64,000 nucleotides of DNA from Nitrosospira sp. Nsp14 (GTDB taxonomy: Bacteria > Pseudomonadota > Gammaproteobacteria > Burkholderiales > Nitrosomonadaceae): assembly GCF_900113575.1 (NCBI RefSeq), contig NZ_FOPV01000001.1, positions 186,001-250,000 of the forward strand. The letters are read 5' to 3'. Under the pieces are notes generated by a model. The model was not told the origin of the DNA and did no database searches. It worked only from the letters and a program-made list of their open reading frames with translations. The position numbers and the translations under genes are program-made. This document shows positions 1 to 64,000 of this stretch, in pieces (the first letter of the stretch is position 1; each line of letters opens with the position of its first letter).

Positions 1-1
1 C

Positions 2-973
2 CTGCGTGAGAACTACCTGGACATTTCAGCTGGCAACTTAGACTTTCGCCTCGGTCGCCAGCACGTCATTTGGGGGGAAATGGTCGGCCTGTTTTTCGCA
101 GATGTGGTATCCGCCAAGGATATGCGCGAATTTATTCTGCCGGCGTTCGATATCCTGCGCATTCCGCAATGGGCGGTTCGGGCGGAATATTCAAAAAACG
201 ATTTCCATGCGGAAGTGTTGTGGATTCCCGTTCCGACCCTGGACGAGATCGGGAAGCCCGGCGCCGATTTTTACCCTGGCCCGCTTCGAGGAACAGCCAG
301 CTATATTGAGGAGGACCGCTCCGGACGCAACATTGGGAACTCGAACTATGGGGTCCGTTTATCGCAACTGATAAAGGGGTGGGACGTTTCCGGATTTTAC
401 TATCACAGCCTAGATGCCGCCTCCACGTTCTACCGGGTGAGCGGACCGACGGAGCCGCTCGTTTTCCAGCCTCGCCACGACCAGATCGATCAGTTTGGGG
501 CAACTGTCACCAAAGATCTCGGTTCGGCTGTATTCAAGGGTGAACTGGTTTATACCGATGGAAGACAATTTAATGTCGGGCAACCTTCTGCTCCAAATGG
601 GCTGGTCAGGCAAAATACCCTGGACTATGCGCTTGGTCTCGATTTCAGTTTGCCCGCTGACACTCGCCTGAACGTTCAGTTTTTTCAGCGGGTCTTTTTC
701 GGATACGATCCCGGTATTTTTTCGGATCGGGTAGAAAACGGGGCGAGCGTTCTTCTCAATGGCAAGCTCTGGCAAAAGCTGGAAGCACAAGTGTTGCTCA
801 TACATAGCTTAAATCGCAGCGACTGGATGTTCCGCCCCCGGCTGTCGTGGAATTTTCAACGGAATTGGCGCTGGGCGGTTGGAGCCGATGTTTTCGGGGG
901 TAAACCCACTGGGTTGTTTGGCCGCTTCGATCAGAGCGACCGCGTCTATACAGAACTGAGGTTCTCTTTCTGA
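2..973 (+). CDS. DUF1302-family outer-membrane-type protein, C-terminal part
   Basis: The frame is open from the left edge, so the start lies outside the window and about 323 residues remain. Early in the visible part is the motif GRQHVIWGE, followed by FFADVVSAKDMREF, which I recognise as typical of DUF1302 proteins. The rest alternates short polar and aromatic stretches, ends in Phe (ELRFSF) and has no hydrophobic helix, as expected of an outer-membrane beta barrel. Family members are often found beside lipid or RND-type export genes, and here FtsX-type permeases and a desaturase lie next door on the other strand. The family name is fairly secure. The substrate and the barrel topology are inference. 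Confidence 0.75.
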   Translation: MRENYLDISAGNLDFRLGRQHVIWGEMVGLFFADVVSAKDMREFILPAFDILRIPQWAVRAEYSKNDFHAEVLWIPVPTLDEIGKPGADFYPGPLRGTASYIEEDRSGRNIGNSNYGVRLSQLIKGWDVSGFYYHSLDAASTFYRVSGPTEPLVFQPRHDQIDQFGATVTKDLGSAVFKGELVYTDGRQFNVGQPSAPNGLVRQNTLDYALGLDFSLPADTRLNVQFFQRVFFGYDPGIFSDRVENGASVLLNGKLWQKLEAQVLLIHSLNRSDWMFRPRLSWNFQRNWRWAVGADVFGGKPTGLFGRFDQSDRVYTELRFSF

Positions 974-1028
974 TCACTGTCCTCGCTTGATTCCGTATGC
1001 CTATATATCGCGTGTCTTACTCATTAAG

Positions 1029-2066
1029 CTATGCCGGGGGCGCCGATTGGGGCCAATTTGCTGGAGCTGCCGGGGAATGTTGTTCGCCCAGTACGCGTCG
1101 CCGAATGAAGTCCCCGTATCCATGCAAAATATTTTCCTGGTGCACGAGGTCTGCCTCCTTATACATCTGATGAACAAGCGGCAAAGTCGCGAATGACAAG
1201 CCAGGATACATGTGGTGGTAGTGATGCAAGGTAAAATTCATATTGGGCAATAGCAGACGCTCCCACCACGAAAGCTCGATCAGGTGTGTGGAGTCATTGA
1301 GTTCGGGAGAATTGACGTTGTACTTGTGCTCGCTCAGGGCACCTAGTCGAACCAAACATTGAGCGACGGTAATCAACGGCAAAACCCAGTACAACAGGAA
1401 ATGTGCCCAGCCACCGCTATACGTCAGCGCGCCTGCGACGATGATCCAGTACGTCGGGCGCACCCACTGCGGGGTGGGATGGCGCCGGCGAAACTCGTCA
1501 CGCACGCCATCTGTATAAGGTTTCTTGCTGCGAATCAGGCGCAGGATATTTAAGCCCAGGATGTCATGCAGGAACAGCCTTGCGAATTGTCCCCGCGACA
1601 TGGGGATGCTCCATTCCGGTCCGGATTTACGCGCGTAATCGGGATCCTTTCCCGTATAGAAGTACTTGTGATGGGCGAGGTGCACTTGAGCGTACCCTTC
1701 GACCGTCAACACCAGCAAGGGATAAGCGGCAAAAAGATTCGTTAACAGGTCACCATAGGGTCCACGGGAGCCCAGCCGATGGACCTGCTCATGAACCAGG
1801 AGCCCAAGCAAATTTTGGCGGGTCGCAACCAGAAATATCGCAATCAGACTCATCCAGACGTTGTCGAGCCAGATCGCAAGTGTGATCGCAATAGTGATTA
1901 CCAACCAGGCGCTGATCAGCTGGCGCATAAACGGAAGGGGGCGTGCGCCAAACAGATTCCTTACCCGAACGCGTATCTCGGCTTCCAGCTCCGGACTGGC
2001 AGTCTTGATAATCGGCGGCAATGTTTTGTGGTCGACAGCTGACATAACCATATCGCGGGGTTTCAT
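1029..2066 (-). CDS. Membrane fatty acid desaturase
   Basis: This is an integral-membrane di-iron desaturase of the FA_desaturase family. Three histidine boxes are visible in order: HEQVH, HLAHH (followed by KYFYTGKDPDY) and HHYHH (in TLHHYHHMYPG). Hydrophobic segments surround the first box and lie before the third. The product is about 345 residues from the ATG at 2066; the frame stays open to a TTG at 2099, which I consider less likely. It is last in a minus-strand series behind two ABC permeases and a methyltransferase, with about 190 nt separating it from the nearer permease. It could desaturate an acyl chain or hydroxylate a lipid-like substrate; the position of attack cannot be read from the sequence. 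Confidence 0.8.
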   Translation of the reverse strand: MKPRDMVMSAVDHKTLPPIIKTASPELEAEIRVRVRNLFGARPLPFMRQLISAWLVITIAITLAIWLDNVWMSLIAIFLVATRQNLLGLLVHEQVHRLGSRGPYGDLLTNLFAAYPLLVLTVEGYAQVHLAHHKYFYTGKDPDYARKSGPEWSIPMSRGQFARLFLHDILGLNILRLIRSKKPYTDGVRDEFRRRHPTPQWVRPTYWIIVAGALTYSGGWAHFLLYWVLPLITVAQCLVRLGALSEHKYNVNSPELNDSTHLIELSWWERLLLPNMNFTLHHYHHMYPGLSFATLPLVHQMYKEADLVHQENILHGYGDFIRRRVLGEQHSPAAPANWPQSAPPA

Positions 2067-2293
2067 CAGATACTGACCGTCACCTGCCGCGGGGAACAAG
2101 GCGTAGTTTCGCTACCGTGTAATATACGGCTTGCCTATCCGGTTCTATTGATGGAACAGAGGGGGGTTCCCGACGTTATTATTGGCAATCGTGATATGAC
2201 AGCGTTGGGGGACGAGCCGAGGAACAAGACATGCTTAAGACGTGCTTGTTGAGGGATCAGGCAAAGTAAGGCTCAAGCAGCTTGAGCGACGTT

Positions 2294-3505
2294 TTAGAAA
2301 TTCTGGCGCAGCGCCTCGACCACAGGCGTGCGAGAAACATGTCTCGCCGGGAGGACCGCCGCTAGCACGGTTGCCGCGAAACCAATGACGCACGACATCA
2401 ACAATGCCGAGGGGACAATCTCTATTTGGGCAATATAGCCCAGATTGGCGTTTGGCGGCGGCGGCATCGGAATACCGACCGCCGAGATTATAATCGCACC
2501 CAGCACGCCAATTCCAACGCCTAGCGCGCTGCCTAATAAACCGAGCAGCATGCTTTCGATCATGATCAACTGAACCACCTGACTGTTGCGGTTGCCCAAA
2601 GCCTTCATCGTGCCAAACTCGCCTATTCGTTCGAAGATGCTCATGTTCACACTGTTCGCGACACTCAACAAGACCATGACGAGAATGATCAGCTGCAGAA
2701 CAGCGAATTGCCCCTTATATAATTCCACCGTTTTTTCGTAGAAATCGTTCAGCTCCACCCAGGTCTTGACTTCGACATCAAAAGCGCCAAGCTGCTGTTT
2801 CAACCTCGCTCCAACCTGGTCTGTATCATTTGTCCTCGCCAGTGTCACCACCAGGGCGTTAACGCTCTGCGTGCCGATGAGTTCCTGGGCTGCGGCGAGC
2901 GAAATTTTTATGGCCCTTGCGTCATAATCATTAGAAAAGCTCTGGAATATTCCCGTTACCTCGAAGTCTGCGCTGTTAAGTGCGCCCTCCAGTGTACTGG
3001 CAAGCAATGTGACCCGATCGCCGGGCTTTAATTTCAGTCCAGAAGCAAGACCGTGTCCAATCATGATGCCGAATGTGTCCTGGTCAGTAAACTGCCGTCC
3101 GGCTGTGATAACAACGGAGCTTCCCAGTTTGGCCTCTGGTTCAGGCTCGACACCTTCCCCAATGATAGGGAGATCGGTTAAGCCATTGTTGAGTAAACCA
3201 GAGAAGTAGAGACGCGCCATGACGTTCTCAACCCCTTGAACGTCAGCGATACCCTGCTTTAGCGTGTCCGGGGCGGTGATCAGGTATTTTTCGGGCTCAC
3301 GTGAGCCCTTTGCATAGAAGCCGCTTTTGTAAATCTGGAGATGCCCCGATTGAGAATGAATAAGAACTTCGCCCAATTTTACAAAAATGTCGTTGACCCA
3401 CCCTCCAGCGAGAATAAGCCCTGCAACTCCGCATAAGATGGCCGCGAGCGTCATCGCGGTGTGGGTTTTCTGCCGGAGTACATTGCGAAAGGCGAGGGTG
3501 AACAT
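2294..3505 (-). CDS. ABC transporter permease, FtsX/LolE type
   Basis: The 403-residue product has one transmembrane helix near the N terminus (about residues 17-37), a large periplasmic domain of roughly 220 residues, and three helices in the C-terminal third. This is the MacB/FtsX/LolCE layout. The segment ERIGEFGTMKALG after the second helix is the usual cytoplasmic coupling region. The start ATG lies only 8 nt after the stop of the upstream permease gene, so the two are probably translationally coupled. The two proteins are paralogs (both carry IPMPPPP and an ERIGE motif) and probably form a heterodimer. No ATP-binding subunit lies beside them in the window. A lipid or lipoprotein substrate is inference from the family and from the neighbouring desaturase. 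Confidence 0.85.
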   Translation of the reverse strand: MFTLAFRNVLRQKTHTAMTLAAILCGVAGLILAGGWVNDIFVKLGEVLIHSQSGHLQIYKSGFYAKGSREPEKYLITAPDTLKQGIADVQGVENVMARLYFSGLLNNGLTDLPIIGEGVEPEPEAKLGSSVVITAGRQFTDQDTFGIMIGHGLASGLKLKPGDRVTLLASTLEGALNSADFEVTGIFQSFSNDYDARAIKISLAAAQELIGTQSVNALVVTLARTNDTDQVGARLKQQLGAFDVEVKTWVELNDFYEKTVELYKGQFAVLQLIILVMVLLSVANSVNMSIFERIGEFGTMKALGNRNSQVVQLIMIESMLLGLLGSALGVGIGVLGAIIISAVGIPMPPPPNANLGYIAQIEIVPSALLMSCVIGFAATVLAAVLPARHVSRTPVVEALRQNF

Positions 3506-3513
3506 ATTGTTAC

Positions 3514-4740
3514 TTAGCGGTTGTGCCGCAAACTATCCACAACTTGCATCCGAGACGCTCTCCACGCGGGATAAATACTCGCGATCAAAGTTGTGGTGAT
3601 CACGAGTACGAGCGACTCCAGCGCCGTGTTCCAAGAGAACAGGATCTCCGCTGTATAGCCGTGTGCGGTGCCGGGCGGCGGTGGCATGGGAATACCGATG
3701 CTCGAAATAAGATCAGCTAAAAATTTCGCAACCACGAGCCCGAGCAAGCTCCCGACGCAGCCGAGCAGCAGGCCTTCACTCAAGAATAGTCGCAAAATAC
3801 CGATGCGTTTAACGCCTAGCGCCATGGCGGTTCCGATCTCTCCGATTCGCTCCATGACGCTCATAGTCATGGTATTGGAGACGCTGAGCAGTATAATTAC
3901 AGCAATTATCAGCCTGATCCCATTCACCTGTTTGGTAAACAGCGCCACCGTCTTGTTGTAGAAGTCCGCCAGTTCGTACCATGGGACAATCTGGAATTCA
4001 TCCTTTGGCAGTTTGGCGCCCAAATCCGAGAGGATAGTGTTGGTGTAAGCGGTGTTGTTGAGTAGAACCACCCATACATGGGCCCCCTGGGTGCGTAGCA
4101 ATCGTCGCGCCGTATTGATTGGCATGCGCAGGGCAAGATCGTCATAAGCCTTGCTTACCGTGGAGAACAGGCCCCGGACTGTTACTTCGACGGCGTTCGT
4201 CCCTCTCGATGCCGTGGTGGCAATGAGAACTACCCTGTCTCCAACGCCTACCCCAAGACTGCGGGCGAGCCCTTCGCCGACTATAATGCTCCGCGGATCG
4301 TCGACTGACAGGCCATGCCCCGCTGAAATTTGTACCGCTTTAATAAAAGCTTCTTGTCCTTGCGGATCGTCGCCTTCCCCGATAAATGAAAGCGTCGATT
4401 CGCCATGACTGATCAGACCGCTAAAGGAAAGCCGGGGGACGGTTACTTTGATACGCCGGTCTGTGCCCGCTTCAAGCTCAGGTATGGTGTCGGGCAGCAA
4501 GAATGCGTAAGGGTTGGCTTTTCCCTCATTATGGTAACCTGGTCGCACAATTTGCAAATGCCCCAGTTGTGATGCGATCGTATCCTCGCGAAAGTCCAGA
4601 AGAATCGAGTCAATAAAGCCATTGGCCAAAATTAAGGCTGCAACACCAAACCCGATTGCGCCTATTGCGATACTGCTTCGTCGCCCTTGTCGAATTACAG
4701 TGCGGAATACGAGCTTGCAGTCGAGCAAGAATGAGTTCAC
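3514..4740 (-). CDS. ABC transporter permease, FtsX/LolE type (paralog)
   Basis: The 408-residue product has the same architecture as its downstream neighbour: one N-terminal helix, a periplasmic domain and three C-terminal helices, with ERIGEIGTAMALG in the coupling region and the same IPMPPPP motif between the last helices. The start is a GTG with a purine-rich AAAGGCGG stretch upstream. The gene is 8 nt from the downstream permease and follows the methyltransferase gene after about 167 nt. Heterodimeric LolCE-like pairs are common, so a two-permease transporter needing a separate ATPase is the simplest reading. The ATPase may lie left of the window or elsewhere. Confidence 0.85.
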   Translation of the reverse strand: MNSFLLDCKLVFRTVIRQGRRSSIAIGAIGFGVAALILANGFIDSILLDFREDTIASQLGHLQIVRPGYHNEGKANPYAFLLPDTIPELEAGTDRRIKVTVPRLSFSGLISHGESTLSFIGEGDDPQGQEAFIKAVQISAGHGLSVDDPRSIIVGEGLARSLGVGVGDRVVLIATTASRGTNAVEVTVRGLFSTVSKAYDDLALRMPINTARRLLRTQGAHVWVVLLNNTAYTNTILSDLGAKLPKDEFQIVPWYELADFYNKTVALFTKQVNGIRLIIAVIILLSVSNTMTMSVMERIGEIGTAMALGVKRIGILRLFLSEGLLLGCVGSLLGLVVAKFLADLISSIGIPMPPPPGTAHGYTAEILFSWNTALESLVLVITTTLIASIYPAWRASRMQVVDSLRHNR

Positions 4741-4907
4741 ATGTGTTTACCGCCTTTCACTCATTCACCAAGAATTACTTCTCTCTCCATATCCCCTGGC
4801 CCCAGATAGGATCCCGAGTTCAAGTGAAGGGCAGATATGCAATGGTTTAAACGGGTGAGTGAGCTTTGGGTTGAGTGCACGCTTTTCCGGTTACTGTTGA
4901 AGTTCGA

Positions 4908-5954
4908 TCATTTCTTGAAGCCAACCAAAATTCCATGATTGACCGGCAGGCCCCGGTCCACGCGCACAACACGTTGGAATCCCGTGTCTTTTAGAGCGGC
5001 TTCGTAATCTTTCCATGGGTGCAACATGCCTTCACCAGTGGCAATAGCCAGAAAGTACGGGGAGCCCAGCGCAGTACTGAGCGGTCCACGATCGTCATCC
5101 CCGCCCATCATGTTGAAAATGACGACCGCTCCCGTTTCCGGCAAGGCATCAAAAGTCCGCTTGAGCAAGATACGGTTTTTTTCCATCGACCAGATAGTTA
5201 GAATGTGGCAGTAAACGACGCAATCAGTGCCGGAAGGGAAAGGATCATGGAAGAAGTTACCCGGGTGTGCAAATACCTGGTCGGTCATTCCAGCCTCCTG
5301 GATATTGCGTTTTGCGTATTCGCAAACGGATGCGGAATCGAATACGCAAGTTTTAACCATTGGAAATTGCTTCGCAATAGCCAATGCATTGGTGCCGTCA
5401 CCGCCACCCGCATCCACCACCAGCTTGAACAGACTGAAATCCATGGCTTTGGGCAAGAATTGGTTGGCCAATCTGGATATACCGCTCATCGCATCCTGGA
5501 AAACTTTTTCCAAAGCTTTGTCATGGGTTAAGCGCCCATAGAGGGCGGGCTCTGTCCCAAGGAAACGTCCGAGGCCAACATTACGATTTTCTTTCAGCGA
5601 GCGAACAAAATCCGTCAATCCCGGATATACAATGTGAGCTTGCCATCCCAGGATGGTCCCAGCATATCCGGGCTTCCCCTTTACCATTCGCTCTTCAACC
5701 AAACGAGCATTATAGTAACGCTCATTCTCAAGCTTGATTATCCCCAATGCGGTTAGACCGATGAGCAGAATCCGCGCGGGCTGACGAGCCAAGTTCAGGG
5801 CTCGAGCAAGTTCGTCCAGTGTTTGCCCTGCCTGAATCGAAAGCTGGTCATAGAGCCCCAGTTCAATTCCGGCCCATAAAAGCTGGAACGCGGTATGACC
5901 GGCAGACAATAATATAAGGCGTTCCTCATCAACTTCTGTTGGCATGCTGGACAT
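4908..5954 (-). CDS. SAM-dependent O-methyltransferase, family 2
   Basis: The 348-residue protein has the two-domain layout of family-2 (plant-type, acetylserotonin/CrtF-like) O-methyltransferases. An N-terminal winged-helix dimerisation region comes first (residues about 15-100, with LLSAGHTAFQLLWAG and LGIIKLEN). The Rossmann fold follows, with the SAM motif VVDAGGGDGTNALAIA near residue 185. A downstream acidic/aromatic stretch HILTIWSMEKN stands where catalytic residues usually lie. The start ATG has an AGGAG 6 nt upstream. It is first in the minus-strand series leading to the permeases and is divergent from the FAD oxidoreductase, so it may modify a small molecule made or exported by these neighbours. 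The substrate is unknown. Confidence 0.8.
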   Translation of the reverse strand: MSSMPTEVDEERLILLSAGHTAFQLLWAGIELGLYDQLSIQAGQTLDELARALNLARQPARILLIGLTALGIIKLENERYYNARLVEERMVKGKPGYAGTILGWQAHIVYPGLTDFVRSLKENRNVGLGRFLGTEPALYGRLTHDKALEKVFQDAMSGISRLANQFLPKAMDFSLFKLVVDAGGGDGTNALAIAKQFPMVKTCVFDSASVCEYAKRNIQEAGMTDQVFAHPGNFFHDPFPSGTDCVVYCHILTIWSMEKNRILLKRTFDALPETGAVVIFNMMGGDDDRGPLSTALGSPYFLAIATGEGMLHPWKDYEAALKDTGFQRVVRVDRGLPVNHGILVGFKK

Positions 5955-6671
5955 TCTCAGCTCCTGTTGGGATTTCTTTAAAAACGCTCTCGGGCTCGTT
6001 CCGGGAGAAGTACTGAAAATTTATAACGGCAAAAAATACGTCGAGTTAACCCCGCGTGGGAGAACTCTGACCGAGTCCAGAGACGGGGGATTGTCGGACC
6101 GCTTTTTAACGCATTGGAGCCTCGACCGCTATGTTAGCGGCGCCCGAACTGCTCGTCGGCAACCAATTGCTAACCGAATATATCCGCCACCCAGGTCGTA
6201 TTATCCGTTGGGAATGCGTCTGCTACTCAACATGGCGTTCAGGATTCCCCGTGAGTTCACCCTCGTCGGAGCGCCCCTGCGTTGGACCAGGCCGCGTGAT
6301 TGCTATCTGGATGCCCGATACTGCGGTATTTGCGACGCCACCTGACCGTTCGATTATCAGCAATCGCAGCCGTAAAGATGAGTTTTGCGCTAGACATGTA
6401 GTGATACGTTTTGATCCAGACCGATGTGTTTAGAGCGAAGCATTGCTGTTCGCTCAAAGCCCTGCAAGAACTCGGCTATGTCCGCGAGGTGGAGCCCGGG
6501 AAGCATCCTCGTTTTGCAAAAAAGCAGGCCAATTTATTCGATAAACATTATTTTTGGGGGATTATACTGTCGAAGAGGGTCAACATTCGGAGAGTTTACA
6601 AGTCTTTGTCATCCAGGAATCTTGTCTCGTGCATATGGCTTTTAAAAAATGATTTACTGGAGATTATTATC
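5955..6671. other. Long divergent intergenic region
   Basis: About 717 nt separate the divergent methyltransferase and FAD-oxidoreductase genes. Open frames run through it, and the frame of the oxidoreductase stays open back to 6411. None of these frames resembles a protein family I know or has a convincing ribosome-binding site. The last 150 nt are AT-rich with a possible -10 element TATACT near 6565-6570, so the region probably holds promoters for both directions. Confidence 0.4.
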
Positions 6672-8276
6672 ATGAATTGTAGAGCATTCCTGGAAAGAGC
6701 GATTGTGGAGCTTGGCGACAGTCGGGTGCTCTCTCAATCAGCGGCTGGAGCAAGGTATGGTAGTTGTACCATGGGGACCCGCCGGGTCATTTCGGGGGCC
6801 GTCCTTCCCACTTCTCGGGCGCAGGTTCAAACCATCGTTAAAGCTTCCCGAGAATTAGGCGTCCCGCTTTACCCTATCAGCACCGGTAATAATTGGGGGT
6901 ATGGCAGCGCAATTCCTACTGCCGAAGGATGTGTCATTGTTGATCTTTCCGGCATGACAGCCATTATCCTGGATGCAGACGCCGGGCTGGCCAGGCTTGA
7001 GCCGGGCGTCACACAACGCATGCTGCGTGAATATCTGGACAAGAATTTGCTGAGGTTTCTTTGCCCAGTTACGGGAGCTGGGCCGGATTGTAGCTTGATC
7101 GGAAATGCTTTGGAACGAGGTCATGGCATTACGCCCTACGCAGACCACTTTATGGCGGTGATGTCTCTTGAAGCGGTGCTTCCTGACGGCAGAATTTATG
7201 CGCCGCCGCTGGCCGAATTAGGCTGCGCCGAGATAGATAGAGCTTTCAAGTGGGGTGTGGGTCCGTTTCTGGACGGCATTTTTTCCCAAGGGTCGTTTGG
7301 GATCGTCACCGAGATGACAATTGCTCTTGCACCCTTGCCTGAGCGGGTCGAGGCCTTCTTTTTTGGATTGCCGGCGGATGCCGATCTCGAATGTGCCGTC
7401 GAGTCCATACGCGGCTTACTGCGTGATTTTTCAGGGGAGCTAGGTTCAATCAATCTACTGGACACGCGGCGGGTGTTATCGATGATGGAACCCTATCCGC
7501 GTGATCACCTTGACCGAAACGGGTTGATCGATGAGCAGTATCTATTGGAAATAGCGCAACGAAATCGGGTGATGCCATGGATGGGAACCGGCGCCATATA
7601 TGGTAATCCGGAAGTGGTTCGGGCGGTAAAGAAGCTGATCAAGAAGAACTTGCCGAGCGCCTTCAAGAGGCTAGTATTCTTCACGCCGCGCTCCGTAAGT
7701 ACTTTCAAACGGTTAAGCCATTTTATACCGGGCAAGACTGGATACGGTGTACAGAATATGCTCGGGACGCTGGAGAAAACCCTGCAAGTCCTGGCCGGCT
7801 CCCCGAGCGAGATCGCACTCCCATTGGCGTACTGGCTCTCCGGCAAGAGACCGGACGGTAACACGCCGCTAAATCCTGCACGCGATGGTTGCGGACTGAT
7901 ATGGTACACGCCGCTGGTCCCGACGCGTCCGGAAAAGGTACGCCACTATGTTCAGATGGTTCGCAGTATCTGCGTTGCACATCGCATAGAGCCCCTGATT
8001 ACCCTGACCAGCTTGTCCAATCGTTGCTTTGTGAGCTCGGTCCCGCTACTTTTTGATCGGGCCAGGGAAGAGGCTGTCGAGCGTGCAGGCGAATGCTATA
8101 ACGCGTTGATCAAGGCTGGGCGAGAAATCGGTTGTATGCCATATCGTGCGACAGTTGATTCCATGGAGTGCTTCATACAACCCGAGACGCCTTACTGGCA
8201 GATTGTCTCCGCCCTTAAACGGGAGCTCGACCCCCAAGGACTGATGGCGCCTGGCCGCTATACCCCCAGCGGATAG
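6672..8276 (+). CDS. FAD-binding oxidoreductase of the vanillyl-alcohol oxidase type
   Basis: The 534-residue product is an FAD-linked oxidase with the PCMH-type FAD domain in the N-terminal half. Visible elements are PISTGNNWGYGSA (pyrophosphate loop), LEPGVTQRMLREYL and PVTGAGPDCSLIGNALERG, followed by a glycine-rich SQGSFGIVTEMTI. The C-terminal half fits the cresol-dehydrogenase/vanillyl-alcohol-oxidase substrate domain and ends with LDPQGLMAPGRY, a signature of this class. I chose ATG 6672 because GGAG lies 9 nt upstream; the frame extends to 6411 without family similarity. Relatives oxidise phenolic or alcohol substrates. Together with the divergent methyltransferase it suggests tailoring of an aromatic or lipid-like small molecule, which is inference. 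Confidence 0.8.
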   Translation: MNCRAFLERAIVELGDSRVLSQSAAGARYGSCTMGTRRVISGAVLPTSRAQVQTIVKASRELGVPLYPISTGNNWGYGSAIPTAEGCVIVDLSGMTAIILDADAGLARLEPGVTQRMLREYLDKNLLRFLCPVTGAGPDCSLIGNALERGHGITPYADHFMAVMSLEAVLPDGRIYAPPLAELGCAEIDRAFKWGVGPFLDGIFSQGSFGIVTEMTIALAPLPERVEAFFFGLPADADLECAVESIRGLLRDFSGELGSINLLDTRRVLSMMEPYPRDHLDRNGLIDEQYLLEIAQRNRVMPWMGTGAIYGNPEVVRAVKKLIKKNLPSAFKRLVFFTPRSVSTFKRLSHFIPGKTGYGVQNMLGTLEKTLQVLAGSPSEIALPLAYWLSGKRPDGNTPLNPARDGCGLIWYTPLVPTRPEKVRHYVQMVRSICVAHRIEPLITLTSLSNRCFVSSVPLLFDRAREEAVERAGECYNALIKAGREIGCMPYRATVDSMECFIQPETPYWQIVSALKRELDPQGLMAPGRYTPSG

Positions 8277-8300
8277 CCGGGCCCGATACCAAATCATAAA

Positions 8301-8331
8301 AAAACGCGCCCGGGGTTAAGGGGCGCGTTTT
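8301..8331. terminator. Bidirectional intrinsic terminator
   Basis: An AAAACGCGCC arm at 8301-8310 pairs with GGCGCGTTTT at 8322-8331 around a short loop. Flanking A and T runs give a U-tract in both directions. It lies between the convergent FAD oxidoreductase (+) and PEP-CTERM gene (-). Confidence 0.85.
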
Positions 8332-8357
8332 GTTCGGTTAAACGTTGTAGCTGATAA

Positions 8358-9203
8358 TCAGCCCTTGCGGCGGCGGGATGCTGCGCCAAACCCAAGAAGG
8401 CCGATGCCAACAAGCGCGAGCATGCCGGGCTCAGGAATTTCAGTAGAGCCGCGGAGGTTTGCGGTTCCTTGGTAGCACCAGGCACCCGCATTGGCGGATC
8501 CATTACCACATCCATTTGAAAATCCGTTCGCGACGTCCGTCGGATTTAGCACAAAGTTGTTGAACGAGCTGGTGAGCGCTATATCCGTCGGGTTACCTGC
8601 AGCATCGTTAATGCCGTTTGCGTTGAGGAAATTGATCACGTTCGCGTCACCGGGGCCGGACACATCAAATAGTCCAAAGCCGCTACCACTCAAAGTCGTT
8701 CCGGTGAACAACCCCACGCCGTTCAGTACGGCTGATGCATCTGCCGCACCGCCAAGATTATTATGGCCGGTTAGCGTTACCCAGGGGTTCCCGCTGTTGA
8801 GGGCCAGAATGGTTGCCACATTAGTGGGCGAATCCTGGACCAGTAAATTGATAGGCGAGCTATTGCTAAAGAATACAGATACGGTGGAGTTGGTGAACTC
8901 CACGTAACTCGAGGAGAAGTTTTGCGAATTGTTGAACTGTGCTACGTAATACAGTCCGCAATTGCCGCTTCCGTCGGAGCAATAGGTATTGTCACCGTTG
9001 ACGGTAGTGATGAAGCCATACGCCGTCGCGTTCTGGCCATTGCCGTTGACGAAGGTTTGGGCTAGCGTGGCAGTTTCGAGATGAGTGCGAGAGGGAGCTG
9101 CACCCAACGTTCCAAAATCAACTCCGCCTATGACCACGGCTGACGCGGGAGCGGCGGCCGCGATCCCTGCTGCGGCAAGAAGTGTAGTTATTGTCTTGTT
9201 CAT
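8358..9203 (-). CDS. PEP-CTERM sorting domain protein
   Basis: The 281-residue exported protein has a signal peptide at residues 1-22 (Lys near the N terminus, an Ala-rich core, ASA cleavage). The mature part is low in lysine and rich in Asn, Gly, Ser and Thr. The C terminus carries the sorting signal: IPEPGML, a hydrophobic helix with GIGLLGFGAA, and the basic tail SRRRKG. PEP-CTERM proteins are cleaved by an exosortase (XrtA/EpsH type) and go to the surface or exopolysaccharide. Four cysteines in two pairs could form disulfides. It is closely similar throughout to the next gene and so is a tandem paralog. A -24/-12 promoter lies upstream and a terminator downstream. The mature function is unknown, and no exosortase is in the window. 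Confidence 0.9.
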   Translation of the reverse strand: MNKTITTLLAAAGIAAAAPASAVVIGGVDFGTLGAAPSRTHLETATLAQTFVNGNGQNATAYGFITTVNGDNTYCSDGSGNCGLYYVAQFNNSQNFSSSYVEFTNSTVSVFFSNSSPINLLVQDSPTNVATILALNSGNPWVTLTGHNNLGGAADASAVLNGVGLFTGTTLSGSGFGLFDVSGPGDANVINFLNANGINDAAGNPTDIALTSSFNNFVLNPTDVANGFSNGCGNGSANAGAWCYQGTANLRGSTEIPEPGMLALVGIGLLGFGAASRRRKG

Positions 9204-9278
9204 AATTTATTCTTTAAAGGATTAGTAAAATTAACGTCGGATTTGGAGTTTTTAAAAACTTGATCCCCGCTCCCTTAG

Positions 9279-9296
9279 AAGCAAATGTCGTGCCTG
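9279..9296 (-). promoter_or_regulatory. Sigma-54 (-24/-12) promoter of PEP-CTERM gene
   Basis: Read on the minus strand, AGGCACGACATTTGCTT matches the RpoN consensus TGGCACG-N4-TTGCW with the required GG-N10-GC spacing (GG at 9294-9293, GC at 9282-9281). The predicted start near 9269 gives a leader of about 66 nt before the ATG at 9203. Confidence 0.75.
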
Positions 9297-9715
9297 AAGT
9301 AAATAAAACTAATTAAGTATATGAAATACAATAATAAACGTGCAGTAATGCGGGTGAATGAAAAAACGTTTTGGTTTGAAGTGTTAATACAGGCGACAGA
9401 AGAGGCTGAGTTTGGCACCCCTTGATGAACTGGATGTGCTCGTGGGGGTCAGTCAACTGCCTCGGCGATATCTTCCGGCGACGATGCGTTCCAGGATGAA
9501 GGGGAAACCCTTGACGGTCGCGAGGCGGTGGGAAAAGCGATGAAGCGGGGCAGGAGCGGTCTCAAAATGGAGTGGGATGATTGTCTAACCTTAAGTCCAT
9601 TTCTTTGGAATTATGTAACCGGACGTCTGGAGAGTGAAGCTTCCGCTTCCGCGGACTTCCACCTGGAGATTAAAACCACCTCGTCATCGCGCGCAAGACG
9701 CACACGCATGCGGCC

Positions 9716-9740
9716 AAAAAAACGCCCACCGAGGTGGGCG
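9716..9740 (-). terminator. Intrinsic terminator of second PEP-CTERM gene
   Basis: On the minus strand CGCCCACC pairs with GGTGGGCG and is followed directly by seven T residues (the A run at 9716-9722). It lies about 40 nt after the stop of the gene ending at 9777. Confidence 0.85.
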
Positions 9741-9776
9741 TAGGTGTTTTTGCCTAAGTTCGCGTGGAGGCGATGA

Positions 9777-10631
9777 TTATGCCTTGCGGCGGCGATAAGC
9801 TGCGCCAAATCCAAGAAGTCCGACCCCGACAAGTGCAAGCATACCCGGCTCTGGAACCTGGGCAATCTCGGTAGCGCCGCGAAGGTTTGCGGTTCCTTCA
9901 AAACACCAGGCTCCTGAGGCAGCTGTTCCATCTTGACAGCCGTTGGAGAAGCCTCCAGATACATCGTTGGGATTCAGTACGTTATTGTTAAAGGATGACG
10001 TGAGTGCGATATCTGTTGAACCACCCGCTGCGTCTAAAACACCGTTCGCGTTGAGAAAGTTGATCACCGTTGCGTCTCCCGGGCCCGACACGTCAAATAA
10101 GCCGAAGCTCGCCCCGCTCAGCGTTGCGCCAGTGAAGAGCCCGACAGCGTTAAGAACTGCGGACGGGTCAGCGGTACCTCCCAAGTTATTGTGACCGTTC
10201 AAGGTTACCCATGGATTTCCACCATTGAGCGCCTGAATTGTCGTGAGATTGGTCGGCGAATTTTGAGCCAGCAAATTCAGAGGTGCCGCATCGGTGAAAA
10301 AGACTGAAACAGTCGTGCTGGTGAATTCCACGGAACTCGGGGAAAAGTTTTGTGAATTGTTAAAGTTCGCGACATAAAACAGCCCGCAATTGCCGGTTCC
10401 GTCAGCGCAATAGGTATTGTCGCCGTTAACGGTAGTAATGAAACCGTAGGCGGTCGCATTTTGTCCATTCCCGGTTATAAGGGTTTGCGCAAGCGTGGCA
10501 GTTTCCAGATGAGTACGAGTGGGATCCGCACCCAGCGCTCCGAAATCGACCCCCCCCACAATCACGGCTGATGCTGGAGCGGATGCTGCAATTCCCACTG
10601 CGGCAAGAAGTGTAGTTATCGTCTTGTTCAT
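9777..10631 (-). CDS. PEP-CTERM sorting domain protein (paralog)
   Basis: The 284-residue paralog of the 8358-9203 product is alignable along its whole length. It has a signal peptide (MNKTITTLLAA start, ASA cleavage), an Asn/Gly/Thr-rich mature region with the same paired cysteines (NTYCADGTGNCG; NGCQDG and AWCFEG), and a C-terminal VPEPGML, hydrophobic GVGLLGFGAA and RRRKA tail. The start is placed at 10631, with AGGA 8 nt upstream and the same MNKTITTLL start as the paralog; the frame extends 13 codons further without support. It has its own sigma-54 type promoter and its own terminator, so the two copies are separate transcription units. It is presumably an exosortase substrate; the function is unknown. 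Confidence 0.9.
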   Translation of the reverse strand: MNKTITTLLAAVGIAASAPASAVIVGGVDFGALGADPTRTHLETATLAQTLITGNGQNATAYGFITTVNGDNTYCADGTGNCGLFYVANFNNSQNFSPSSVEFTSTTVSVFFTDAAPLNLLAQNSPTNLTTIQALNGGNPWVTLNGHNNLGGTADPSAVLNAVGLFTGATLSGASFGLFDVSGPGDATVINFLNANGVLDAAGGSTDIALTSSFNNNVLNPNDVSGGFSNGCQDGTAASGAWCFEGTANLRGATEIAQVPEPGMLALVGVGLLGFGAAYRRRKA

Positions 10632-10704
10632 ATCGAAAATCCTAAAAAGTTGAAGAAAAACCCAGCGCATCCGTTCAATGTTTCACCGATACTCCACTAG
10701 ATCG

Positions 10705-10723
10705 AAGCAAGCTTTGTGCCGAA
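10705..10723 (-). promoter_or_regulatory. Sigma-54 (-24/-12) promoter of second PEP-CTERM gene
   Basis: On the minus strand TCGGCACAAAGCTTGCTT has GG and GC separated by exactly 10 nt (GG at 10720-10719, GC at 10708-10707). The predicted start near 10695 gives a leader of about 64 nt before the ATG at 10631, almost the same geometry as the first paralog. Confidence 0.72.
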
Positions 10724-10841
10724 ATAAGCATGGGTCCGGCAAGCCGTTGCCCCAAAAGAACTATTCACCGATCCTGTTATAGTCTTAAGGGATAGCGTTT
10801 CCTAATATGTAAAAATTCTCGACAAAAATGGGTTTTGTAGG

Positions 10842-11831
10842 CTATTTGGCGGCATTCAGGCTTTCCCTCATCGCATCGCCGTAAAGTTTGTGGATAAAAG
10901 TGGTGGGATGCATCATGTCCCAGAAAGCAAAATGTGGAGGATCCGTTTCGGCACTGAAATCAACGTCCGGACAGGTAGAGGGATCGACTACGAAGCACTC
11001 TGAGGCTCCTATTCCCGGAACCAGATATTCCAGCGCGGGCGGAGCGATGGTGACCTTCTGTGTATCGCTCAGCAAGTTTTGCGACAGGGTAAAAAGGTCC
11101 ACGTGAAAAATTTGGATTCCCCGTAGCCGGGGTCTCAGCTGATTCAGTGCCTCAGCCAGAAGCGCGTTGTGGGTCTGGGTAAGCGCCAGGAATTGGGCGG
11201 GACCTCCCTCAGTCACCTGAACCATAGGAGTCAAGCCCAAATCGGGGAGGTTGGGTATGAGGAAGTCCCGCGCGCCCAGCGAATAGAGCGTTTGTATGGC
11301 TTTCACAATGTTTATGATCACTTCACCGGGCTGCTCCGTCCTTCCCATAAGGTAATCATTTGCCCCGGTCCAGACCACATACAGCTTAGTTTTTGGCTGC
11401 TTGCCCTTCAAGGCTTTCCGGTATAGCTCTATCTGACCCAGTACCCCAGGCACGAAAAGTCCGCCGGGCATCTGGTTGAGATATCCTGACGTCGAGCCGC
11501 CAAATGCAAAACTGATTCCCCCGGTCAACGCCATACTTGGGTTGGACAGAAAAGGCACAAGCGCTGCATCGGGACGCAATTGGCGCCAGAGATACTCAGC
11601 CGCCACCGGGCCGTTCGAGAACCGACCCTGATAGTAAGTTTTGTGGGGGCTTTCTGAAGGCGGTAGCGGTGGATCGAGTTTTTGAAGCTTCATCAGGAAA
11701 AGGTCATTCCCCGTATCGGACAAACTGTCGCCGAACACGTAGAAAGCCTCGTATTTAGGGGTGGCCGCCAAAACGGGGGGTAGCACAAAGACAGCTGCCA
11801 GAAGGAAACCGACGCTGATTATCTTTCTCAT
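10842..11831 (-). CDS. GDSL-type secreted esterase/lipase
   Basis: The 329-residue SGNH hydrolase has a signal peptide at about residues 1-23 (MRKI, hydrophobic core, VLAA). All family blocks are visible: block I YVFGDSLSDTGND with nucleophile Ser36, block II near SFAFGGSTSG, block III WTGANDY, and block V DMMHPTTF with the catalytic Asp/His pair. It resembles secreted phospholipase/lecithinase-like members. It lies between the PEP-CTERM pair and the FeeM-type acyltransferase on the same strand but with large gaps, so separate transcription is likely. The substrate (phospholipid, ester or acylated polysaccharide) cannot be decided. Confidence 0.88.
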   Translation of the reverse strand: MRKIISVGFLLAAVFVLPPVLAATPKYEAFYVFGDSLSDTGNDLFLMKLQKLDPPLPPSESPHKTYYQGRFSNGPVAAEYLWRQLRPDAALVPFLSNPSMALTGGISFAFGGSTSGYLNQMPGGLFVPGVLGQIELYRKALKGKQPKTKLYVVWTGANDYLMGRTEQPGEVIINIVKAIQTLYSLGARDFLIPNLPDLGLTPMVQVTEGGPAQFLALTQTHNALLAEALNQLRPRLRGIQIFHVDLFTLSQNLLSDTQKVTIAPPALEYLVPGIGASECFVVDPSTCPDVDFSAETDPPHFAFWDMMHPTTFIHKLYGDAMRESLNAAK

Positions 11832-12172
11832 TCTTAGACTCCGTGTTATTCGCTTAAATCATTCTTTGTAATTCTCTCCATTAACCTTAAGCGAACAGTC
11901 AATGTTCGCCCGACAAGTATAGCGCACGCCCAAAACCTTGCGCCAAGCATTAAGGGGTGGCGACACTTGTCGGATTTTGTCACCCCCGTATGGGGCGACG
12001 GCTAGCGGGTGTCGTGCTGATCTACCGGATTTCCTTATTCAAGCTGGCGCCTGAGGCGAGGAAATGAAAATCCGGTATTTGTAAAAAGGCCGAAGTGTTC
12101 GTGAGGGAATGCCATCGGATGCATGGCGTGCGTCTGATACACACGATGGCATTAGAACATAGGCGGTGCCGG
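11832..12172. other. Intergenic region upstream of GDSL gene
   Basis: About 340 nt. The 100 nt next to the GDSL gene hold a likely -10 element (TATACT on the minus strand, 11916-11921) and a palindrome at 11891-11909. The remaining sequence up to the acyltransferase stop shows nothing I can name. Confidence 0.45.
11891..11909. promoter_or_regulatory. Palindromic candidate operator
   Basis: GCGAACA and TGTTCGC form perfect 7-bp arms around a 5-nt spacer. The palindrome starts about 7 nt downstream of a minus-strand TATACT, so it would overlap the transcription start of the GDSL gene. This is where a repressor site would be expected; the regulator is unknown. Confidence 0.45.
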
Positions 12173-12973
12173 TCAGCTATTATGTCGCTGAAGTCTGCTC
12201 GCTAATCCTTTTTCCTCATGCTTCGAAAAAAAATAAGGATAGAGGGATTTTTCGCTGGATCTGCAGGAACCTGCCAACGAAGAAATCTGGGCATTTACGT
12301 AATCCAACTCCAGGTGCATCAATACTGCGGGGGCCTGTACCCGTCGGCACGATCGTTCTTCCCCGATCTGGGCGAGTCCGAGCATCCGGCGGTAAAAACC
12401 CGCGTGACGCGGGTTTACTTCAATAAACAGGTCGGTGGCTTTATGAATCCTATGCCCGTAGATATATGCCAGGTGGAACAGTGAAGCGAGAATCTCCTTG
12501 GAACTGTACTGAGGATCTACTGCAAGCTTGGTGAGTTCGCAAAGCTTTCGGCCTTCCCGGCGAAACTCGTTAACTTCGTCAAAGTAAAGTTCATCGGCCG
12601 ACAGACCTTCGTCCGAGTCCAGTCCCAATGTGAGCGTACCCACCAGGCGTCGCCCGATTGTTGCTTCAAGCGTAAGCCGATTCGGGTTGTGGGATGACAC
12701 AACCACGTTCTCGGTTTCGTAGCCTCGCCACGAATACATGCGCTTGATTAGCGCCCCGACCTCAGTGCGAAGCCCTGGGGAAGCGTTAAGACTGATGCTA
12801 AAGTCTCCTCGCTTGAGAAAACATGCATCCCCCGGTCCTTTCTCAAGAAAATCCGGCACCTTTATGCGGGCCGGGGGCACGGGCCCTGCAATATTACGTG
12901 TTCCATTCGTTCCGGCAGATGCGGGCCGATGGACTCGATCGGCGCGCCTATTCTCGTCGTTGTGTAATTGCAT
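12173..12973 (-). CDS. FeeM-type N-acyl amino acid synthase
   Basis: The 266-residue protein has a GNAT-like acyltransferase core of the kind seen in N-acyl amino acid synthases (FeeM) and acyl-homoserine lactone synthases. Conserved stretches include RRLVGTLTLGLDSDEGL, LCELTKLAVDPQYSSKE, LASLFHLAYIYGH, LFIEVNPRHAGFYRRMLG and a late APAVLMHLEL. Such enzymes take an acyl group from acyl-ACP and attach it to an amino acid. In exosortase-containing Proteobacteria these genes often lie near PEP-CTERM genes, as here. The first 50 residues are Arg/Pro/Gly-rich and unlike the family, so the true start may be internal. The amino acid and chain length are unknown. Confidence 0.78.
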   Translation of the reverse strand: MQLHNDENRRADRVHRPASAGTNGTRNIAGPVPPARIKVPDFLEKGPGDACFLKRGDFSISLNASPGLRTEVGALIKRMYSWRGYETENVVVSSHNPNRLTLEATIGRRLVGTLTLGLDSDEGLSADELYFDEVNEFRREGRKLCELTKLAVDPQYSSKEILASLFHLAYIYGHRIHKATDLFIEVNPRHAGFYRRMLGLAQIGEERSCRRVQAPAVLMHLELDYVNAQISSLAGSCRSSEKSLYPYFFSKHEEKGLASRLQRHNS

Positions 12974-13559
12974 GGGAAGTATCTAGAAAACTAGTTAAGT
13001 TGGTTGAGATGCGAATAGACTTGGCAACTTAAGGTATAGGAAACGCGTCCTGCAGGAATTTTTATGCATCAGTTTGAACCTCGTATATTTCGATCAGTCA
13101 AACCGACGAAGGACAGCGGTCTGGTTATCTATAATGCAAGCAGAGCATAGCAACTTAAGAAGGAAAAAATCGTTTATTACCATTAAGCACAAACTATGCC
13201 AGTAATGTATCCCTTTAAAAGCAAGTTCTTAGCCTTTAAATTCTGAGGGGGGGCTGTCGCCAAACTCGACCATATTTTCACAGTTTCCCTATAACTAACT
13301 GTCGTTACTGGCTTTTTATTGTCTCCAAAAGGAGACAATATTGGGGGTCATGTTTGAAAGGATTGCAGGACGTTGCGGGATGTTTGGATGTCGGAGGAAG
13401 TGAGGTTCAGCTTCCTGCGCCAGGCTTCGTTAAGCCGCTTTCATTTGCGTACTTTCTGGGGAGGGATACCGGCTCCCAAGGCAGCACTAACTTTCCAATA
13501 TTGAAAGGTCGTTCCTCGACGCCACCTTACCCCCGAAAGGAAACCCAGACAATTCCGGT
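12974..13559. other. Intergenic region with palindrome
   Basis: About 586 nt between two minus-strand genes. It holds a 24-bp palindrome at 13317-13340. The region near 12974-13200 is AT-rich and probably carries the promoter of the acyltransferase gene. I see no supportable coding sequence or RNA gene. Confidence 0.5.
13317..13340. repeat. Perfect 10-bp inverted repeat
   Basis: TATTGTCTCC and GGAGACAATA flank an AAAA spacer. Neither strand has a T-run after the hairpin, so it does not look like an intrinsic terminator; a dimeric repressor site is more likely. No regulator gene lies beside it. Confidence 0.6.
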
Positions 13560-14372
13560 TTACTGATGCGCTCGCACCCAATCCCGCCATTGCAAGAAAA
13601 GGTCGGGATCAAGTGCCGCGATGGCGGAACGCTGCCAGAGCGGTTCCGCCCAAAAATCATCCTGATTGAAGCCGCACATATGTCCCCCCGCCTCTTCAAG
13701 AATGAGGCTGCCGGCGGCATAGTCCCACAGTTTTTGTCCCCCATGCAGATACAGATCAAACCGCCCTGCGGCGGTGTAACACCATTCAAGGGCGCACGAA
13801 CCGTAGTTGCGTTGGGAAGAAAAAGGCCGCGCCGGGGAGCAGATCCCCTGGGCAAGTTTTGGACTGAGCCGCTTCAAATCGACATTCGCTATTGCTCCAC
13901 GTAATGCCGGGACGTGTTCCTTTATGGGCAGTCTCTCACCATTAAGGTGCGCCCCCCTGCCTTTCTCAGCGTAAAACATTTCGTCCGAAACAGGGTTATA
14001 AACGACGCCTAAAATACTTCTGCCATGTCTCATCAAGGCAACCGACACGGCAAAATACGGCAGGCCATTGACAAAATTCGTCGTGCCGTCGATGGGGTCC
14101 AGGCACCAAAGCCCTGCATCGCCCGCTTCCCAACGGTCCTTTTGCTCCTGTTCCGTCATTTCCTCTGCGACAACAGGGCCGGGACAAATTACGCGTAGTT
14201 CACGCGACAGCACTTCTTGGGTGACGATATCCGCTTCGGTGAAGAGGCTGCCGTCAGCCTTGCGCTGGCGTGCGACTCTCAGGTAGCGCGGCAGGATTTC
14301 CTGCTGCGCTACCGACTTGACGGCAGCAACGACAGCTTCAAGCACTATTCTGTTCGCCACTTGATGGAGCAC
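13560..14372 (-). CDS. Inositol monophosphatase family phosphatase
   Basis: The 270-residue protein is a metal-dependent sugar/nucleotide phosphatase of the IMPase fold. The metal-binding motifs are present: the EE of VVAEEM, WCLDPIDGTTNFVNG, and LWDYAAGSLILEEAGG near the C terminus. Members include SuhB, CysQ (3'-phosphoadenosine phosphatase) and HisN. The sequence does not clearly single out one; a SuhB-like general phosphatase is the best guess. The start is GTG and overlaps the 3' end of the upstream thioredoxin-like gene by 28 nt, so the two are probably cotranscribed. Confidence 0.85.
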   Translation of the reverse strand: MLHQVANRIVLEAVVAAVKSVAQQEILPRYLRVARQRKADGSLFTEADIVTQEVLSRELRVICPGPVVAEEMTEQEQKDRWEAGDAGLWCLDPIDGTTNFVNGLPYFAVSVALMRHGRSILGVVYNPVSDEMFYAEKGRGAHLNGERLPIKEHVPALRGAIANVDLKRLSPKLAQGICSPARPFSSQRNYGSCALEWCYTAAGRFDLYLHGGQKLWDYAAGSLILEEAGGHMCGFNQDDFWAEPLWQRSAIAALDPDLFLQWRDWVRAHQ

Positions 14373-14902
14373 CCGATACTGGATATCTGCTCCTGCGGGC
14401 CCTGGCCGGTCTTTGCCACTTGCAGCATGCCTTCAAATAAGTCACGTCGCGCATCAGCGGGGGCCGCCTCCTTCCGGGAGGCGTCCAAACGTCCACGGTA
14501 CTGCAATTCAAGTTGGCGATTGAAGCCGAAGAAATCCGGGGTACATACTGCCCCGTAGGCTTTCGCTACTTCCTGGGTTTCATCCCAAACATAGGGGAAT
14601 GTATAGCCATGCTCCTTGGCTACCTTCGCCATGTTATCGAATGAGTCCTCTGGATAGTCGGCAGGATCGTTCGACATGATCGCGATTGCCCCGATACCGG
14701 CGCCGCGTAGTTCGCTCACGTCCCGGATGATGCGTTCGCGGACTGCCTTTACGTATGGGCAGTGGTTGCATATAAACATTACCAATAATCCTTTTTCGCC
14801 TTGCACCGACGCTAGGTTGTAGCGCCGTCCGTCTACCCCCGGCAAATCGAAATCCACCGCCTTCCAACCAAAATCACAAACTGGTGTTTCCAGGCTTGCC
14901 AT
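14345..14902 (-). CDS. Thioredoxin-like (redoxin) protein with CNHCP motif
   Basis: The 185-residue thioredoxin-fold protein is of the AhpC/TSA-redoxin group. It has the active-site motif ICNHCPYVKA (CxxC) near residue 45 and a later DETQEVAKAYGAVCTPDFFGF segment that includes the cis-Pro region. There is no signal peptide, so it is probably cytoplasmic. The start ATG has AGGAG 6 nt upstream. Its 3' end overlaps the phosphatase gene. Proteins with this motif are widespread and mostly uncharacterised; a thiol-disulfide reductase or peroxiredoxin-like role is family-based. Confidence 0.85.
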   Translation of the reverse strand: MASLETPVCDFGWKAVDFDLPGVDGRRYNLASVQGEKGLLVMFICNHCPYVKAVRERIIRDVSELRGAGIGAIAIMSNDPADYPEDSFDNMAKVAKEHGYTFPYVWDETQEVAKAYGAVCTPDFFGFNRQLELQYRGRLDASRKEAAPADARRDLFEGMLQVAKTGQGPQEQISSIGCSIKWRTE

Positions 14903-15055
14903 GTTTTTCTCCTGTGCGAATCACAAACAATCGACCCGTGCCGCCAGATATAATTGAAAGGCGCTTGGCCTTACAACGTATCATTGGCATTGTCGAGACA
15001 GCAATACTATCACGGGAGCCGAGGAATCATTTCTTCCCATCGCCCCTATATATTC

Positions 15056-15823
15056 ATGACGCTCCCTCGCTTTTACTGCCCTGTCGACATCTCCATTGGC
15101 CAGATCATTGAGTTGCCCGCGAGCATCACGCATCACGCCGCGCGCGTACTACGACTCGAACATGGCTCCAAACTGATATTATTCAATGGCCGTGGCGGAG
15201 AGTTCCGGTCAGTTATTGCGCAAATCGGCAGGAATAGCGCAACGGCCTTAATCGAGAAGTATCTGCCTGTAGAGCGCGAGTCCCCGCTTTCGGTTACGCT
15301 GGCTCAGGCGATTAGCTCCAGCGAGAAAATGGACTGGATTGTGCAGAAAGCGGCGGAGCTGGGCGTAAACCGGATTCAGCTCCTGGCAACAAGGCGAAGC
15401 GTCGTCAGGCTTTCAGCCGAGCGGAGCGATAGACGTCTGGACCACCTGCGAAAGGTGGTTATTTCCGCCTGCGAACAGTGCGGGAGAAACCGGGTTCCAG
15501 ACGTTCTGCCACCCGCTCCACTGCTTGACTGGCTTAGTCACCGGCTCAGTGACGTTCAGAATCAGTCTGGCGGAGATCCGCCGAGCTCATGTTTCATGCT
15601 TTCCCCTGCGGGAAAGGAAGGCTTGCGTTATTATTCCGATACTTTCAGGATGACTGCGATAACGTTGCTTGTTGGGCCCGAGGGCGGCTTTGTCCGGGAC
15701 GAAGAGGAAGCTGCTCTGGCCGCCGGGTTTATCCCGTTGAGGTTGGGTCCACGCGTCCTTCGAACGGAAAGCGCCGCATTAGCGGCAGTTGCCGCAATGC
15801 AAGCACTGTGGGGAGATTACTGA
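15056..15823 (+). CDS. rsmE: 16S rRNA (uracil1498-N3)-methyltransferase RsmE
   Basis: This SPOUT-class methyltransferase acts on U1498 of 16S rRNA. The 255-residue product begins MTLPRFYC with a PUA-like N-terminal domain (THHAARVLRLEHG, LFNGRGGEF). The SAM-binding trefoil knot follows, with LAQAISSSEKMDWIVQKAAELG, VISACEQCGRN, LLVGPEGGF and LGPRVLRTESA. These are diagnostic. I prefer ATG 15056 to the frame's earlier starts because RsmE proteins begin MPRFY-like. It is divergent from the thioredoxin-like gene and precedes argA by 100 nt. Confidence 0.92.
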   Translation: MTLPRFYCPVDISIGQIIELPASITHHAARVLRLEHGSKLILFNGRGGEFRSVIAQIGRNSATALIEKYLPVERESPLSVTLAQAISSSEKMDWIVQKAAELGVNRIQLLATRRSVVRLSAERSDRRLDHLRKVVISACEQCGRNRVPDVLPPAPLLDWLSHRLSDVQNQSGGDPPSSCFMLSPAGKEGLRYYSDTFRMTAITLLVGPEGGFVRDEEEAALAAGFIPLRLGPRVLRTESAALAAVAAMQALWGDY

Positions 15824-15923
15824 GCCTGCGGTCCGCTGGCGCTGGTAATTGGTGCAGCGATTTGAAGGATAAGTGGCGCCGCGTGATGCAAACAAAGTTC
15901 AACCGTTCGTTAGGGCAACAACC

Positions 15924-17264
15924 GTGAGATTCGATCATGACTTCGTCACCTGGTTCCGCTCGGTAGCACCTTACGTCAATTCGTTCCGCAATAAAACATT
16001 TGTCGTGGCTTTTGGTGGTGAAGTCGTTGCAGACGGGAAATTTGTAGAGCTCGTTCACGACCTTAATTCGCTCGCAAGCCTGGGCGTGCGGCTGGTTCTG
16101 GTCCATGGGGCGCGTCCACAGATTGAATCCCGGCTAAGCGAACGCAATCTCGAGACCATATATGTAAGAGGAATGCGACTCACCGACGCCGATACGCTGC
16201 AATGCGTAAAGGAATCAATAGGGCGAGTCCGTGTTGAAATCGAGGCATTGCTATCAATGGGGTTGCCCAACTCACCCATGGCAAATGCTGCTATTCGGGT
16301 TGCGAGCGGAAACTTTGTAACAGCGCGTCCGGTAGGGGTGATCGAGGGCGTCGACCTGATGCATACGGGGGAGGTCCGCAAGGTAGATAACGCAGCGATA
16401 CGGGTGCGGCTGGAGCAAGGCGAGCTTGCACTACTTTCGCCATTAGGATATTCACCTACGGGGGAAATATTTAATTTGACGCTGGAAAATGTGGCTGCTG
16501 AAGCGGCGATTGCCCTAAAAGCCGACAAACTCATTTTTTTGATGGATCCGGAGGGCGTTGAAAAAAGGAATCGTAACGGAGCCGAAGCGTTGCTGCTGCC
16601 CGAGCTAACGGTGGCTGAAGGCAAAGCCCTGCTTGAGGAAGCAGCGAGCGAGGCCGTGAGTCTCTCGGAGGATGTTGAGTTATATCTGCCCTTTGCTTTG
16701 CACGCCTGTGAGCGCGGCGTGTCGCGGGTTCACCTCATCAGCCGGCACGTGGATGGCGCGACCCTACTGGAACTATTTACTCACAGCGGTATAGGGACCA
16801 TGATATCGGAAGGTCCACTGCAGAATTTAAGAGATGCAAGGATAGAAGATGTCGGCGCCGTTCTCCAGTTGATAGAACCCCTCGAGGCTGACGGAACCTT
16901 GGTGCGCCGCAACCGCGAATTGCTGGAAATGGAAATTGCGCGCTTTGTGGTCGTCGAACACGACCGCATAATAATCGGGTGCGCCGCGCTCTACCCCTTT
17001 CCTGACGATGATGCGGCCGAACTTGCATGCCTCACGGTGCATCCTGATTATCGCAGTGCAGGATGCGGGGACGCTTTGCTCAGGAACATCGAGGGCAAAG
17101 CAAGATCATTGGGAAGCAAGAAACTGTTCGTGCTGACAACTCGAACTGCGCACTGGTTTGTTGAACACGGATTTGTTGAAACCGGGATAGAGGCATTACC
17201 GAGGGCCAAGCAGGGACTATACAATTATCAGCGCCGGTCGAAGGTGTTCGTCAAGCAGCTTTAG
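15924..17264 (+). CDS. argA: Amino-acid N-acetyltransferase (N-acetylglutamate synthase)
   Basis: ArgA makes N-acetylglutamate, the first step of arginine synthesis. The product has an N-terminal amino-acid-kinase-like domain (FVVAFGGEVVADGKF, LVLVHGARPQIESRL) that in this family binds arginine for feedback inhibition, and a C-terminal GNAT domain (AELACLTVHPDYRSAGCGDALL, ending YNYQRRSKVFVKQL). I place the start at GTG 15924 (about 446 residues, matching the family's roughly 440), with AGGG 8 nt upstream; the frame stays open to a GTG at 15873. It lies between rsmE and yggX on the same strand. Confidence 0.9.
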   Translation: MRFDHDFVTWFRSVAPYVNSFRNKTFVVAFGGEVVADGKFVELVHDLNSLASLGVRLVLVHGARPQIESRLSERNLETIYVRGMRLTDADTLQCVKESIGRVRVEIEALLSMGLPNSPMANAAIRVASGNFVTARPVGVIEGVDLMHTGEVRKVDNAAIRVRLEQGELALLSPLGYSPTGEIFNLTLENVAAEAAIALKADKLIFLMDPEGVEKRNRNGAEALLLPELTVAEGKALLEEAASEAVSLSEDVELYLPFALHACERGVSRVHLISRHVDGATLLELFTHSGIGTMISEGPLQNLRDARIEDVGAVLQLIEPLEADGTLVRRNRELLEMEIARFVVVEHDRIIIGCAALYPFPDDDAAELACLTVHPDYRSAGCGDALLRNIEGKARSLGSKKLFVLTTRTAHWFVEHGFVETGIEALPRAKQGLYNYQRRSKVFVKQL

Positions 17265-17398
17265 CCACTATGATCCCAGAGGTCCCAAAGCGGAGGTCTG
17301 GTGAGGTGGGGGGGCCAAGCCGTGGCGGCCCGACCGCAGGCTAAGGAGAGCTCCATTGCAAGAAAGGATTTCGATCGCTATCTATTGGAGAAAATCTA

Positions 17399-17671
17399 AT
17401 GGCGAGATTGGTAAAATGCATAAAACTGGGGCGGGAAATGGAAGGATTGGATTTTCAGCCCTATCCCGGCGCGCTCGGGAAGCGTATTTTTGATAACGTC
17501 TCGAAGGAAGCCTGGGCGGGGTGGATTAGGCATCAGACAATGCTGGTCAATGAAAACCGCCTGAACCTCGCCGATATCAAGGCCAGAAAATACTTGGCTG
17601 AACAGCTTGAGGCTTATTTCTTCGGCGATGGAGCCGAGCAGCCCTTGGGCTACGTGCCACCAGCGAAGTAA
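17399..17671 (+). CDS. yggX: Oxidative damage/Fe-S trafficking protein YggX
   Basis: The 90-residue protein of the YggX family protects iron-sulfur clusters and labile iron under oxidative stress. The characteristic [20 protein letters not shown] start with the conserved Cys is present, as are [15 protein letters not shown] and a final GYVPP motif. It lies between argA and ppk on the same strand. A purine-rich patch (TTGGAGAAAATCTA) lies just upstream of the ATG. The length is as expected for the family. Confidence 0.95.
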
Positions 17672-17741
17672 AGTATCGCAAGATGAATCCCAGCGCTTCA
17701 CTTCTTTCGTCAATCCTGTCCGAACTACCATTTTTATCCCG

Positions 17742-19817
17742 ATGACAAATGCCCCATCCGGCAGCGAATTTCTTAATCGCGAATTAGGTCAGATAGCCTT
17801 CAATCGGCGAGTTCTTGCACAGGCTGAAAATAAAGCGACCCCCTTGCTGGAACGCTTAAAGTTTCTCTGCATTGTCAGCAGTAATTTCGACGAATTTTTT
17901 GAAATTCGAGTTGCCGGGCTAAAAGAGCAGATGAAGCTGGATACGCCCGGTTTTGGGCCCGACGGCATGTTGCCGCACCAGGTATTCAGGCTAGTATCCG
18001 AGCAGACGCATGAGCTGGTCGCGTGCCAGTATCAATTATTGAATCAGGAAATCCTGCCAGGGCTTGCAAGCGAGGGCATCCATTTTCTGCGCCGTTCCGC
18101 CTGGAACGAGGTTCAGCGCGAGTGGATCAAGTCATATTTCTTTCGCGAGCTGATGCCGGTCCTTACGCCCATAGGCCTTGACATCTCCCATCCTTTTCCG
18201 CGCGTGCTTAACAAGAGCCTGAATTTCGCGGTTGAACTGGAAGGTAAGGATGCTTTTGGACGCAGCTCCGGAACTGCTATTGTTCAGGCGCCGCGAGTGC
18301 TGCCACGTGTAATTCAGCTTCCCAGCGAAATCAGCAGTTCAGAATATAATTTCGTATTCTTGTCGTCTATCCTGCACGCCCATGTGGGGGAGCTATTTTC
18401 AGGCATGAGCGTGCTGGGCTGCTACCAGTTCCGCGCCACGCGCAACAGTGATCTGTTTGTGGATGAAGAAGAGGTAAAAAATCTGCGCATTGCTCTTCAG
18501 GGAGAGTTGCCTCAACGGCATTTAGGCAACGCGGTACGGCTGGAGGTGGCAGACAATTGTCCTCCACATATGTCGGATTTTTTACTGGAACAACTGGGTC
18601 TTTCTCGCGACGATTTCTACCAGGTAGAAGGTCCGGTCAACCTGGTGCGGCTGATGCAAGTGCCTGATCGTATCGCAAGACCAGCCTTGAAGTTCCCGCC
18701 ATTTATTCCTGGCCTGCCGTTAACATTGCAAAAGAAAAAAGCAGCGGATATTTTTCAGATGATCCGCAGGAACGACATCTTGTTGCACCATCCTTTTCAA
18801 TCATTTCAGCCAGTAATTCATTTCCTCCAGCAGGCCGCCACAGACCCGGACGTGGTAGCCATTAAGCAAACGGTCTACCGTACCGGAACCGATTCCCTGG
18901 TGATGGCTGCACTTATTGCTGCAGCGAGCAGTGGGAAGGAGGTAACCGTGGTGGTGGAATTGTTGGCCCGTTTCGATGAAGAGGCCAATATCAACTGGGC
19001 CGGCCGACTGGAGGAAGTCGGTGCGCATGTGGTATACGGGGTGGTGGCGCTAAAGACTCATGCCAAAATGTCGATGGTGGTACGGCGTGAAGAGGGCAAG
19101 CTGCGGCGTTACGTACATTTGGGGACGGGTAATTATCATGCCAGTACTGCCCGGCTCTACACTGACTTCGGACTTTTTACCTGCCGTGAGGAGATCTGTG
19201 CCGACGTGAACGAAGTATTCATGCAACTGACCGGCCTCGGCAAGGCGGGAAAGTTACAGCATCTCTGGCAATCGCCGTTCAGCTTCCATAGTCAAATATT
19301 GGCGGCAATCAATGGTGAGGCCCAGTGCGCTAAATCGGGAAAACCTTCACGTATTATTGCAAAAATGAACGCGCTGCTTGAGCCGCAGATTATTAGAGCC
19401 CTTTATGCGGCATCAGGAGCCGGAGTTAAAATCGATCTCATCGTTCGCGGAGTGTGCGCGTTACGCCCCGGCGTAAAAGGATTGTCGGAGAACATCCGGG
19501 TGCGTTCCATCATTGGGCGTTTTCTTGAACACAGCCGGATTTTCTACTTCCGAAGTGACGGCGCACACGCCATATACCTGTCAAGCGCGGACTGGATGGA
19601 TCGAAATTTCTTTCGCCGAATCGAGATATGTTTTCCGGTCCTTGAGCCGAAGCTGAAGAAACGGGTGCTTACGGAAGGCGTGAACATATACCTCAAGGAC
19701 AACACCCACGCCTGGGAAATGGACGGTGACGGCAACTACCATCTCGGGAAAATCCGCCGGGGAAAAAAGCTCTGCGCTCAGGAAGCGCTGCTTACGGAGC
19801 TAGCGGCAGCGAAATAG
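17742..19817 (+). CDS. ppk: Polyphosphate kinase 1
   Basis: PPK1 polymerises the gamma phosphate of ATP into polyphosphate and works in reverse as well. The product is about 691 residues with the four-domain layout: the N-terminal part FLNRELGQIAFNRRVL and LCIVSSNFDEFFEIR, the head domain, then the catalytic C1/C2 domains with KQTVYRTG, VELLARFDEEANINWA, HAKMSMVVRR and HLGTGNYHASTARLYTDFG, which includes the conserved catalytic histidines. The start at 17742 is chosen from family alignment; the frame runs back to 17607 inside yggX. The next gene encodes a CYTH-CHAD protein, another inorganic polyphosphate protein. Confidence 0.95.
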   Translation: MTNAPSGSEFLNRELGQIAFNRRVLAQAENKATPLLERLKFLCIVSSNFDEFFEIRVAGLKEQMKLDTPGFGPDGMLPHQVFRLVSEQTHELVACQYQLLNQEILPGLASEGIHFLRRSAWNEVQREWIKSYFFRELMPVLTPIGLDISHPFPRVLNKSLNFAVELEGKDAFGRSSGTAIVQAPRVLPRVIQLPSEISSSEYNFVFLSSILHAHVGELFSGMSVLGCYQFRATRNSDLFVDEEEVKNLRIALQGELPQRHLGNAVRLEVADNCPPHMSDFLLEQLGLSRDDFYQVEGPVNLVRLMQVPDRIARPALKFPPFIPGLPLTLQKKKAADIFQMIRRNDILLHHPFQSFQPVIHFLQQAATDPDVVAIKQTVYRTGTDSLVMAALIAAASSGKEVTVVVELLARFDEEANINWAGRLEEVGAHVVYGVVALKTHAKMSMVVRREEGKLRRYVHLGTGNYHASTARLYTDFGLFTCREEICADVNEVFMQLTGLGKAGKLQHLWQSPFSFHSQILAAINGEAQCAKSGKPSRIIAKMNALLEPQIIRALYAASGAGVKIDLIVRGVCALRPGVKGLSENIRVRSIIGRFLEHSRIFYFRSDGAHAIYLSSADWMDRNFFRRIEICFPVLEPKLKKRVLTEGVNIYLKDNTHAWEMDGDGNYHLGKIRRGKKLCAQEALLTELAAAK

Positions 19818-20001
19818 ACTGCGGCAACCAGGGGTGCAGGACGAACATTGTCGAGGGTTGACCTGGCGCGGTCAACCTTAAAAAAGGCGCTTTGCTTGCA
19901 TGCTGCGATAAGCGCTCAATTAGTGCGTGAGCCCTCGTGTAGAGCAGATGCCGCCGAACAGCGTCGCAGCCTGTAGAGGTTTTCGAAAAAATACTCAAGC
20001 T

Positions 20002-21543
20002 ATGCACCCTGAGATCGAGCTTAAGCTGGTGACCATGGCCAATATTAACCGATTACGACGTAGTCGATTGATAAGGTCGCTGAGTATCTCTCCGGCCGTT
20101 GCGAAAAAACTCTACACCGTTTACTACGATACAGAGGATCACGATCTCAGGCGTAACGATATCGCGTTACGCCTGCGGCGTGACGGCAAACAGTGGGTGC
20201 AGACCATCAAAGGCGGGGGCGGGGCCACAGCGGGACTGCACCACCGATATGAATGGGAAGTCCCGGTGAAGGAGGCCCAGCCCGATTTCACCAAAATTTC
20301 CGATCCGGATCTCATCAGTTTGTTTAATAGCGCCAACTTGCGCGAGAAGCTGCGACCAATATTTACTACCGAGTGCAGCCGCAGCACACGTATGTTGCGA
20401 CTTCCCGACGGCGAGGTGGAGTTCTGTCTCGATAGAGGGAGGATAACGGCTGGCCAAATAAGTGTACCGATATCAGAAATCGAGCTGGAGCTGAAGTCAG
20501 GTGGCGCCGTTTCATTGTTCCAGCTTGCGCTGGACTTGCTCGCTATTGTTCCCCTCAGGCTGGAAAACAGGAGTAAGGCAGAGCGTGGGTACGCGCTCGC
20601 AGCGGGTTGCGAGTCCCCGCCCTGCAAAGCTACCCCGGTCCACCTGCACGCCGAGATGAGTTTAAGCGGCGCATTTAACGCTATCACTGCGAGCTGCCTC
20701 AATCAATTGCTGAGCAATGATCCCGGTATGCTCGAAGGCCGCGATATTGAATACCTGCACCAGATGCGTGTTGCCGTGCGCAGGCAGCGTTCGGTCTTGA
20801 GTATTTTTTCTCCGCTGTTCCTCGCCGAGTTTACCGGGATAGCGGGGGAGTTGAGGTGGCTTATACGGCAGATTGGCACGGCTCGCGATTGGGACGTGTT
20901 TGTAAATGAAACATTACACCGTATTTTAGGCGTATTCCCTCAGCATCCCGGTGTATCGAGGTTACATGCCCAATGCGAGCAACTACGTTTGGATCATGCC
21001 AGCTTGGCGCGCGACGCTGTCCAGTCGAAACGTTACACAACAATAATGTTGAAGCTAGGTGCATGGATAAGCGCCGAGCCTGGAATGCCGACAGCTGGCT
21101 CTTCTGCGCCGCCGTGCCCCGCTACCGATGTGCCGGAAACTTCCTTACAAGTTTTTGCGAAAAAACTGCTGAGCCGTCGGCATGATAAATTGAGGAAATA
21201 TGGCAAAAAACTGAAGCGCCTAAGCAGTAGCGAATTGCACCGTTTGCGGATTGCGGTTAAGAAACAGCGGTACGCGATCGAGTTTTTCGCTGGATTATAT
21301 GCCAGCGACAGACCGCAGCAGTATGTTACGTGGTTGACGAACCTTCAGGATGTTCTTGGCAAAATAAACGATCTCGCCACCATGGAACGCTTGCTAGGGG
21401 AGCTGCCGCATTTCGAAAACGACAGTGCTGAACGTGAAGCGCGCGGCATCGTACTAGGCTGGGCTGCGTGCCTGGCACAGGAAAAAAAACGGGAGCTATA
21501 CCGTGCATGGAGGTCGTCTAACAAAACAGATCCATTCTGGTAA
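20002..21543 (+). CDS. CYTH and CHAD domain protein (inorganic triphosphatase/polyP-binding)
   Basis: The product of about 513 residues starts MHPEIELKL, the ExExK signature of CYTH triphosphate-tunnel enzymes. It continues with the CYTH arginines and lysines (DIALRLRRDG, TIKGGGG, EIELELKSGG). The second half is a CHAD domain: EYLHQMRVAVRRQRSVL, RDWDVFV, LHRLRIAVKKQRYAIEFF and LQDVLGKINDLATM, with many exposed basic and histidine residues that bind polyphosphate. Relatives such as E. coli YgiF hydrolyse inorganic triphosphate. The position behind ppk supports a role in polyphosphate metabolism or granule binding. Confidence 0.9.
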   Translation: MHPEIELKLVTMANINRLRRSRLIRSLSISPAVAKKLYTVYYDTEDHDLRRNDIALRLRRDGKQWVQTIKGGGGATAGLHHRYEWEVPVKEAQPDFTKISDPDLISLFNSANLREKLRPIFTTECSRSTRMLRLPDGEVEFCLDRGRITAGQISVPISEIELELKSGGAVSLFQLALDLLAIVPLRLENRSKAERGYALAAGCESPPCKATPVHLHAEMSLSGAFNAITASCLNQLLSNDPGMLEGRDIEYLHQMRVAVRRQRSVLSIFSPLFLAEFTGIAGELRWLIRQIGTARDWDVFVNETLHRILGVFPQHPGVSRLHAQCEQLRLDHASLARDAVQSKRYTTIMLKLGAWISAEPGMPTAGSSAPPCPATDVPETSLQVFAKKLLSRRHDKLRKYGKKLKRLSSSELHRLRIAVKKQRYAIEFFAGLYASDRPQQYVTWLTNLQDVLGKINDLATMERLLGELPHFENDSAEREARGIVLGWAACLAQEKKRELYRAWRSSNKTDPFW

Positions 21544-21668
21544 AACCCCGCCGTCTGCTATGCAAAGTTAAGCAACACATGGTGGCAAGCGGCGCAGGTA
21601 GCGGCTTTGGCGGAATCGCGATCGTCTGTTTTATCGCTGCGCAACTCGGCCGGCTATTGGTCTTTTTC

Positions 21669-21695
21669 AAAAAAAAGGTCAGCCAGCGCTGACCT
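21669..21695 (-). terminator. Intrinsic terminator downstream of fba
   Basis: On the minus strand AGGTCAGC pairs with GCTGACCT around a 4-nt loop and is followed by a run of eight T residues. It closes the tkt-gap-pgk-pyk-fba block, about 70 nt after the fba stop. Confidence 0.88.
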
Positions 21696-21767
21696 AAATC
21701 TCTTCTTCAACTGCTGGTCCGCGAACAGACACAGTCTGCCCGGACCAGCTCAAGTTTTTGTTTTTAA

Positions 21768-22832
21768 CTATTTGATAACTGCTTTCAACTCACCCTTGGC
21801 ATATTTGTTTGCCATGATCTCCAGCGGAATCGCTTTGATCTTGTTGGCTTGGCCTGCGCATCCAAACGCTTCAAAGCGCGCCTTACATATGTCTTTTGCC
21901 GCGGTGGTTGCGTCCTTGAGATACTTGCGCGGGTCGAACTCGCTCTTATTTTTGGCGAGGTGACGGCGGATCGCGCCGGTCATCGCCAAGCGGATATCCG
22001 TATCAATATTTATCTTGCGGACACCATGCTTGATGCCTTCCTGTATTTCCTCCACTGGAACCCCATATGTCTCCTTCATCTCTCCGCCAAATTCGCGAAT
22101 GATGTCCAGCCATTCCTGCGGGACCGAACTGGAGCCGTGCATAACGAGATGGGTATTGGGAATGCGCTGATGAATTTCCTTGACGCGTTCGATTGCGAGA
22201 ATATCGCCGGTGGGCTTGCGTGTGAATTTATAGGCGCCGTGCGAGGTTCCGATGGCGATGGCCAAGGCGTCAACTCCGGTTTGCTTGACGAAATCGGCAG
22301 CTTGTTCGGGATCGGTCAGCAATTGGTCATGGGACAGTTTACCCTCGGCACCGTGCCCATCCTCAGCTTCCCCCATTCCTGATTCCAGGGAACCCAGGCA
22401 TCCCAGCTCGCCTTCGACAGAAACCCCGACCGCATGCGCCATTTCCACCACCTTGGCGGTGACCTCGACATTATATTCATAGGAAGATGGGGTCTTGGCA
22501 TCCGTCATCAGCGAACCGTCCATCATCGCGCTGGAAAAGCCACTGCGGATGGCATTAATACATACCGCGGGAGATGCGCCGTGATCCTGGTGCATGACGA
22601 TGGGAATATGCGGATACGCCTCCACCGCCGCGGCGATAAGATGGCGTAAAAAAGCCTCGCCGGCATACTTCCGTGCGCCAGCGGAACCTTGCATGATCAC
22701 CGGGCTGTCGCATTCATCAGCTGCTTGCATGATAGCCTGGATTTGCTCCAGATTATTTACATTGAAAGCGGGCAGACCATAGCTGTTTTCCGCGGCATGA
22801 TCCAAAAGTTGACGCAGTGATACGAGTGCCAT
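21768..22832 (-). CDS. fba: Class II fructose-bisphosphate aldolase
   Basis: This zinc-dependent aldolase acts on fructose-1,6- and sedoheptulose-1,7-bisphosphate in the Calvin cycle and gluconeogenesis. The 354-residue product begins [16 protein letters not shown] and has the metal-site motifs HQDHG and [14 protein letters not shown], with further family motifs KFTRKPTGD and [10 protein letters not shown]. Its length and motifs are typical of the Calvin-cycle subtype (CbbA). ATG 22832 has a strong AAGGAGG 5 nt upstream; the frame stays open to 22892. It is last in the minus-strand carbon block, before a clear terminator. Confidence 0.95.
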
Positions 22833-22931
22833 TAGAGCCTCCTTCAGGTTAGAATCGGTGTGTGTTAAATCGTAAATGGCGAGCTGCTGCAAATGAAGGC
22901 AGTAATCGATTGCCGCCTCGTGCTTATTCCT

Positions 22932-24368
22932 TCACGCCTTTCTGTATTCGCCTACCTTGACAATTTTCATGGTATTGGTTCCACCTGCTTTCCCCACTGG
23001 CTCTCCAATGGTCATAATGATCAGGTCACCGTTTCGCACCACGCCTCGCTTGAGCAATTCGTTCTCGGCGTGGTTCAATATGATTTCGGGATCGTTCGAG
23101 CCGCCACCGAATTTTACTGGGTAGACGCCGCGGAACAACGTCATCTTGCGGCGGGTATCCTCCTGCGGACTAAGCGCAAATATAGGAACATTCGAACTTC
23201 TGCGCGACATCAATAATACGGTCCTTCCGCTCTGAGTGAGTGCCGCGATGGCGCGGATTTTCAAGCCGCCGGCCGTAAACATGGTGGCGCGCGCAATAGC
23301 CTCTTCTATTGTTTCCGGAAGCTCGCCCTGCAGTCGACGGTTTTCGCCGCTTACCAGATATTCCTTTTCTGCTTCAAGGCAGACTCTCGCCATAGCTGCG
23401 ACTGCTTCGACCGGATACTGCCCGGTAGCCGATTCCGCTGACAGCATTACCGCGTCGGTGCCATCCAGCACCGCGTTCGCCACATCGGATACTTCTGCGC
23501 GGGTCGGAATGGGACTGCTGACCATTGATTCCATCATTTGCGTCGCAGTCACCACCAGCTTATTGTTCGCGCGGGCGGTTCGGATCATCCGCTTCTGTAG
23601 CGCAGGCACGACTGCGTCCCCCACTTCGACCGCGAGATCTCCTCGCGCCACCATAATTGCGTCAGAAGCCAGTAATATATCATCCAGCGCAAGAATCGCC
23701 TCTGATCTCTCGATCTTCGCCATCAACAGGCTCTTGCCGCCAGCCTCGCGCATTACATCTCGCGCCCAGCGCATATCGTCACCTGATCGTGGGAACGATA
23801 CTGCAAGATAATCCGCTTTAAGCGCTGCGGCGGTTCTGATATCTTCGACGTCCTTGCCTGTAAGCGCGGGCGCGCTAAGTCCACCCCCCTTGCGGTTGAT
23901 ACCCTTGTTATTGGATAGGATACCGCCCTGCTCAACCACGCAATATACTTGGTTTCCCACAACCTCTGAAACGCCCAGCACGATGCGTCCATCGTCGAGC
24001 ATCAGTGTGGCACCGGTTTCCACATCGTTCGGCAGCTCTTTATAATCCAGTCCCACCCGCTCCTGATCGCCCAGCGCACACTCGGCGTCCAGCACGAATT
24101 TATCACCGGTCTTTAACAGAATCTTGCCCGATTCAAATTTGCCGATACGGATTTTCGGACCCTGCAAGTCGGCGAGTACACCGACGGCGTGACCGGCGGC
24201 GCGCGCCAGCGAGCGGGTCAATTCAGCATATTCGATGTGTTCTTCCCGCGTGCCGTGAGAAAAGTTGATACGGACGACATCGACCCCGGCATTTATCATT
24301 CGCTCGAGAACCTTAGGGTCCTTGGATGCTGGACCGAGGGTTGCGACAATTTTTGTTCTTCTGATCAT
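22932..24368 (-). CDS. pyk: Pyruvate kinase
   Basis: The 478-residue enzyme converts phosphoenolpyruvate and ADP to pyruvate and ATP. The N-terminal TKIVATLGPAS, the catalytic MAKIERSEAI and VARGDLAVEV motifs, TQMMESM, the SAESATGQYP segment and a complete C-terminal regulatory domain are visible. It lies between pgk and fba on the same strand. Its position inside a Calvin-type gene set is common in betaproteobacteria and links fixed carbon to pyruvate. The gap to pgk is only 34 nt. Confidence 0.95.
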   Translation of the reverse strand: MIRRTKIVATLGPASKDPKVLERMINAGVDVVRINFSHGTREEHIEYAELTRSLARAAGHAVGVLADLQGPKIRIGKFESGKILLKTGDKFVLDAECALGDQERVGLDYKELPNDVETGATLMLDDGRIVLGVSEVVGNQVYCVVEQGGILSNNKGINRKGGGLSAPALTGKDVEDIRTAAALKADYLAVSFPRSGDDMRWARDVMREAGGKSLLMAKIERSEAILALDDILLASDAIMVARGDLAVEVGDAVVPALQKRMIRTARANNKLVVTATQMMESMVSSPIPTRAEVSDVANAVLDGTDAVMLSAESATGQYPVEAVAAMARVCLEAEKEYLVSGENRRLQGELPETIEEAIARATMFTAGGLKIRAIAALTQSGRTVLLMSRRSSNVPIFALSPQEDTRRKMTLFRGVYPVKFGGGSNDPEIILNHAENELLKRGVVRNGDLIIMTIGEPVGKAGGTNTMKIVKVGEYRKA

Positions 24369-24402
24369 ATTTTAAGGGAGAATAGTAAACCGCCTGCGCC
24401 GG

Positions 24403-25593
24403 TCAACTGTGCTTCTCGGCGGCGCGCTGTTCGAGTATCTCCACAGCAGGCAATTTCTTCCCCTCCAGAAATTCCAGAAATGCGCCCCCGGCAGTCGATA
24501 TGTACGATACCTTGTCGTAGATATCATATTTCTGGATCGCGGCAATGGTGTCCCCGCCGCCCGCAAGGGTAAAGGCCTTGGTTTCAGCGATGGCCATGGC
24601 GACTGTTCGCGTGCCCCCGCCGAACTGGTCGAACTCAAACACTCCAACGGGTCCATTCCACACAACCGTTCCGGCTTTCATGATGATATCAGCCAACTCT
24701 TTTGCGCTGTTTGGACCAATGTCGAAAATCATGTCGTCATCAGACACCGAATCCGAGTCCTTCAATTGCGCCGGTTCATTTACATCGAATTTCTTTCCGA
24801 CCACGACGTCAGCCGCGATCGGGATCCTCGCATTACGCTTCGCCATCTTATCCATCAGCATTTTTGCGGTAGGAACCAGGTCGTCTTCGCATAACGATTT
24901 TCCAATGTTTTTTCCTGCAGCCTTGAGAAAGGTATTGGCTATGCCACCCCCCACTACCAGTTGATCTACCTTCTCCGAGAGCGATTCCAGTACGGTTAGC
25001 TTGGTCGAGACCTTTGAACCCCCGACAATTGCCACCATGGGTCGCGCCGGGCTTAGAAGGGCTTTAGTGAGCGCGTCGAGTTCTTCCGTGAGGAGAATCC
25101 CCGCACATGCAATGGGAGCGTACTTCGCTATGCCGTGAGTTGACGCTTCGGCGCGGTGAGCGGTGCCGAACGCATCCATCACGAACACGTCGCACAGCCT
25201 GGCGTATTTTTGTGCAGTTTCATCAAGATTTTTCTTCTCGCCCTTATTGATGCGGCAGTTTTCCAGCACGACGAGTTCGCCATCCGCTACCTCGAAGTCA
25301 CTTTCTACCCAGTCCTTGATTAGACGCACGGGCTTGCCCAGACGGGCCGCGATGTCATCGGCCACGGGCTTGAGTGAATTTTCCTCGGACCATACGCCTT
25401 CTTCGGGACGACCCAGGTGCGAGGTAACCATCAACTTGGCTCCCTGTCGCAGGCAGTAGTTGATGGTAGCCATGGAAGCGGCAATACGCGCATCGGAGGT
25501 GACCTTGCCCTCCTTTACCGGTACATTAAGATCGGCGCGAATAAAAACCCGTTTGCCCTTGAGATCGAGGTCGGTGACTTTTATAACGGACAC
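24403..25593 (-). CDS. pgk: Phosphoglycerate kinase
   Basis: The 396-residue kinase converts 3-phosphoglycerate to 1,3-bisphosphoglycerate, the first reductive step after CO2 fixation. Visible motifs are [38 protein letters not shown] and the nucleotide-loop GGGDTIAA. The start is GTG with TGGAG 6 nt upstream. It follows gap after 127 nt that hold a hairpin, and is followed closely by pyk. Confidence 0.95.
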
Positions 25594-25671
25594 TGATGAC
25601 TCCAGATTTGGGATGACATAAGGATGACGACGGGCGTTCCTATGCCTTATCGAAGGAAGAGAGCTCTGAGA

Positions 25672-25701
25672 AGGGGTTGGTTAGAAGCTACCTCAACCCC
25701 T
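25672..25701 (-). terminator. Hairpin between gap and pgk
   Basis: AGGGGTTG (25672-25679) and CAACCCCT (25694-25701) can pair across a 14-nt loop. On the minus strand only a short mixed TCTC follows, so it is a weak terminator at best and may instead stabilise the gap mRNA or tune pgk expression. Confidence 0.4.
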
Positions 25702-25720
25702 GCCTTTCATCTCGAACGAA

Positions 25721-26725
<1,005 letters not shown>

Positions 26726-26795
26726 TTAGACTCCTTGGATAAAAAAAAGAAACTCAGGCGCAGGAATAGCTCGATGGGGTTAACACTGGCCGGAT

Positions 26796-28811
26796 TTAAA
26801 GCACGCTATTTACAGCTTTCACCACGTTTTCAACAGTGAAGCCGAAGTGCTTGAAAAGTTCGCCTGCCGGCGCTGACTCGCCGAATGTGTCCATGCCGAC
26901 AACCGCCCCATCAAGTCCCACATATTTACGCCAGTAATCGGTGACACCTGCCTCCACCGCTACGCGTCCTATGCCCTTTGGCAAAACGCTATCCTTATAG
27001 TCCCGATCCTGCCGGTCGAACACATTCGTACAGGGCATGGACACAACACGGACTTGAACGCCAGTTTCAGCCAGCGCTTTTTGCGCCATCACAGCCAACC
27101 CGACTTCAGACCCGGTCGCGATAATGACGGCCTGCGGTTTCCCATCAGCCGCTTCCGACAGGATGTAGCCACCCTTGTCGATCTGTTTGATCAGGGCTCC
27201 GTCCCGTTTCTGAAACGGAAGGTTTTGGCGACTGAAAATCAGAATCGAGGGCCCGTCCCTGCGTTCCAGCGCGCGTGCCCAGGCAACGGTCGATTCGACT
27301 GTATCGCAGGGGCGCCACACATCCATGTTCGGAATGTACCGCAACGTCGCAGTCTGCTCTACGGGTTGGTGCGTGGGGCCATCTTCGCCCAAACCGATCG
27401 AATCATGGGTGTATACAAAAAGACAGCGAATCTTCATTAGCGCCGCCATACGCAGGGCATTGCGGGCGTATTCGGAGAACATTAGAAAGGTCGCGCCGTA
27501 GGGGATAATGCCGCCGTGTAACGAAAGTCCATTCATTATCGCGCTCATGCCGAATTCACGCACGCCATAGTATATGTAGTTGCCGCCATTTTTCTGGGTG
27601 ATGCCTTTGGAGCCTGACCAGAGGGTAAGATTCGATCCCGCCAGATCTGCGGAGCCGCCAACTAGTTCGGGCAATGCCGGGGCAAGGCCTTCAATGGCGT
27701 TTTGCGAGGCCTTGCGGCTGGCAATGGTTTCTTCCTTTGCATTTACACGGCCGATCAGCCCTTCCACGTGGTCGCTCCAGCCATCCGGCAGGTCGCCCGC
27801 CATGCGGCGGGTAAACTCGGCGGCCTCGGCGGGATATTTTTCCGAATACTCAGCAAACGTGCGGTTCCACTCATCCTCCAGCCGTTGGCCCTTGGGACGG
27901 GCGTCCCACGTTGCATAAACCTCACCCGGAATTTCGAACGGCAGATGATGCCACCCGATATGCGGCCGGGTGGCGGCAATTTCCACGTCTCCAAGCGCCG
28001 CTCCATGAACCTCATGAGTATCGGCCTTATTGGGCGAGCCCATGCCGATCACGGTTTTGCAACAGATCATGGAGGGTTTTCCGCCGGCCTGCTTGGCTGC
28101 TTCGATTGCCGCCTCGATCGCTACCGGGTCGTGGCCGTTGACGTTCGGTACCACATGCCACCCATAGGCTTCAAAGCGCTTGGGTGTGTCGTCGGTAAAC
28201 CATCCCTCCACATGGCCATCTATAGAGATGCCATTGTCGTCGTAGAAGCAGATCAGCTTGCCCAATCCGAGCGTACCCGCAAGGGAGCACGCCTCATGGG
28301 AAATTCCTTCCATGAGGCAGCCGTCGCCCAGGAATACGTACGTATAATGATTGACGATATCGAAGCCGGGACGGTTAAACTCCGAGGCAAGAATTTTTTC
28401 CGCCAGCGCCATCCCCACCGCATTGGTAATACCCTGCCCCAAAGGTCCGGTAGTGGTTTCAACGCCAGGCGTATATCCATATTCCGGATGGCCAGGAGTT
28501 TTGGAATGAAGTTGCCGGAAGCGCTTGATCTCTTCCATCGGCAAATCGTAGCCGGTGAGGTGCAGCAAGGCATAGATCAACATCGAGCCATGCCCGTTCG
28601 ACAGAACGAAACGGTCGCGGTCAGCCCACTTTGGATTTGCGGGATTATGGCGTAAGTGATGAATCCACAACACCTCAGCTATTTCTGCCATACCCATGGG
28701 CATGCCGGGGTGACCCGAATTGGCTTTTTGCACAGCATCCATGGCCAGTGCGCGAATAGCGCTGGTAAGGTTTTTGAATACCGGTGCGTTGAAATCTCTA
28801 AATGTTCCCAT
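26796..28811 (-). CDS. tkt: Transketolase
   Basis: This thiamine-diphosphate enzyme of the pentose phosphate regeneration phase has about 671 residues. The N-terminal [15 protein letters not shown], the ThDP/metal motif [30 protein letters not shown] in the pyrimidine domain and GSEVGLA in the C-terminal domain are visible; one minor substitution is YTHDSIG where FTHDSIG is usual. ATG 28811 has AGGGAG 9 nt upstream, and the frame continues 12 codons further. It is first in the minus-strand carbon block, behind a predicted promoter and a hairpin in its leader. Confidence 0.96.
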
Positions 28812-28847
28812 GAACACGTACTCCCTTGTTCTACAGATATGGCACAT

Positions 28848-28879
28848 AAAAACACCGCTCCCTAACCCGGGTAGCGGTG
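28848..28879 (-). terminator. Terminator-like hairpin in the tkt leader
   Basis: On the minus strand CACCGCT-A-CCC pairs with GGG-AGCGGTG (7 + 3 bp, one bulged base, 6-nt loop) and is followed by five T residues. It lies between the predicted tkt promoter and the tkt start codon. It could stop read-through from ntrX or act as an attenuator. Confidence 0.6.
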
Positions 28880-28897
28880 CGGGTCGGCAAAGTAACT

Positions 28898-28926
28898 ATT
28901 ATCGCTTAAGATACGATGTCAGACAA
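28898..28926 (-). promoter_or_regulatory. Predicted sigma-70 promoter of tkt operon
   Basis: On the minus strand TTGTCT (28926-28921) and GATAAT (28903-28898) are separated by exactly 17 nt. Transcription would start near 28891, giving a leader of about 80 nt that contains the hairpin at 28848-28879. Confidence 0.5.
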
Positions 28927-28999
28927 TATGACAAACTAAGGTGGGCTGGATCGGGAATCGCTCAACTATTCACGGCCGAGCGATAACCTTATCAATCCT

Positions 29000-30250
29000 T
29001 TAGTGATTTCGCAATTTGATGCCTAAAAGCTTGAGTTTGCGGTAAAGATGCGTGCGTTCCAAACCCGCCCGTTCCGCAACCTTGGTCATGTTGCCGTTTT
29101 CCTGATCGATGAGTTGTTCAAAGTAGGCTTTTTCGAACATATCTCGCGCCTCGCGTAAAGGAACGTTGAGGGGGATGCCTCCTACTGCCTGTGGCGGGGA
29201 TGAAGATGCCAGTATCTGCTTTACATCATCGGCGGATATTTCATCGCTTGCGCAGGTTAATGCAAGCGAGTGCACCACGCCGGTGAGTTGCGCGAGGTTG
29301 CCGGGCCAGTCGTGATTGCGCAAGCAATTAAGCGCAGCGGTGCTGAATTGACGCAGCGGCGCTTCCCCTGACTCGATATAACGGGAAAGTATCTGGGTCG
29401 CGAGCTCAGGAATATCCTCCCGGTGCTCTCTCAACGCGGGAACATTAATACAAAGCCCGCTTAAGGTTTCATAAAGCTTCGGGTCGTAGACCCCCTGCGC
29501 GGCAAGCTCCGCAAGCGGAGTCGAGGTGACGCACACCAGACGCACATTATACTTTTCCAGTTTGCCCAGCAGCAGCAGTAATCCCTTTTGCGCCAACCGG
29601 TTGAGGTCGCCGATTTCCTTGAGGAAAAGCAGCCCGCCTTTAGCCTGCTCAAGCAAGTCAAACGGGGCGTTGGCCAGCGCGGCGAGCGTGTCCGGCTCCA
29701 CCCAGGGTGTGTTGGGGCGGTGCAGAAAACGTGCGCAAACGTCCACTCCCGTTCCTGGTTCACTGCTGAGCAGCAGGGGAGTTCTAAGGTTGACTACCTG
29801 TTCCAGTCTTTTTTTCAGGTCGACGATGACGGGTCCCTTGCCCAGACTGGCGAGAGGGAGCGTCATGCGAGGGTTCACCTGTCCTCCTCGCAGCGCGCGC
29901 CCTACGGTACTCAACAGCTTCTGCAATGGTACCGGCTTCTCCAGATAGCCCGATGCGCCCATTCGGGTCGCCTCAACCGCGGTGTCGATGGTGCCATGGC
30001 CGGACATCATTACTACCGGCATCGTGAGCAGCCCGCTGCTTGCCCATTCCTTGAGGAGGGTAATGCCATCCGTATCAGGCATCCAGATATCCAGCAGGAC
30101 AAGGTCAGGGCGCGCCTGTTTCCGCCAGCTCCGCGCTTGTCCGGCATTTTCCGCAAGTGCTACCCGATAACCTTCATCGCGCAGGATTTCGGAAAGCAGT
30201 TCGCGTATGCCGATTTCATCATCAACAACCAGGATGGTATTGTTACTCAT
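29000..30250 (-). CDS. ntrX: NtrX-like response regulator with degenerate AAA+ domain
   Basis: The 416-residue regulator has a receiver domain (acid pocket D10-D11, phospho-acceptor D54 in LVLLDIWMPDTDG), a shortened central domain and a C-terminal Fis-type helix-turn-helix (NMTKVAERAGLERTHLYRKL). The central domain comes from the sigma-54 activator AAA+ family but is reduced. The Walker A equivalent reads SEPGTGVDVCARFLH without the lysine. The GAFTGA loop region is missing. Walker B reads GGLLFLKEIGDL with Lys where the first acidic residue should be. It therefore probably cannot hydrolyse ATP or open sigma-54 promoters and acts as a DNA-binding regulator. It follows its partner kinase directly. 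Confidence 0.87.
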   Translation of the reverse strand: MSNNTILVVDDEIGIRELLSEILRDEGYRVALAENAGQARSWRKQARPDLVLLDIWMPDTDGITLLKEWASSGLLTMPVVMMSGHGTIDTAVEATRMGASGYLEKPVPLQKLLSTVGRALRGGQVNPRMTLPLASLGKGPVIVDLKKRLEQVVNLRTPLLLSSEPGTGVDVCARFLHRPNTPWVEPDTLAALANAPFDLLEQAKGGLLFLKEIGDLNRLAQKGLLLLLGKLEKYNVRLVCVTSTPLAELAAQGVYDPKLYETLSGLCINVPALREHREDIPELATQILSRYIESGEAPLRQFSTAALNCLRNHDWPGNLAQLTGVVHSLALTCASDEISADDVKQILASSSPPQAVGGIPLNVPLREARDMFEKAYFEQLIDQENGNMTKVAERAGLERTHLYRKLKLLGIKLRNH

Positions 30251-30317
30251 ATATGGGGAGTCAAGTCTCGATAACTAACGATTCATAATCTTTTACATGA
30301 TTCCGCGGACCGGGAAC

Positions 30318-32486
30318 TCACACGGCTTCCCGATAAGCAGTCAAGGTGTCATTCCTCGCAACGGGGAGGGTGATTGTGATGCGGGCGCCGCGGGGTTGGA
30401 TATTTTCAATTTTTATCTTGCCGCTATGTTCTTCAACTATTTTCTTTACGATAGGCAGACCCAGCCCAGTGCCTTTCGATTTCGTGGTTACGTAGGGTTC
30501 GAACACTCGCGCTTTGAGTTGTTCCGGGAAGCCTCCTCCATTGTCACTTACGCTAAACTGTAGCCCCTTTGGTACGATCTCCGTTCGTACCGTAATGGCG
30601 GGATCCGGCGCCCCTGCCAGCGTGTCCTGTGCATTCTGCAGAAGATTGTGGATAACTTGCCGCAAACGCGCGGAATCTCCTCGTACCAGGGGCAAATCTG
30701 CAGCCAGTACCAGGTGAATGTGCGGTTGCGAAACACCGGACCTTTCTGCGCCGGAAGCTTCGTATAGCGCAAGCACTTCCCGCACTAACGCGTTAAGATC
30801 CAGCAAGTGAAATTCCAGTTCGGGTGCGCGCGCGTACTCGCTAAATTCGTTCACCATCTTTTTGAGAGCTTCAACCTGGTTTACGATTGTATCGGTAGAC
30901 CGCTTCAGGACTTGAGCGTCCTCCTTACTAAGCCTCTCAGCCAACTTGTGCTGTACGCGCTCCGCTGAAAGCTGTATTGGCGTCAGAGGATTTTTGATTT
31001 CATGCGCCAGTCGCCGCGCTACCTCCCCCCACGCAGCAATGCGTTGAGCTTGCAGCAGGTTGGTGATATCGTCAAAGACAACGACGCCGCCTCCACCCGA
31101 AATACTTGGCAGACGGGTCCCGCGCAACAGCAAGACCTGGTGAACGCCATCCCGTGAACGTTCTGCCTGGCATTGCCATTCCTCCTGACCATCCGAGCGA
31201 AACCCTTCGATAATCTCATTTATGAAGGAGACCAGCCGCGGCTCCCGCGCCCCGCATTCGGCAATAGTCAGCCCTTCCAGACCAGACAGAGGGACATTCA
31301 GGATTTGCTCGGCGCTTACGTTGGCGGTGCGCATACGCAGGCCTTCGTCAAATACCAGTACCCCCGAAGAAAGGTTGGCCAGTATATTTTCGAGGTAAGC
31401 TCTGGCGCTTTCCACTTCTTGTTGATTGCGTTGCGCAGTCATGCGGGCTTCTTCCAGCTGCTGAGTCATTAGATTGAACGATTCTGTCAACACGCCCAAT
31501 TCATCCCGGCTTTGTACCGGATGGCGCCTGCTAAAGTCACCCTGGGCAACGGCGCGGGTGCCTTCGGCCAGCATTCCGAGGGGGGCGCTCAGGCGTTCGC
31601 TGATAAGAAAAGCTGCAGCCAGAGCGGAGAAGAGCGAGAGCAGCAGCGCGAGTGTGAGGGTCACTCCATAGAGGCTTTTCAAGCCTTCCCGTGACAACAG
31701 CAACTCCTGGTAATCCCGATATGCAGCCTGCACAATTTCGGCATCTTCAGCCAGTGGTTCAGGTACTTGTTGCAGAAGTTGCAGGACGTACGCATTTTCC
31801 GCCCTGCTCCCCGGATCGATCAATGCGAGAACCCGTAAGTACAATCCCTTGTTCGGGATGGATTCAACCGAGCTGCGCAACTTTTCCCTCTGAACTTCGC
31901 GCATGAGATCCATGGTCAGTGCATCCGGGGACCGCCCCGAACCATCATCATCCGCGGAAGCCAGTACGCTCCCATCCTTGCTGAACAGTGTGGCTTCCTG
32001 TGCCTGTGACTGTTCCAGGATCTGATGGAGCGTCTGTGCCAGCGGTTCGGCTTCGGACAGCGTCACTGCTACGTCCCGGGCTGTGTGACGAAGTTCCTCC
32101 AATCGGTTGTCCAGGATTTTACGTCCCAGATTCAGACCACCTTCGAGTGCCCGGTCGACCTTGACATCGAACCATGATTCGATGCTTTTTCCTAGAAATT
32201 GAACCGATACGCCATACACCAGCGCGCCGGGAAGAACAGCCATTAGCGAAAAGATCAGCAACAGGCGCAGCGCCAGCCTGGAACCGAACACGCCCGCGTT
32301 CAACCTGCGTCTGAGCCGCCAGAGCAGATACCCTACCACCCCCATCAGAAACAACACGAAGCCGACATTAAGCCGGATCAGAAGGCGGTATTTACGTTCG
32401 AACAGATCGGTGTCAGCTCCGGCCGTCGCCAGCAGAAAAAGCATGACGGCGCCCAGGCCAGCGCTGATGATAATGACGTACTTCAC
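30318..32486 (-). CDS. ntrY: NtrY-like sensor histidine kinase
   Basis: The membrane sensor kinase has about 722 residues: three N-terminal helices, a periplasmic region, another helix (LTLALLLSLFSALAAAFLI), a HAMP linker (RLSAPLGMLAEGTRAVAQGDF), a PAS-like domain, then the kinase core. The H-box is LAHEIKNPLTPIQLSAE, the N-box IHNLLQNAQDTL, and the G boxes are VSDNGGGFP and GTGLGLPIVKKI. The frame is open to a GTG at 32615; I favour GTG 32486 because the first helix follows directly. Betaproteobacterial NtrY/NtrX pairs respond to nitrogen or redox signals. The gene follows DUF4390 as in many relatives. Confidence 0.88.
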   Translation of the reverse strand: MKYVIIISAGLGAVMLFLLATAGADTDLFERKYRLLIRLNVGFVLFLMGVVGYLLWRLRRRLNAGVFGSRLALRLLLIFSLMAVLPGALVYGVSVQFLGKSIESWFDVKVDRALEGGLNLGRKILDNRLEELRHTARDVAVTLSEAEPLAQTLHQILEQSQAQEATLFSKDGSVLASADDDGSGRSPDALTMDLMREVQREKLRSSVESIPNKGLYLRVLALIDPGSRAENAYVLQLLQQVPEPLAEDAEIVQAAYRDYQELLLSREGLKSLYGVTLTLALLLSLFSALAAAFLISERLSAPLGMLAEGTRAVAQGDFSRRHPVQSRDELGVLTESFNLMTQQLEEARMTAQRNQQEVESARAYLENILANLSSGVLVFDEGLRMRTANVSAEQILNVPLSGLEGLTIAECGAREPRLVSFINEIIEGFRSDGQEEWQCQAERSRDGVHQVLLLRGTRLPSISGGGGVVVFDDITNLLQAQRIAAWGEVARRLAHEIKNPLTPIQLSAERVQHKLAERLSKEDAQVLKRSTDTIVNQVEALKKMVNEFSEYARAPELEFHLLDLNALVREVLALYEASGAERSGVSQPHIHLVLAADLPLVRGDSARLRQVIHNLLQNAQDTLAGAPDPAITVRTEIVPKGLQFSVSDNGGGFPEQLKARVFEPYVTTKSKGTGLGLPIVKKIVEEHSGKIKIENIQPRGARITITLPVARNDTLTAYREAV

Positions 32487-32661
32487 GGCTTGGTGCAGTC
32501 TGTAACCATGCGGAAGCGCTGAAAAAGTGCCTGGACGTGGCGCAGTTTCGCCCAGCGGGATTCGCGCGAGGCGACAAGCGCCTGGTTCCTGGCCCCAGGC
32601 GTGAAAAAAAACCACTCAGCCGCGAGCCCCGCTTGCCGAAGACCACAGGAAAACGGGGCGG

Positions 32662-33402
32662 TCACGGGGCCGCGCTCCCTGGTACCGCACTCAGGCTGGG
32701 CGCCGGAACCGAGACCTTCGTGGTGTACCGTGTGGACGTGCCAATTTTGTCGGTACCGCTCTCCACAGCCGATTTCTGTGATTCCTTGGACGATGGCAGT
32801 CTTTTGTTCCACCGTAGCATGCCGGTGCTTAAGTCCCAGTCTCTTGATCCCAGCGTTTCCACTTGAAAGGGTTTGGGCAACGCCGCTATATCCAGACGCA
32901 TACGCACTTCCACCGCGTATTCCATATCTGGCCTGAGCTCGGTGCTGGGAATGATCGGACGGTCCCGTACGCGACTTAGTGCTTGCAGAGCCTCCTTGAG
33001 GGTACCGAAGTTCTGTGAAAATGTTCCTCGGCTCAATCGATACTGGCGAGTAAGGGCATAATAGCTCAGTCCTTCCCGTACCCTGCTTTGAGCCACTCGC
33101 TCGTCCAGCCAATACCAGCGCGAGCTTACGAGATTGAGCTCAGTCACGAAATACAGCACGATGCCCTTCTCGAGCGCATGTTCCAGCTTATGGTTGAGCG
33201 TGATCTCGAAATCGGCGTCAAACTGGTATCCTTCCTCGGTTGCTTCCACCACTACCGACTTCACCTGAATGCCACCTTCGGCATGGGCTGAAGTCGCCGG
33301 CAGGAGGATCATCGCCAGCAGCGCGACTAACGTCAGGCGCAGTCGGCAGAAGACATGAGAGGCATCAGACTTTAAGCACGAGAGCATAAAAGAAGCCGTC
33401 AT
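32662..33402 (-). CDS. DUF4390 domain protein, exported
   Basis: The 246-residue protein has an N-terminal hydrophobic signal segment (VALLAMILLPATSAHA) and a domain I recognise as DUF4390: EGYQFDADFEITLNHKLE, ALEKGIVLYFVTE and RQYRLSRGTFSQNFGTLKEAL. The last 45 residues are Ser/Thr/Pro-rich and low complexity. It overlaps the rsmB 3' end by 38 nt and precedes ntrY, the standard betaproteobacterial order. The function is unknown; the conserved link with ntrYX suggests a periplasmic partner of the sensor, which is inference. Confidence 0.82.
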   Translation of the reverse strand: MTASFMLSCLKSDASHVFCRLRLTLVALLAMILLPATSAHAEGGIQVKSVVVEATEEGYQFDADFEITLNHKLEHALEKGIVLYFVTELNLVSSRWYWLDERVAQSRVREGLSYYALTRQYRLSRGTFSQNFGTLKEALQALSRVRDRPIIPSTELRPDMEYAVEVRMRLDIAALPKPFQVETLGSRDWDLSTGMLRWNKRLPSSKESQKSAVESGTDKIGTSTRYTTKVSVPAPSLSAVPGSAAP

Positions 33403-34642
33403 GATGGGAATCGGGCATTAATTGCCCGTCAACTATTTCAGCTCCGGAAAGGGGCAGCGGACGGGCATCCGGGTGACGGCGCAAAAACTCCTCCATTTGC
33501 AACCTGTTTTCCTCGGCAAAAACGGAACAGGTGACGTAGAGTAATTTACCACCGCTGCTCAGTATCGGCCACAGCGCATCGAGGATTTCTCGCTGCTTGG
33601 CGGCAAACTGCAAAAGATCGCTTTCACGTCTTAGCCACTTGATATCAGGGTGGCGGCGGGTCACCCCAGAAGCGGAGCAAGGGACATCGGCCAGAATGCG
33701 GTCGAACGGATTCCCGTCCCACCACAGCGCGGGCCGTGAAGCGTCGCCATGGATTAGCCGATGGGCTTCCAACCCCAATCGAGAAAAATTGCGCGACACC
33801 CGAGTCAATCTATTGCTGTCGCTATCGAGCACCGTTAATTCGACTTTTGCCAGTTCCAGCAAATGCGCGCTTTTGCCGCCGGGAGCGGCGCAAGCGTCCA
33901 GAACGCGCATGCTATCCGATACGTCCAACAGTTTGGCCGCGAGTTGCGCACCCGTATCCTGAACCGACACTAACCCCTGGGCAAAGCCAGGCAGTTTTTC
34001 CACCGCCACAGGCTGCTCCAGTTCGAGCGCCTCATCACTTGCGGGCCGCGCACTCATTCCAAGCTGGCTGAGGCGATCTAGATATTCTTTGACCGTAGTC
34101 CTGCGCTGGTTGATTCTGAGTGTCATAGGCGGGCGCAGGTTGCTTGCCTCCAATGCCGCCTCATAACGTTGCGGATATTGAATGCGAAGCTTATCTATCC
34201 ACCATTGCGGATGAGAATAGCGTCCCACCTCACTTTCGGTGGATTGCTGCAAGAGCGTCGCATGTTGGCGGATAAAATTGCGTAGTACCGCGTTAACCAA
34301 TCCCTGAAGACCTCGGCTGCCGTTCACCCCTAGGGAAGCGGACACTGCGTTGTCGACTACCGCATGCGGCGCGGCCCGGCTGTATTCCAGTTGGTATAAG
34401 GCCACCAGTAATAAGTAACTTATTTCCTTGTTCTTAAGTGGTTTTTTCAACAATAAGCCGAGTATTGCGTCAAGTTGCCCGTAAAAGCGCAGCACGCCGT
34501 AGCTAAGATCTTGAATGGCCCCTCGTTGCTGTTCGGACAGATCTGGATGGTTGTGCCAAGTGTCCTGCAATACCGTCGTCAGGCTGGCCCCAGCCAATAC
34601 TTTACTCACCGCAGCGGTAGCAAGACGTTGAGTTTTGATCAT
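33365..34642 (-). CDS. rsmB: 16S rRNA (cytosine967-C5)-methyltransferase RsmB
   Basis: The 425-residue rRNA methyltransferase has an N-terminal NusB-like RNA-binding domain (residues about 1-150, LSEQQRGAIQDLSYGVLR) and a C-terminal Rossmann domain with the SAM motif LDACAAPGGKSAHLLEL, the motif-IV PCSASGVTRRHPD and motif-VI YVTCSVFAEEN, which carry the two catalytic cysteines. It overlaps fmt by 4 nt (ATGA) upstream and DUF4390 downstream, so it is part of an fmt-rsmB-DUF4390-ntrYX operon. Confidence 0.95.
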   Translation of the reverse strand: MIKTQRLATAAVSKVLAGASLTTVLQDTWHNHPDLSEQQRGAIQDLSYGVLRFYGQLDAILGLLLKKPLKNKEISYLLLVALYQLEYSRAAPHAVVDNAVSASLGVNGSRGLQGLVNAVLRNFIRQHATLLQQSTESEVGRYSHPQWWIDKLRIQYPQRYEAALEASNLRPPMTLRINQRRTTVKEYLDRLSQLGMSARPASDEALELEQPVAVEKLPGFAQGLVSVQDTGAQLAAKLLDVSDSMRVLDACAAPGGKSAHLLELAKVELTVLDSDSNRLTRVSRNFSRLGLEAHRLIHGDASRPALWWDGNPFDRILADVPCSASGVTRRHPDIKWLRRESDLLQFAAKQREILDALWPILSSGGKLLYVTCSVFAEENRLQMEEFLRRHPDARPLPLSGAEIVDGQLMPDSHHDGFFYALVLKV

Positions 34643-35574
34643 TTATGGCATTCAAAGCGGTCGCCCGGGCGTAGGGGATGTCCCAAGAGAAACTCCGTAG
34701 CACGCATTTTTTTCCCGCCCGCTTTTTGCAAGACCTCTAATACCAATGCGCCCTCGCCGCACGCGACCACTATTCCATCATGGCCAGTCGCAATAATTTC
34801 TCCCGGCGCACCGCCGCTATCTGCCCCGACTCTCGCTTGCCATATCTTCAAGGGGAGCCCGGACATATGCGCGCGTGCACCGGGACGAGGGTTAAATGCC
34901 CGCACGGCCCGGTCGACCGCTTGTGCGCCAAGGCGCCAGCTTATTTCAGCTTCCTCTTTTTCCAGCTTCGGCGCATACGTGGCCGCATCCTCATTCTGAG
35001 GGAAGGCTGTCAATGTTCCCAGCCGCAAATACGTTAATGCCTCGACAATACACTGAGCACCTAACGGCGCAAGTTTGTCATGCAGAGTTTGGGCAGTATC
35101 ATTGTCCGCAATTGAAACACTTCGCTGCAACAAGATCGCCCCGGTATCGAGACCCTTGTCCATTTGCATTATTGTTATTCCAGTTTCCTGATCTCCCGCC
35201 AATATAGCCCGCTGGATAGGTGCAGCACCTCGCCACCTTGGTAGTAGTGAGGCATGAATGTTGAGGCAGCCCCGTTTCGGGATGCGCAGGACGGGGGTGG
35301 GCAGGATGAGCCCATAAGCCGCCACAACCATGACCTCCGCGCCGAAGGCTTCGAGTTGAGCATGGAACTCGGGTTGCTTGAGCGTGGTTGGCTGCAGCAG
35401 GGGAAGCCCATGTTGTAACGCCAGCAATTTGACCGGGCTCGACACGGGTTTCATACCTCGCCCGGCAGGCCGGTCGGGTTGGGTCAGCACCAACGTGATC
35501 TGATATCCCGCACCTATCAGGGCCTCGAGCGCAACAGCGGCGAAGGGTGGCGTGCCGGCGAAAATGATCTTCAT
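34639..35574 (-). CDS. fmt: Methionyl-tRNA formyltransferase
   Basis: The 311-residue enzyme formylates initiator Met-tRNA. The formyltransferase domain shows FAGTPPFAAVALEALI, the VVAAYGLILP segment, HASLLPRWRGAAPIQ (catalytic His) and MQMDKGLDTG. The C-terminal tRNA-binding domain includes RAFNPRPGARA. It overlaps rsmB by 4 nt and follows def after 95 nt, the usual def-fmt-rsmB order. Confidence 0.96.
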   Translation of the reverse strand: MKIIFAGTPPFAAVALEALIGAGYQITLVLTQPDRPAGRGMKPVSSPVKLLALQHGLPLLQPTTLKQPEFHAQLEAFGAEVMVVAAYGLILPTPVLRIPKRGCLNIHASLLPRWRGAAPIQRAILAGDQETGITIMQMDKGLDTGAILLQRSVSIADNDTAQTLHDKLAPLGAQCIVEALTYLRLGTLTAFPQNEDAATYAPKLEKEEAEISWRLGAQAVDRAVRAFNPRPGARAHMSGLPLKIWQARVGADSGGAPGEIIATGHDGIVVACGEGALVLEVLQKAGGKKMRATEFLLGHPLRPGDRFECHK

Positions 35575-35669
35575 GGGGAAGTATAACGGGATACGACGTG
35601 TAATGCCGCAACTGCTTTCTTGATCAACCGCTCTTGAGTAGCCCGGGTTTGCCGGAAACCAAACCGGTA

Positions 35670-36173
35670 TTACATCACGTTTCGCCGCTGCTTCCTGAAT
35701 TTAGCCTGAATTCGCGTTTGCTTTAACCGCGACCAGTACTCAACAAATACCTTCCCCAGCAAATGGTCCATTTCGTGCTGGATACATACAGCAAGTAAGC
35801 CCTCAGCCTCAAGCGTGAAAGTGACCCCATGTTCGTCAAGCGCCTCAACCGTGATTTGCTCCGAGCGCGGGACTTTGCCATATACGCCAGGTACTGATAG
35901 GCAACCTTCTTCATAGTCGGACTCACCACTGCGTGCAATGATCTTGGGATTGATCAGCACCAGCAATTGGTCATGCGTTTCGGAACTATCGATGACGATA
36001 ACACGACGATGCACGTCGACCTGAGTCGCCGCGAGGCCAATGCCGGGTGCGGCATACATTGTTTCAGCCATATCGTGCACCAGCGCACGAACTTCATTCG
36101 TTACCTCGGGGACTTGATCGGCTACAGTATGCAGACGCTCATCCGGATATTGCAATATTTTTAGGAGAGCCAT
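35670..36173 (-). CDS. def: Peptide deformylase
   Basis: The 167-residue metalloenzyme removes the formyl group from nascent proteins. All three motifs are present: [17 protein letters not shown] (metal Cys) and the QHEMDHLLG helix with the two metal histidines and the catalytic Glu. It begins the minus-strand def-fmt-rsmB set and is divergent from dprA. Confidence 0.96.
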
Positions 36174-36610
36174 AAAAAAGGCTTGAATACTAAATGATCT
36201 AAATGCAGAATTTAAACCACTGCGAGATTGACCCTAAATACTGTATGGATGATGGGACGTTTTCAAAGTTCAAGCTGAAGCCAATTATATCCTGATTTAA
36301 GGAGGAAGCTCGTTTTTAAGCCTCGGCGGAACCGAAGCTTAACTTTGAGACCTTGTGTGTTAACCGATTTGGTTCTCCGGGCAGAATCCCTGCCGTATTT
36401 CCACCGTTCCGGCCAACGGCATCTGGGCGTGCCATCCCCAGCCAGAAAGCAGGAAGCGTCGTGGCTGGCATTTCATGAGTCATACTGCCTCGCCCATGCG
36501 CGAGCCATACGCGGCGCCCATCGCTCACGGTACACGCCTTGCCGGGGTCATCTGTTTTTATTCCGTGAAGCCCGTCGCGCCAAGCGGGAATTTATTCGAG
36601 GTTTCCTTAA
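36174..36610. other. Intergenic region between def and dprA
   Basis: About 437 nt separate the divergent def and dprA genes. Open frames cross it on both strands but none resembles a known family. In many relatives a LysM-domain gene lies here between def and dprA; I do not find one. The last 20 nt carry a GAGG ribosome-binding site for dprA. Confidence 0.5.
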
Positions 36611-37711
36611 ATGAAGCTGCAGCAGGATATCGAATCCTGGATCGCCCTTTGCCTGATTGATGGCCTGGGTGATGAGTCAATACGTCGGTTACTCGTTGCA
36701 TTTGGAAGTCCCGCCGAAATCTTTACCGCCAGCACCCCTGCGCTGGAGCGATTGGTGAATAAGAAGGTCGCGCATAGCATTGTCAAGGGGGCCGATCGAA
36801 ATAAAGTCGCTGCCACGCTCAAATGGCTGGAGGACTCCGAAAATTCGATTATTACCCTTGCTGATCCGGATTTTCCACCCCTGTTGCTCAACATCCCAGA
36901 TCCTCCGCCGCTTCTCTACTTCAAGGGAAAACGCCAACTGTTGAATTTGCCGATGCTCGCCATCGTCGGGAGTCGTAATGCGACACCGCAAGGTCTTGTT
37001 AACGCTGAAGCCTTTGCCAAAGCCACGAGTGACACCGGGCTTTGCATTGTAAGCGGCATGGCGCTCGGCGTTGACACGGCGGCTCATCGGGGCGGTTTGC
37101 GAGGCAGCGCTTCAAGCATCGCCGTGGTAGGAACGGGGCTCGATCTTGTCTATCCAGCAAGTAATCGGAAACTTGCTCATGATTTAGCTCAACAGGGAGG
37201 ACTTATTTCCGAATTCCCATTGGGCACGCCGGCTATAGCGAGCAATTTTCCGCGCCGCAACCGCATCATCAGCGGCATGAGCCGAGGCTGTCTCGTGGTC
37301 GAGGCTGCGCTGCAGAGCGGGTCTCTCATTACCGCAAGGCAGGCTCTGGAACAGGGACGGGAGGTATTTGCCGTCCCGGGTTCCATCCATTCTCCTCTTG
37401 CGAAGGGCTGTCACTCGCTCATCAAGCAGGGAGCGAAACTCGTCGAAAGCGCGGAGGATATTTTGGATGAATTAGGCTACCGGGCCCCGATACCCGAGGG
37501 CATTGATAATACCGGCGAACCGGAAAGAGAAAAACCGGAGAGAGAAAAATCTCTGCTGTTGACACACCTCGGTCATGAAATCATCGATATCGACACGCTC
37601 TCCGTCCGTAGTGGCTTGACGGTGGAAACGGTATCAGCGATGCTATTGACGTTCGAATTGGACGGCCTAGTGGCAAGCCTCCCGGGTGGTGGCTACCAAA
37701 GGCTTGCGTAG
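36611..37711 (+). CDS. dprA: DNA-processing protein DprA
   Basis: The 366-residue DprA/Smf protein loads RecA on incoming single-stranded DNA during transformation. Residues about 5-70 form the N-terminal helical region (IALCLIDGLGDESIRRLL). The Rossmann-like core follows with AIVGSRNATPQGL, IVSGMALGVDTAAHRG, VGTGLDLVYPASN, EFPLGTPA, FPRRNRIISGMS and a late SGSLITARQALEQGREVFAVPGS split across two blocks. The C-terminal winged helix ends with LPGGGYQRL. It precedes topB on the same strand. It suggests competence potential but is present in most bacteria. Confidence 0.95.
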   Translation: MKLQQDIESWIALCLIDGLGDESIRRLLVAFGSPAEIFTASTPALERLVNKKVAHSIVKGADRNKVAATLKWLEDSENSIITLADPDFPPLLLNIPDPPPLLYFKGKRQLLNLPMLAIVGSRNATPQGLVNAEAFAKATSDTGLCIVSGMALGVDTAAHRGGLRGSASSIAVVGTGLDLVYPASNRKLAHDLAQQGGLISEFPLGTPAIASNFPRRNRIISGMSRGCLVVEAALQSGSLITARQALEQGREVFAVPGSIHSPLAKGCHSLIKQGAKLVESAEDILDELGYRAPIPEGIDNTGEPEREKPEREKSLLLTHLGHEIIDIDTLSVRSGLTVETVSAMLLTFELDGLVASLPGGGYQRLA

Positions 37712-37941
37712 ATCCTATCGATGAACGTCCCATGGGGTCTGACGTCGCAAGGCAAATGATAGGGTATTCGCGACCGATTGCCATGCAGGTTGACAGACAT
37801 TCACTGTCAGCGAGACTACAATCCCCCGACCAACTTGCCGGCCATCCAATAATTTTCTTGTCATGGTACTGATAATGATCAGTCATTTACACCCGTTATT
37901 TAACCCGCTGCCGCCAACCCGCGGACATTCATGGAAGCTTC

Positions 37942-40491
37942 ATGGGTAAAACCTTAATTATCGCCGAGAAGCCTTCCGTCGCCACCGACATTGCGCGGGT
38001 CCTTGGCGGGTTCACCAAGCATGCCGATTATTTTGAAAGCGATCAGTATGTGCTGTCTTCGGCTGTCGGCCATTTGCTCGAGCTTGTTGTGCCGGAACAA
38101 TACGAAGTCAAACGGGGGAAATGGAGCTTTGCCAACTTACCTATTATTCCGCCGCACTTCGACCTCAATCCCATCGAGAAAACCGAGGCTCGACTGAAGC
38201 TTTTAACCAAACTTATCAAGCGCAAGGACGTTGATTCCCTTATCAATGCTTGCGACGCCGGGCGGGAAGGTGAATTGATTTTTCGTTACATCATCCGTCA
38301 TGTGGGGACGAACAAGCCGGTAAGACGCCTTTGGTTGCAATCGATGACGCCGGCTTCGATTAGAGAGGGTTTCAACAAGCTGCTCGATGACGATGCTGTG
38401 CAGCCTCTGGCAGAGGCGGCGGTAAGCCGTTCGGAGGCGGACTGGTTGGTGGGAATAAACGGCACCCGTGCCATGACCGCATTTAATTCTCAGGAAGGGG
38501 GATTTCATAAAACGCCGGTGGGCCGGGTGCAGACCCCGACACTGACGATTCTGACTGAGCGAGAAGACGCTATAAAGAAGTTCGTTCCCCGCGATTACTG
38601 GGAGGTGCATGGCGAGTTTGCCGCCAGTAATGGAAAATACAACGGCCGCTGGTTTGACGAGAAATTTGCAAAAAACAAAGCTGATGGGGAGCAAAAGGCG
38701 GAAAGATTGTGGGATCAAAAAGAAGCCGAGGCCATCCGCATCAAATGCCAGGGTAAGAGAGGTGCGGTCAATGAAGAAAGCAAGCCGGCTACTGAAATCT
38801 GCCCGCTGCTATACGATCTTACCAGCTTGCAGCGTGACGCCAACGGGCGCTTTGGTTTTTCCGCAAAGATGACACTTGGGTTGGCCCAGGCGTTGTATGA
38901 AAAGCATAAGGTGCTGACGTATCCGCGTACTGACTCCCGCGCCCTCCCTGAAGATTACCTTGGGACTGTCAAGGAGACCTTGAGTTCTCTGACAAAAAGC
39001 CGTTACGGTATTTTCGCCAAGCAGGTGCTCAAGGAAGACTGGGTTAAACCAAACAAGCGCATATTCAACAATGCGAAAATTTCCGACCATTTCGCCATCA
39101 TCCCGACTTCACTAGAGCCCAAGGTCCTGAGCGAAGTCGAAGCGAAGCTTTACGATCTCGTGACTAAGCGTTTCCTGGCTATCTTTTTTCCCGCTGCCGA
39201 ATTTCTTGTGACTACCCGCATCACTCGCGTCGAGAACGAGCCGTTTAAAACCGAAGGCAAGGTGATGATCAATCCCGGTTGGCAGGTGGTTTATGGTCGG
39301 GAGGTACAAGCGCGAGGCGCAGAGGATGAATCCGCGTTGATCAAGTTAAACCCGGGGGAAGGGGTCTTAGCTGAAGAAATCAAGGTTATTTCCAGTCAGA
39401 CCCGCCCTCCAGCCCGATTCAATGAGGCCACGCTTCTGTCCGCGATGGAAAGCGCGGGCAAATTAGTGGAGGATGAAGATCTACGGGAAGCGATGAGTGC
39501 AAAAGGACTGGGCACCCCCGCGACGCGGGCGTCGATCATCGAAGGATTGGTTGCGGAAAACTACCTCCAGCGCGAAGGGCGGGAATTGCGACCTACTGCC
39601 AAGGCATTTTCGCTGATGACCTTATTGCGCGGCCTGAAGGTGCCTGAACTCACCTCGCCAGAACTGACAGGCGATTGGGAGTTCAAGCTGCGCCAGATTG
39701 AGCAGGGAAAGCTCAAGCGCAACAAATTCATGGAAGAAATCGCCGGCATGACGGGACACATCGTGGAGCAGGCAAAAACGCATCGAGGCGAAACAATCAG
39801 CGGTGACTTTTCCACGCTAAAGTCTCCTTGCCCCAAATGTGGAGGAGTGGTCCAGGAAACCTATAAGAAATACCAGTGCCAGAAATGCGATTTCGCCCTG
39901 TGGAAAATCCTTGCGGGTCGGCAATTTGAAACAGAAGAAATGGAGCAACTGATCACAGAGCGCGAAGTTGGCCCGTTACAAGGTTTCCGTAGCAAAATGG
40001 GTCGGCTGTTTAATGCTAATGTCAAGCTTACCGACGAATTCGAAATGAAATTTGATTTTGGCGCCGATAGCGACGAGGAGGCCGGCGGCGGGATTGACTT
40101 TTCGGGACAGGAACCGTTGGGCAAATGCCCGCGTTGTGGCGGTCGAGTGTTCGATCATGGAATGAGCTATGCCTGCGAGAAGGCCATAGGCTCCGTCCGT
40201 ACGTGTGACTTTAAAATTGGGAAGATTATTCTTGCGCGTCCTCTCGAACGTGAGCAGGCGGCTAAGCTGTTACGCACTGGAAAAACCGATTTGCTGCAAA
40301 AATTTATTTCAAAAAAGGGCAGACCATTTTCCGCCTATCTGGTGATAGGGAAGGACGGCAAAGTAGGTTTTGAGTTTGAGCCTAGAGATTCAAAGACGAA
40401 ACCGGCACCGACAGCTGCTCAGAACAAGTCGGTAAAACCGAAAGCAAAGAGCGTTTCGCCGAAAAAGATTGCGTCTGGTAAAACGAAATAG
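37942..40491 (+). CDS. topB: DNA topoisomerase III
   Basis: The 849-residue type IA topoisomerase begins with a Toprim domain (KTLIIAEKPSVATDIARVLGG, DAGREGEL). The catalytic Tyr is residue 327 in LTYPRTDSRALP. GLGTPATRASIIEGL follows. The C-terminal third carries two zinc-finger-like modules (CPKCGG...CQKC and CPRCGG...C...C) and ends in a Lys-rich tail. It is longer than E. coli TopB because of the zinc-finger modules. Betaproteobacteria often carry this version next to dprA. The start ATG has GGAAG 4 nt upstream. Confidence 0.94.
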   Translation: MGKTLIIAEKPSVATDIARVLGGFTKHADYFESDQYVLSSAVGHLLELVVPEQYEVKRGKWSFANLPIIPPHFDLNPIEKTEARLKLLTKLIKRKDVDSLINACDAGREGELIFRYIIRHVGTNKPVRRLWLQSMTPASIREGFNKLLDDDAVQPLAEAAVSRSEADWLVGINGTRAMTAFNSQEGGFHKTPVGRVQTPTLTILTEREDAIKKFVPRDYWEVHGEFAASNGKYNGRWFDEKFAKNKADGEQKAERLWDQKEAEAIRIKCQGKRGAVNEESKPATEICPLLYDLTSLQRDANGRFGFSAKMTLGLAQALYEKHKVLTYPRTDSRALPEDYLGTVKETLSSLTKSRYGIFAKQVLKEDWVKPNKRIFNNAKISDHFAIIPTSLEPKVLSEVEAKLYDLVTKRFLAIFFPAAEFLVTTRITRVENEPFKTEGKVMINPGWQVVYGREVQARGAEDESALIKLNPGEGVLAEEIKVISSQTRPPARFNEATLLSAMESAGKLVEDEDLREAMSAKGLGTPATRASIIEGLVAENYLQREGRELRPTAKAFSLMTLLRGLKVPELTSPELTGDWEFKLRQIEQGKLKRNKFMEEIAGMTGHIVEQAKTHRGETISGDFSTLKSPCPKCGGVVQETYKKYQCQKCDFALWKILAGRQFETEEMEQLITEREVGPLQGFRSKMGRLFNANVKLTDEFEMKFDFGADSDEEAGGGIDFSGQEPLGKCPRCGGRVFDHGMSYACEKAIGSVRTCDFKIGKIILARPLEREQAAKLLRTGKTDLLQKFISKKGRPFSAYLVIGKDGKVGFEFEPRDSKTKPAPTAAQNKSVKPKAKSVSPKKIASGKTK

Positions 40492-40530
40492 AATAAAATA
40501 AAAAAGGTGGATTTGTTGGGCTTGTGTTTA

Positions 40531-40830
40531 TTATGTACCCTCTTGATCGGACGCCATTCCTGAGGCGTCGGGTCCTTTATGGGGCTCGGGTGACTGGTGT
40601 TTTTCGATGTAGGCAATAATATCCCCCACGGTGGTAAAGCTTTTAGCTTCTTCACTATCGAAATTGATACCAAAGTTATCTTCTGCGTCAAACAAAAGCT
40701 GAATCGTATCCATCGAATCAAGTCCGAGTTCGTCAAATTTCGACGCCCTGCTTATTGTGGAAATATCCAGATTTTCAACTTTTGTAGCGATGAACTGTAT
40801 GACCTTCGCTTCAATGTCCGCTGTGTCCAT
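40531..40830 (-). CDS. Acyl carrier protein (dedicated)
   Basis: The 99-residue carrier protein has the phosphopantetheine site DELGLDSMDTIQL with Ser39. A GAAGGAAGAG ribosome-binding site precedes the ATG. It carries an unusual C-terminal tail of about 20 residues, rich in Pro, Glu, Asp and Gly (after YIEKHQ), beyond the normal four-helix length. It follows a ketoacyl synthase gene by 15 nt. It has no fab genes other than this synthase around it, so it is probably not the housekeeping AcpP but a partner for specialised acyl transfer. Confidence 0.88.
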   Translation of the reverse strand: MDTADIEAKVIQFIATKVENLDISTISRASKFDELGLDSMDTIQLLFDAEDNFGINFDSEEAKSFTTVGDIIAYIEKHQSPEPHKGPDASGMASDQEGT

Positions 40831-40845
40831 ATATAATCTCTTCCT

Positions 40846-42066
40846 TCAATCGAGCGTTGTGAAAACGATACTTGCATTATTGCCTCCAAACCCGAAAGCA
40901 TTACATAAGGCAGCGCGCGGGTTTTTTTGCTGCGCCTGATTTGGCGTGTAATCAAGGTCGCACTCTGGGTCGGCCTCATCCAGATTAATGGTGGGGTGTA
41001 CTATGCCAGTATGAAGAGCCATGATGGTGGCGATACTGCCGATCGCTGCTGATGCGCCGATGGAATGTCCTACCAAGGATTTAGTCGCGCTAATCGCAAT
41101 ATCCTTCGCGCCTTCCCCGAACAGCGTTTTGATCGCACGGGTTTCGACAACGTCACCTAAGGGGGTGGAAGTGGCATGGGCATTGATATGTTCCACCGCG
41201 TTTTTCGCGATGCCCGCATCCGCGATTGCGGCTTCCATGGCGGCTACCTGTCCGCTCAGGTCCGGCATGACGATATGTGCCGCGTCGCATGCCTGTCCAT
41301 AGCCAGCGAGGCGGGCATATATCTTCGCCCCTCGACGCTTGGCATGCCCTTCCTCCTCCAGTATCAGTATGCCCGCGCCTTCCGACATGACGAACCCATC
41401 CCGACCTTTGGCAAATGGCCGTGATGCTCGCGCAGGATCCGTGTTAAAGCCGGTGGTTAAGGCGTGCAATATCTCGAAGCCATTCATCGTTAGTGGCAGC
41501 ACGCACGCCTCCGCACCACCTGCAACAACCGCATCCGCTCGACCCGCCCGCAAGAGATCGAGGGCCCCGCCAATGGCATTTGCCCCGGAAGAGCACGCCG
41601 TGCTGCAAGTGAGATTCATCCCTTTTAGCCCATGTCTGATTGCGATCCAGGCAGCAGCTGAATTCGCCATGGTTCGAGGCACTGTAAACGGGGGTACGGG
41701 TTGATTTCGAAACTTGCGGAGCGCAGAAGACTCAAAGGTAGCAAAACCGCCCATTCCCGAACCTATGCTTACGGCTACACGTGGCGGAGAATATGCGTCA
41801 AGCCCACCCGCATCCTCAACCGCGAGTTTGGCGGCCAGCAGCGCGAGTTGGGTGAATCTGTCCGTTTGCTCGATATATTTCGCTGACAGGAACGTTTTTG
41901 GATCGAATCCGGGCACTTCTCCCGCAACTTGCGAGCGCTGACTGGAGGCATCGAAGCTGCTTACCCGCCGGATACCGCTGACACCGTTGATTGCCGCTGT
42001 CCAAAACTGGTCAGTGCCGATGCCAATAGGGGAGACCACCCCCATCCCCGTGACGACTATGCGCAT
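40846..42066 (-). CDS. Beta-ketoacyl-ACP synthase (FabF-like)
   Basis: The thiolase-fold condensing enzyme of about 406 residues has all catalytic residues: nucleophile Cys158 in STACSSGANAIGG and the two histidines in HINAHATSTPLGD and KSLVGHSIGASAA. The N-terminal IVVTGMGVVSPIG is typical of the FabF family. The start is ATG 42066; the frame extends two codons to a TTG. It pairs with the ACP gene downstream and lies in front of a lipid-related cluster, so I infer that it makes or elongates a dedicated acyl chain. A housekeeping fatty acid synthase gene cannot be excluded. Confidence 0.88.
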   Translation of the reverse strand: MRIVVTGMGVVSPIGIGTDQFWTAAINGVSGIRRVSSFDASSQRSQVAGEVPGFDPKTFLSAKYIEQTDRFTQLALLAAKLAVEDAGGLDAYSPPRVAVSIGSGMGGFATFESSALRKFRNQPVPPFTVPRTMANSAAAWIAIRHGLKGMNLTCSTACSSGANAIGGALDLLRAGRADAVVAGGAEACVLPLTMNGFEILHALTTGFNTDPARASRPFAKGRDGFVMSEGAGILILEEEGHAKRRGAKIYARLAGYGQACDAAHIVMPDLSGQVAAMEAAIADAGIAKNAVEHINAHATSTPLGDVVETRAIKTLFGEGAKDIAISATKSLVGHSIGASAAIGSIATIMALHTGIVHPTINLDEADPECDLDYTPNQAQQKNPRAALCNAFGFGGNNASIVFTTLD

Positions 42067-42365
42067 ATACAACTGTAGTCAATCATATAGGTAGAAAAAG
42101 CTTCTCCATGCGGAAAATGGTAAAAATTTTACAGTATCCTGCAAATCCCGAGAGAGTTCGACGCAGCAATTCCGATCTGTGGGCGGGTGGGACGGATGGA
42201 AAAAGAAAATCCATGCTATCGGGTTAACGTCGGTAATGGAAGTTGGTGCCACGATATGTCTGTTCCATATTATCCCAACTGCCGTATTGACCTGTTTGCC
42301 AACAGAAGCAGCTGTGGTCGCCTTTTCATAACTCGTACTCGATAAGTTCGACCTTTATGTACCTA

Positions 42366-42620
42366 TTACTTTGCGTTAAAAATCATTGGGAAAAGGTACC
42401 TCAGAATACCTCCCATGATCCATATAATCAGTATTAAGCTGGAGACGACGGCCACTCCTTCCAGAATTGCCGAGAAGAGCGTCGAGCCCAGACTATCGAA
42501 TTCCTGATGCCCCTCATCAGTACGCCGGCGTTTGCGGCGGTTTCTCACCCATATCTGCAGCCCAACGACCGCTGGGATGAGGGCGAGAGAAATTAGAAGA
42601 TTGTATTCGGAAGTTTCCAT
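42366..42620 (-). CDS. Small membrane protein, two helices
   Basis: The 84-residue protein has a first hydrophobic segment around residues 8-25 (LLISLALIPAVVGLQIWV), then a very basic loop (RNRRKRRR), a polar region (DEGHQEFDSLG) and a second long helix of about 30 residues (ILEGVAVVSSLILIIW and onward). An AAGG lies 11 nt upstream of the ATG. I do not recognise the family. It stands between the ketoacyl synthase gene and the GNAT-type gene and may belong to the lipid cluster, but this is only position. Confidence 0.5.
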   Translation of the reverse strand: METSEYNLLISLALIPAVVGLQIWVRNRRKRRRTDEGHQEFDSLGSTLFSAILEGVAVVSSLILIIWIMGGILRYLFPMIFNAK

Positions 42621-43065
42621 TGATTAATCAACCTTTGCGTAATGACGATTGCTGCTCCAGTGAGGCCGCTTCAGCCCGGAGTGAAACAAGTAAATGACTA
42701 TTCATGAAATCGGTAAACTACGGCAGCGTCGAGTTTTACTCATGGAGCCAACAAATTGCTGAATTGTTGCTCGGTGCCAGAAAGCGGCGATTATAATATC
42801 ACACGCCGCATGCATGTCATCCAGTTAACGCGTCTTCACCCATCCTGAATCTCATCCCACTTGTGCAGCTCCGGAGGGCGAGAAGCACGGCTGCAGCTGT
42901 TTACGTGGGGCGATGCCGTTTTTCCCTGTGTTTGGCGACGTACGAACAAAGCGTCGTATTGAGAATCCTCGCATCCTTTCGACTGTTCGAGGTTTTATGA
43001 AGCGGATGTTGCGCTGGTGTGTCGAAAACTTTTGAAAATCCATTTTATGGCCCATCCGTTTCGTT
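42621..43065. other. Intergenic region upstream of lipid cluster
   Basis: About 445 nt lie between the divergent small membrane protein gene and the GNAT-type gene. I see no supportable coding sequence or RNA gene. It is presumably the promoter region for the plus-strand operon that starts at 43066. Confidence 0.4.
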
Positions 43066-44220
43066 ATGAATGACCAATCTGTCCTGTCTGCGCCGCGCGA
43101 AATTACGGTGCAGCCAGTCACAAATCGACGCGAGATGGGTGTCTTTATAGATATACCCTGGCGCATCTATGCTGACGACCCAATGTGGGTACCGCCCTTA
43201 CGCCTGGAGCGGCGCCTGCATTTTTCAAAATTCAATCCATTTTTTAAGCACGGCGAATGGCAGGCATGGGTCGCATACCGGAATAATGAACCAGTGGGAC
43301 GGATCAGTGCCCAAATTGATCAAATGCACCGACAGCGCTATGGTGGGGACACCGGTCATTTCGGCTTACTGGAGTGCATAGACGACGTAGAAGTATTCGC
43401 CGCACTGATGCATACCGCCGAGGCGTGGTTGACTGCGCGGGGCACCCGCCATATTAGCGGCCCCTTCAATTTGTCTATAAATCAGGAGTGCGGCGTTCTG
43501 GTGGAGGGTTTCGATACCCCCCCGATGGTAATGATGCCTCATTCACGCAGGTGGTATGCGGCGTTACTGGAAGGGCTCGAGTATCGCCCATTGAAGGATA
43601 TGCTTGCCTATTGGGTGGCGGTAGATTTTAAGGTCCCCCGATTGATGACTTCACTGATCGAGAAATTTGCGGATCATGTGCGCTTGAGGCCATTGCGCCG
43701 CGACAAGTTCAGCGAAGAAATGGAAGTACTGCGTGATATATTCAACGACGCATGGTCGGAGAACTGGGGCTTTGTCCCTTTTACCAAAGAAGAGTTCGCT
43801 GAGCTTGGCGCCAGTCTGCGTTTTCTGGTTCCAGACGATTGTATCCAAATTGCCGAGGTGGACGGCGTTCCATCGGCATTTATGGTGGCACTACCGAACC
43901 TTAACGAAATTTTTGCCGAGCTTAACGGAAGTCTGTTTCCATTTGGCTGGGTCAGGCTGCTCAGGATTAAATCCAGCGGAGGGGTACGTACTGGCCGAAT
44001 ACCCCTGATGGGGGTACGCAAGCAGTTTCATAATACTCCGCTAGGGATGGCGCTGGCCTTTATGGTAATCGACGCTCCCAGGGAGCTAGGACGTGCCATG
44101 GGGGTCGAGGCGGTAGAGTTGTCCTGGATACTTGAGGATAACAAACCCATGCGTGCCATTCTGGCTAGCCTGGGCTGCAGGGAATATAAGCGTTACCGGA
44201 TTTACGGAAAAACGCTGTGA
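43066..44220 (+). CDS. GNAT-like acyltransferase (YghO/bCerS-type)
   Basis: The 384-residue protein is of the acyl-CoA N-acyltransferase superfamily. Characteristic stretches are FIDIPWRIYADDPMWVPPL, FNPFFKHGEWQAWVAYR, RISAQID, GHFGLLECIDD, HISGPFNLSINQECGVLVEG and the C-terminal ELSWILEDNKPMRAIL. I recognise this as the uncharacterised family that includes E. coli YghO and, from memory, the bacterial ceramide synthase bCerS of Caulobacter. It is first in a plus-strand run with a nucleotidyltransferase, LptF/LptG, a CDP-alcohol phosphotransferase and a lipid kinase. N-acylation of a long-chain base is a reasonable hypothesis, not proven. The ORF starts at ATG 43066; no strong ribosome-binding site is visible. 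Confidence 0.72.
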   Translation: MNDQSVLSAPREITVQPVTNRREMGVFIDIPWRIYADDPMWVPPLRLERRLHFSKFNPFFKHGEWQAWVAYRNNEPVGRISAQIDQMHRQRYGGDTGHFGLLECIDDVEVFAALMHTAEAWLTARGTRHISGPFNLSINQECGVLVEGFDTPPMVMMPHSRRWYAALLEGLEYRPLKDMLAYWVAVDFKVPRLMTSLIEKFADHVRLRPLRRDKFSEEMEVLRDIFNDAWSENWGFVPFTKEEFAELGASLRFLVPDDCIQIAEVDGVPSAFMVALPNLNEIFAELNGSLFPFGWVRLLRIKSSGGVRTGRIPLMGVRKQFHNTPLGMALAFMVIDAPRELGRAMGVEAVELSWILEDNKPMRAILASLGCREYKRYRIYGKTL

Positions 44221-44258
44221 TCAACCGAGAGATTCACGCTAGGAGCCAACTTTAGCCA

Positions 44259-45074
44259 ATGAGCACAAGGGGTGAGTTTATCGCTGTGGTGCTGGCGGCT
44301 GACCGCACAGCCAACGATCCAATCGCGCGTAAGACGGGTTCGGCCTGCAAGGCAATTGCACCCGTGGGTGGGATGCCCATGATCATTCGTGTACTGGATG
44401 CGTTGGAAGCGAGTGGAATGGTAAAGACAATCGTTGTTTGCGGTCCGCCCGCAGCGATAATCGCTGAGTGTCCGGAACTGGAAGACCGCATTCGCTCCGG
44501 GCGAGCGATCTGGCTGCCGAACCTGGATTCGCCCAGCCGGAGCGCCAATAGCGCGCTCGCACAGATTGATCAGCAGGCTCCTGTATTGCTGACGACAGCC
44601 GACCATGCCTTATTGACGCCTGCGATCGTGCAGTATTTTCTGACCAAATCTCGGGCGGCCGGCAGCGATGCTGCTGTGGGCGTCGTCAGGTACGAAGATG
44701 TGGCAGCGGCGTTTCCCAATTCGAAGCGAACAGTAATAAAGTTGCGGGATGGGGGCCTTTGCGGTTGCAACCTTTATGCGTTTCTTAATCCTCGGGGCCG
44801 CGGGTTGGTCTCATTCTGGCAGCGGGCGGAAGATCTCCGAAAACGCCCCTGGCAACTGATCGCGCAGACGTTTGGCCCCGTCGCTGTTATCTTGTATTTG
44901 CTGGGACTGTTGTCGATCAATAAGGGGCTTGCGACCGTCACGGCCAGAACGGGCATCAAAGTGCAGCCTGTGTTTTTGCCTTATCCGCAAGCTGGCGTGG
45001 ATGTCGATAAGGTTGAGGATTTGCTGCTCGCGGAATCCGTGTTGGTCGAAGCACGCTCCGCTACGCGGGGGTAA
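44259..45074 (+). CDS. MobA-like nucleotidyltransferase
   Basis: The 271-residue protein has an N-terminal NTP-transferase Rossmann fold: VVLAADRTANDPIARKTGSACKA in the nucleotide-binding position, LLTTADHALLTP as the metal-binding Asp site, and GCNLYAFLNP. The usual GxGxR loop is changed (AADRTANDP), so activity may differ from classical MobA or IspD. The region from about residue 200 is rich in hydrophobic residues (VAVILYLLGLLSINKGL), which could place it at the membrane. It follows the GNAT-type gene by 38 nt and precedes lptF. Activation of a lipid head group with NTP is the obvious inference. Confidence 0.75.
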   Translation: MSTRGEFIAVVLAADRTANDPIARKTGSACKAIAPVGGMPMIIRVLDALEASGMVKTIVVCGPPAAIIAECPELEDRIRSGRAIWLPNLDSPSRSANSALAQIDQQAPVLLTTADHALLTPAIVQYFLTKSRAAGSDAAVGVVRYEDVAAAFPNSKRTVIKLRDGGLCGCNLYAFLNPRGRGLVSFWQRAEDLRKRPWQLIAQTFGPVAVILYLLGLLSINKGLATVTARTGIKVQPVFLPYPQAGVDVDKVEDLLLAESVLVEARSATRG

Positions 45075-45139
45075 ACGATTCACCACTCCTATTACCGATC
45101 CCGAAGGCGATCCCATCAAGCCTTGGCGGGGGATAATCT

Positions 45140-46216
45140 TTGAAAATAATAGACCGATATATCACCCGCGAATTGCTGATACCGTTCACCGTGGTGGCGG
45201 TTATTCTCGCGACACTGTTTTCAAGTTTCAGTAGCGCCCGTTTTTTGGCAAGCGCGGCGTCCGAATCGCTTGGCCTTGCCGCCATGCTCAAGTTCATACT
45301 GTTAAAAACAGCGATCGCTCTCGAAGTACTGATGCCGATCGCGCTATACGTCGCGGTAGTCATGGGGCTGGGCAGGTTATACAGAGACCAGGAGATCAGT
45401 GTGCTGCGCTCGGCCGGGGTTAGCGAGAACCGCGCGCTCTTTGCAGTCCTCATTGTTGCCATTCCGGTTGGGATCGCAAGTGGCGTGCTTTCCATTTTCG
45501 TCCGGCCGTGGGCATATGAAGAAAGCTACATGCTGAATGCGCAGGCAGAGGCGGAGTTAAATATAGATCGATTTCAGGCCGGGCGCTTTTATGGCAACGA
45601 GGGCAAGGGCAGAGTCGTTTTTGTGCAAGCCAAGGACGATTCCGGGAAACAGATGCAAAATGTATTTCATTACATCCATAAGAGCGGCAGCAGCGAGATC
45701 ATTCTTGCAAAACAGGCTCACCAGCAAGAGCTCAGACCCGGCGAGCGCCCACAAATACATTTAGGAGAAGGGTTTATTTACAAGCTCATGCATTCGGGGG
45801 CGAAGGACACGGTGGTCCAATTTGAAAAATTGGTTTATTACACTGACAGCGGGAATGTGTTGGACTATAAACGCAAGGCAGCTCCTACCTCGGCGTTGAT
45901 GAAATCCGATCAGCCGCGAGATATTGCCGAATTCCAATGGCGGCTGTCGCGTCCCATTGCTACGATCCTGCTGGCGCTTATTGCCGTCGCATTCAGTCGC
46001 GTGCCACCCCGACAGGAAAAAGGGGAAAAAAATTACTATGCCGCAGCTGTCGTTTTTGCGATCTACTATATCTTGAATGGATTGGCCCAGACCTGGGTGG
46101 AGCAAGGCACGATCGGAAAAATGCCCGGTGTGTGGTGGCTTTACGTTTTAATGTCCCTGGCTGCTTTTGCTCTGCTCGCGCCGGGTTTCCGTCAGAAAGT
46201 GTTTGTGCGACGATGA
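45140..46216 (+). CDS. lptF: LptF-type LPS/lipid export permease
   Basis: The 358-residue YjgP/YjgQ-family permease has two or three N-terminal helices, the cytosolic coupling segment RDQEISVLRSAGVSE, a periplasmic beta-jellyroll region of about 150 residues and C-terminal helices (PIATILLALIAVAFSRV; NYYAAAVVFAIYYILNGLAQ). The start is TTG with a GGGGG purine stretch upstream. It overlaps lptG by 4 nt. Its sequence and its context of lipid-head-group genes, not pepA, suggest a second, specialised pair instead of the essential LPS exporter. No LptB or LptC is present, so the ATPase would have to be shared. Confidence 0.85.
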   Translation: MKIIDRYITRELLIPFTVVAVILATLFSSFSSARFLASAASESLGLAAMLKFILLKTAIALEVLMPIALYVAVVMGLGRLYRDQEISVLRSAGVSENRALFAVLIVAIPVGIASGVLSIFVRPWAYEESYMLNAQAEAELNIDRFQAGRFYGNEGKGRVVFVQAKDDSGKQMQNVFHYIHKSGSSEIILAKQAHQQELRPGERPQIHLGEGFIYKLMHSGAKDTVVQFEKLVYYTDSGNVLDYKRKAAPTSALMKSDQPRDIAEFQWRLSRPIATILLALIAVAFSRVPPRQEKGEKNYYAAAVVFAIYYILNGLAQTWVEQGTIGKMPGVWWLYVLMSLAAFALLAPGFRQKVFVRR

Positions 46217-47277
46217 ATGTAATAAACCGGTACCTGGCCGTGCAAGTCCTGATGGGTCTGGGGATCGCGACGGTAGTACTACTGCCGCTGTTCGGTTTTC
46301 TCGATTTGCTGGATCAGCTTGACGATGTCGGCAGAGGGACTTACCGGGTTCAGGATGCGTTCCTGAACACAGCCTTGCTTCTGCCACGCAGGTTTATCCA
46401 GTTGGCGCCCTTTATCGCGTTGCTGGGTAATGTCATCGCCCTGGGGCGGCTCGCGGTTGGGTCAGAGCTGACAGCGCTACGTGTTGCCGGAGTATCGCCC
46501 ATTGGTATCAGTCGGGCCCCGCTCGCGGTCGGACTGCTCCTTCTGGTATCCATTGCTGTGCTGGATCAGTTCGTTGCCCCGCAACTTCAACAAAAGGCTA
46601 TATCATCCAGGGCTGTCGCGCTTGAGAAGAGCGCCGCCCTGGGGAAAAACCTGGGTATATGGACGCGCGATGAACGTAATATATTGCGTATAGGGGAGAT
46701 GTTGCACTCCGGAAGGGCGGCAGATATCGAGATCATGCATTTTGACGACAACGGGTTTCTGCTGACTTACACCCACGCACAATATGCCGACTTCAACGGT
46801 GGTGATTTGTGGGATCTGCAGGACGTCACCACGAAGACATTTACTGGAAACCGGATTGAATCGGTCAATGAGCAATCGACGAAGTGGAGATCATTCCTGA
46901 ATCCGGACGATATCTCCACACTGACCAAATCGCCTGAGAGTCTTTCACCAGTCGAGCTGTTTTTGCATGTTCGTTTCCTCCGGGCCACGGGTCAAGAGGC
47001 GGACGCTTATGCACTTGCGTTGTGGCGAAAAGCGGGCGGAGGGCTGACGACAATCGCGATGCTACTGTTTTCGATTCCCTTTGTTTTTGGATCGGTAAGG
47101 GCCGGTCTTGGCAGCAGACTCGTGCTTGCGACCATGCTTGGGATCGGTGTGTATTTGTTCGATCAGATCGTCTCGAATGCTGGCCTCGTACTTCGTTTGA
47201 ACCCGGCACTAACTGCACTTTCACCGGGGTTAATGTTAGCGACTATTGCTGTTTTATGGCTACGGCGTATTTTTTAG
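46213..47277 (+). CDS. lptG: LptG-type LPS/lipid export permease
   Basis: The 354-residue partner of LptF begins MNVINRYLAVQVLMGLG. It has N-terminal helices, the coupling segment RLAVGSELTALRVAGVSPIG, a periplasmic domain (about residues 120-260) and three C-terminal helices (TTIAMLLFSIPFVFG; LVLATMLGIGVYLFDQIVS; LSPGLMLATIAVLWL). The ATG overlaps the lptF stop (ATGA), so the two are translated together. LptFG transports lipids from the inner membrane to the Lpt bridge. In this cluster the cargo could be the lipid made by the neighbouring enzymes. Confidence 0.85.
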   Translation: MNVINRYLAVQVLMGLGIATVVLLPLFGFLDLLDQLDDVGRGTYRVQDAFLNTALLLPRRFIQLAPFIALLGNVIALGRLAVGSELTALRVAGVSPIGISRAPLAVGLLLLVSIAVLDQFVAPQLQQKAISSRAVALEKSAALGKNLGIWTRDERNILRIGEMLHSGRAADIEIMHFDDNGFLLTYTHAQYADFNGGDLWDLQDVTTKTFTGNRIESVNEQSTKWRSFLNPDDISTLTKSPESLSPVELFLHVRFLRATGQEADAYALALWRKAGGGLTTIAMLLFSIPFVFGSVRAGLGSRLVLATMLGIGVYLFDQIVSNAGLVLRLNPALTALSPGLMLATIAVLWLRRIF

Positions 47278-47410
47278 CCGCTTGTCTTGAATTGCCGATG
47301 ACGAACCGTGCATCTGTTGCCAAACGGCCAGCCGCCAGCTACTTTAGGCGTTTATATCGATCATGTCGCCATCTGTGTGATTCCCACCATCGTTTACCGT
47401 TGAAGGTGAC

Positions 47411-48682
47411 ATGACCCTGTTACCGGAACGAGATCAACATAAAGATTTGCATATGCCAGCAGTGATCTACGTGCACATCGTCGGCGATAGCCAGACGACC
47501 ATTTGGGGTTTGACCGGGCGCGAGCGCCTGCAGCGGATGCTGCGGCCTTTTAAGCAAGTTAGCCTAGTCGCCAACCCCGACCAGATCCCGGCGCATGCGT
47601 TAGCCTTATTCCTGCGGGGCGATCATCTGTTTGATTCCAGAGTATTGGCTTCGTTGATCAGTGCGCAGACAGACCTGGTATTTTGGACGGATAAAGGTCA
47701 GTCCGTTGGGGTGCGGATAGCCGGTGGGGAAGCGCATAGCGTGCTGGATGATTTCTTGTCCGGCGGAGGAGGACCGGTCATCTCTGGTCTGCCTCGTTGT
47801 ACGCTAAAGGACCTGAATCTGCTGGACCTTCGGCAAAGGCTCAAGAAAAGGGATCCGCCTTACGTGTTACCCATCAGAACCGATAACCGTCAAACGCTTG
47901 AGGCTGAACTGTTTACCCGCTCCTATAAGGGCGTGACCGATCTGGTGACAAAATGGCTCTGGCCGCTCCCCGCATTCTGGGTTGTACGTTTTTGCGTCCG
48001 CTTCGGTTTGAAGCCAAATCAGGTCACGGTCCTTAGCCTTGTGTTTGCGGTCGCGGCCGGAATTGCGTTCTGGCATAGCTACTACGGCCCGGGTCTGCTG
48101 CTGGGATGGTTGATGACCTTTCTGGACACCGTCGATGGAAAGCTGGCACGAGTGACTGTCACTTCAAGCCAATTTGGAGATGTGCTCGATCACGGTCTGG
48201 ATATCATTCACCCGCCGCTTTGGTATATCGCCTGGGGTGTGGGGCTGACCGCAACGTCAGCTGCCGCGGTGGACTTGCCGCTATTGTGCTGGCTGATACT
48301 TATCGGGTATGTTGGTGGCCGGATATGTGAAGGCGCATTTCAATTTTGGATCGCATCATTTGATATTTTCATCTGGCGCCCACTCGACTCATTTAACCGG
48401 CTCATCACTGCCCGGCGCAATCCTAACCTGATCTTGTTAACTGTCAGCTGGTTTGTGGACAGACCAGACCTTGGTCTCTTTTCGGTGATTGCCTGGCATC
48501 TACTCTCGACGGTCTTTCTTTCTGTAAGAGTAATGATGGGCTGGCAGGCTCGGCGGTCCCACGGCCATTTACAATCCTGGTTTGAGGAAATTGTCCCTGG
48601 GCAAGATGACGGGAAATTGGCTATTCGTATTTTTGCTCCTTTAACGGTTAAGGTAGATGATAGAAAAGTCACGAGTGGATAG
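47411..48682 (+). CDS. CDP-alcohol phosphatidyltransferase with N-terminal extension
   Basis: The 423-residue integral-membrane enzyme carries the complete CDP-alcohol phosphotransferase motif D-x2-DG-x2-AR-x8-G-x3-D-x3-D in DTVDGKLARV, then QFGDVLDHGLD, at about residues 237-262. Several helices follow. The first 150 residues form a soluble extension (VIYVHIVGDSQTTIWGLTG, ALFLRGDHLFDSRVL, VFWTDKGQSVGVRIAGG). It looks like a worn nucleotidyltransferase domain, reminiscent of bifunctional inositol-phosphate enzymes, but without an obvious active site. The family joins a CDP-activated group with an alcohol to make phospholipids. The final 26 nt overlap the lipid kinase gene. Confidence 0.82.
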   Translation: MTLLPERDQHKDLHMPAVIYVHIVGDSQTTIWGLTGRERLQRMLRPFKQVSLVANPDQIPAHALALFLRGDHLFDSRVLASLISAQTDLVFWTDKGQSVGVRIAGGEAHSVLDDFLSGGGGPVISGLPRCTLKDLNLLDLRQRLKKRDPPYVLPIRTDNRQTLEAELFTRSYKGVTDLVTKWLWPLPAFWVVRFCVRFGLKPNQVTVLSLVFAVAAGIAFWHSYYGPGLLLGWLMTFLDTVDGKLARVTVTSSQFGDVLDHGLDIIHPPLWYIAWGVGLTATSAAAVDLPLLCWLILIGYVGGRICEGAFQFWIASFDIFIWRPLDSFNRLITARRNPNLILLTVSWFVDRPDLGLFSVIAWHLLSTVFLSVRVMMGWQARRSHGHLQSWFEEIVPGQDDGKLAIRIFAPLTVKVDDRKVTSG

Positions 48683-49670
48683 ACTGGGTTCTGGAACAGC
48701 CACCATTGGCTTGATTTTTAATCCCTTAAGCGGACGTATTCGTAAACGCAAGGATGCAATAAGACGCGCGCTTACCGAGATCCCAGGCGCAACCTGCAGG
48801 GAAGTGACGAACGCACATGAGATTAATGCATCCGTCGGGGCTTTTATCGATGCTGGTGTTGATTTGCTTGTAATTGTCGGCGGGGACGGGACGCTTCAGG
48901 GCGTGCTGTGTCATTTATTTGCAACGCAGCCACGCTCAAGCTGGCCCATTTTGGCAGTGGTACCGGGCGGCACCACTAATATGACCGCGCTTGATCTTGG
49001 TATCTTGGGCGACCCGGAGTCGGTTCTGCAAAAGTTGAGAAACTCCTTACTGAAGCAGGCACCTCCTGTATTACGCCAACGTCACGTGCTATGCATTGAG
49101 CAGACCGGGGTGGCGAAGATTTACGGGATGTTCTTTGGCGTAGGACTTATCGCGCGGGCAGTGATATTTTCGCAAAGCAGGATAAAAAAGTTGGGCATTA
49201 CCGGGGAGATTTATGCCGCGATTATTACACTGGGCTATCTTGCCGGCGTACTTTTAGGATTCCGCAAAGGCTCGTGGGCACCCGTCAAGATGTCGATTAT
49301 TGAAGGGAATGCTGAGCTGCACAGGGGAGCCTTCGCGTTTCTTTTTGCCAGCACGCTGGATCGCTTGTTGTTTGGAATGCGGCCGTATTGGGGGCAGGAG
49401 CAGGAACCCCTGCATGTCACATTCATCCAGCAACAGCGAAAGCATCCCCTGCGCTCATTACTGCAATTACTTTCAGGACACGGCGATGCCCTCAAAGAGA
49501 AAAACGGTTATTACAGCCGAAATACCCAAGCGCTAGAGTTGCTGGTAGATGACGTTTACGTTGTAGATGGCGAATCTTACCGGGCAGCTGGCGGAGATGG
49601 ACCCCTTCGTATTACGGCAGCCGGTCCGGTCAGTTTTCTGGCGCCGGAGGGCGTAAAGGAGAAACTATAA
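48657..49670 (+). CDS. DAG-kinase-family lipid kinase
   Basis: The 337-residue protein has the diacylglycerol/sphingosine kinase catalytic domain: GLIFNPLSGRIRKRKDAIRR, the nucleotide loop VIVGGDGTLQGVL, and VPGGTTNMTALDLGI where PxGTxN is typical. It continues with the C-terminal beta-sandwich half typical of YegS/DgkB-like kinases. It phosphorylates a lipid alcohol (DAG, ceramide or related); the sequence alone cannot tell which. The ATG overlaps the upstream gene by 26 nt, and the downstream Tam41-like gene begins 2 nt after its stop. This tight spacing supports one pathway. Confidence 0.85.
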   Translation: MIEKSRVDRLGSGTATIGLIFNPLSGRIRKRKDAIRRALTEIPGATCREVTNAHEINASVGAFIDAGVDLLVIVGGDGTLQGVLCHLFATQPRSSWPILAVVPGGTTNMTALDLGILGDPESVLQKLRNSLLKQAPPVLRQRHVLCIEQTGVAKIYGMFFGVGLIARAVIFSQSRIKKLGITGEIYAAIITLGYLAGVLLGFRKGSWAPVKMSIIEGNAELHRGAFAFLFASTLDRLLFGMRPYWGQEQEPLHVTFIQQQRKHPLRSLLQLLSGHGDALKEKNGYYSRNTQALELLVDDVYVVDGESYRAAGGDGPLRITAAGPVSFLAPEGVKEKL

Positions 49671-49672
49671 CC

Positions 49673-50644
49673 ATGGCAGAACCTGAATCAGCCGTGGGTC
49701 AGCACGTTCCGGATGAACTGGAGGCGGAAATGGCCTCGTTGAGCTCAAAGGCTGTCTCGCCAGATTTTCTTGTCTTCGTTGAAGCATTGAAAGCGCGGTT
49801 TGCGTCATCGCTCGATGCCGTGCTTCTTTACGGATCCTGCTTGCGCGCACACGAAATTGGTGAGGGTGTCGCGGATTTCTATATCGTCGTAGACAGTTAC
49901 GATAAAGCCTATCCTGAACGTTATCTGAGGCAGATTAATGCGTGGTTGCCACCCAATGTATTTTATCTTGAGGTATCCCGGCGGGAGCAGAAATTCCGCG
50001 CCAAGTATGCGGTGGTCTCGATGGCAGATTTTGAGCGGGGAACACGACAGTGGTTTCACCCATATCTGTGGGCTCGATTTGCTCAACCTTCACGATTGTT
50101 ATATGCGCGTGACGAATTCGTCGGCAAGCGTATTCATCGTGCGCTCGCTTATTCTGTAATCACATTTCTGGAATCAACTCTTCCAGCGCTGGGCTCGGGC
50201 GTGGTGAACGCCGAAGCGATCTGGATCAACGGCCTGAGCCGAACCTATGCGGCGGAGTTGCGGCCTGAGCGAGAAACACGCGCTCGGCAGTTGGTCCAGT
50301 TAAATCTGGACGAATATTCCCGATTAACGGCGTGTGCCGCTCCAGCATTGGCTGAAATGCTGAAGGTGTTGCACAATGGAAATTATCAATGCGTGATAGA
50401 TGCGGCAGCCCACAGAGGTTCTCTATGGGGTTGGCGGTTGCGCCGCTGGCAGGGAAAAGTCCTGTCTGTGCTGCGACTCTCAAAGGCGGCATTTACCTTT
50501 CACGACAGCATTAGTTATGCCGCGTGGAAGATCGAACGGCATACCGGCGTTCGTGTCGAAGTAACGCCCATGTTGCGGCGGCATCCCGTACTGTGGGGTC
50601 TGAAGGTGTCCTGGCAGCTATTGCGGCGCGGTGTAATGCGGTAA
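49673..50644 (+). CDS. Tam41-like nucleotidyltransferase (putative phosphatidate cytidylyltransferase)
   Basis: The 323-residue soluble protein contains LLYGSCLRAHEIGEGVADFYIVVD at about residues 53-76, in two parts: a YGS nucleotide loop and a later D-x-x-V-V-D metal site. This matches nucleotidyltransferases, most closely the mitochondrial-type CDP-diacylglycerol synthase Tam41. Later stretches (VFYLEVSRREQKFRAKYAVVSM; SRLLYARDEF) also fit that kind of protein. A bacterial Tam41-like enzyme after a lipid kinase and near a CDP-alcohol transferase would supply CDP-activated lipid, which is chemically coherent. The assignment is by motif only. AAGGAG precedes the ATG, 2 nt after the kinase stop. 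Confidence 0.65.
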   Translation: MAEPESAVGQHVPDELEAEMASLSSKAVSPDFLVFVEALKARFASSLDAVLLYGSCLRAHEIGEGVADFYIVVDSYDKAYPERYLRQINAWLPPNVFYLEVSRREQKFRAKYAVVSMADFERGTRQWFHPYLWARFAQPSRLLYARDEFVGKRIHRALAYSVITFLESTLPALGSGVVNAEAIWINGLSRTYAAELRPERETRARQLVQLNLDEYSRLTACAAPALAEMLKVLHNGNYQCVIDAAAHRGSLWGWRLRRWQGKVLSVLRLSKAAFTFHDSISYAAWKIERHTGVRVEVTPMLRRHPVLWGLKVSWQLLRRGVMR

Positions 50645-51242
50645 TGGTCGTGTAAAACCGCTAAAGTGGCTGTGCCGTGCTTGCCTTGAGAATAAAATCG
50701 TAAGCTTCCCAGTCTGCGCCATTTCCGCCAGCGTGTTTACCAACGTGATGGGATTGTTGCAACACTCCTGGCATTCTGGCTTTTACCTTTCTTCTACGAA
50801 GCTGGTATCTAACGCTTAAGTCGTATCGTCTTTCCGTCTTCCGAGCGGCGCGGTGTGGTTTGTTTTTTCCCGTTTGAACAAGGCGCTTGGGCTTGTTTTG
50901 GCCAAATATAACGTATTGCTAGTTCGTGTAGGTGGGGTTCGAGTGACGATCGTGCACACGCCAATAGCCATCTTGCGTAGTGCGTATTCATCAACTTCTA
51001 CCGATGCTATGGAACATAGACGGGCGGTGCCGTTCCGGGGCAGGATGTTGGAAGTGCTCAGGTGGCTGGCGCTAGGGCGATCCGTTGCTCAGTGCTTACA
51101 TGTTATCCCCGGTTAAGCGGTCGATCCACATAGTACCGACCAATGGAGTTCAAGTTCATCTTTCTGCGAATTCCTGGTGAGTGAAACTGTGCGGCGGGTT
51201 CGCAGTGTCAGGTCTAGCTCAATCTAGTCCTGACCAGCAAAG
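50645..51242. other. Gene-free interval between lipid and sugar clusters
   Basis: About 600 nt between the end of the plus-strand lipid operon and the end of the minus-strand sugar operon. Open frames of up to 87 codons (for example 50853-51116) resemble nothing I know and have no clear ribosome-binding site. I see no transposase remnant, tRNA or strong terminator. It may be decayed sequence at a cluster boundary. Confidence 0.4.
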
Positions 51243-52033
51243 CTAGGCAGGAGTTTGGCTGCAGTTTTGCCTGACGGCCATTTCGCCGAAGAGTTCTTCC
51301 GCTATCGCCAGATCTGCGGCAATATCTATTTCACACCAGCGGTTCCTGGACACGGGACATACATTAACCATTTGTTTTCCGGCCAGTGCATCAATAATGG
51401 TGAAATACCATGATCTGAACTCTGACTGATTTCGCAGCGCATTCTCGACCGCGTCACAAAACATCTGAGGGCCGTTCTGTCGGAAAAAGACGAGGCCAAT
51501 GGATTCAGCGTCTATTCGGTCCACGGGTAAGGTTTTGCTTACATTCTTCACCCATCCTCTCTTATCCAGCTGAACTTTCATGTCGTCCATGTCATACACA
51601 GATTTTTGGCTCACGCAAAGAGTAATTGGGGCGGGCTCTGAGTTCATCACTTCAACCAGTACGGACCCATCAAAAACTGTATCCCGTTGACCAACAGGAA
51701 GTCGTGATGCATTGCAAAACGCGCAACCCAGCAACTCACAAGGTTATCTGTAATCTCGAAAAAAGGATTAAAAATCGTATTGACTCGCGCACGATTGTTG
51801 TAGCGTTGCTGCAACACAGTCTCAACAAGTTCGGACTTAAAACCGGTGACGACGGTAATATCATCAATTCCATAAGCCAGGAGAGCGTCGATTTGCCACT
51901 CAATGATCGGTTTGCCCGAAATCGGGATCAGGCATTTCGGAATATCTTTTGTTAAAGACAGCAGTCGCCGTCCCTGCCCGGCGCTAAGGATTACTGTTTT
52001 AACTGGACGATAACTTGCTTTAATGCCGCTCAT
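51243..52033 (-). pseudogene. Sugar/phosphocholine nucleotidyltransferase, frameshifted
   Basis: Two overlapping frames together make one nucleotidyltransferase of about 263 residues. The N-terminal part (from 52033) has VILSAGQGRRLLSLTKDIPKC, PISGKPIIEWQIDALLAYG, VVTGFKSE, NTIFNPFFEITDNL and HHDFLLVNG. The C-terminal part (stop at 51243) has DTVFDGSVLVEVM, PITLCVSQKS, DMDDMKVQLDKRG and RWCEIDIAADLAIAEELF. The break is inside the NGD metal site: on the minus strand AACGGGAT reads as if one base of the Gly codon were missing (51683-51685). The family is LicC-like (CTP:phosphocholine or sugar-phosphate). It is the last gene of the minus-strand sugar operon. Either a true pseudogene or a sequencing error. 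Confidence 0.8.
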
Positions 52034-52175
52034 TGCAACCAGTTTTAAAATTCAATTCTTATCTCCAATTTATGCCCTGCATCCTTTTACCGCAATTCAT
52101 GCGGAAATTCCTCCCATCATGCACGATTCCCGAATCTGATGGAATGCCGACTGAAGCCGCACAGTCCCACACGAG

Positions 52176-52323
52176 GAAACTCAGGTGAGCAAGGAGTTCA
52201 AATCAGGTATTACGTCAACGTGGAGCGAAAAAGGGTTCTCATCCCCTGGGAAACTCAGGTGAGCAAGGAGTTCAAATCAGGTATTACGTCAACGTGGAGC
52301 GGAAAAGGGTTCTCATCCCCTGG
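52176..52323. repeat. 74-bp tandem duplication
   Basis: Two head-to-tail copies of 74 nt (52176-52249 and 52250-52323) differ at one base (GCGAAAAAGG versus GCGGAAAAGG). The right copy contains the last 22 codons and stop of the HAD gene. The left copy is a duplicate of that gene tail now lying beyond the stop. The period is not a multiple of three and the stop precedes the second copy, so the protein is intact. Confidence 0.95.
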
Positions 52324-52896
52324 GCGCACACGTCCCACAAATGCGACCTTGTTGACGTGCGCGCTTTGGTAATCGATCAAAGCGTCGCCGATCATCAACA
52401 CGCGCTCGGGAAGGAGAGCGTGGGCTGACAAAATATCCGCGATCAGCTGCTGTTTCGGCGTGGGGGAACCCCGCACAGCGGTAAAATAGGACGCCAGGCC
52501 GCGGCGACTTACTATTGTATTCAGTTCCACTTCAGGTGTACCGGAGGCGACGAACAAGGGTATTTTGCCGGCTTCCCTGCGTATCAGTTCTGCCGCTCCC
52601 GGTACCGGATCGCTTGCGATCACGGCTTCAAGCACGAGTTCGGAAAAACGCTGGTCGAGATGCCGCTCTTCCTCTGGTGTGAGCGGGGGCTTTTCCAGCA
52701 GCGTTTCCTGGAAATAACGAAATTTCTGGTAACGCGACATCCCCCCGTGCAAGACATGATATCTTGCCACTTCGCTCATTACCGTCTCCCCATAGCTCCG
52801 ATAGAGATTGGCGAAGGCTTGGGTTTTAATTTCTCCCGATTCGACCACCACACCGTCAAAGTCGAAAATAATGGCGTGCCAGGCTAGGGTCTTCAT
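52255..52896 (-). CDS. HAD-family hydrolase (phosphatase)
   Basis: The 213-residue HAD-superfamily phosphatase has motif I IIFDFDGVVVESG (nucleophile and acid/base Asp), a helical cap of about 70 residues, motif II LFVASGTPEVEL, the motif III Lys in GSPTPKQQLIAD and motif IV LMIGDALIDYQSA. The start codon overlaps the epimerase stop by 4 nt, so it is cotranscribed. Its 3' end lies inside the tandem duplication. In this operon it could dephosphorylate a sugar-acid phosphate intermediate, analogous to KdsC in the Kdo pathway; this is inference. Confidence 0.87.
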   Translation of the reverse strand: MKTLAWHAIIFDFDGVVVESGEIKTQAFANLYRSYGETVMSEVARYHVLHGGMSRYQKFRYFQETLLEKPPLTPEEERHLDQRFSELVLEAVIASDPVPGAAELIRREAGKIPLFVASGTPEVELNTIVSRRGLASYFTAVRGSPTPKQQLIADILSAHALLPERVLMIGDALIDYQSAHVNKVAFVGRVRPGDENPFPLHVDVIPDLNSLLT

Positions 52897-53822
52897 GCTC
52901 TGTTGTCGGACGCGGATGGCGTCGCCTCGTCGTCTTCACCAGAGTGGTGCATGCTTTGGTGAATATCCTGCAGGCAGTCGAGAATACCTTGGCCCAGATC
53001 GACGTGCTCATTGAGCACCAGTTTGTGGCCAATGCGAGGCTGGAAGGCATACGGCGTAACCTCGTAATGATGCCCCGCCCTGGCCTGGTCAAAATGCAAA
53101 TCAATTTTCCAGGGCATGATTTCCGAGATCATCGTCATGACATCTTTGATGCGTAATCGCTCCTGTCCAGTCAGGATCAGATGGCGGTTGGCAAACTCCG
53201 GCGCCAGCACTTGCACGCTCATGCGTGCTGCGTCCTCCACGTGGATATACTCACGGATCGCCTCGCCACTACCATGGTATGTAATGGAATGCCGTTCCAA
53301 TGCTTCATGCAACATGCGGTAGATACCGTTACGCGCGTCTGCACGCCTGCCATACAGAGATCCGTAGCGTAAAATACTATAGTCCAGGCCGTAGCGCTCA
53401 TGGTAGGTTTCGATAAAGCGCTCGGCGGCCTGCTTGCTTGCGCGGTAAAAAGACCCCGACTCCGAATAGACATAAATGGTGCTGGCGAAGACGAATCGAC
53501 GGGCGCCAACGATACGCGCCGCTTCCAGCGCGTGCATATTTCCCAGGACGTTAATTGTAGCCGTAGCAAGCGGCTTATCGGTCGCTTCATCAATATCGGC
53601 GATGGCGGCGAAATTATAGACCACATCGGCGCCCTTGGCCGCTTCCGTCACCTGATCCAGATTCATGATATCGCCGATGATCATTTCCTGATCATGAGTC
53701 AGGTAGCGCGAGGGTGTGCGGTCAAACAAGCGTACCCGGTAACCGGCAGCGGACAATGCGTCCGCCACATGGCTACCCAGAAAACCACTGGCACCGTACA
53801 CGATTGCAATTTCGTTGGACAT
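52893..53822 (-). CDS. NAD-dependent epimerase/dehydratase
   Basis: The 309-residue extended short-chain dehydrogenase has an N-terminal NAD loop (VYGASGFLGSHVADAL), the Ser of the triad in FASTIYVYSESG, and the YxxxK pair in FYRASKQAAERF. An LRYGSLYGRR segment follows, typical of sugar-nucleotide epimerases and dehydratases. The C-terminal 20 residues are hydrophilic. It lies between the dehydrogenase (6 nt upstream) and the HAD gene (4-nt overlap). The substrate is unknown; a nucleotide-sugar or sugar-acid substrate fits the operon. Confidence 0.88.
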   Translation of the reverse strand: MSNEIAIVYGASGFLGSHVADALSAAGYRVRLFDRTPSRYLTHDQEMIIGDIMNLDQVTEAAKGADVVYNFAAIADIDEATDKPLATATINVLGNMHALEAARIVGARRFVFASTIYVYSESGSFYRASKQAAERFIETYHERYGLDYSILRYGSLYGRRADARNGIYRMLHEALERHSITYHGSGEAIREYIHVEDAARMSVQVLAPEFANRHLILTGQERLRIKDVMTMISEIMPWKIDLHFDQARAGHHYEVTPYAFQPRIGHKLVLNEHVDLGQGILDCLQDIHQSMHHSGEDDEATPSASDNRA

Positions 53823-53828
53823 TACCGT

Positions 53829-54767
53829 TTACCCATTCTCCATCGCGCGTGCTTCAATCAGGCCACGTAGTAGATTATCCGCTGCTTCCCATTCCATGCG
53901 TTGGCGCGACTCCCTCGCGAGCGAGCCGATGTGTGACGTCAGAATAGCAGTTTCGCATTTTAGCAGGGGCCCACGGTACGGTTCCTCCTCGAAAACGTCG
54001 AGAGCCGCCGCCCCCAGTTGTCCAGAGTTTAATGCTTCAGCCAGGGCTGTTTCGTCAATAAGCCCACCCCGCGCTGTGTTTATGATGACAGCCCCCCGTT
54101 TTACTCGCGCCAGGTTTTCTTTGTTAAGCAGATGGTGAGTGGCAGCATCGTAGGTGAGGTGAAGGCTGATGACATCCGCTTCTGCCAACAGTTTTTCCAA
54201 GGTCACCAGTTCTACCCCTTCCGGTGACTCACGCACATATGTGTCATGCGCCATCACTGTGGATTCGAATGCCTGGCACAAGCGTGCCACACGCCTGCCT
54301 ACCCGACCCAAGCCGATGACGCCCACCCGCTGGGCAGCGAGTAAACGTCCTTGTGTTCGGGGCCATTGCCCCATGCGGACCAGCTTGTCAGTAGTGGGCA
54401 CCTGTCGCAGAGCGGCCAGCATGAGGGCCATTGTGAGTTCCGCGACCGCCTGTGCCGGAGCTTCCGGCGTATTCAGAACGGTAATGCCATGCCGTTTTGC
54501 CGCGGCAAGATCCACACTGTCCAGGCCGCTTCCGCACCGGGAAACGACTTTAAGGCTTCTAGCCGAGGCAAAAACGCGCTCTGTCAAAGGTTCTATGCCG
54601 GCCACCATTCCGACAGTATCATCACCCAGCAATGCGATGACTTCGTCTTCAGTTAGTTTGCGTCCGTAACTGTTGCTGGCGATGCCCAAGCCCTTTTTCG
54701 TCAAATCCTGAATATGAGGATTGTTATCGGTATCAAACGAAGAGGTGGAGATAACGACTTTGCTCAT
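53829..54767 (-). CDS. D-2-hydroxyacid dehydrogenase (phosphoglycerate-dehydrogenase-like)
   Basis: The 312-residue NAD-dependent dehydrogenase has the NAD-binding motif VGVIGLGRVGRRVARL, the catalytic Arg in SRCGSGLDSVDL or NTARGGLIDE, the Glu in VFEEEPY and His in TSHIGSLARES. I place the start at 54767 because it overlaps the aldolase stop by 4 nt (ATGA); the frame extends 12 codons further. It lacks the extra regulatory domains of SerA, so it is probably not the serine enzyme. In this operon it may oxidise or reduce the 2-hydroxy/2-keto position of a sugar acid. Confidence 0.85.
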   Translation of the reverse strand: MSKVVISTSSFDTDNNPHIQDLTKKGLGIASNSYGRKLTEDEVIALLGDDTVGMVAGIEPLTERVFASARSLKVVSRCGSGLDSVDLAAAKRHGITVLNTPEAPAQAVAELTMALMLAALRQVPTTDKLVRMGQWPRTQGRLLAAQRVGVIGLGRVGRRVARLCQAFESTVMAHDTYVRESPEGVELVTLEKLLAEADVISLHLTYDAATHHLLNKENLARVKRGAVIINTARGGLIDETALAEALNSGQLGAAALDVFEEEPYRGPLLKCETAILTSHIGSLARESRQRMEWEAADNLLRGLIEARAMENG

Positions 54768-55525
54768 AGTGCTTCCCTTATTTGATGCATATGTCCCCGG
54801 CAAAGTGTGTCGAGGATACGAATGTCCAGGCCATAGCCAAGAAAGTTAAAGCCGGCTTTAATGTTCTGCACCAATTGGTCCGGGTCGGGTTCGACCACAT
54901 GGATGCCCCCCGGTTTGCCAATACGGCGCCCCGCCTCTTTTACCCGTTCTATCGCAGACTGAACCTCGGGATAATCCAGTTCGCCGGGACGCCCCATGGA
55001 GCCGGACAAATCGTAAGGTCCGATGATGTAGGCGTCGATTCCGTCCACCGAAAGGATAGAGTCAATCGCGTTGACCGAATCGATATGTTCAATCATCGCT
55101 ACCACCACGGCGTTATCTTCCAGCCACCGCCGGTATTGTTGAAATCTCGCCCCATAACCTTGAGCGCGAGCCAACCCTACCCCTCGCTGGCCGCGGGGCG
55201 GATAGTATACGGCCTGAACGGCAGCCGCGGCGTCTGCCGCGGTTCTGACCATGGGAACCATTACACCCGTCGCGCCCGCGTCCATCACGCGCTTGATCTG
55301 ATCAGGATGATTCGACGTGAGCCGCACAATCGCCGGGCAGCGTTGTCCATCCAATACCTGGATCAGCTTCTGGACGTCGCTCAGTTCCAGGACACTATGC
55401 TCGGTATCCAACACGAGCCAGTCGAACCCTGCTGCAGCCATGATCTCAGCAATCGACGGATGGCCCAGCGTGATCCATGAACCAATGGTTAAAGCATTTC
55501 GCGCTAGTTTTGCTTTAAGTTGCAT
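54764..55525 (-). CDS. HpcH/HpaI-family aldolase
   Basis: The 253-residue class II pyruvate aldolase has the family motifs DWLVLDTEHS, AIVRLTSN, VPMVRTAADAAAAVQA, YPPRGQRGVG and the metal ligands Glu in MIEHIDSVNAID and Asp in GPYDLSGSMG. These enzymes reversibly join pyruvate with an aldehyde to form a 2-keto-3-deoxy sugar acid. It lies between the KdsB-like gene (40 nt upstream) and the dehydrogenase (4-nt overlap). Together with a CMP-sugar-acid synthetase this points to synthesis of a 3-deoxy-ulosonic acid by an unusual route. Confidence 0.88.
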   Translation of the reverse strand: MQLKAKLARNALTIGSWITLGHPSIAEIMAAAGFDWLVLDTEHSVLELSDVQKLIQVLDGQRCPAIVRLTSNHPDQIKRVMDAGATGVMVPMVRTAADAAAAVQAVYYPPRGQRGVGLARAQGYGARFQQYRRWLEDNAVVVAMIEHIDSVNAIDSILSVDGIDAYIIGPYDLSGSMGRPGELDYPEVQSAIERVKEAGRRIGKPGGIHVVEPDPDQLVQNIKAGFNFLGYGLDIRILDTLCRGHMHQIREAL

Positions 55526-55565
55526 GAGTTATTCCTTCAAAGAGCCGTTCGAGCGGCTCGATTGA

Positions 55566-56342
55566 CTAAACCGATTCCATGTACAAGGCGAGCAATGGAT
55601 CGGTCTTCATGAGGATAGCAACACGCTCCAGATCGGCCGGGGTATCGACTGCCTGCGTGTTGAACGCGGTTCTCACCATCTTTACCTTGTATCCATGCTC
55701 CAGCAACCGCAGCATATCGACTGATTCCAGCTTTTCCAACGGCGTGGAAGGCAATCGCGCAAAATCGAGCAATACCTGGCGCCGGAACGGGATAATGCAT
55801 ACCTGCTTGAAGGCTAAAGCCATTGGAAAAGGAAAATTCGCTTGAGATGAGGATGATATAGTCGGTATCGGTTGCCGCGACATGTAAAGGGCATTGCCGC
55901 ACTGATCCATGACCACCTTGATGGTGTTAAAATCGCTAAAGTCCGCCTGGTTGTCGATAGGACGCACCAGGTTTACGCAGCCCAGCTCGGGATCATGCCG
56001 AAAAGGTTCGATCGCAGCATCAACCATCTCTGGGTGTGTCATCGGTTCATCGCCTTGCACCATGACGATAAGTTCAGCGTCAGTTTCAGCTACCGCCTCT
56101 GCAACACGATCACTTGCCCTCTCATGGGTATCAGCCGTCATTATCACCGGCGCGCCAAAATCCTCCGCCGCACGGCGAATTTCCTCATCGCATGTGGCGA
56201 TATACGTGGTGTCGAGCGACCGGCTTAGGGCGACACGTTTATAGACGTGCTCCAGCATGGTGCGATCTAGTAGTTTTGCCACCGGTTTCCCCGGGAAACG
56301 CGTTGAACCCATGCGTGCCGGTATTACAGCAATCGTTTTCAT
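55566..56342 (-). CDS. kdsB: KdsB-like CMP-ulosonic acid synthetase
   Basis: The 258-residue cytidylyltransferase has the KdsB-type nucleotide loop IPARMGSTRFPGKPVAKL, HERASDRVAEAVAE, the metal site VMVQGDEPMTHPEMV, ALYMSRQPIPT and LEKLESVDMLRLLEHG. The region where housekeeping KdsB has H-x-GIYAYR is changed (ALAFKQVCIIPFRRQVL), so I regard it as a divergent subfamily. It is first in the minus-strand sugar operon. Known relatives activate Kdo with CTP. This copy may use Kdo or another 3-deoxy acid made by the adjacent aldolase. Confidence 0.8.
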   Translation of the reverse strand: MKTIAVIPARMGSTRFPGKPVAKLLDRTMLEHVYKRVALSRSLDTTYIATCDEEIRRAAEDFGAPVIMTADTHERASDRVAEAVAETDAELIVMVQGDEPMTHPEMVDAAIEPFRHDPELGCVNLVRPIDNQADFSDFNTIKVVMDQCGNALYMSRQPIPTISSSSQANFPFPMALAFKQVCIIPFRRQVLLDFARLPSTPLEKLESVDMLRLLEHGYKVKMVRTAFNTQAVDTPADLERVAILMKTDPLLALYMESV

Positions 56343-56696
56343 TAGTATTTAATATTTCCTTGCATTTATGGTCAAAGCGATGTGTCCCGTTACTGACTGT
56401 CCTAGCCGACTGTCCTAGCCGGCTTATGTGCGGGTGTCGCGAGCCAATATAGAGAACAGAGGGAGCAGTGGGTTTGGGAGTCATAATCTACAACTCGAAA
56501 ATTTTTACTCCTGGTGACTGGAACACATCGCTATATTTTAGCAAACTGTGGTGATGTTAAAACAACGGCTGTGCTAGTAAAGCAATACACGCAAGTGTAC
56601 AATCAAAAATTTTTCGCATCAAAATCGATCTGATGCACGGTTAAACAATGGAAATCTACTGCTTGTTGTTCACATCCAAAGGATGAATATCGCGGT
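56343..56696. other. Divergent promoter region of sugar and glycosyltransferase genes
   Basis: About 354 nt between the minus-strand KdsB-like gene and the plus-strand glycosyltransferase-type gene. The right part is AT-rich (56500-56660), as expected for promoters. At 56395-56420 a 13-bp unit GACTGTCCTAGCC is repeated twice in tandem. No coding sequence is supported. Confidence 0.5.
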
Positions 56697-58010
56697 ATGA
56701 AAGCCCTTTTTTTCCTGCGCCATTATAACGACATCGATCATATTACGCCGGTCATTTCGAAATGGATCGATTCTGGTCATACATGCGACATAGTTTTGAT
56801 AGGTAACTCACGATTCAAGAATGATTATCGCATCAACTTCCTGAAGGGACTCAAAGGCGCGCGCATGGCCTACATCGCCGACGTGTTGCCACCCGTCGAG
56901 TTTGTGAGATGGTTTTTTCAAACCCTCATACTGATCCGAAGTTTGCGCCGGCCTTTCATCGGACCGATCATGAAGGCGTTGGAAGAATTTTATGACGCAA
57001 AGCGGCGCCAGCCGATCTGGCAGAGTACCGCCAGACGGTTGCTGTCGAGGACCTTCAAGGATAATGAAGGGGGCGTTGTTGTATTTGATTGGATTGAGCG
57101 AAATTCATCTATTTGCGTAGAATGGGTCAAGGTGGTGCTATCCACGGCGCGTTCCATGGGCCTTGGAACAGTATCGCTCCCGCATGGGGATAGCCCGCAT
57201 GCCAGCCAACTGATTCGGCGCCGTGAGCTGCGTTTGGAGCCTGACACTACATTTGCAAATGCCGGCATTTTCGATAAGGTTGTGGTTCCAAACGAGTTAT
57301 GCTCGGTGCGCTTTCGCCCGTTTATGGACAACCAGAAGCTCGCGGTGCTCGGTTCGCCCCGATACTGCGATGAATGGTTGGCAAAATTAGCGACGCTTAT
57401 GCCGCCTTCGCCGCTCACTCGCTCGGATAGCCGGCTGAAAATCGTTATGTTTCTCAGGAAGAGCAACTTCTCGACGTTTTGGGAAGAAGTGGGAGAGGTG
57501 GTTCGTATCGTGGCTGGTTTTCCCGGGGTGGAGTTGGTCATCAAGCCGCACACCCGCGGGGGATGGCAGCAGTCCCTGACAAAGGATGTTTCGCTGCGCC
57601 GACTGCCGAATGTGACCGTGGCGGGCGATATTCATTCCATTTATCTCATGAATTGGGCTGACGTCATAATCGATTTGGCCACGTCAGTTGTATTTGAAGC
57701 GGTAAAGGCCAACAAGCCGGTATTGGCGGCCGATTACCTGCATGCGGGCCGCTCCGCTTTGGCTGAGTACATGCCCGAGGCTGAACTGCGCTGCAGGGAT
57801 GATGTATATAAGCACATGGAAAAGTTTCTCTCACACGGATGCGGCTCGTTTTATATAGAAGAACATCGCCAGCGCTTTTTGAACGAAATGATCAATGTTG
57901 GCGATCCTGATGTATTGTCGCGTTACGTAGCGTTGCTGGAGGGGCAGATACAGCCGAAGCCCAATCAACGTCAAATCCATCCGAGCACCGCTGATCTTGC
58001 GGTTGCATGA
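56697..58010 (+). CDS. Putative GT-B fold surface-polymer transferase
   Basis: The 437-residue protein starts MKALFFLRHYNDIDH. The second half has features of CDP-glycerol glycerophosphotransferase or surface carbohydrate GT-B proteins: SLPHGDSPHASQ, VVPNELC, LAVLGSPRYC, VIKPHTRGGW and ADVIIDLATSVVFEAVKANKPVL. I do not recognise a more precise family. It starts a plus-strand pair with the GT2 gene 43 nt downstream and is divergent from the KdsB-like operon. It probably transfers a sugar acid or phospho-alcohol unit onto a surface polymer or lipid. AAAGG lies upstream of the ATG at a longish distance. Confidence 0.68.
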   Translation: MKALFFLRHYNDIDHITPVISKWIDSGHTCDIVLIGNSRFKNDYRINFLKGLKGARMAYIADVLPPVEFVRWFFQTLILIRSLRRPFIGPIMKALEEFYDAKRRQPIWQSTARRLLSRTFKDNEGGVVVFDWIERNSSICVEWVKVVLSTARSMGLGTVSLPHGDSPHASQLIRRRELRLEPDTTFANAGIFDKVVVPNELCSVRFRPFMDNQKLAVLGSPRYCDEWLAKLATLMPPSPLTRSDSRLKIVMFLRKSNFSTFWEEVGEVVRIVAGFPGVELVIKPHTRGGWQQSLTKDVSLRRLPNVTVAGDIHSIYLMNWADVIIDLATSVVFEAVKANKPVLAADYLHAGRSALAEYMPEAELRCRDDVYKHMEKFLSHGCGSFYIEEHRQRFLNEMINVGDPDVLSRYVALLEGQIQPKPNQRQIHPSTADLAVA

Positions 58011-58053
58011 GTAGCGCTGCCTGGATCGATATCTCAGAGAGAATACGGGCGGA

Positions 58054-59106
58054 ATGATATCACTGCCATCAATAGATGTGGTCATTCCCGTCTACAATGC
58101 GCCAGAGTTGACATTGCGCTGTATTGATTCCGTCGTCACCTGCCTTGGCAATACCATAGGCCATGTCTATATCCAGGATGACGCATCGGGCGATAAGACG
58201 CGTCGGATGCTGGATCAATTGCCGTATCAGAAGATACATGTTCACCATGCCGAGCAAAATCAAGGCTTCGGTTTATCGGTAAATGCGGCGATAAAACGCT
58301 CGGATGCGTCTTATGTGCTGGTGCTCAATTCAGACACCGTCGTAAGCGAGAATTTTCTGCCCATGCTGTGCGCCTCGTTGGAAGCAGATCCGCTGTTAGC
58401 AGTCGTGATTCCAAATGGAAACGACTATGCGCGGCACGATTCGGAGCAGTACCAGCGTGGGCCGGGCGGATACATCGAAACACATCGTCTCCAGGGCCAT
58501 GCCTTCCTCATCCGCCGCGATGTTTTCGAGGAAGTGGGCGGTTTTGACCCTGCGTTTGGGCGTGGCTATTATGAGGACGTCGATCTTGGCCGCCGCCTTA
58601 ATCACCGCGGTTGGCGGCTTGGCGTCCATCCTGACGCAAGCATTCAACACAAGGGAGGCGGGTCTTTTGGACGCGGACGCTCCTTCCGAGAGCTGGTGCG
58701 GCGCAACCGCAGCCTTTACTTTTCGCGCTACCCCGCCGCATGCCGTAATGTATTGCTTCTTTCCGGCAACTGGACCTTGACGCAGTTTCCGTCAAGTCTT
58801 CGGGAGATGCTTGAGAGCGTGCTTAAAAAAGGCGGCTATGTCCACTGGCTAACGCCGGACCCCTCGCAACCGCTTCCATGCCTGCAGATGCGCAGTAACT
58901 CCGTGGGGGTCGGGGCCGCGTTTAGTCTTCTGCTGCGCGGTTTGCGGGCCGATAAGCGCATTTCCGAGGTATGGGTGCTGCCTGGCGTTTCACGGTTGCT
59001 CCGCGCGTCACTTATTTTCTGGGCGGGTATTCGTGGGCTAAAAGTGCTTTCCTGGGAAAGGGCAGCGACAATACCGGACTGCACACCAAAGCTGCTTCGA
59101 CCTTGA
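58054..59106 (+). CDS. Glycosyltransferase family 2 with C-terminal extension
   Basis: The 350-residue protein has a GT-A fold domain (residues 1 to about 235): IDVVIPVYNAPELT, HAEQNQGFGLSVNAAIK, LVLNSDTVV (DxD-like site), FLIRRDVFEEVGGFDPAFG and YYEDVDLGRRL with the catalytic acid region. The last 110 residues (from about VLKKGGYVHWLT) are a separate segment with LLLRGLRADKRISEVWVLPG. They do not belong to the GT2 core and may be a second small domain. A neighbouring frame continues protein-like past the stop to 59186. It follows the GT-B-type gene and probably acts on the same glycan. Confidence 0.82.
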   Translation: MISLPSIDVVIPVYNAPELTLRCIDSVVTCLGNTIGHVYIQDDASGDKTRRMLDQLPYQKIHVHHAEQNQGFGLSVNAAIKRSDASYVLVLNSDTVVSENFLPMLCASLEADPLLAVVIPNGNDYARHDSEQYQRGPGGYIETHRLQGHAFLIRRDVFEEVGGFDPAFGRGYYEDVDLGRRLNHRGWRLGVHPDASIQHKGGGSFGRGRSFRELVRRNRSLYFSRYPAACRNVLLLSGNWTLTQFPSSLREMLESVLKKGGYVHWLTPDPSQPLPCLQMRSNSVGVGAAFSLLLRGLRADKRISEVWVLPGVSRLLRASLIFWAGIRGLKVLSWERAATIPDCTPKLLRP

Positions 59107-59302
59107 ATGCGCTTCTAAACGGAAGAGGTTTGCCTGACGAGTTGATGCGCGGTGTAGTGAACTACTTCGGGGGGAATTCCAGGTAGCAGTGAACTTGTGC
59201 AGGAGCGGGAGCACCGGCGGGCATTTAAATATAGTTAACAAAAACGGTGCCGCGTTTCTCGATGTACAGAGGTATGAGCCTGATCGCTACGCAGTTTTTT
59301 TG

Positions 59303-60373
59303 TTACAACCACTTTTTCCAGCGGAATAAAAGAAGCATGATTCCCGTGGTTACCGCCATTGTTCCAAGCACCGCGAAAAATCCCCAGTGCCAGTCTAGGC
59401 CGGGGAGGTACTGGAAGTTCATGCCATAGATTCCGCTGATCAAGGTTAACGGCATGAATATGGTCGTGATGACAGTGAGAACTTTCATTATTATACCTAG
59501 GCGGTAGCTCACGCTGGACACATAGATATCCAGCATCCCGGCGGTCAGGTCGCGCAGGGATTCTACCGATTCAATGATATGAATGGTGTGATCGTAGACG
59601 TCTCGCAAATAAAGCAGCGTATTGCGGGTGAAGAGCGGGGAGTCACCCCGCTGCAATGAATTGATCACTTCGCGCAGGGGCCACAATGATCTGCGCAGGA
59701 AAACATTCTCGCGCTTGAGAGAGTATATTGAATGCAGGGTTCCGGGTTGAGGACGGGTGACCAATTCCGCTTCCAGTCCTTCTGTTTTTTCGTCAAAACG
59801 TTCAAGAAAAAGGAAGTAACCGTCCACGATAGCGTCGATCAAGCTGTACATCAAAAAATCGGCCCCCAATTTTCTTAATTGGCCTTTTCCAGAATGTAAA
59901 CGTTCACGCACCACCGCAAACTGATCCCCATCCGTTTCGAGGAATGACAGCACGAAATTTTTTCCCAGTACGAGGCTGACCTGTTCGGAACTTATTCTCT
60001 CTTCTCCGCCCCTCTTTTCGCAGTCGAAGGTTTTCAGGACCACATACAGATAGTCGCCGTAATCCTCCAGCTTGGGGCGCTGGTCGGTATTGATGATATC
60101 TTCCAGCACCAGCGGGTGAAGGTTAAAACAGGTACCGATCTGCTCTATCGCACTAATATCGCTCAAGCCGTGGAGGTTGACCCATTTTATCCCATGCGCA
60201 TGCTTGAGCTTGTCGCTCAGCTCGGCAGCCATTACCCGTGATTCGCGCACGCCGTTAGCGTCATAATCCAGCAGGGTGATATGAGCTGTCGCGGTTTTCT
60301 TGGCGCCGATGTGCACCAATGTGCCGGGCGGGAGCCCTGCTTTCGTGGATCGCCTTTTTACATGGGATGACAT
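59303..60373 (-). CDS. corA: CorA magnesium/cobalt transporter
   Basis: The 356-residue CorA-family channel has a large cytoplasmic domain with SFLETDGDQF-type strands, a long helix (SLRDLTAGMLDIYVSSVSY) and two C-terminal helices with the selectivity motif YGMNFQYLP between them (VLTVITTIFMPLTLISGIYGMN). A basic tail ends in WKKWL. It is last in the rpiA-phoU-ppx-corA minus-strand set and starts 22 nt after ppx. Mg2+ uptake would fit a polyphosphate operon, because polyphosphate binds Mg2+; this link is inference. Confidence 0.92.
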   Translation of the reverse strand: MSSHVKRRSTKAGLPPGTLVHIGAKKTATAHITLLDYDANGVRESRVMAAELSDKLKHAHGIKWVNLHGLSDISAIEQIGTCFNLHPLVLEDIINTDQRPKLEDYGDYLYVVLKTFDCEKRGGEERISSEQVSLVLGKNFVLSFLETDGDQFAVVRERLHSGKGQLRKLGADFLMYSLIDAIVDGYFLFLERFDEKTEGLEAELVTRPQPGTLHSIYSLKRENVFLRRSLWPLREVINSLQRGDSPLFTRNTLLYLRDVYDHTIHIIESVESLRDLTAGMLDIYVSSVSYRLGIIMKVLTVITTIFMPLTLISGIYGMNFQYLPGLDWHWGFFAVLGTMAVTTGIMLLLFRWKKWL

Positions 60374-60395
60374 ATAGTGTCACGCGGTTATTTGC

Positions 60396-61937
60396 TTATA
60401 GAATTTTTCTTGTTTTGTCTGCCTCACCGTCGGCGTTTTCCCCTTGCGTATCGATTTGAAAATCGAACCCGAGGGGGAGCCATTGTTCAATTTCGGCAGA
60501 CAGCGCCGTATCCGTCAAGGGATTGCGATCGAGCCAGACTCGGTCCATCCGCAGTTCGAATGCTTTATCGCTCAAACTCACTTCCAACCGTGGTAATTTG
60601 ATGTCACTGCGACTTCGATGAAAAACTACTGCCAGGCGAAGTGAAAAAATCAGCGCGAAGTCCAACCGTTCGGTAACGGAATCCCGCACTTTTACAGCCC
60701 CGCCCCGGTGAGCGAGAGCAAGCATGCTGAGGCGATCTTGCTCTCTCCGTGAGAAACCGGGCATATCGGCATTGCCGAGAATATATGCGGAATGCTTATG
60801 GTAGCCGGAATGCGCTACTGAAATGCCGACTTCGTGAAGTCTGGCGGCCCACGAAAGAACCTGAAGCAACTCTTCCAAATCATCTGGAAAATCCCTCAAC
60901 AATTGCCTCCCCAGCAATAACGCCAGCGATTCAACCCGTGTCGCTTGGGCGGCGTCCACCCGATAGCGTTGCATAAACTGCTTTACGGTTGTTTCCCGCA
61001 TGTCGTGGTTGTGGAAGCGTCCCAGCAGATCGTAGAGCACGCCTTGCCGTAACGCGCCTACCGCTTGAGACATGCGGCGGATCCCGAGCTCGGAAAATGC
61101 TGCGGACATGATTGCGAAGCCTCCGGCAATAACCGCCGCGCGGTCGGGACGTAGTCCGGTTAATTCCAGCTTCTTTACGTCACCGACCTTAAGCAAGTAC
61201 TCACGAAAATTTTCCAGCCCCTCGAGTGTTATGTCTCCCTCGCGGCCGGCGCTATCGAAGCTGTTCAAATGGATAATGTCCCCGAGTGCCCGCGCGGTGC
61301 CGGATGAGCCAAATGCCTCCTCCCAGTGGGAACTCGTAAACTCCGCGGCGATCGTTTGAATTTCGTTGCGCGCCATCAGGTCGGCGCGCTTCATGGCGCT
61401 CTTTGTGATCTTCCCGTCAGGAAAGCAGCGCAGACTATAGCTGACGCAACCCATGTACAGGCTTTCCATCCTGACGGGTCTTAGACGCTTGCCAATAATA
61501 AATTCGGTAGAGCCGCCACCAATGTCCATTACAAGACGGGGGCCCGTTGAAATGGGAAGGCTGTGGGCTACGCCCAAATAGATAAGCCGCGCTTCCTCAT
61601 GACCGGAGATTACCTCGATCGGAAAACCGACAGCGGCTTCAGCTTTTCTAAGGAAGGCGGGCGCGTTTTTTGCTACTCTTAGCGTGTTCGTAGCCACTGC
61701 ACGAACCGAATGCGCAGGGAAGCCGCGTAGCCTTTCCCCAAAACGTTTGAGGCAATCCAGGGCGCGTGCCTGAGCATCCTCATCCAGGCGTTTGTCGGCA
61801 GTAAGCCCGGCGGCAAGCCGAACCATTTCACCCAAACTGTCCAGCGGATAAAGCTGTTTTCCGACGACTCGCGCGACTTGCAAACGGAAGCTGTTGGAGC
61901 CGAGGTCGACCGCCGCGAGGGTGGAATATTCGCGCAT
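60396..61937 (-). CDS. ppx: Exopolyphosphatase (Ppx/GppA family)
   Basis: The 513-residue enzyme of the ASKHA fold cleaves phosphate from polyphosphate ends or hydrolyses pppGpp. Motifs are AAVDLGSNSFRLQVAR, VRAVATNTLRVAKNA, EVISGHEEARLIYLG, VMDIGGGSTEFIIG and, in the second half, an HD-like helical domain (LSWAARLHEVGISVAH; ALAHRGG). The length including the C-terminal domain fits PPX rather than short GppA. It starts 25 nt after the phoU stop and precedes corA. Together with ppk at 17.7 kb it gives both sides of polyphosphate turnover. Confidence 0.93.
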   Translation of the reverse strand: MREYSTLAAVDLGSNSFRLQVARVVGKQLYPLDSLGEMVRLAAGLTADKRLDEDAQARALDCLKRFGERLRGFPAHSVRAVATNTLRVAKNAPAFLRKAEAAVGFPIEVISGHEEARLIYLGVAHSLPISTGPRLVMDIGGGSTEFIIGKRLRPVRMESLYMGCVSYSLRCFPDGKITKSAMKRADLMARNEIQTIAAEFTSSHWEEAFGSSGTARALGDIIHLNSFDSAGREGDITLEGLENFREYLLKVGDVKKLELTGLRPDRAAVIAGGFAIMSAAFSELGIRRMSQAVGALRQGVLYDLLGRFHNHDMRETTVKQFMQRYRVDAAQATRVESLALLLGRQLLRDFPDDLEELLQVLSWAARLHEVGISVAHSGYHKHSAYILGNADMPGFSRREQDRLSMLALAHRGGAVKVRDSVTERLDFALIFSLRLAVVFHRSRSDIKLPRLEVSLSDKAFELRMDRVWLDRNPLTDTALSAEIEQWLPLGFDFQIDTQGENADGEADKTRKIL

Positions 61938-61962
61938 AATTTGCCCGAGATTGCCAAAGGGC

Positions 61963-62670
61963 CTATTTGCTTACTTCGCGTTCGATTTCTTCAACCGTAA
62001 CGTGCCGCACATCCCTGCCTTTGACCATGTATATCACATACTCCGCCATGTTTTTGGCATGGTCGCCGATGCGCTCGATCGCTTTCGCTATAAACAAAAT
62101 CTCAAGTGCAGTTGAAATATTACGCGGATCTTCCATCATAAAAGTGATGAGCTGCCGCATGATGGAACGGAATTCTTCGTCAACCAGCTCATCCTGCCGC
62201 ACTACTTGAGCCGCCGCAGTCAAGTCCAGACGAGCAAACGCGTCCAGAGATTTGCGCAACATTTCCATCGCGATGTGGGCGACATGCCGGATTTCCACGA
62301 AGCGGGGCATATGCATGCGGTCGTTCTCGTAGATCAGTTTGGCCATGCGTGCTATTTTTTCCGCTTCATCGCCGATACGCTCCAGATCGGTTATGGTCTT
62401 TATAACCGTCATGATCATGCGTAAGTCACCTGCGGCCGGCTGGCGGCGCGCAATAATCTGGCTGCAGATTTCGTCTATCGACACCTCCATGGCATTGACG
62501 CGGTGATCATCCGCGATAATGTTTTCGATCAGGGATTCATTTCCACTGATGAGTGCGTCAATGGCTTTCTCGATCTGTTCTTCTACAAATCCGCCCATAT
62601 GTAACACGCGCGTACGCACGGCTTCAAGATCAGCGTCGAATTGCTTGGAGATATGTTCGCTGCTTGCCAT
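61963..62670 (-). CDS. phoU: Phosphate signalling protein PhoU
   Basis: The 235-residue protein consists of two PhoU three-helix repeats, with family signatures VLHMGGFVEEQIEKAIDAL, IDEICSQIIARRQP, LRMIMTVIKTITDLERIGDEAEKIA and AIERIGDHAKNMAEY. PhoU links the Pst transporter to PhoR and limits phosphate uptake. The pst genes are not in the window. It is transcribed together with ppx, 25 nt downstream. The rpiA gene ends 75 nt upstream. Confidence 0.95.
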   Translation of the reverse strand: MASSEHISKQFDADLEAVRTRVLHMGGFVEEQIEKAIDALISGNESLIENIIADDHRVNAMEVSIDEICSQIIARRQPAAGDLRMIMTVIKTITDLERIGDEAEKIARMAKLIYENDRMHMPRFVEIRHVAHIAMEMLRKSLDAFARLDLTAAAQVVRQDELVDEEFRSIMRQLITFMMEDPRNISTALEILFIAKAIERIGDHAKNMAEYVIYMVKGRDVRHVTVEEIEREVSK

Positions 62671-62745
62671 CGCTTACCTCGTAGATCGGAAAAGAATAAA
62701 GAGTGGAAAGGATACTTCCTGGTTATGACTTTATCGCTGCGGTAA

Positions 62746-63405
62746 TCAGAAATTAATCGTCCGGATGCCGTTTTCGCTGCTGAGCAGCAATATATCGGCG
62801 CCCCGCCGCGCAAATAGTCCGTTCATGACTACGCCTGTAATCTGGTTAAGCGCTGACTCGAGCTCAACCGGGTCCAGAATCTGCAGGCCATGTATGTCGA
62901 GAATCACATTGCCGTTATCCGTGGTGAATCCTTGCCGAAGCGCGGGCTGGCCGCCTAACCGCGTTATCTCGCGCGCCACGTACCCGCGGGCCATCGGAAT
63001 CACTTCGACCGGGAGAGGAAATTTGCCCAGTATCGGCACGAGCTTGCTTTGGTCGGCAATACAAATGAACTTCCTTGCCACCGCGGCGACAATTTTCTCC
63101 CTTGTCAGGGCGCCGCCGCCGCCCTTTATCATGTGCAGATGTTCCGTGATTTCGTCCGCACCATCCACATACACGGGAAGTTCATCAACACTGTTCAAAT
63201 CGAGCACCTCTATCCCGCGGTCTCTCAGTCGACGTGCAGTCGTCTCTGAGCTTGCGACCGCGCCTTCGAGGTTTTGTTTGATGCCTGCCAGCTCGTCTAT
63301 GAAGTAGTTTGCGGTAGAACCGGTCCCCACGCCAATAATGCAGCCTGCGGGAACGTATTGAATAGCCGCTTTTGCGGCCGCGCGTTTTTGTTCATCTTGC
63401 GTCAT
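62746..63405 (-). CDS. rpiA: Ribose-5-phosphate isomerase A
   Basis: The 219-residue isomerase interconverts ribose 5-phosphate and ribulose 5-phosphate, in autotrophs part of RuBP regeneration. Motifs are [15 protein letters not shown], the YVDGADEI metal/substrate loop and [14 protein letters not shown] with the catalytic Glu nearby, then [11 protein letters not shown]. It is divergent from ilvA and heads the phoU-ppx-corA set, 75 nt before phoU. Confidence 0.95.
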
Positions 63406-63542
63406 ATGTGATGTGGGAAGATAAAAATTAAAAATTATTTAGCAGGATAATCCTATCTATCGATTTTAACAATTAAGCCGGGCGTTCAGGTGTTTCCGGC
63501 GTGTTAAAATTCTCGTCCCCACACCCGAAAAAAGCTGATTTC

Positions 63543-64000
63543 ATGCAAAACAACTATCTCGAACGAATCCTCACCGCCCGAGTTTACGACGTCGCCGTGG
63601 AGACTCCGCTGGAGCTTGCACCCAACTTGTCCGCGCGGCTCAACAATCAGTTATTTCTGAAGCGCGAGGATATGCAGGAGGTATTTTCATTCAAAGTGCG
63701 TGGCGCCTACAATAAAATGGTCAAGCTTTCCCCAGCGGTGCTGAAACGTGGAGTAGTCGCTGCCTCAGCGGGCAATCACGGGCAGGGCGTGGCGCTGGCG
63801 GCACAAAGGCTTAATTGCCGCGCAACAATTGTGATGCCCATCACGACTCCGCAAATAAAAATGCAGGCGGTCGAGGCGCGTGGCGCGACGGTAGTGACGC
63901 ATGGCGATTCCTACGACGAGGCTTATGCCTATGCGGTGAAACTTGGCAAGGGCGAGCGCATGACTTTCGTACATCCGTATGACGACCCCGACGTCATTGC
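63543..64000 (+). CDS. ilvA: Threonine ammonia-lyase, N-terminal part
   Basis: The coding sequence starts at ATG 63543 and runs off the right edge after about 152 codons. It begins MQNNYLERILTARVYDVA and has LFLKREDMQEVFSFKVRGAYNK with the PLP-binding Lys, SAGNHGQGVALAA and TTPQIKMQAVEARGA, all typical of biosynthetic IlvA. It converts threonine to 2-ketobutyrate in isoleucine synthesis. It cannot be seen whether the C-terminal ACT regulatory domain is present. It is divergent from rpiA. Confidence 0.95.
   Translation, partial: MQNNYLERILTARVYDVAVETPLELAPNLSARLNNQLFLKREDMQEVFSFKVRGAYNKMVKLSPAVLKRGVVAASAGNHGQGVALAAQRLNCRATIVMPITTPQIKMQAVEARGATVVTHGDSYDEAYAYAVKLGKGERMTFVHPYDDPDVI

Follow-up and report, generated by a model that had tools for sequence, protein, structure and literature searches.

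A gene cluster of Nitrosospira sp. Nsp14 with apparent orthologues of ceramide phosphoglycerate genes

The gene cluster found in the window (the whole 64,000-nucleotide stretch of Nitrosospira sp. Nsp14 DNA that was analyzed) very probably supplies enzymes that build the anionic head group of the lipid ceramide phosphoglycerate (CPG, as well as CPG2 with the full gene set) and probably also helps in the export of these lipids. From their sequences, the genes are apparent orthologues of Caulobacter cerS, CC_1153, lptF, lptG, cpgA, cpgB, and cpgC, and the predicted product in this strain is a ceramide phosphoglycerate lipid. The cluster would account for the head-group part of a known bacterial route to an acidic outer-membrane ceramide lipid, encountered here in an ammonia oxidizer. 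The CC_ numbers used below were assigned from gene order and family descriptions in papers, not from aligned Caulobacter sequences. The gene complement, families, motifs, predicted folds, and gene distribution were established in the present analysis, and the activities of CpgB and CpgD and the lipid profiles of mutants were established by others in Caulobacter, where CPG requires CC_1161/1160 and CPG2 requires CC_1159/1153/1152. The initial annotation had proposed an unusual lipid; clusters of this type are already in the literature (PMC11324152), described in Caulobacter, with Nitrosomonas eutropha listed as well. The relevant features of the window are as follows.

40531..40830, minus strand: flanking acyl carrier protein, not taken to be AcpR (PF00550, 39.9 bits)
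40846..42072, minus strand: flanking FabF-type ketoacyl synthase (TIGR03150, 502.7; cutoff 493.75)
43066..44220, plus strand: cerS, bCerS-like GNAT N-acyltransferase for the ceramide synthase step (PF00583, 20.8 bits against a cutoff of 20.7, marginal)
44259..45074, plus strand: MobA/CofC-like nucleotidyltransferase in the CC_1153 position (PF12804, 59.0)
45140..46216, plus strand: lptF, LPS-export-type permease (TIGR04407, 331.9 bits against 230)
46213..47277, plus strand: lptG, LPS-export-type permease (TIGR04408, 321.8 bits against 240)
47411..48682, plus strand: cpgA, CDP-alcohol phosphotransferase with an N-terminal cytidylyltransferase-like domain (PF01066, 37.6)
48657..49670, plus strand: cpgB, ceramide kinase homologue of the DAGK superfamily (PF00781, 61.6)
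49673..50644, plus strand: cpgC, Tam41-like nucleotidyltransferase, proposed CDP-ceramide synthase (fold and profile)
51279..52042, minus strand: cpgD copy of the CTP:phosphoglycerate cytidylyltransferase family, frame broken once (two tblastn pieces)

The reading frames named in the initial annotation and their families were borne out by family profile scores. All of the listed frames are present, and the broken cpgD copy at 51,279-52,042 of the minus strand had been overlooked. The plus-strand run from cerS to cpgC is tight, as described there, with intergenic gaps of 38, 65, -4, 133, -26, and 2 bases. These figures use the lptG ATG at 46213, which gives a four-base overlap with the lptF stop; lptF is listed with a TTG start, and its start position is provisional. 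A scan for promoters and terminators gave no excess relative to shuffled sequences.

At the Pfam level, the GNAT (cerS) and Tam41 (cpgC) assignments are weak matches. The cerS gene has one match only in the genome and is 40-46% identical to the gene in the cerS position of the alphaproteobacterial loci L034, L036, L037, and L043, all of which contain spt. The nearest solved structure to the MobA-like protein is 2dpw (E 1e-20), and the MobA-like gene is found immediately 3' of cerS in L034, L037, and L043. This gene was considered as CpgD and rejected; a COG1213-like gene fits CpgD better, and the MobA-like gene fits CC_1153, which is described as CofC-like in the literature on the Caulobacter cluster.

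The assignment of CpgC to a Tam41-like family, made in the initial annotation, did not hold in Pfam but was sustained by sequence profile and fold. CpgC has no Pfam match at E 0.01 and scores 10.9 bits against Tam41 (PF09139), below the curated cutoff of 24; two of the ten members of alignment A1 match PF09139 at E <= 10, with a best value of 1.4e-4. The AlphaFold model of CpgC (pLDDT 85.2) was compared with the PDB using Foldseek, and the top five structures are all Tam41 (E 4.2e-7 to 2.7e-6). The profile matches 6ig2 at E 6.6e-5. Since CpgC resembles the Tam41 CDP-lipid synthases by both sequence profile and predicted fold, it probably activates ceramide-1-phosphate to CDP-ceramide. A CDP-DAG-synthase-type domain is stated in the literature for CC_1161, and the window CpgC, with a fold of this type, is encoded next to cpgB, as the pathway expects. 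Activation to CDP-ceramide is not put forward as a new idea, for an NDP-activated ceramide has already been suggested in print for CpgC; the term "CDP-ceramide" was not found in the literature searched.

In CpgA, the motif that we take to mark CDP-alcohol transferases is complete at residue 239. The CpgA model (pLDDT 83.8) finds AF2299 and phosphatidylinositol phosphate (PIP) synthase entries as its best folds, with an E of 1.5e-11. Synthesis of an inositol lipid was rejected, as CpgA reaches 53.4 bits with the archaetidylinositol phosphate synthase model NF040950, below the cutoff of 180. CpgB contains the GGDG motif and is without the eukaryotic CxxxCxxC motif, which is also the published description of CpgB; the Caulobacter CpgB is a ceramide kinase.

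A search of the rest of the genome for serine palmitoyltransferase and CerR, as proposed in the initial annotation, located a serine palmitoyltransferase gene and a CerR-like reductase gene on contig C43 in a single operon (aasR-cerR-acpR-spt; locus L016), whose other two genes encode an ACP resembling AcpR and a ligase resembling AasR. The spt product scores 601.9 bits with NF047599 (cutoff 500), and the fatty acyl-AMP ligase scores 853.6 with NF006624, above its cutoff; the ACP and the epimerase-family reductase were assigned by family and position only. With cerS in the window, the full set of spt, acpR, cerR, and aasR is found in the genome, and the complete operon supports the ceramide reading. 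A non-sphingolipid product, which had been held equally possible, is judged not equally likely. The ACP gene adjoins spt, as in Caulobacter. The fabF-acp pair, which had been counted as part of the pathway, was rejected as such and is regarded as flanking only; it borders the cluster in 10 of 80 named loci, each of these 10 having a Nitrosospira or Nitrosovibrio title. The epimerase encoded at 52893-53822 was likewise rejected as CerR, given the CerR-like gene in the spt operon; the window epimerase gene is grouped with kdsB and with genes for an aldolase and a dehydrogenase. The CPG/CPG2 pathway genes of Nsp14 are spread over at least three contigs.

The core of the earlier proposal (acylation, phosphorylation, activation with CTP, addition of a head group, and LptFG-like export) fits the following scheme. 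AasR would load a fatty acid onto AcpR, and Spt would condense the AcpR-bound fatty acid with serine. N-Acylation would be carried out by CerS (43066-44220) and reduction by CerR. The ceramide would be phosphorylated by CpgB, and the resulting ceramide-1-phosphate would be converted with CTP to CDP-ceramide by CpgC. To form CPG, some transferase would replace the CMP of CDP-ceramide with glycerate or phosphoglycerate. CpgD would make CDP-glycerate, which CpgA would join to CPG to form CPG2. LptF and LptG would transport the lipid in the direction of the outer membrane.

The arrangement of these genes recurs in other loci. The cpgC gene is present in 118 of 120 Nitrosomonadaceae genomes. Among 80 named loci drawn in by cpgC alone, a cpgB match was found in 74 and matches to cerS, lptF, and lptG in 57 within the fetched stretch, many of the loci without these matches being short contigs; the genes are grouped more than by chance. 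No Caulobacter locus occurs, by title, among these 80 of 451 matches. The ceramide reading is further supported by the matching gene set in the alphaproteobacterial loci L034, L037, and L043, where the order spt-cpgC-cpgB-cpgA agrees with the published Caulobacter order CC_1162-1161-1160-1159. The kinase, the Tam41-like enzyme, and the CDP-alcohol transferase could instead act on diacylglycerol or another glycerolipid, the ceramide operon elsewhere being unrelated; solved Tam41 structures carry the title CDP-DAG synthase, and the window cluster contains neither spt nor cerR. This is very unlikely, however, as the same genes adjoin spt in several alphaproteobacterial loci and in the gammaproteobacterial loci L106, L109, L112, and L117. 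In addition, mutation of the corresponding genes in Caulobacter abolishes CPG or CPG2, CpgB uses ceramide, and the genome has separate PgsA- and PssA-type enzymes for glycerolipids. A PssA-family paralogue is located on contig C45 (G000:C45).

An export role for LptF and LptG in the ceramide phosphoglycerate pathway is probable. PF03739 has two matches in the whole genome, both in the window cluster, and this search found no second LptF/LptG pair beside an ordinary one. Exactly two matches were obtained in 108 of 120 Nitrosomonadaceae genomes. Some cpgC-bearing alphaproteobacterial genomes also have just two, which means that a lone pair is no special feature of the Nitrosomonadaceae; in the count that covered the alphaproteobacterial genomes, at most six candidates were scored per genome, and its figures may be low. 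As the sole pair in the genome, LptFG need not indicate sphingolipid export by its presence in the cluster. Its sole status would suit a neighborhood concerned mainly with LPS export or housekeeping, with the lipid genes there by chance and LptFG serving LPS alone, as would the nearby KdsB-family gene, which suggests Kdo and LPS. Such a reading is highly improbable in view of the recurrence of the arrangement in many Nitrosomonadaceae and gammaproteobacterial loci and of the LptFG tree, in which the cluster proteins of the two groups make up a single clade, separate from the sampled ordinary LptFG of beta- and gammaproteobacteria (two ordinary beta pairs). The alphaproteobacterial cluster LptFG fall outside this clade. 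The KdsB-family gene (55566-56342) scores 296.3 bits with NF009905 (cutoff 255) and 130.1 with TIGR00466 (cutoff 155.2).

The window copy of cpgD (COG1213-type) appears as two tblastn pieces in different frames, neither with an internal stop. The break, around 51,683, may be genuine or may stem from the assembly. An intact cpgD is found on contig C21 (G000:C21:207039-207827), accompanied by a second cpgA, a HIT-family gene, and a phosphoglycerate mutase gene. The intact protein retains NGD and other nucleotide-binding positions; equivalents of R16, K26, N90, N110, G111, and D112 are kept and S occupies the T93 position in alignment A4, which holds no Caulobacter sequence and was matched by eye to the published residues. 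No chain named CpgD occurs among the best 60 of 99 PDB matches. The Caulobacter CpgD makes CDP-glycerate. The strain might halt at CPG, as the local cpgD is broken and some related genomes are without cpgA and cpgD, but the intact genes on contig C21 make this unlikely, and Nsp14 would form CPG2 with the cpgA and cpgD carried on that contig.

What is new here is the co-occurrence of cpgD and the HIT gene across the Nitrosomonadaceae, the agreement with cpgA, and the proximity of the mutase. The cpgD and HIT genes are both present in 101 and both absent in 19 of 120 genomes. The presence of cpgA agrees in 116 of 120, and the four mismatches with cpgD (G325, G321, G409, and G415) are all genomes under 90% complete. 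In 96 of the 101 cpgD-positive genomes, a gene for phosphoglycerate mutase is found no more than 6 kb from cpgD. The module-type mutase (E below 1e-75) also occurs in the cpgD-negative G302, G306, and G314 and was not found in the cpgD-positive G401 and G403; the cpgD-positive G313, G325, G357, and G386 have one mutase match in total, and a second, more distant mutase is thus not seen everywhere. The Fisher values for gene co-occurrence take no account of shared ancestry. Joint absences of the module genes occur under three of four genus labels (g1, g155, and g156), and seven changes in gene distribution were read from the FastTree topology, branch support not being weighed. PF01230 matches 11 of 11 members of the HIT family at E <= 10 (best 2.2e-5), the first member scoring 19.0, below the cutoff of 21.5, and the HIT protein matches 2oik at E 5e-9. 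The HIT gene is equated with CC_1157 by position only. CC_1157 has low cofitness with other Caulobacter mutants and is treated as probably unrelated in PMC11324152, whereas across the 120 genomes the HIT gene is present or missing with cpgD without exception.

These patterns offer hints of two new candidate enzymes for the pathway, the HIT protein and the second phosphoglycerate mutase. Some Nitrosospira genomes, probably including that of Nsp2, are without cpgA, cpgD, and the HIT gene and keep cpgC; judged from gene content, such strains should make CPG and not CPG2, and relatives without cpgA and cpgD may have lost the last step of the pathway. Genome G311, probably that of Nsp2, gave no strong match to any of the three genes; Nitrosospira sp. 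NpAV has all of them, and N. multiformis has cpgA. A broader proposal is offered tentatively, as a possibility we do not favor over its negation: conversion of CPG to CPG2 would be a separable module (cpgA, cpgD, HIT, and a dedicated mutase feeding 2-phosphoglycerate to CpgD) that has been repeatedly lost and relocated, with HIT an unrecognized part of CPG2 synthesis, Nsp2-like strains restricted to CPG, and, in this family, one LptFG pair descended from a sphingolipid cluster carrying both LPS and CPG lipids. Anionic sphingolipids enable Caulobacter to survive without LPS, and the cluster may bear on the surface covering of soil ammonia oxidizers. The Nitrosomonadaceae provide natural contrasts: the CPG2 module is present in some genomes and missing from others, the Lpt permeases form a single pair, and cpgD is linked to two new candidate genes.

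The predicted fold of CpgC is like that of the Tam41 CDP-diacylglycerol synthases (7ecd, 6ig2, and 6ig4), with 12-14% identity and a TM-score of up to 0.59 by target length; unlike these enzymes, CpgC is proposed to use ceramide-1-phosphate. CpgA shares a two-domain architecture with AF2299 and the IPCT-DIPPS CDP-alcohol phosphotransferases (4o6m and 4mnd) at 12-17% identity, and its proposed donor and acceptor are CDP-glycerate and CPG. The CPG2 orthologues of Nitrosomonas eutropha (PMC11324152, Figure 7 legend and text) belong to the same bacterial family, with the gene set distributed over three regions; CC_1158, CC_1168, and CC_1166 are reported absent. The Caulobacter crescentus region CC_1152-CC_1168 (PMC11324152) shares cerS, the CC_1153-type gene, lptF, lptG, cpgA, cpgB, and cpgC, together with spt, acpR, cerR, and aasR, with the Nsp14 genome. 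In contrast to that region, the window cpgD is broken, with the intact copy elsewhere and adjoined by the phosphoglycerate mutase and HIT genes, and the cluster LptFG of Nsp14 is the sole pair in the genome, whereas the literature presents the cluster LptFG of Caulobacter as a second copy.

The genes named in the initial annotation were all found at the positions it assigned, and its family assignments were borne out by family searches. The plus-strand run at 43066-50644 is compact, with small gaps or overlaps, in the order cerS, MobA/CofC-like gene, lptF, lptG, cpgA, cpgB, and cpgC. The gene list was incomplete in one respect, a missed copy of cpgD, which belongs to the CTP:phosphoglycerate cytidylyltransferase family:

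51279-52042, minus strand, cpgD copy with a broken frame, in two pieces in different frames relative to the NpAV nucleotidyltransferase

The reference, from Nitrosospira sp. NpAV, is an intact nucleotidyltransferase of 266 residues (L055:13343-14140). The break is taken to be recent or an assembly error because neither piece contains an internal stop and replacement changes per site are much rarer than silent changes, the silent sites being near saturation. A minus-strand block at 52255-56342, made up of genes for HAD, NAD-epimerase, D-2-hydroxyacid dehydrogenase, HpcH/HpaI aldolase, and KdsB-family proteins, is conserved next to the cluster, or next to cpgD, across many loci of Nitrosomonadaceae.

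The host genome (3.36 Mb, 54 contigs, 99.98% complete, including the window) was searched for serine palmitoyltransferase and CerR, neither of which had been seen in the window. Both are present on contig C43 (locus L016), in a single minus-strand operon of an AasR-like ligase, a CerR-like reductase, an AcpR-like ACP, and serine palmitoyltransferase (601.9 bits to NF047599, whose cutoff is 500). The C43 operon and the window cerS thus provide predicted counterparts for five of the five published ceramide genes, as set out in the introduction of PMC11324152. A Rieske ring-hydroxylating oxygenase gene is found near the operon (L016:6442-7602).

The window CpgC scores 10.9 bits against Pfam Tam41, under the cutoff of 24. 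A structure model of CpgC (pLDDT 85.2) was built from a 31-row alignment and compared with the PDB using Foldseek. The top five matches are Tam41 CDP-DAG synthases, with E values of 4.2e-7 to 2.7e-6 and TM-scores by target of 0.53-0.59, followed by aminoglycoside nucleotidyltransferases at an E value of 1.2e-4. A profile search detects Tam41 6ig2 at an E value of 6.6e-5. In this reading, ceramide would be activated as CDP-ceramide before receiving the first phosphoglycerate; this fits published Caulobacter results, in which ceramide phosphoglycerate (CPG) depends on cpgC and cpgB and not on cpgD. Such an activation of ceramide is already proposed in PMC11324152, and the mechanism is called unidentified in the 2025 paper PMC12275187. 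Among the papers searched, none contains the term CDP-ceramide. The host genome encodes PgsA and one PssA above the cutoff. A second PssA-family protein, below the cutoff, is a possible candidate for the missing CPG transferase:

L127:1414-2046 (host contig C45), PssA-family protein scoring 97.7 bits where the cutoff is 107; a deacetylase-like gene lies close by

CpgA contains the full CDP-alcohol transferase motif. Over most of its length, the CpgA model is similar to AF2299 and to further entries of the CDP-alcohol phosphotransferase type. In the intact CpgD proteins of host contig C21 and NpAV, the R16, K26, N90, and N110-G111-D112 positions are kept and serine occupies the T93 position, as matched by eye to residues given in PMC12275187 and PMC13228409. 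The N-G-D triplet appears in 12 of 12 rows of the CpgD alignment, and the N90 position is altered in one, the distant L039.

A module of cpgA, cpgD, a HIT-family gene, and a phosphoglycerate mutase gene, proposed for the conversion of CPG to ceramide diphosphoglycerate, was surveyed in 120 Nitrosomonadaceae genomes taken from a larger group. A strong cpgD match (E < 1e-49) was obtained in 101 genomes and a weak match alone (E > 1e-16) in 19; G401 was scored as present with its gene in two pieces, and the window's genome was scored as present through its C21 copy. The HIT-family gene, which adjoins cpgD in NpAV, is present in the same 101 genomes and absent from the same 19. cpgA is absent from 17 genomes. 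Its presence or absence matches that of cpgD in 116 of the 120, and the remaining four genomes are all less than 90% complete. When the set is restricted to genomes with completeness of 90% or more and contamination of 5% or less, 99 remain; cpgA, cpgD, and the HIT gene are all present in 89 of these and all absent from 10. Unlike these genes, cpgC is present in 118 of the 120. All 14 loci fetched around a strong cpgD contain cpgD, the HIT gene, and the mutase gene. By printed coordinates, 99 of the 101 cpgD-positive genomes have the HIT gene within 5 kb of cpgD. The mutase is present in 99 of the 101, and in 96 of these it lies within 6 kb of cpgD. In G327 (C1:190000-215000), an LptF/LptG-family match at 210206-211237, possibly an extra permease, lies near a cpgD-HIT-mutase set and cpgA; another is located away from it at 926461.

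The module mutase is of the 2,3-BPG-dependent type, scoring 251 bits to TIGR01258, for which the cutoff is 81.7. A natural reading would be a dedicated supply of 2-phosphoglycerate for CpgD, because 2-phospho-D-glycerate is the preferred CpgD substrate (PMC13228409); the possibility of such an enzyme is raised in PMC12275187. The mutase is linked more loosely to cpgD than the HIT gene is, since the module-type mutase is retained in three cpgD-negative genomes. A second, more distant mutase homologue occurs in most genomes and is the sole one in the six cpgD-negative g1 genomes. Among the papers searched, none has phosphoglycerate mutase, ceramide, and Caulobacter together, and the four that contain both Nitrosospira and ceramide are, by title, on other topics; in the ten matches listed of 78, no paper joined ceramide phosphoglycerate with HIT or mutase terms.

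The HIT gene was assigned from 11 of 11 aligned members matching PF01230 at E ≤ 10 (best 2.2e-5) and from a search match to the HIT protein 2oik at an E value of 5e-9. In alphaproteobacterial loci L037 and L043 it directly precedes LptF, and it was equated by this position with Caulobacter CC_1157. In PMC11324152, CC_1157 is called probably unrelated. The joint absence of CC_1157 and CC_1159 from Zymomonas described there fits the link of the HIT gene to the module; the low cofitness of CC_1157, from the same paper, does not.

The nearest named locus is that of Nitrosospira sp. Nsp2 (L046), where 12 other matched proteins are 86-97% identical, cpgB and cpgC are only 68 and 79% identical, respectively, and no match to cpgA or cpgD was found. 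G311 was taken as Nsp2, and its locus L163 was compared with the window DNA per 500 bases. Identity is 77-94% up to ~47.3 kb and returns to 80-92% beyond 52 kb. In between, most of cpgB-cpgC is 64-77% identical, and the stretches holding cpgA and the broken cpgD cannot be aligned. From this pattern, one of the two lineages has undergone replacement or remodelling of the ~47.3-52.1 kb block. On contig C21, the window's genome has a further copy of cpgA and an intact set of cpgD, HIT, and mutase genes. Between this mutase and cpgA, a 665-residue protein (L161:9552-11549) is, by eye, a putative fusion of a GtrA-type membrane domain to an ArnT/PMT-type glycosyltransferase. On a tree of 57 loci (the window and 56 of the 80 named loci, gamma loci included), cpgA is in the cluster in 42 and missing from it in 15, with at least seven changes by parsimony; absence from the cluster is not equal to absence from the genome.

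The host genome contains exactly one LptF/LptG pair, that of the cluster. PF03739 matches number two in 108 of the 120 Nitrosomonadaceae genomes, three in seven, four in one, one in one, and none in three. In a tree of 51 concatenated LptFG pairs, one side of a split with UFBoot 100 holds the 13 Nitrosomonadaceae pairs, the ten gamma cluster pairs, and the L125 pair, labelled deltaproteobacterial; on the other side are all 11 alpha pairs and the ordinary pairs, two from beta and 14 from gamma. The KdsB-family gene (55566-56342), which scores above the cutoff of NF009905 and below that of TIGR00466, suggests that LPS is made in this organism. A single permease pair may therefore serve both LPS and CPG-type lipids.

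In gamma loci L106, L109, and L112, spt-acpR-cerR-aasR, cerS, lptFG, cpgB, and cpgC are all present; in the fetched stretches, neither the MobA-like gene nor cpgA was matched, and CpgD was matched only weakly. These loci possibly specify a different head group. In alphaproteobacterial loci L034, L037, and L043, aasR-(cerR)-acpR-spt faces cpgC-cpgB-cpgA, followed by LptFG, cerS, and the MobA-like gene, the order published for Caulobacter CC_1165 to CC_1153 (PMC11324152). CC_ numbers were assigned to window genes by gene order and the family descriptions there (CC_1161 CDP-DAG-synthase-like, CC_1153 CofC-like, and CC_1159 CDP-alcohol-transferase-like). The same paper lists at least 13 of 17 pathway genes, in three regions, for Nitrosomonas eutropha. 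Because of this listing and the match of the alpha loci to Caulobacter, the window cluster belongs to a cluster type that is already described.
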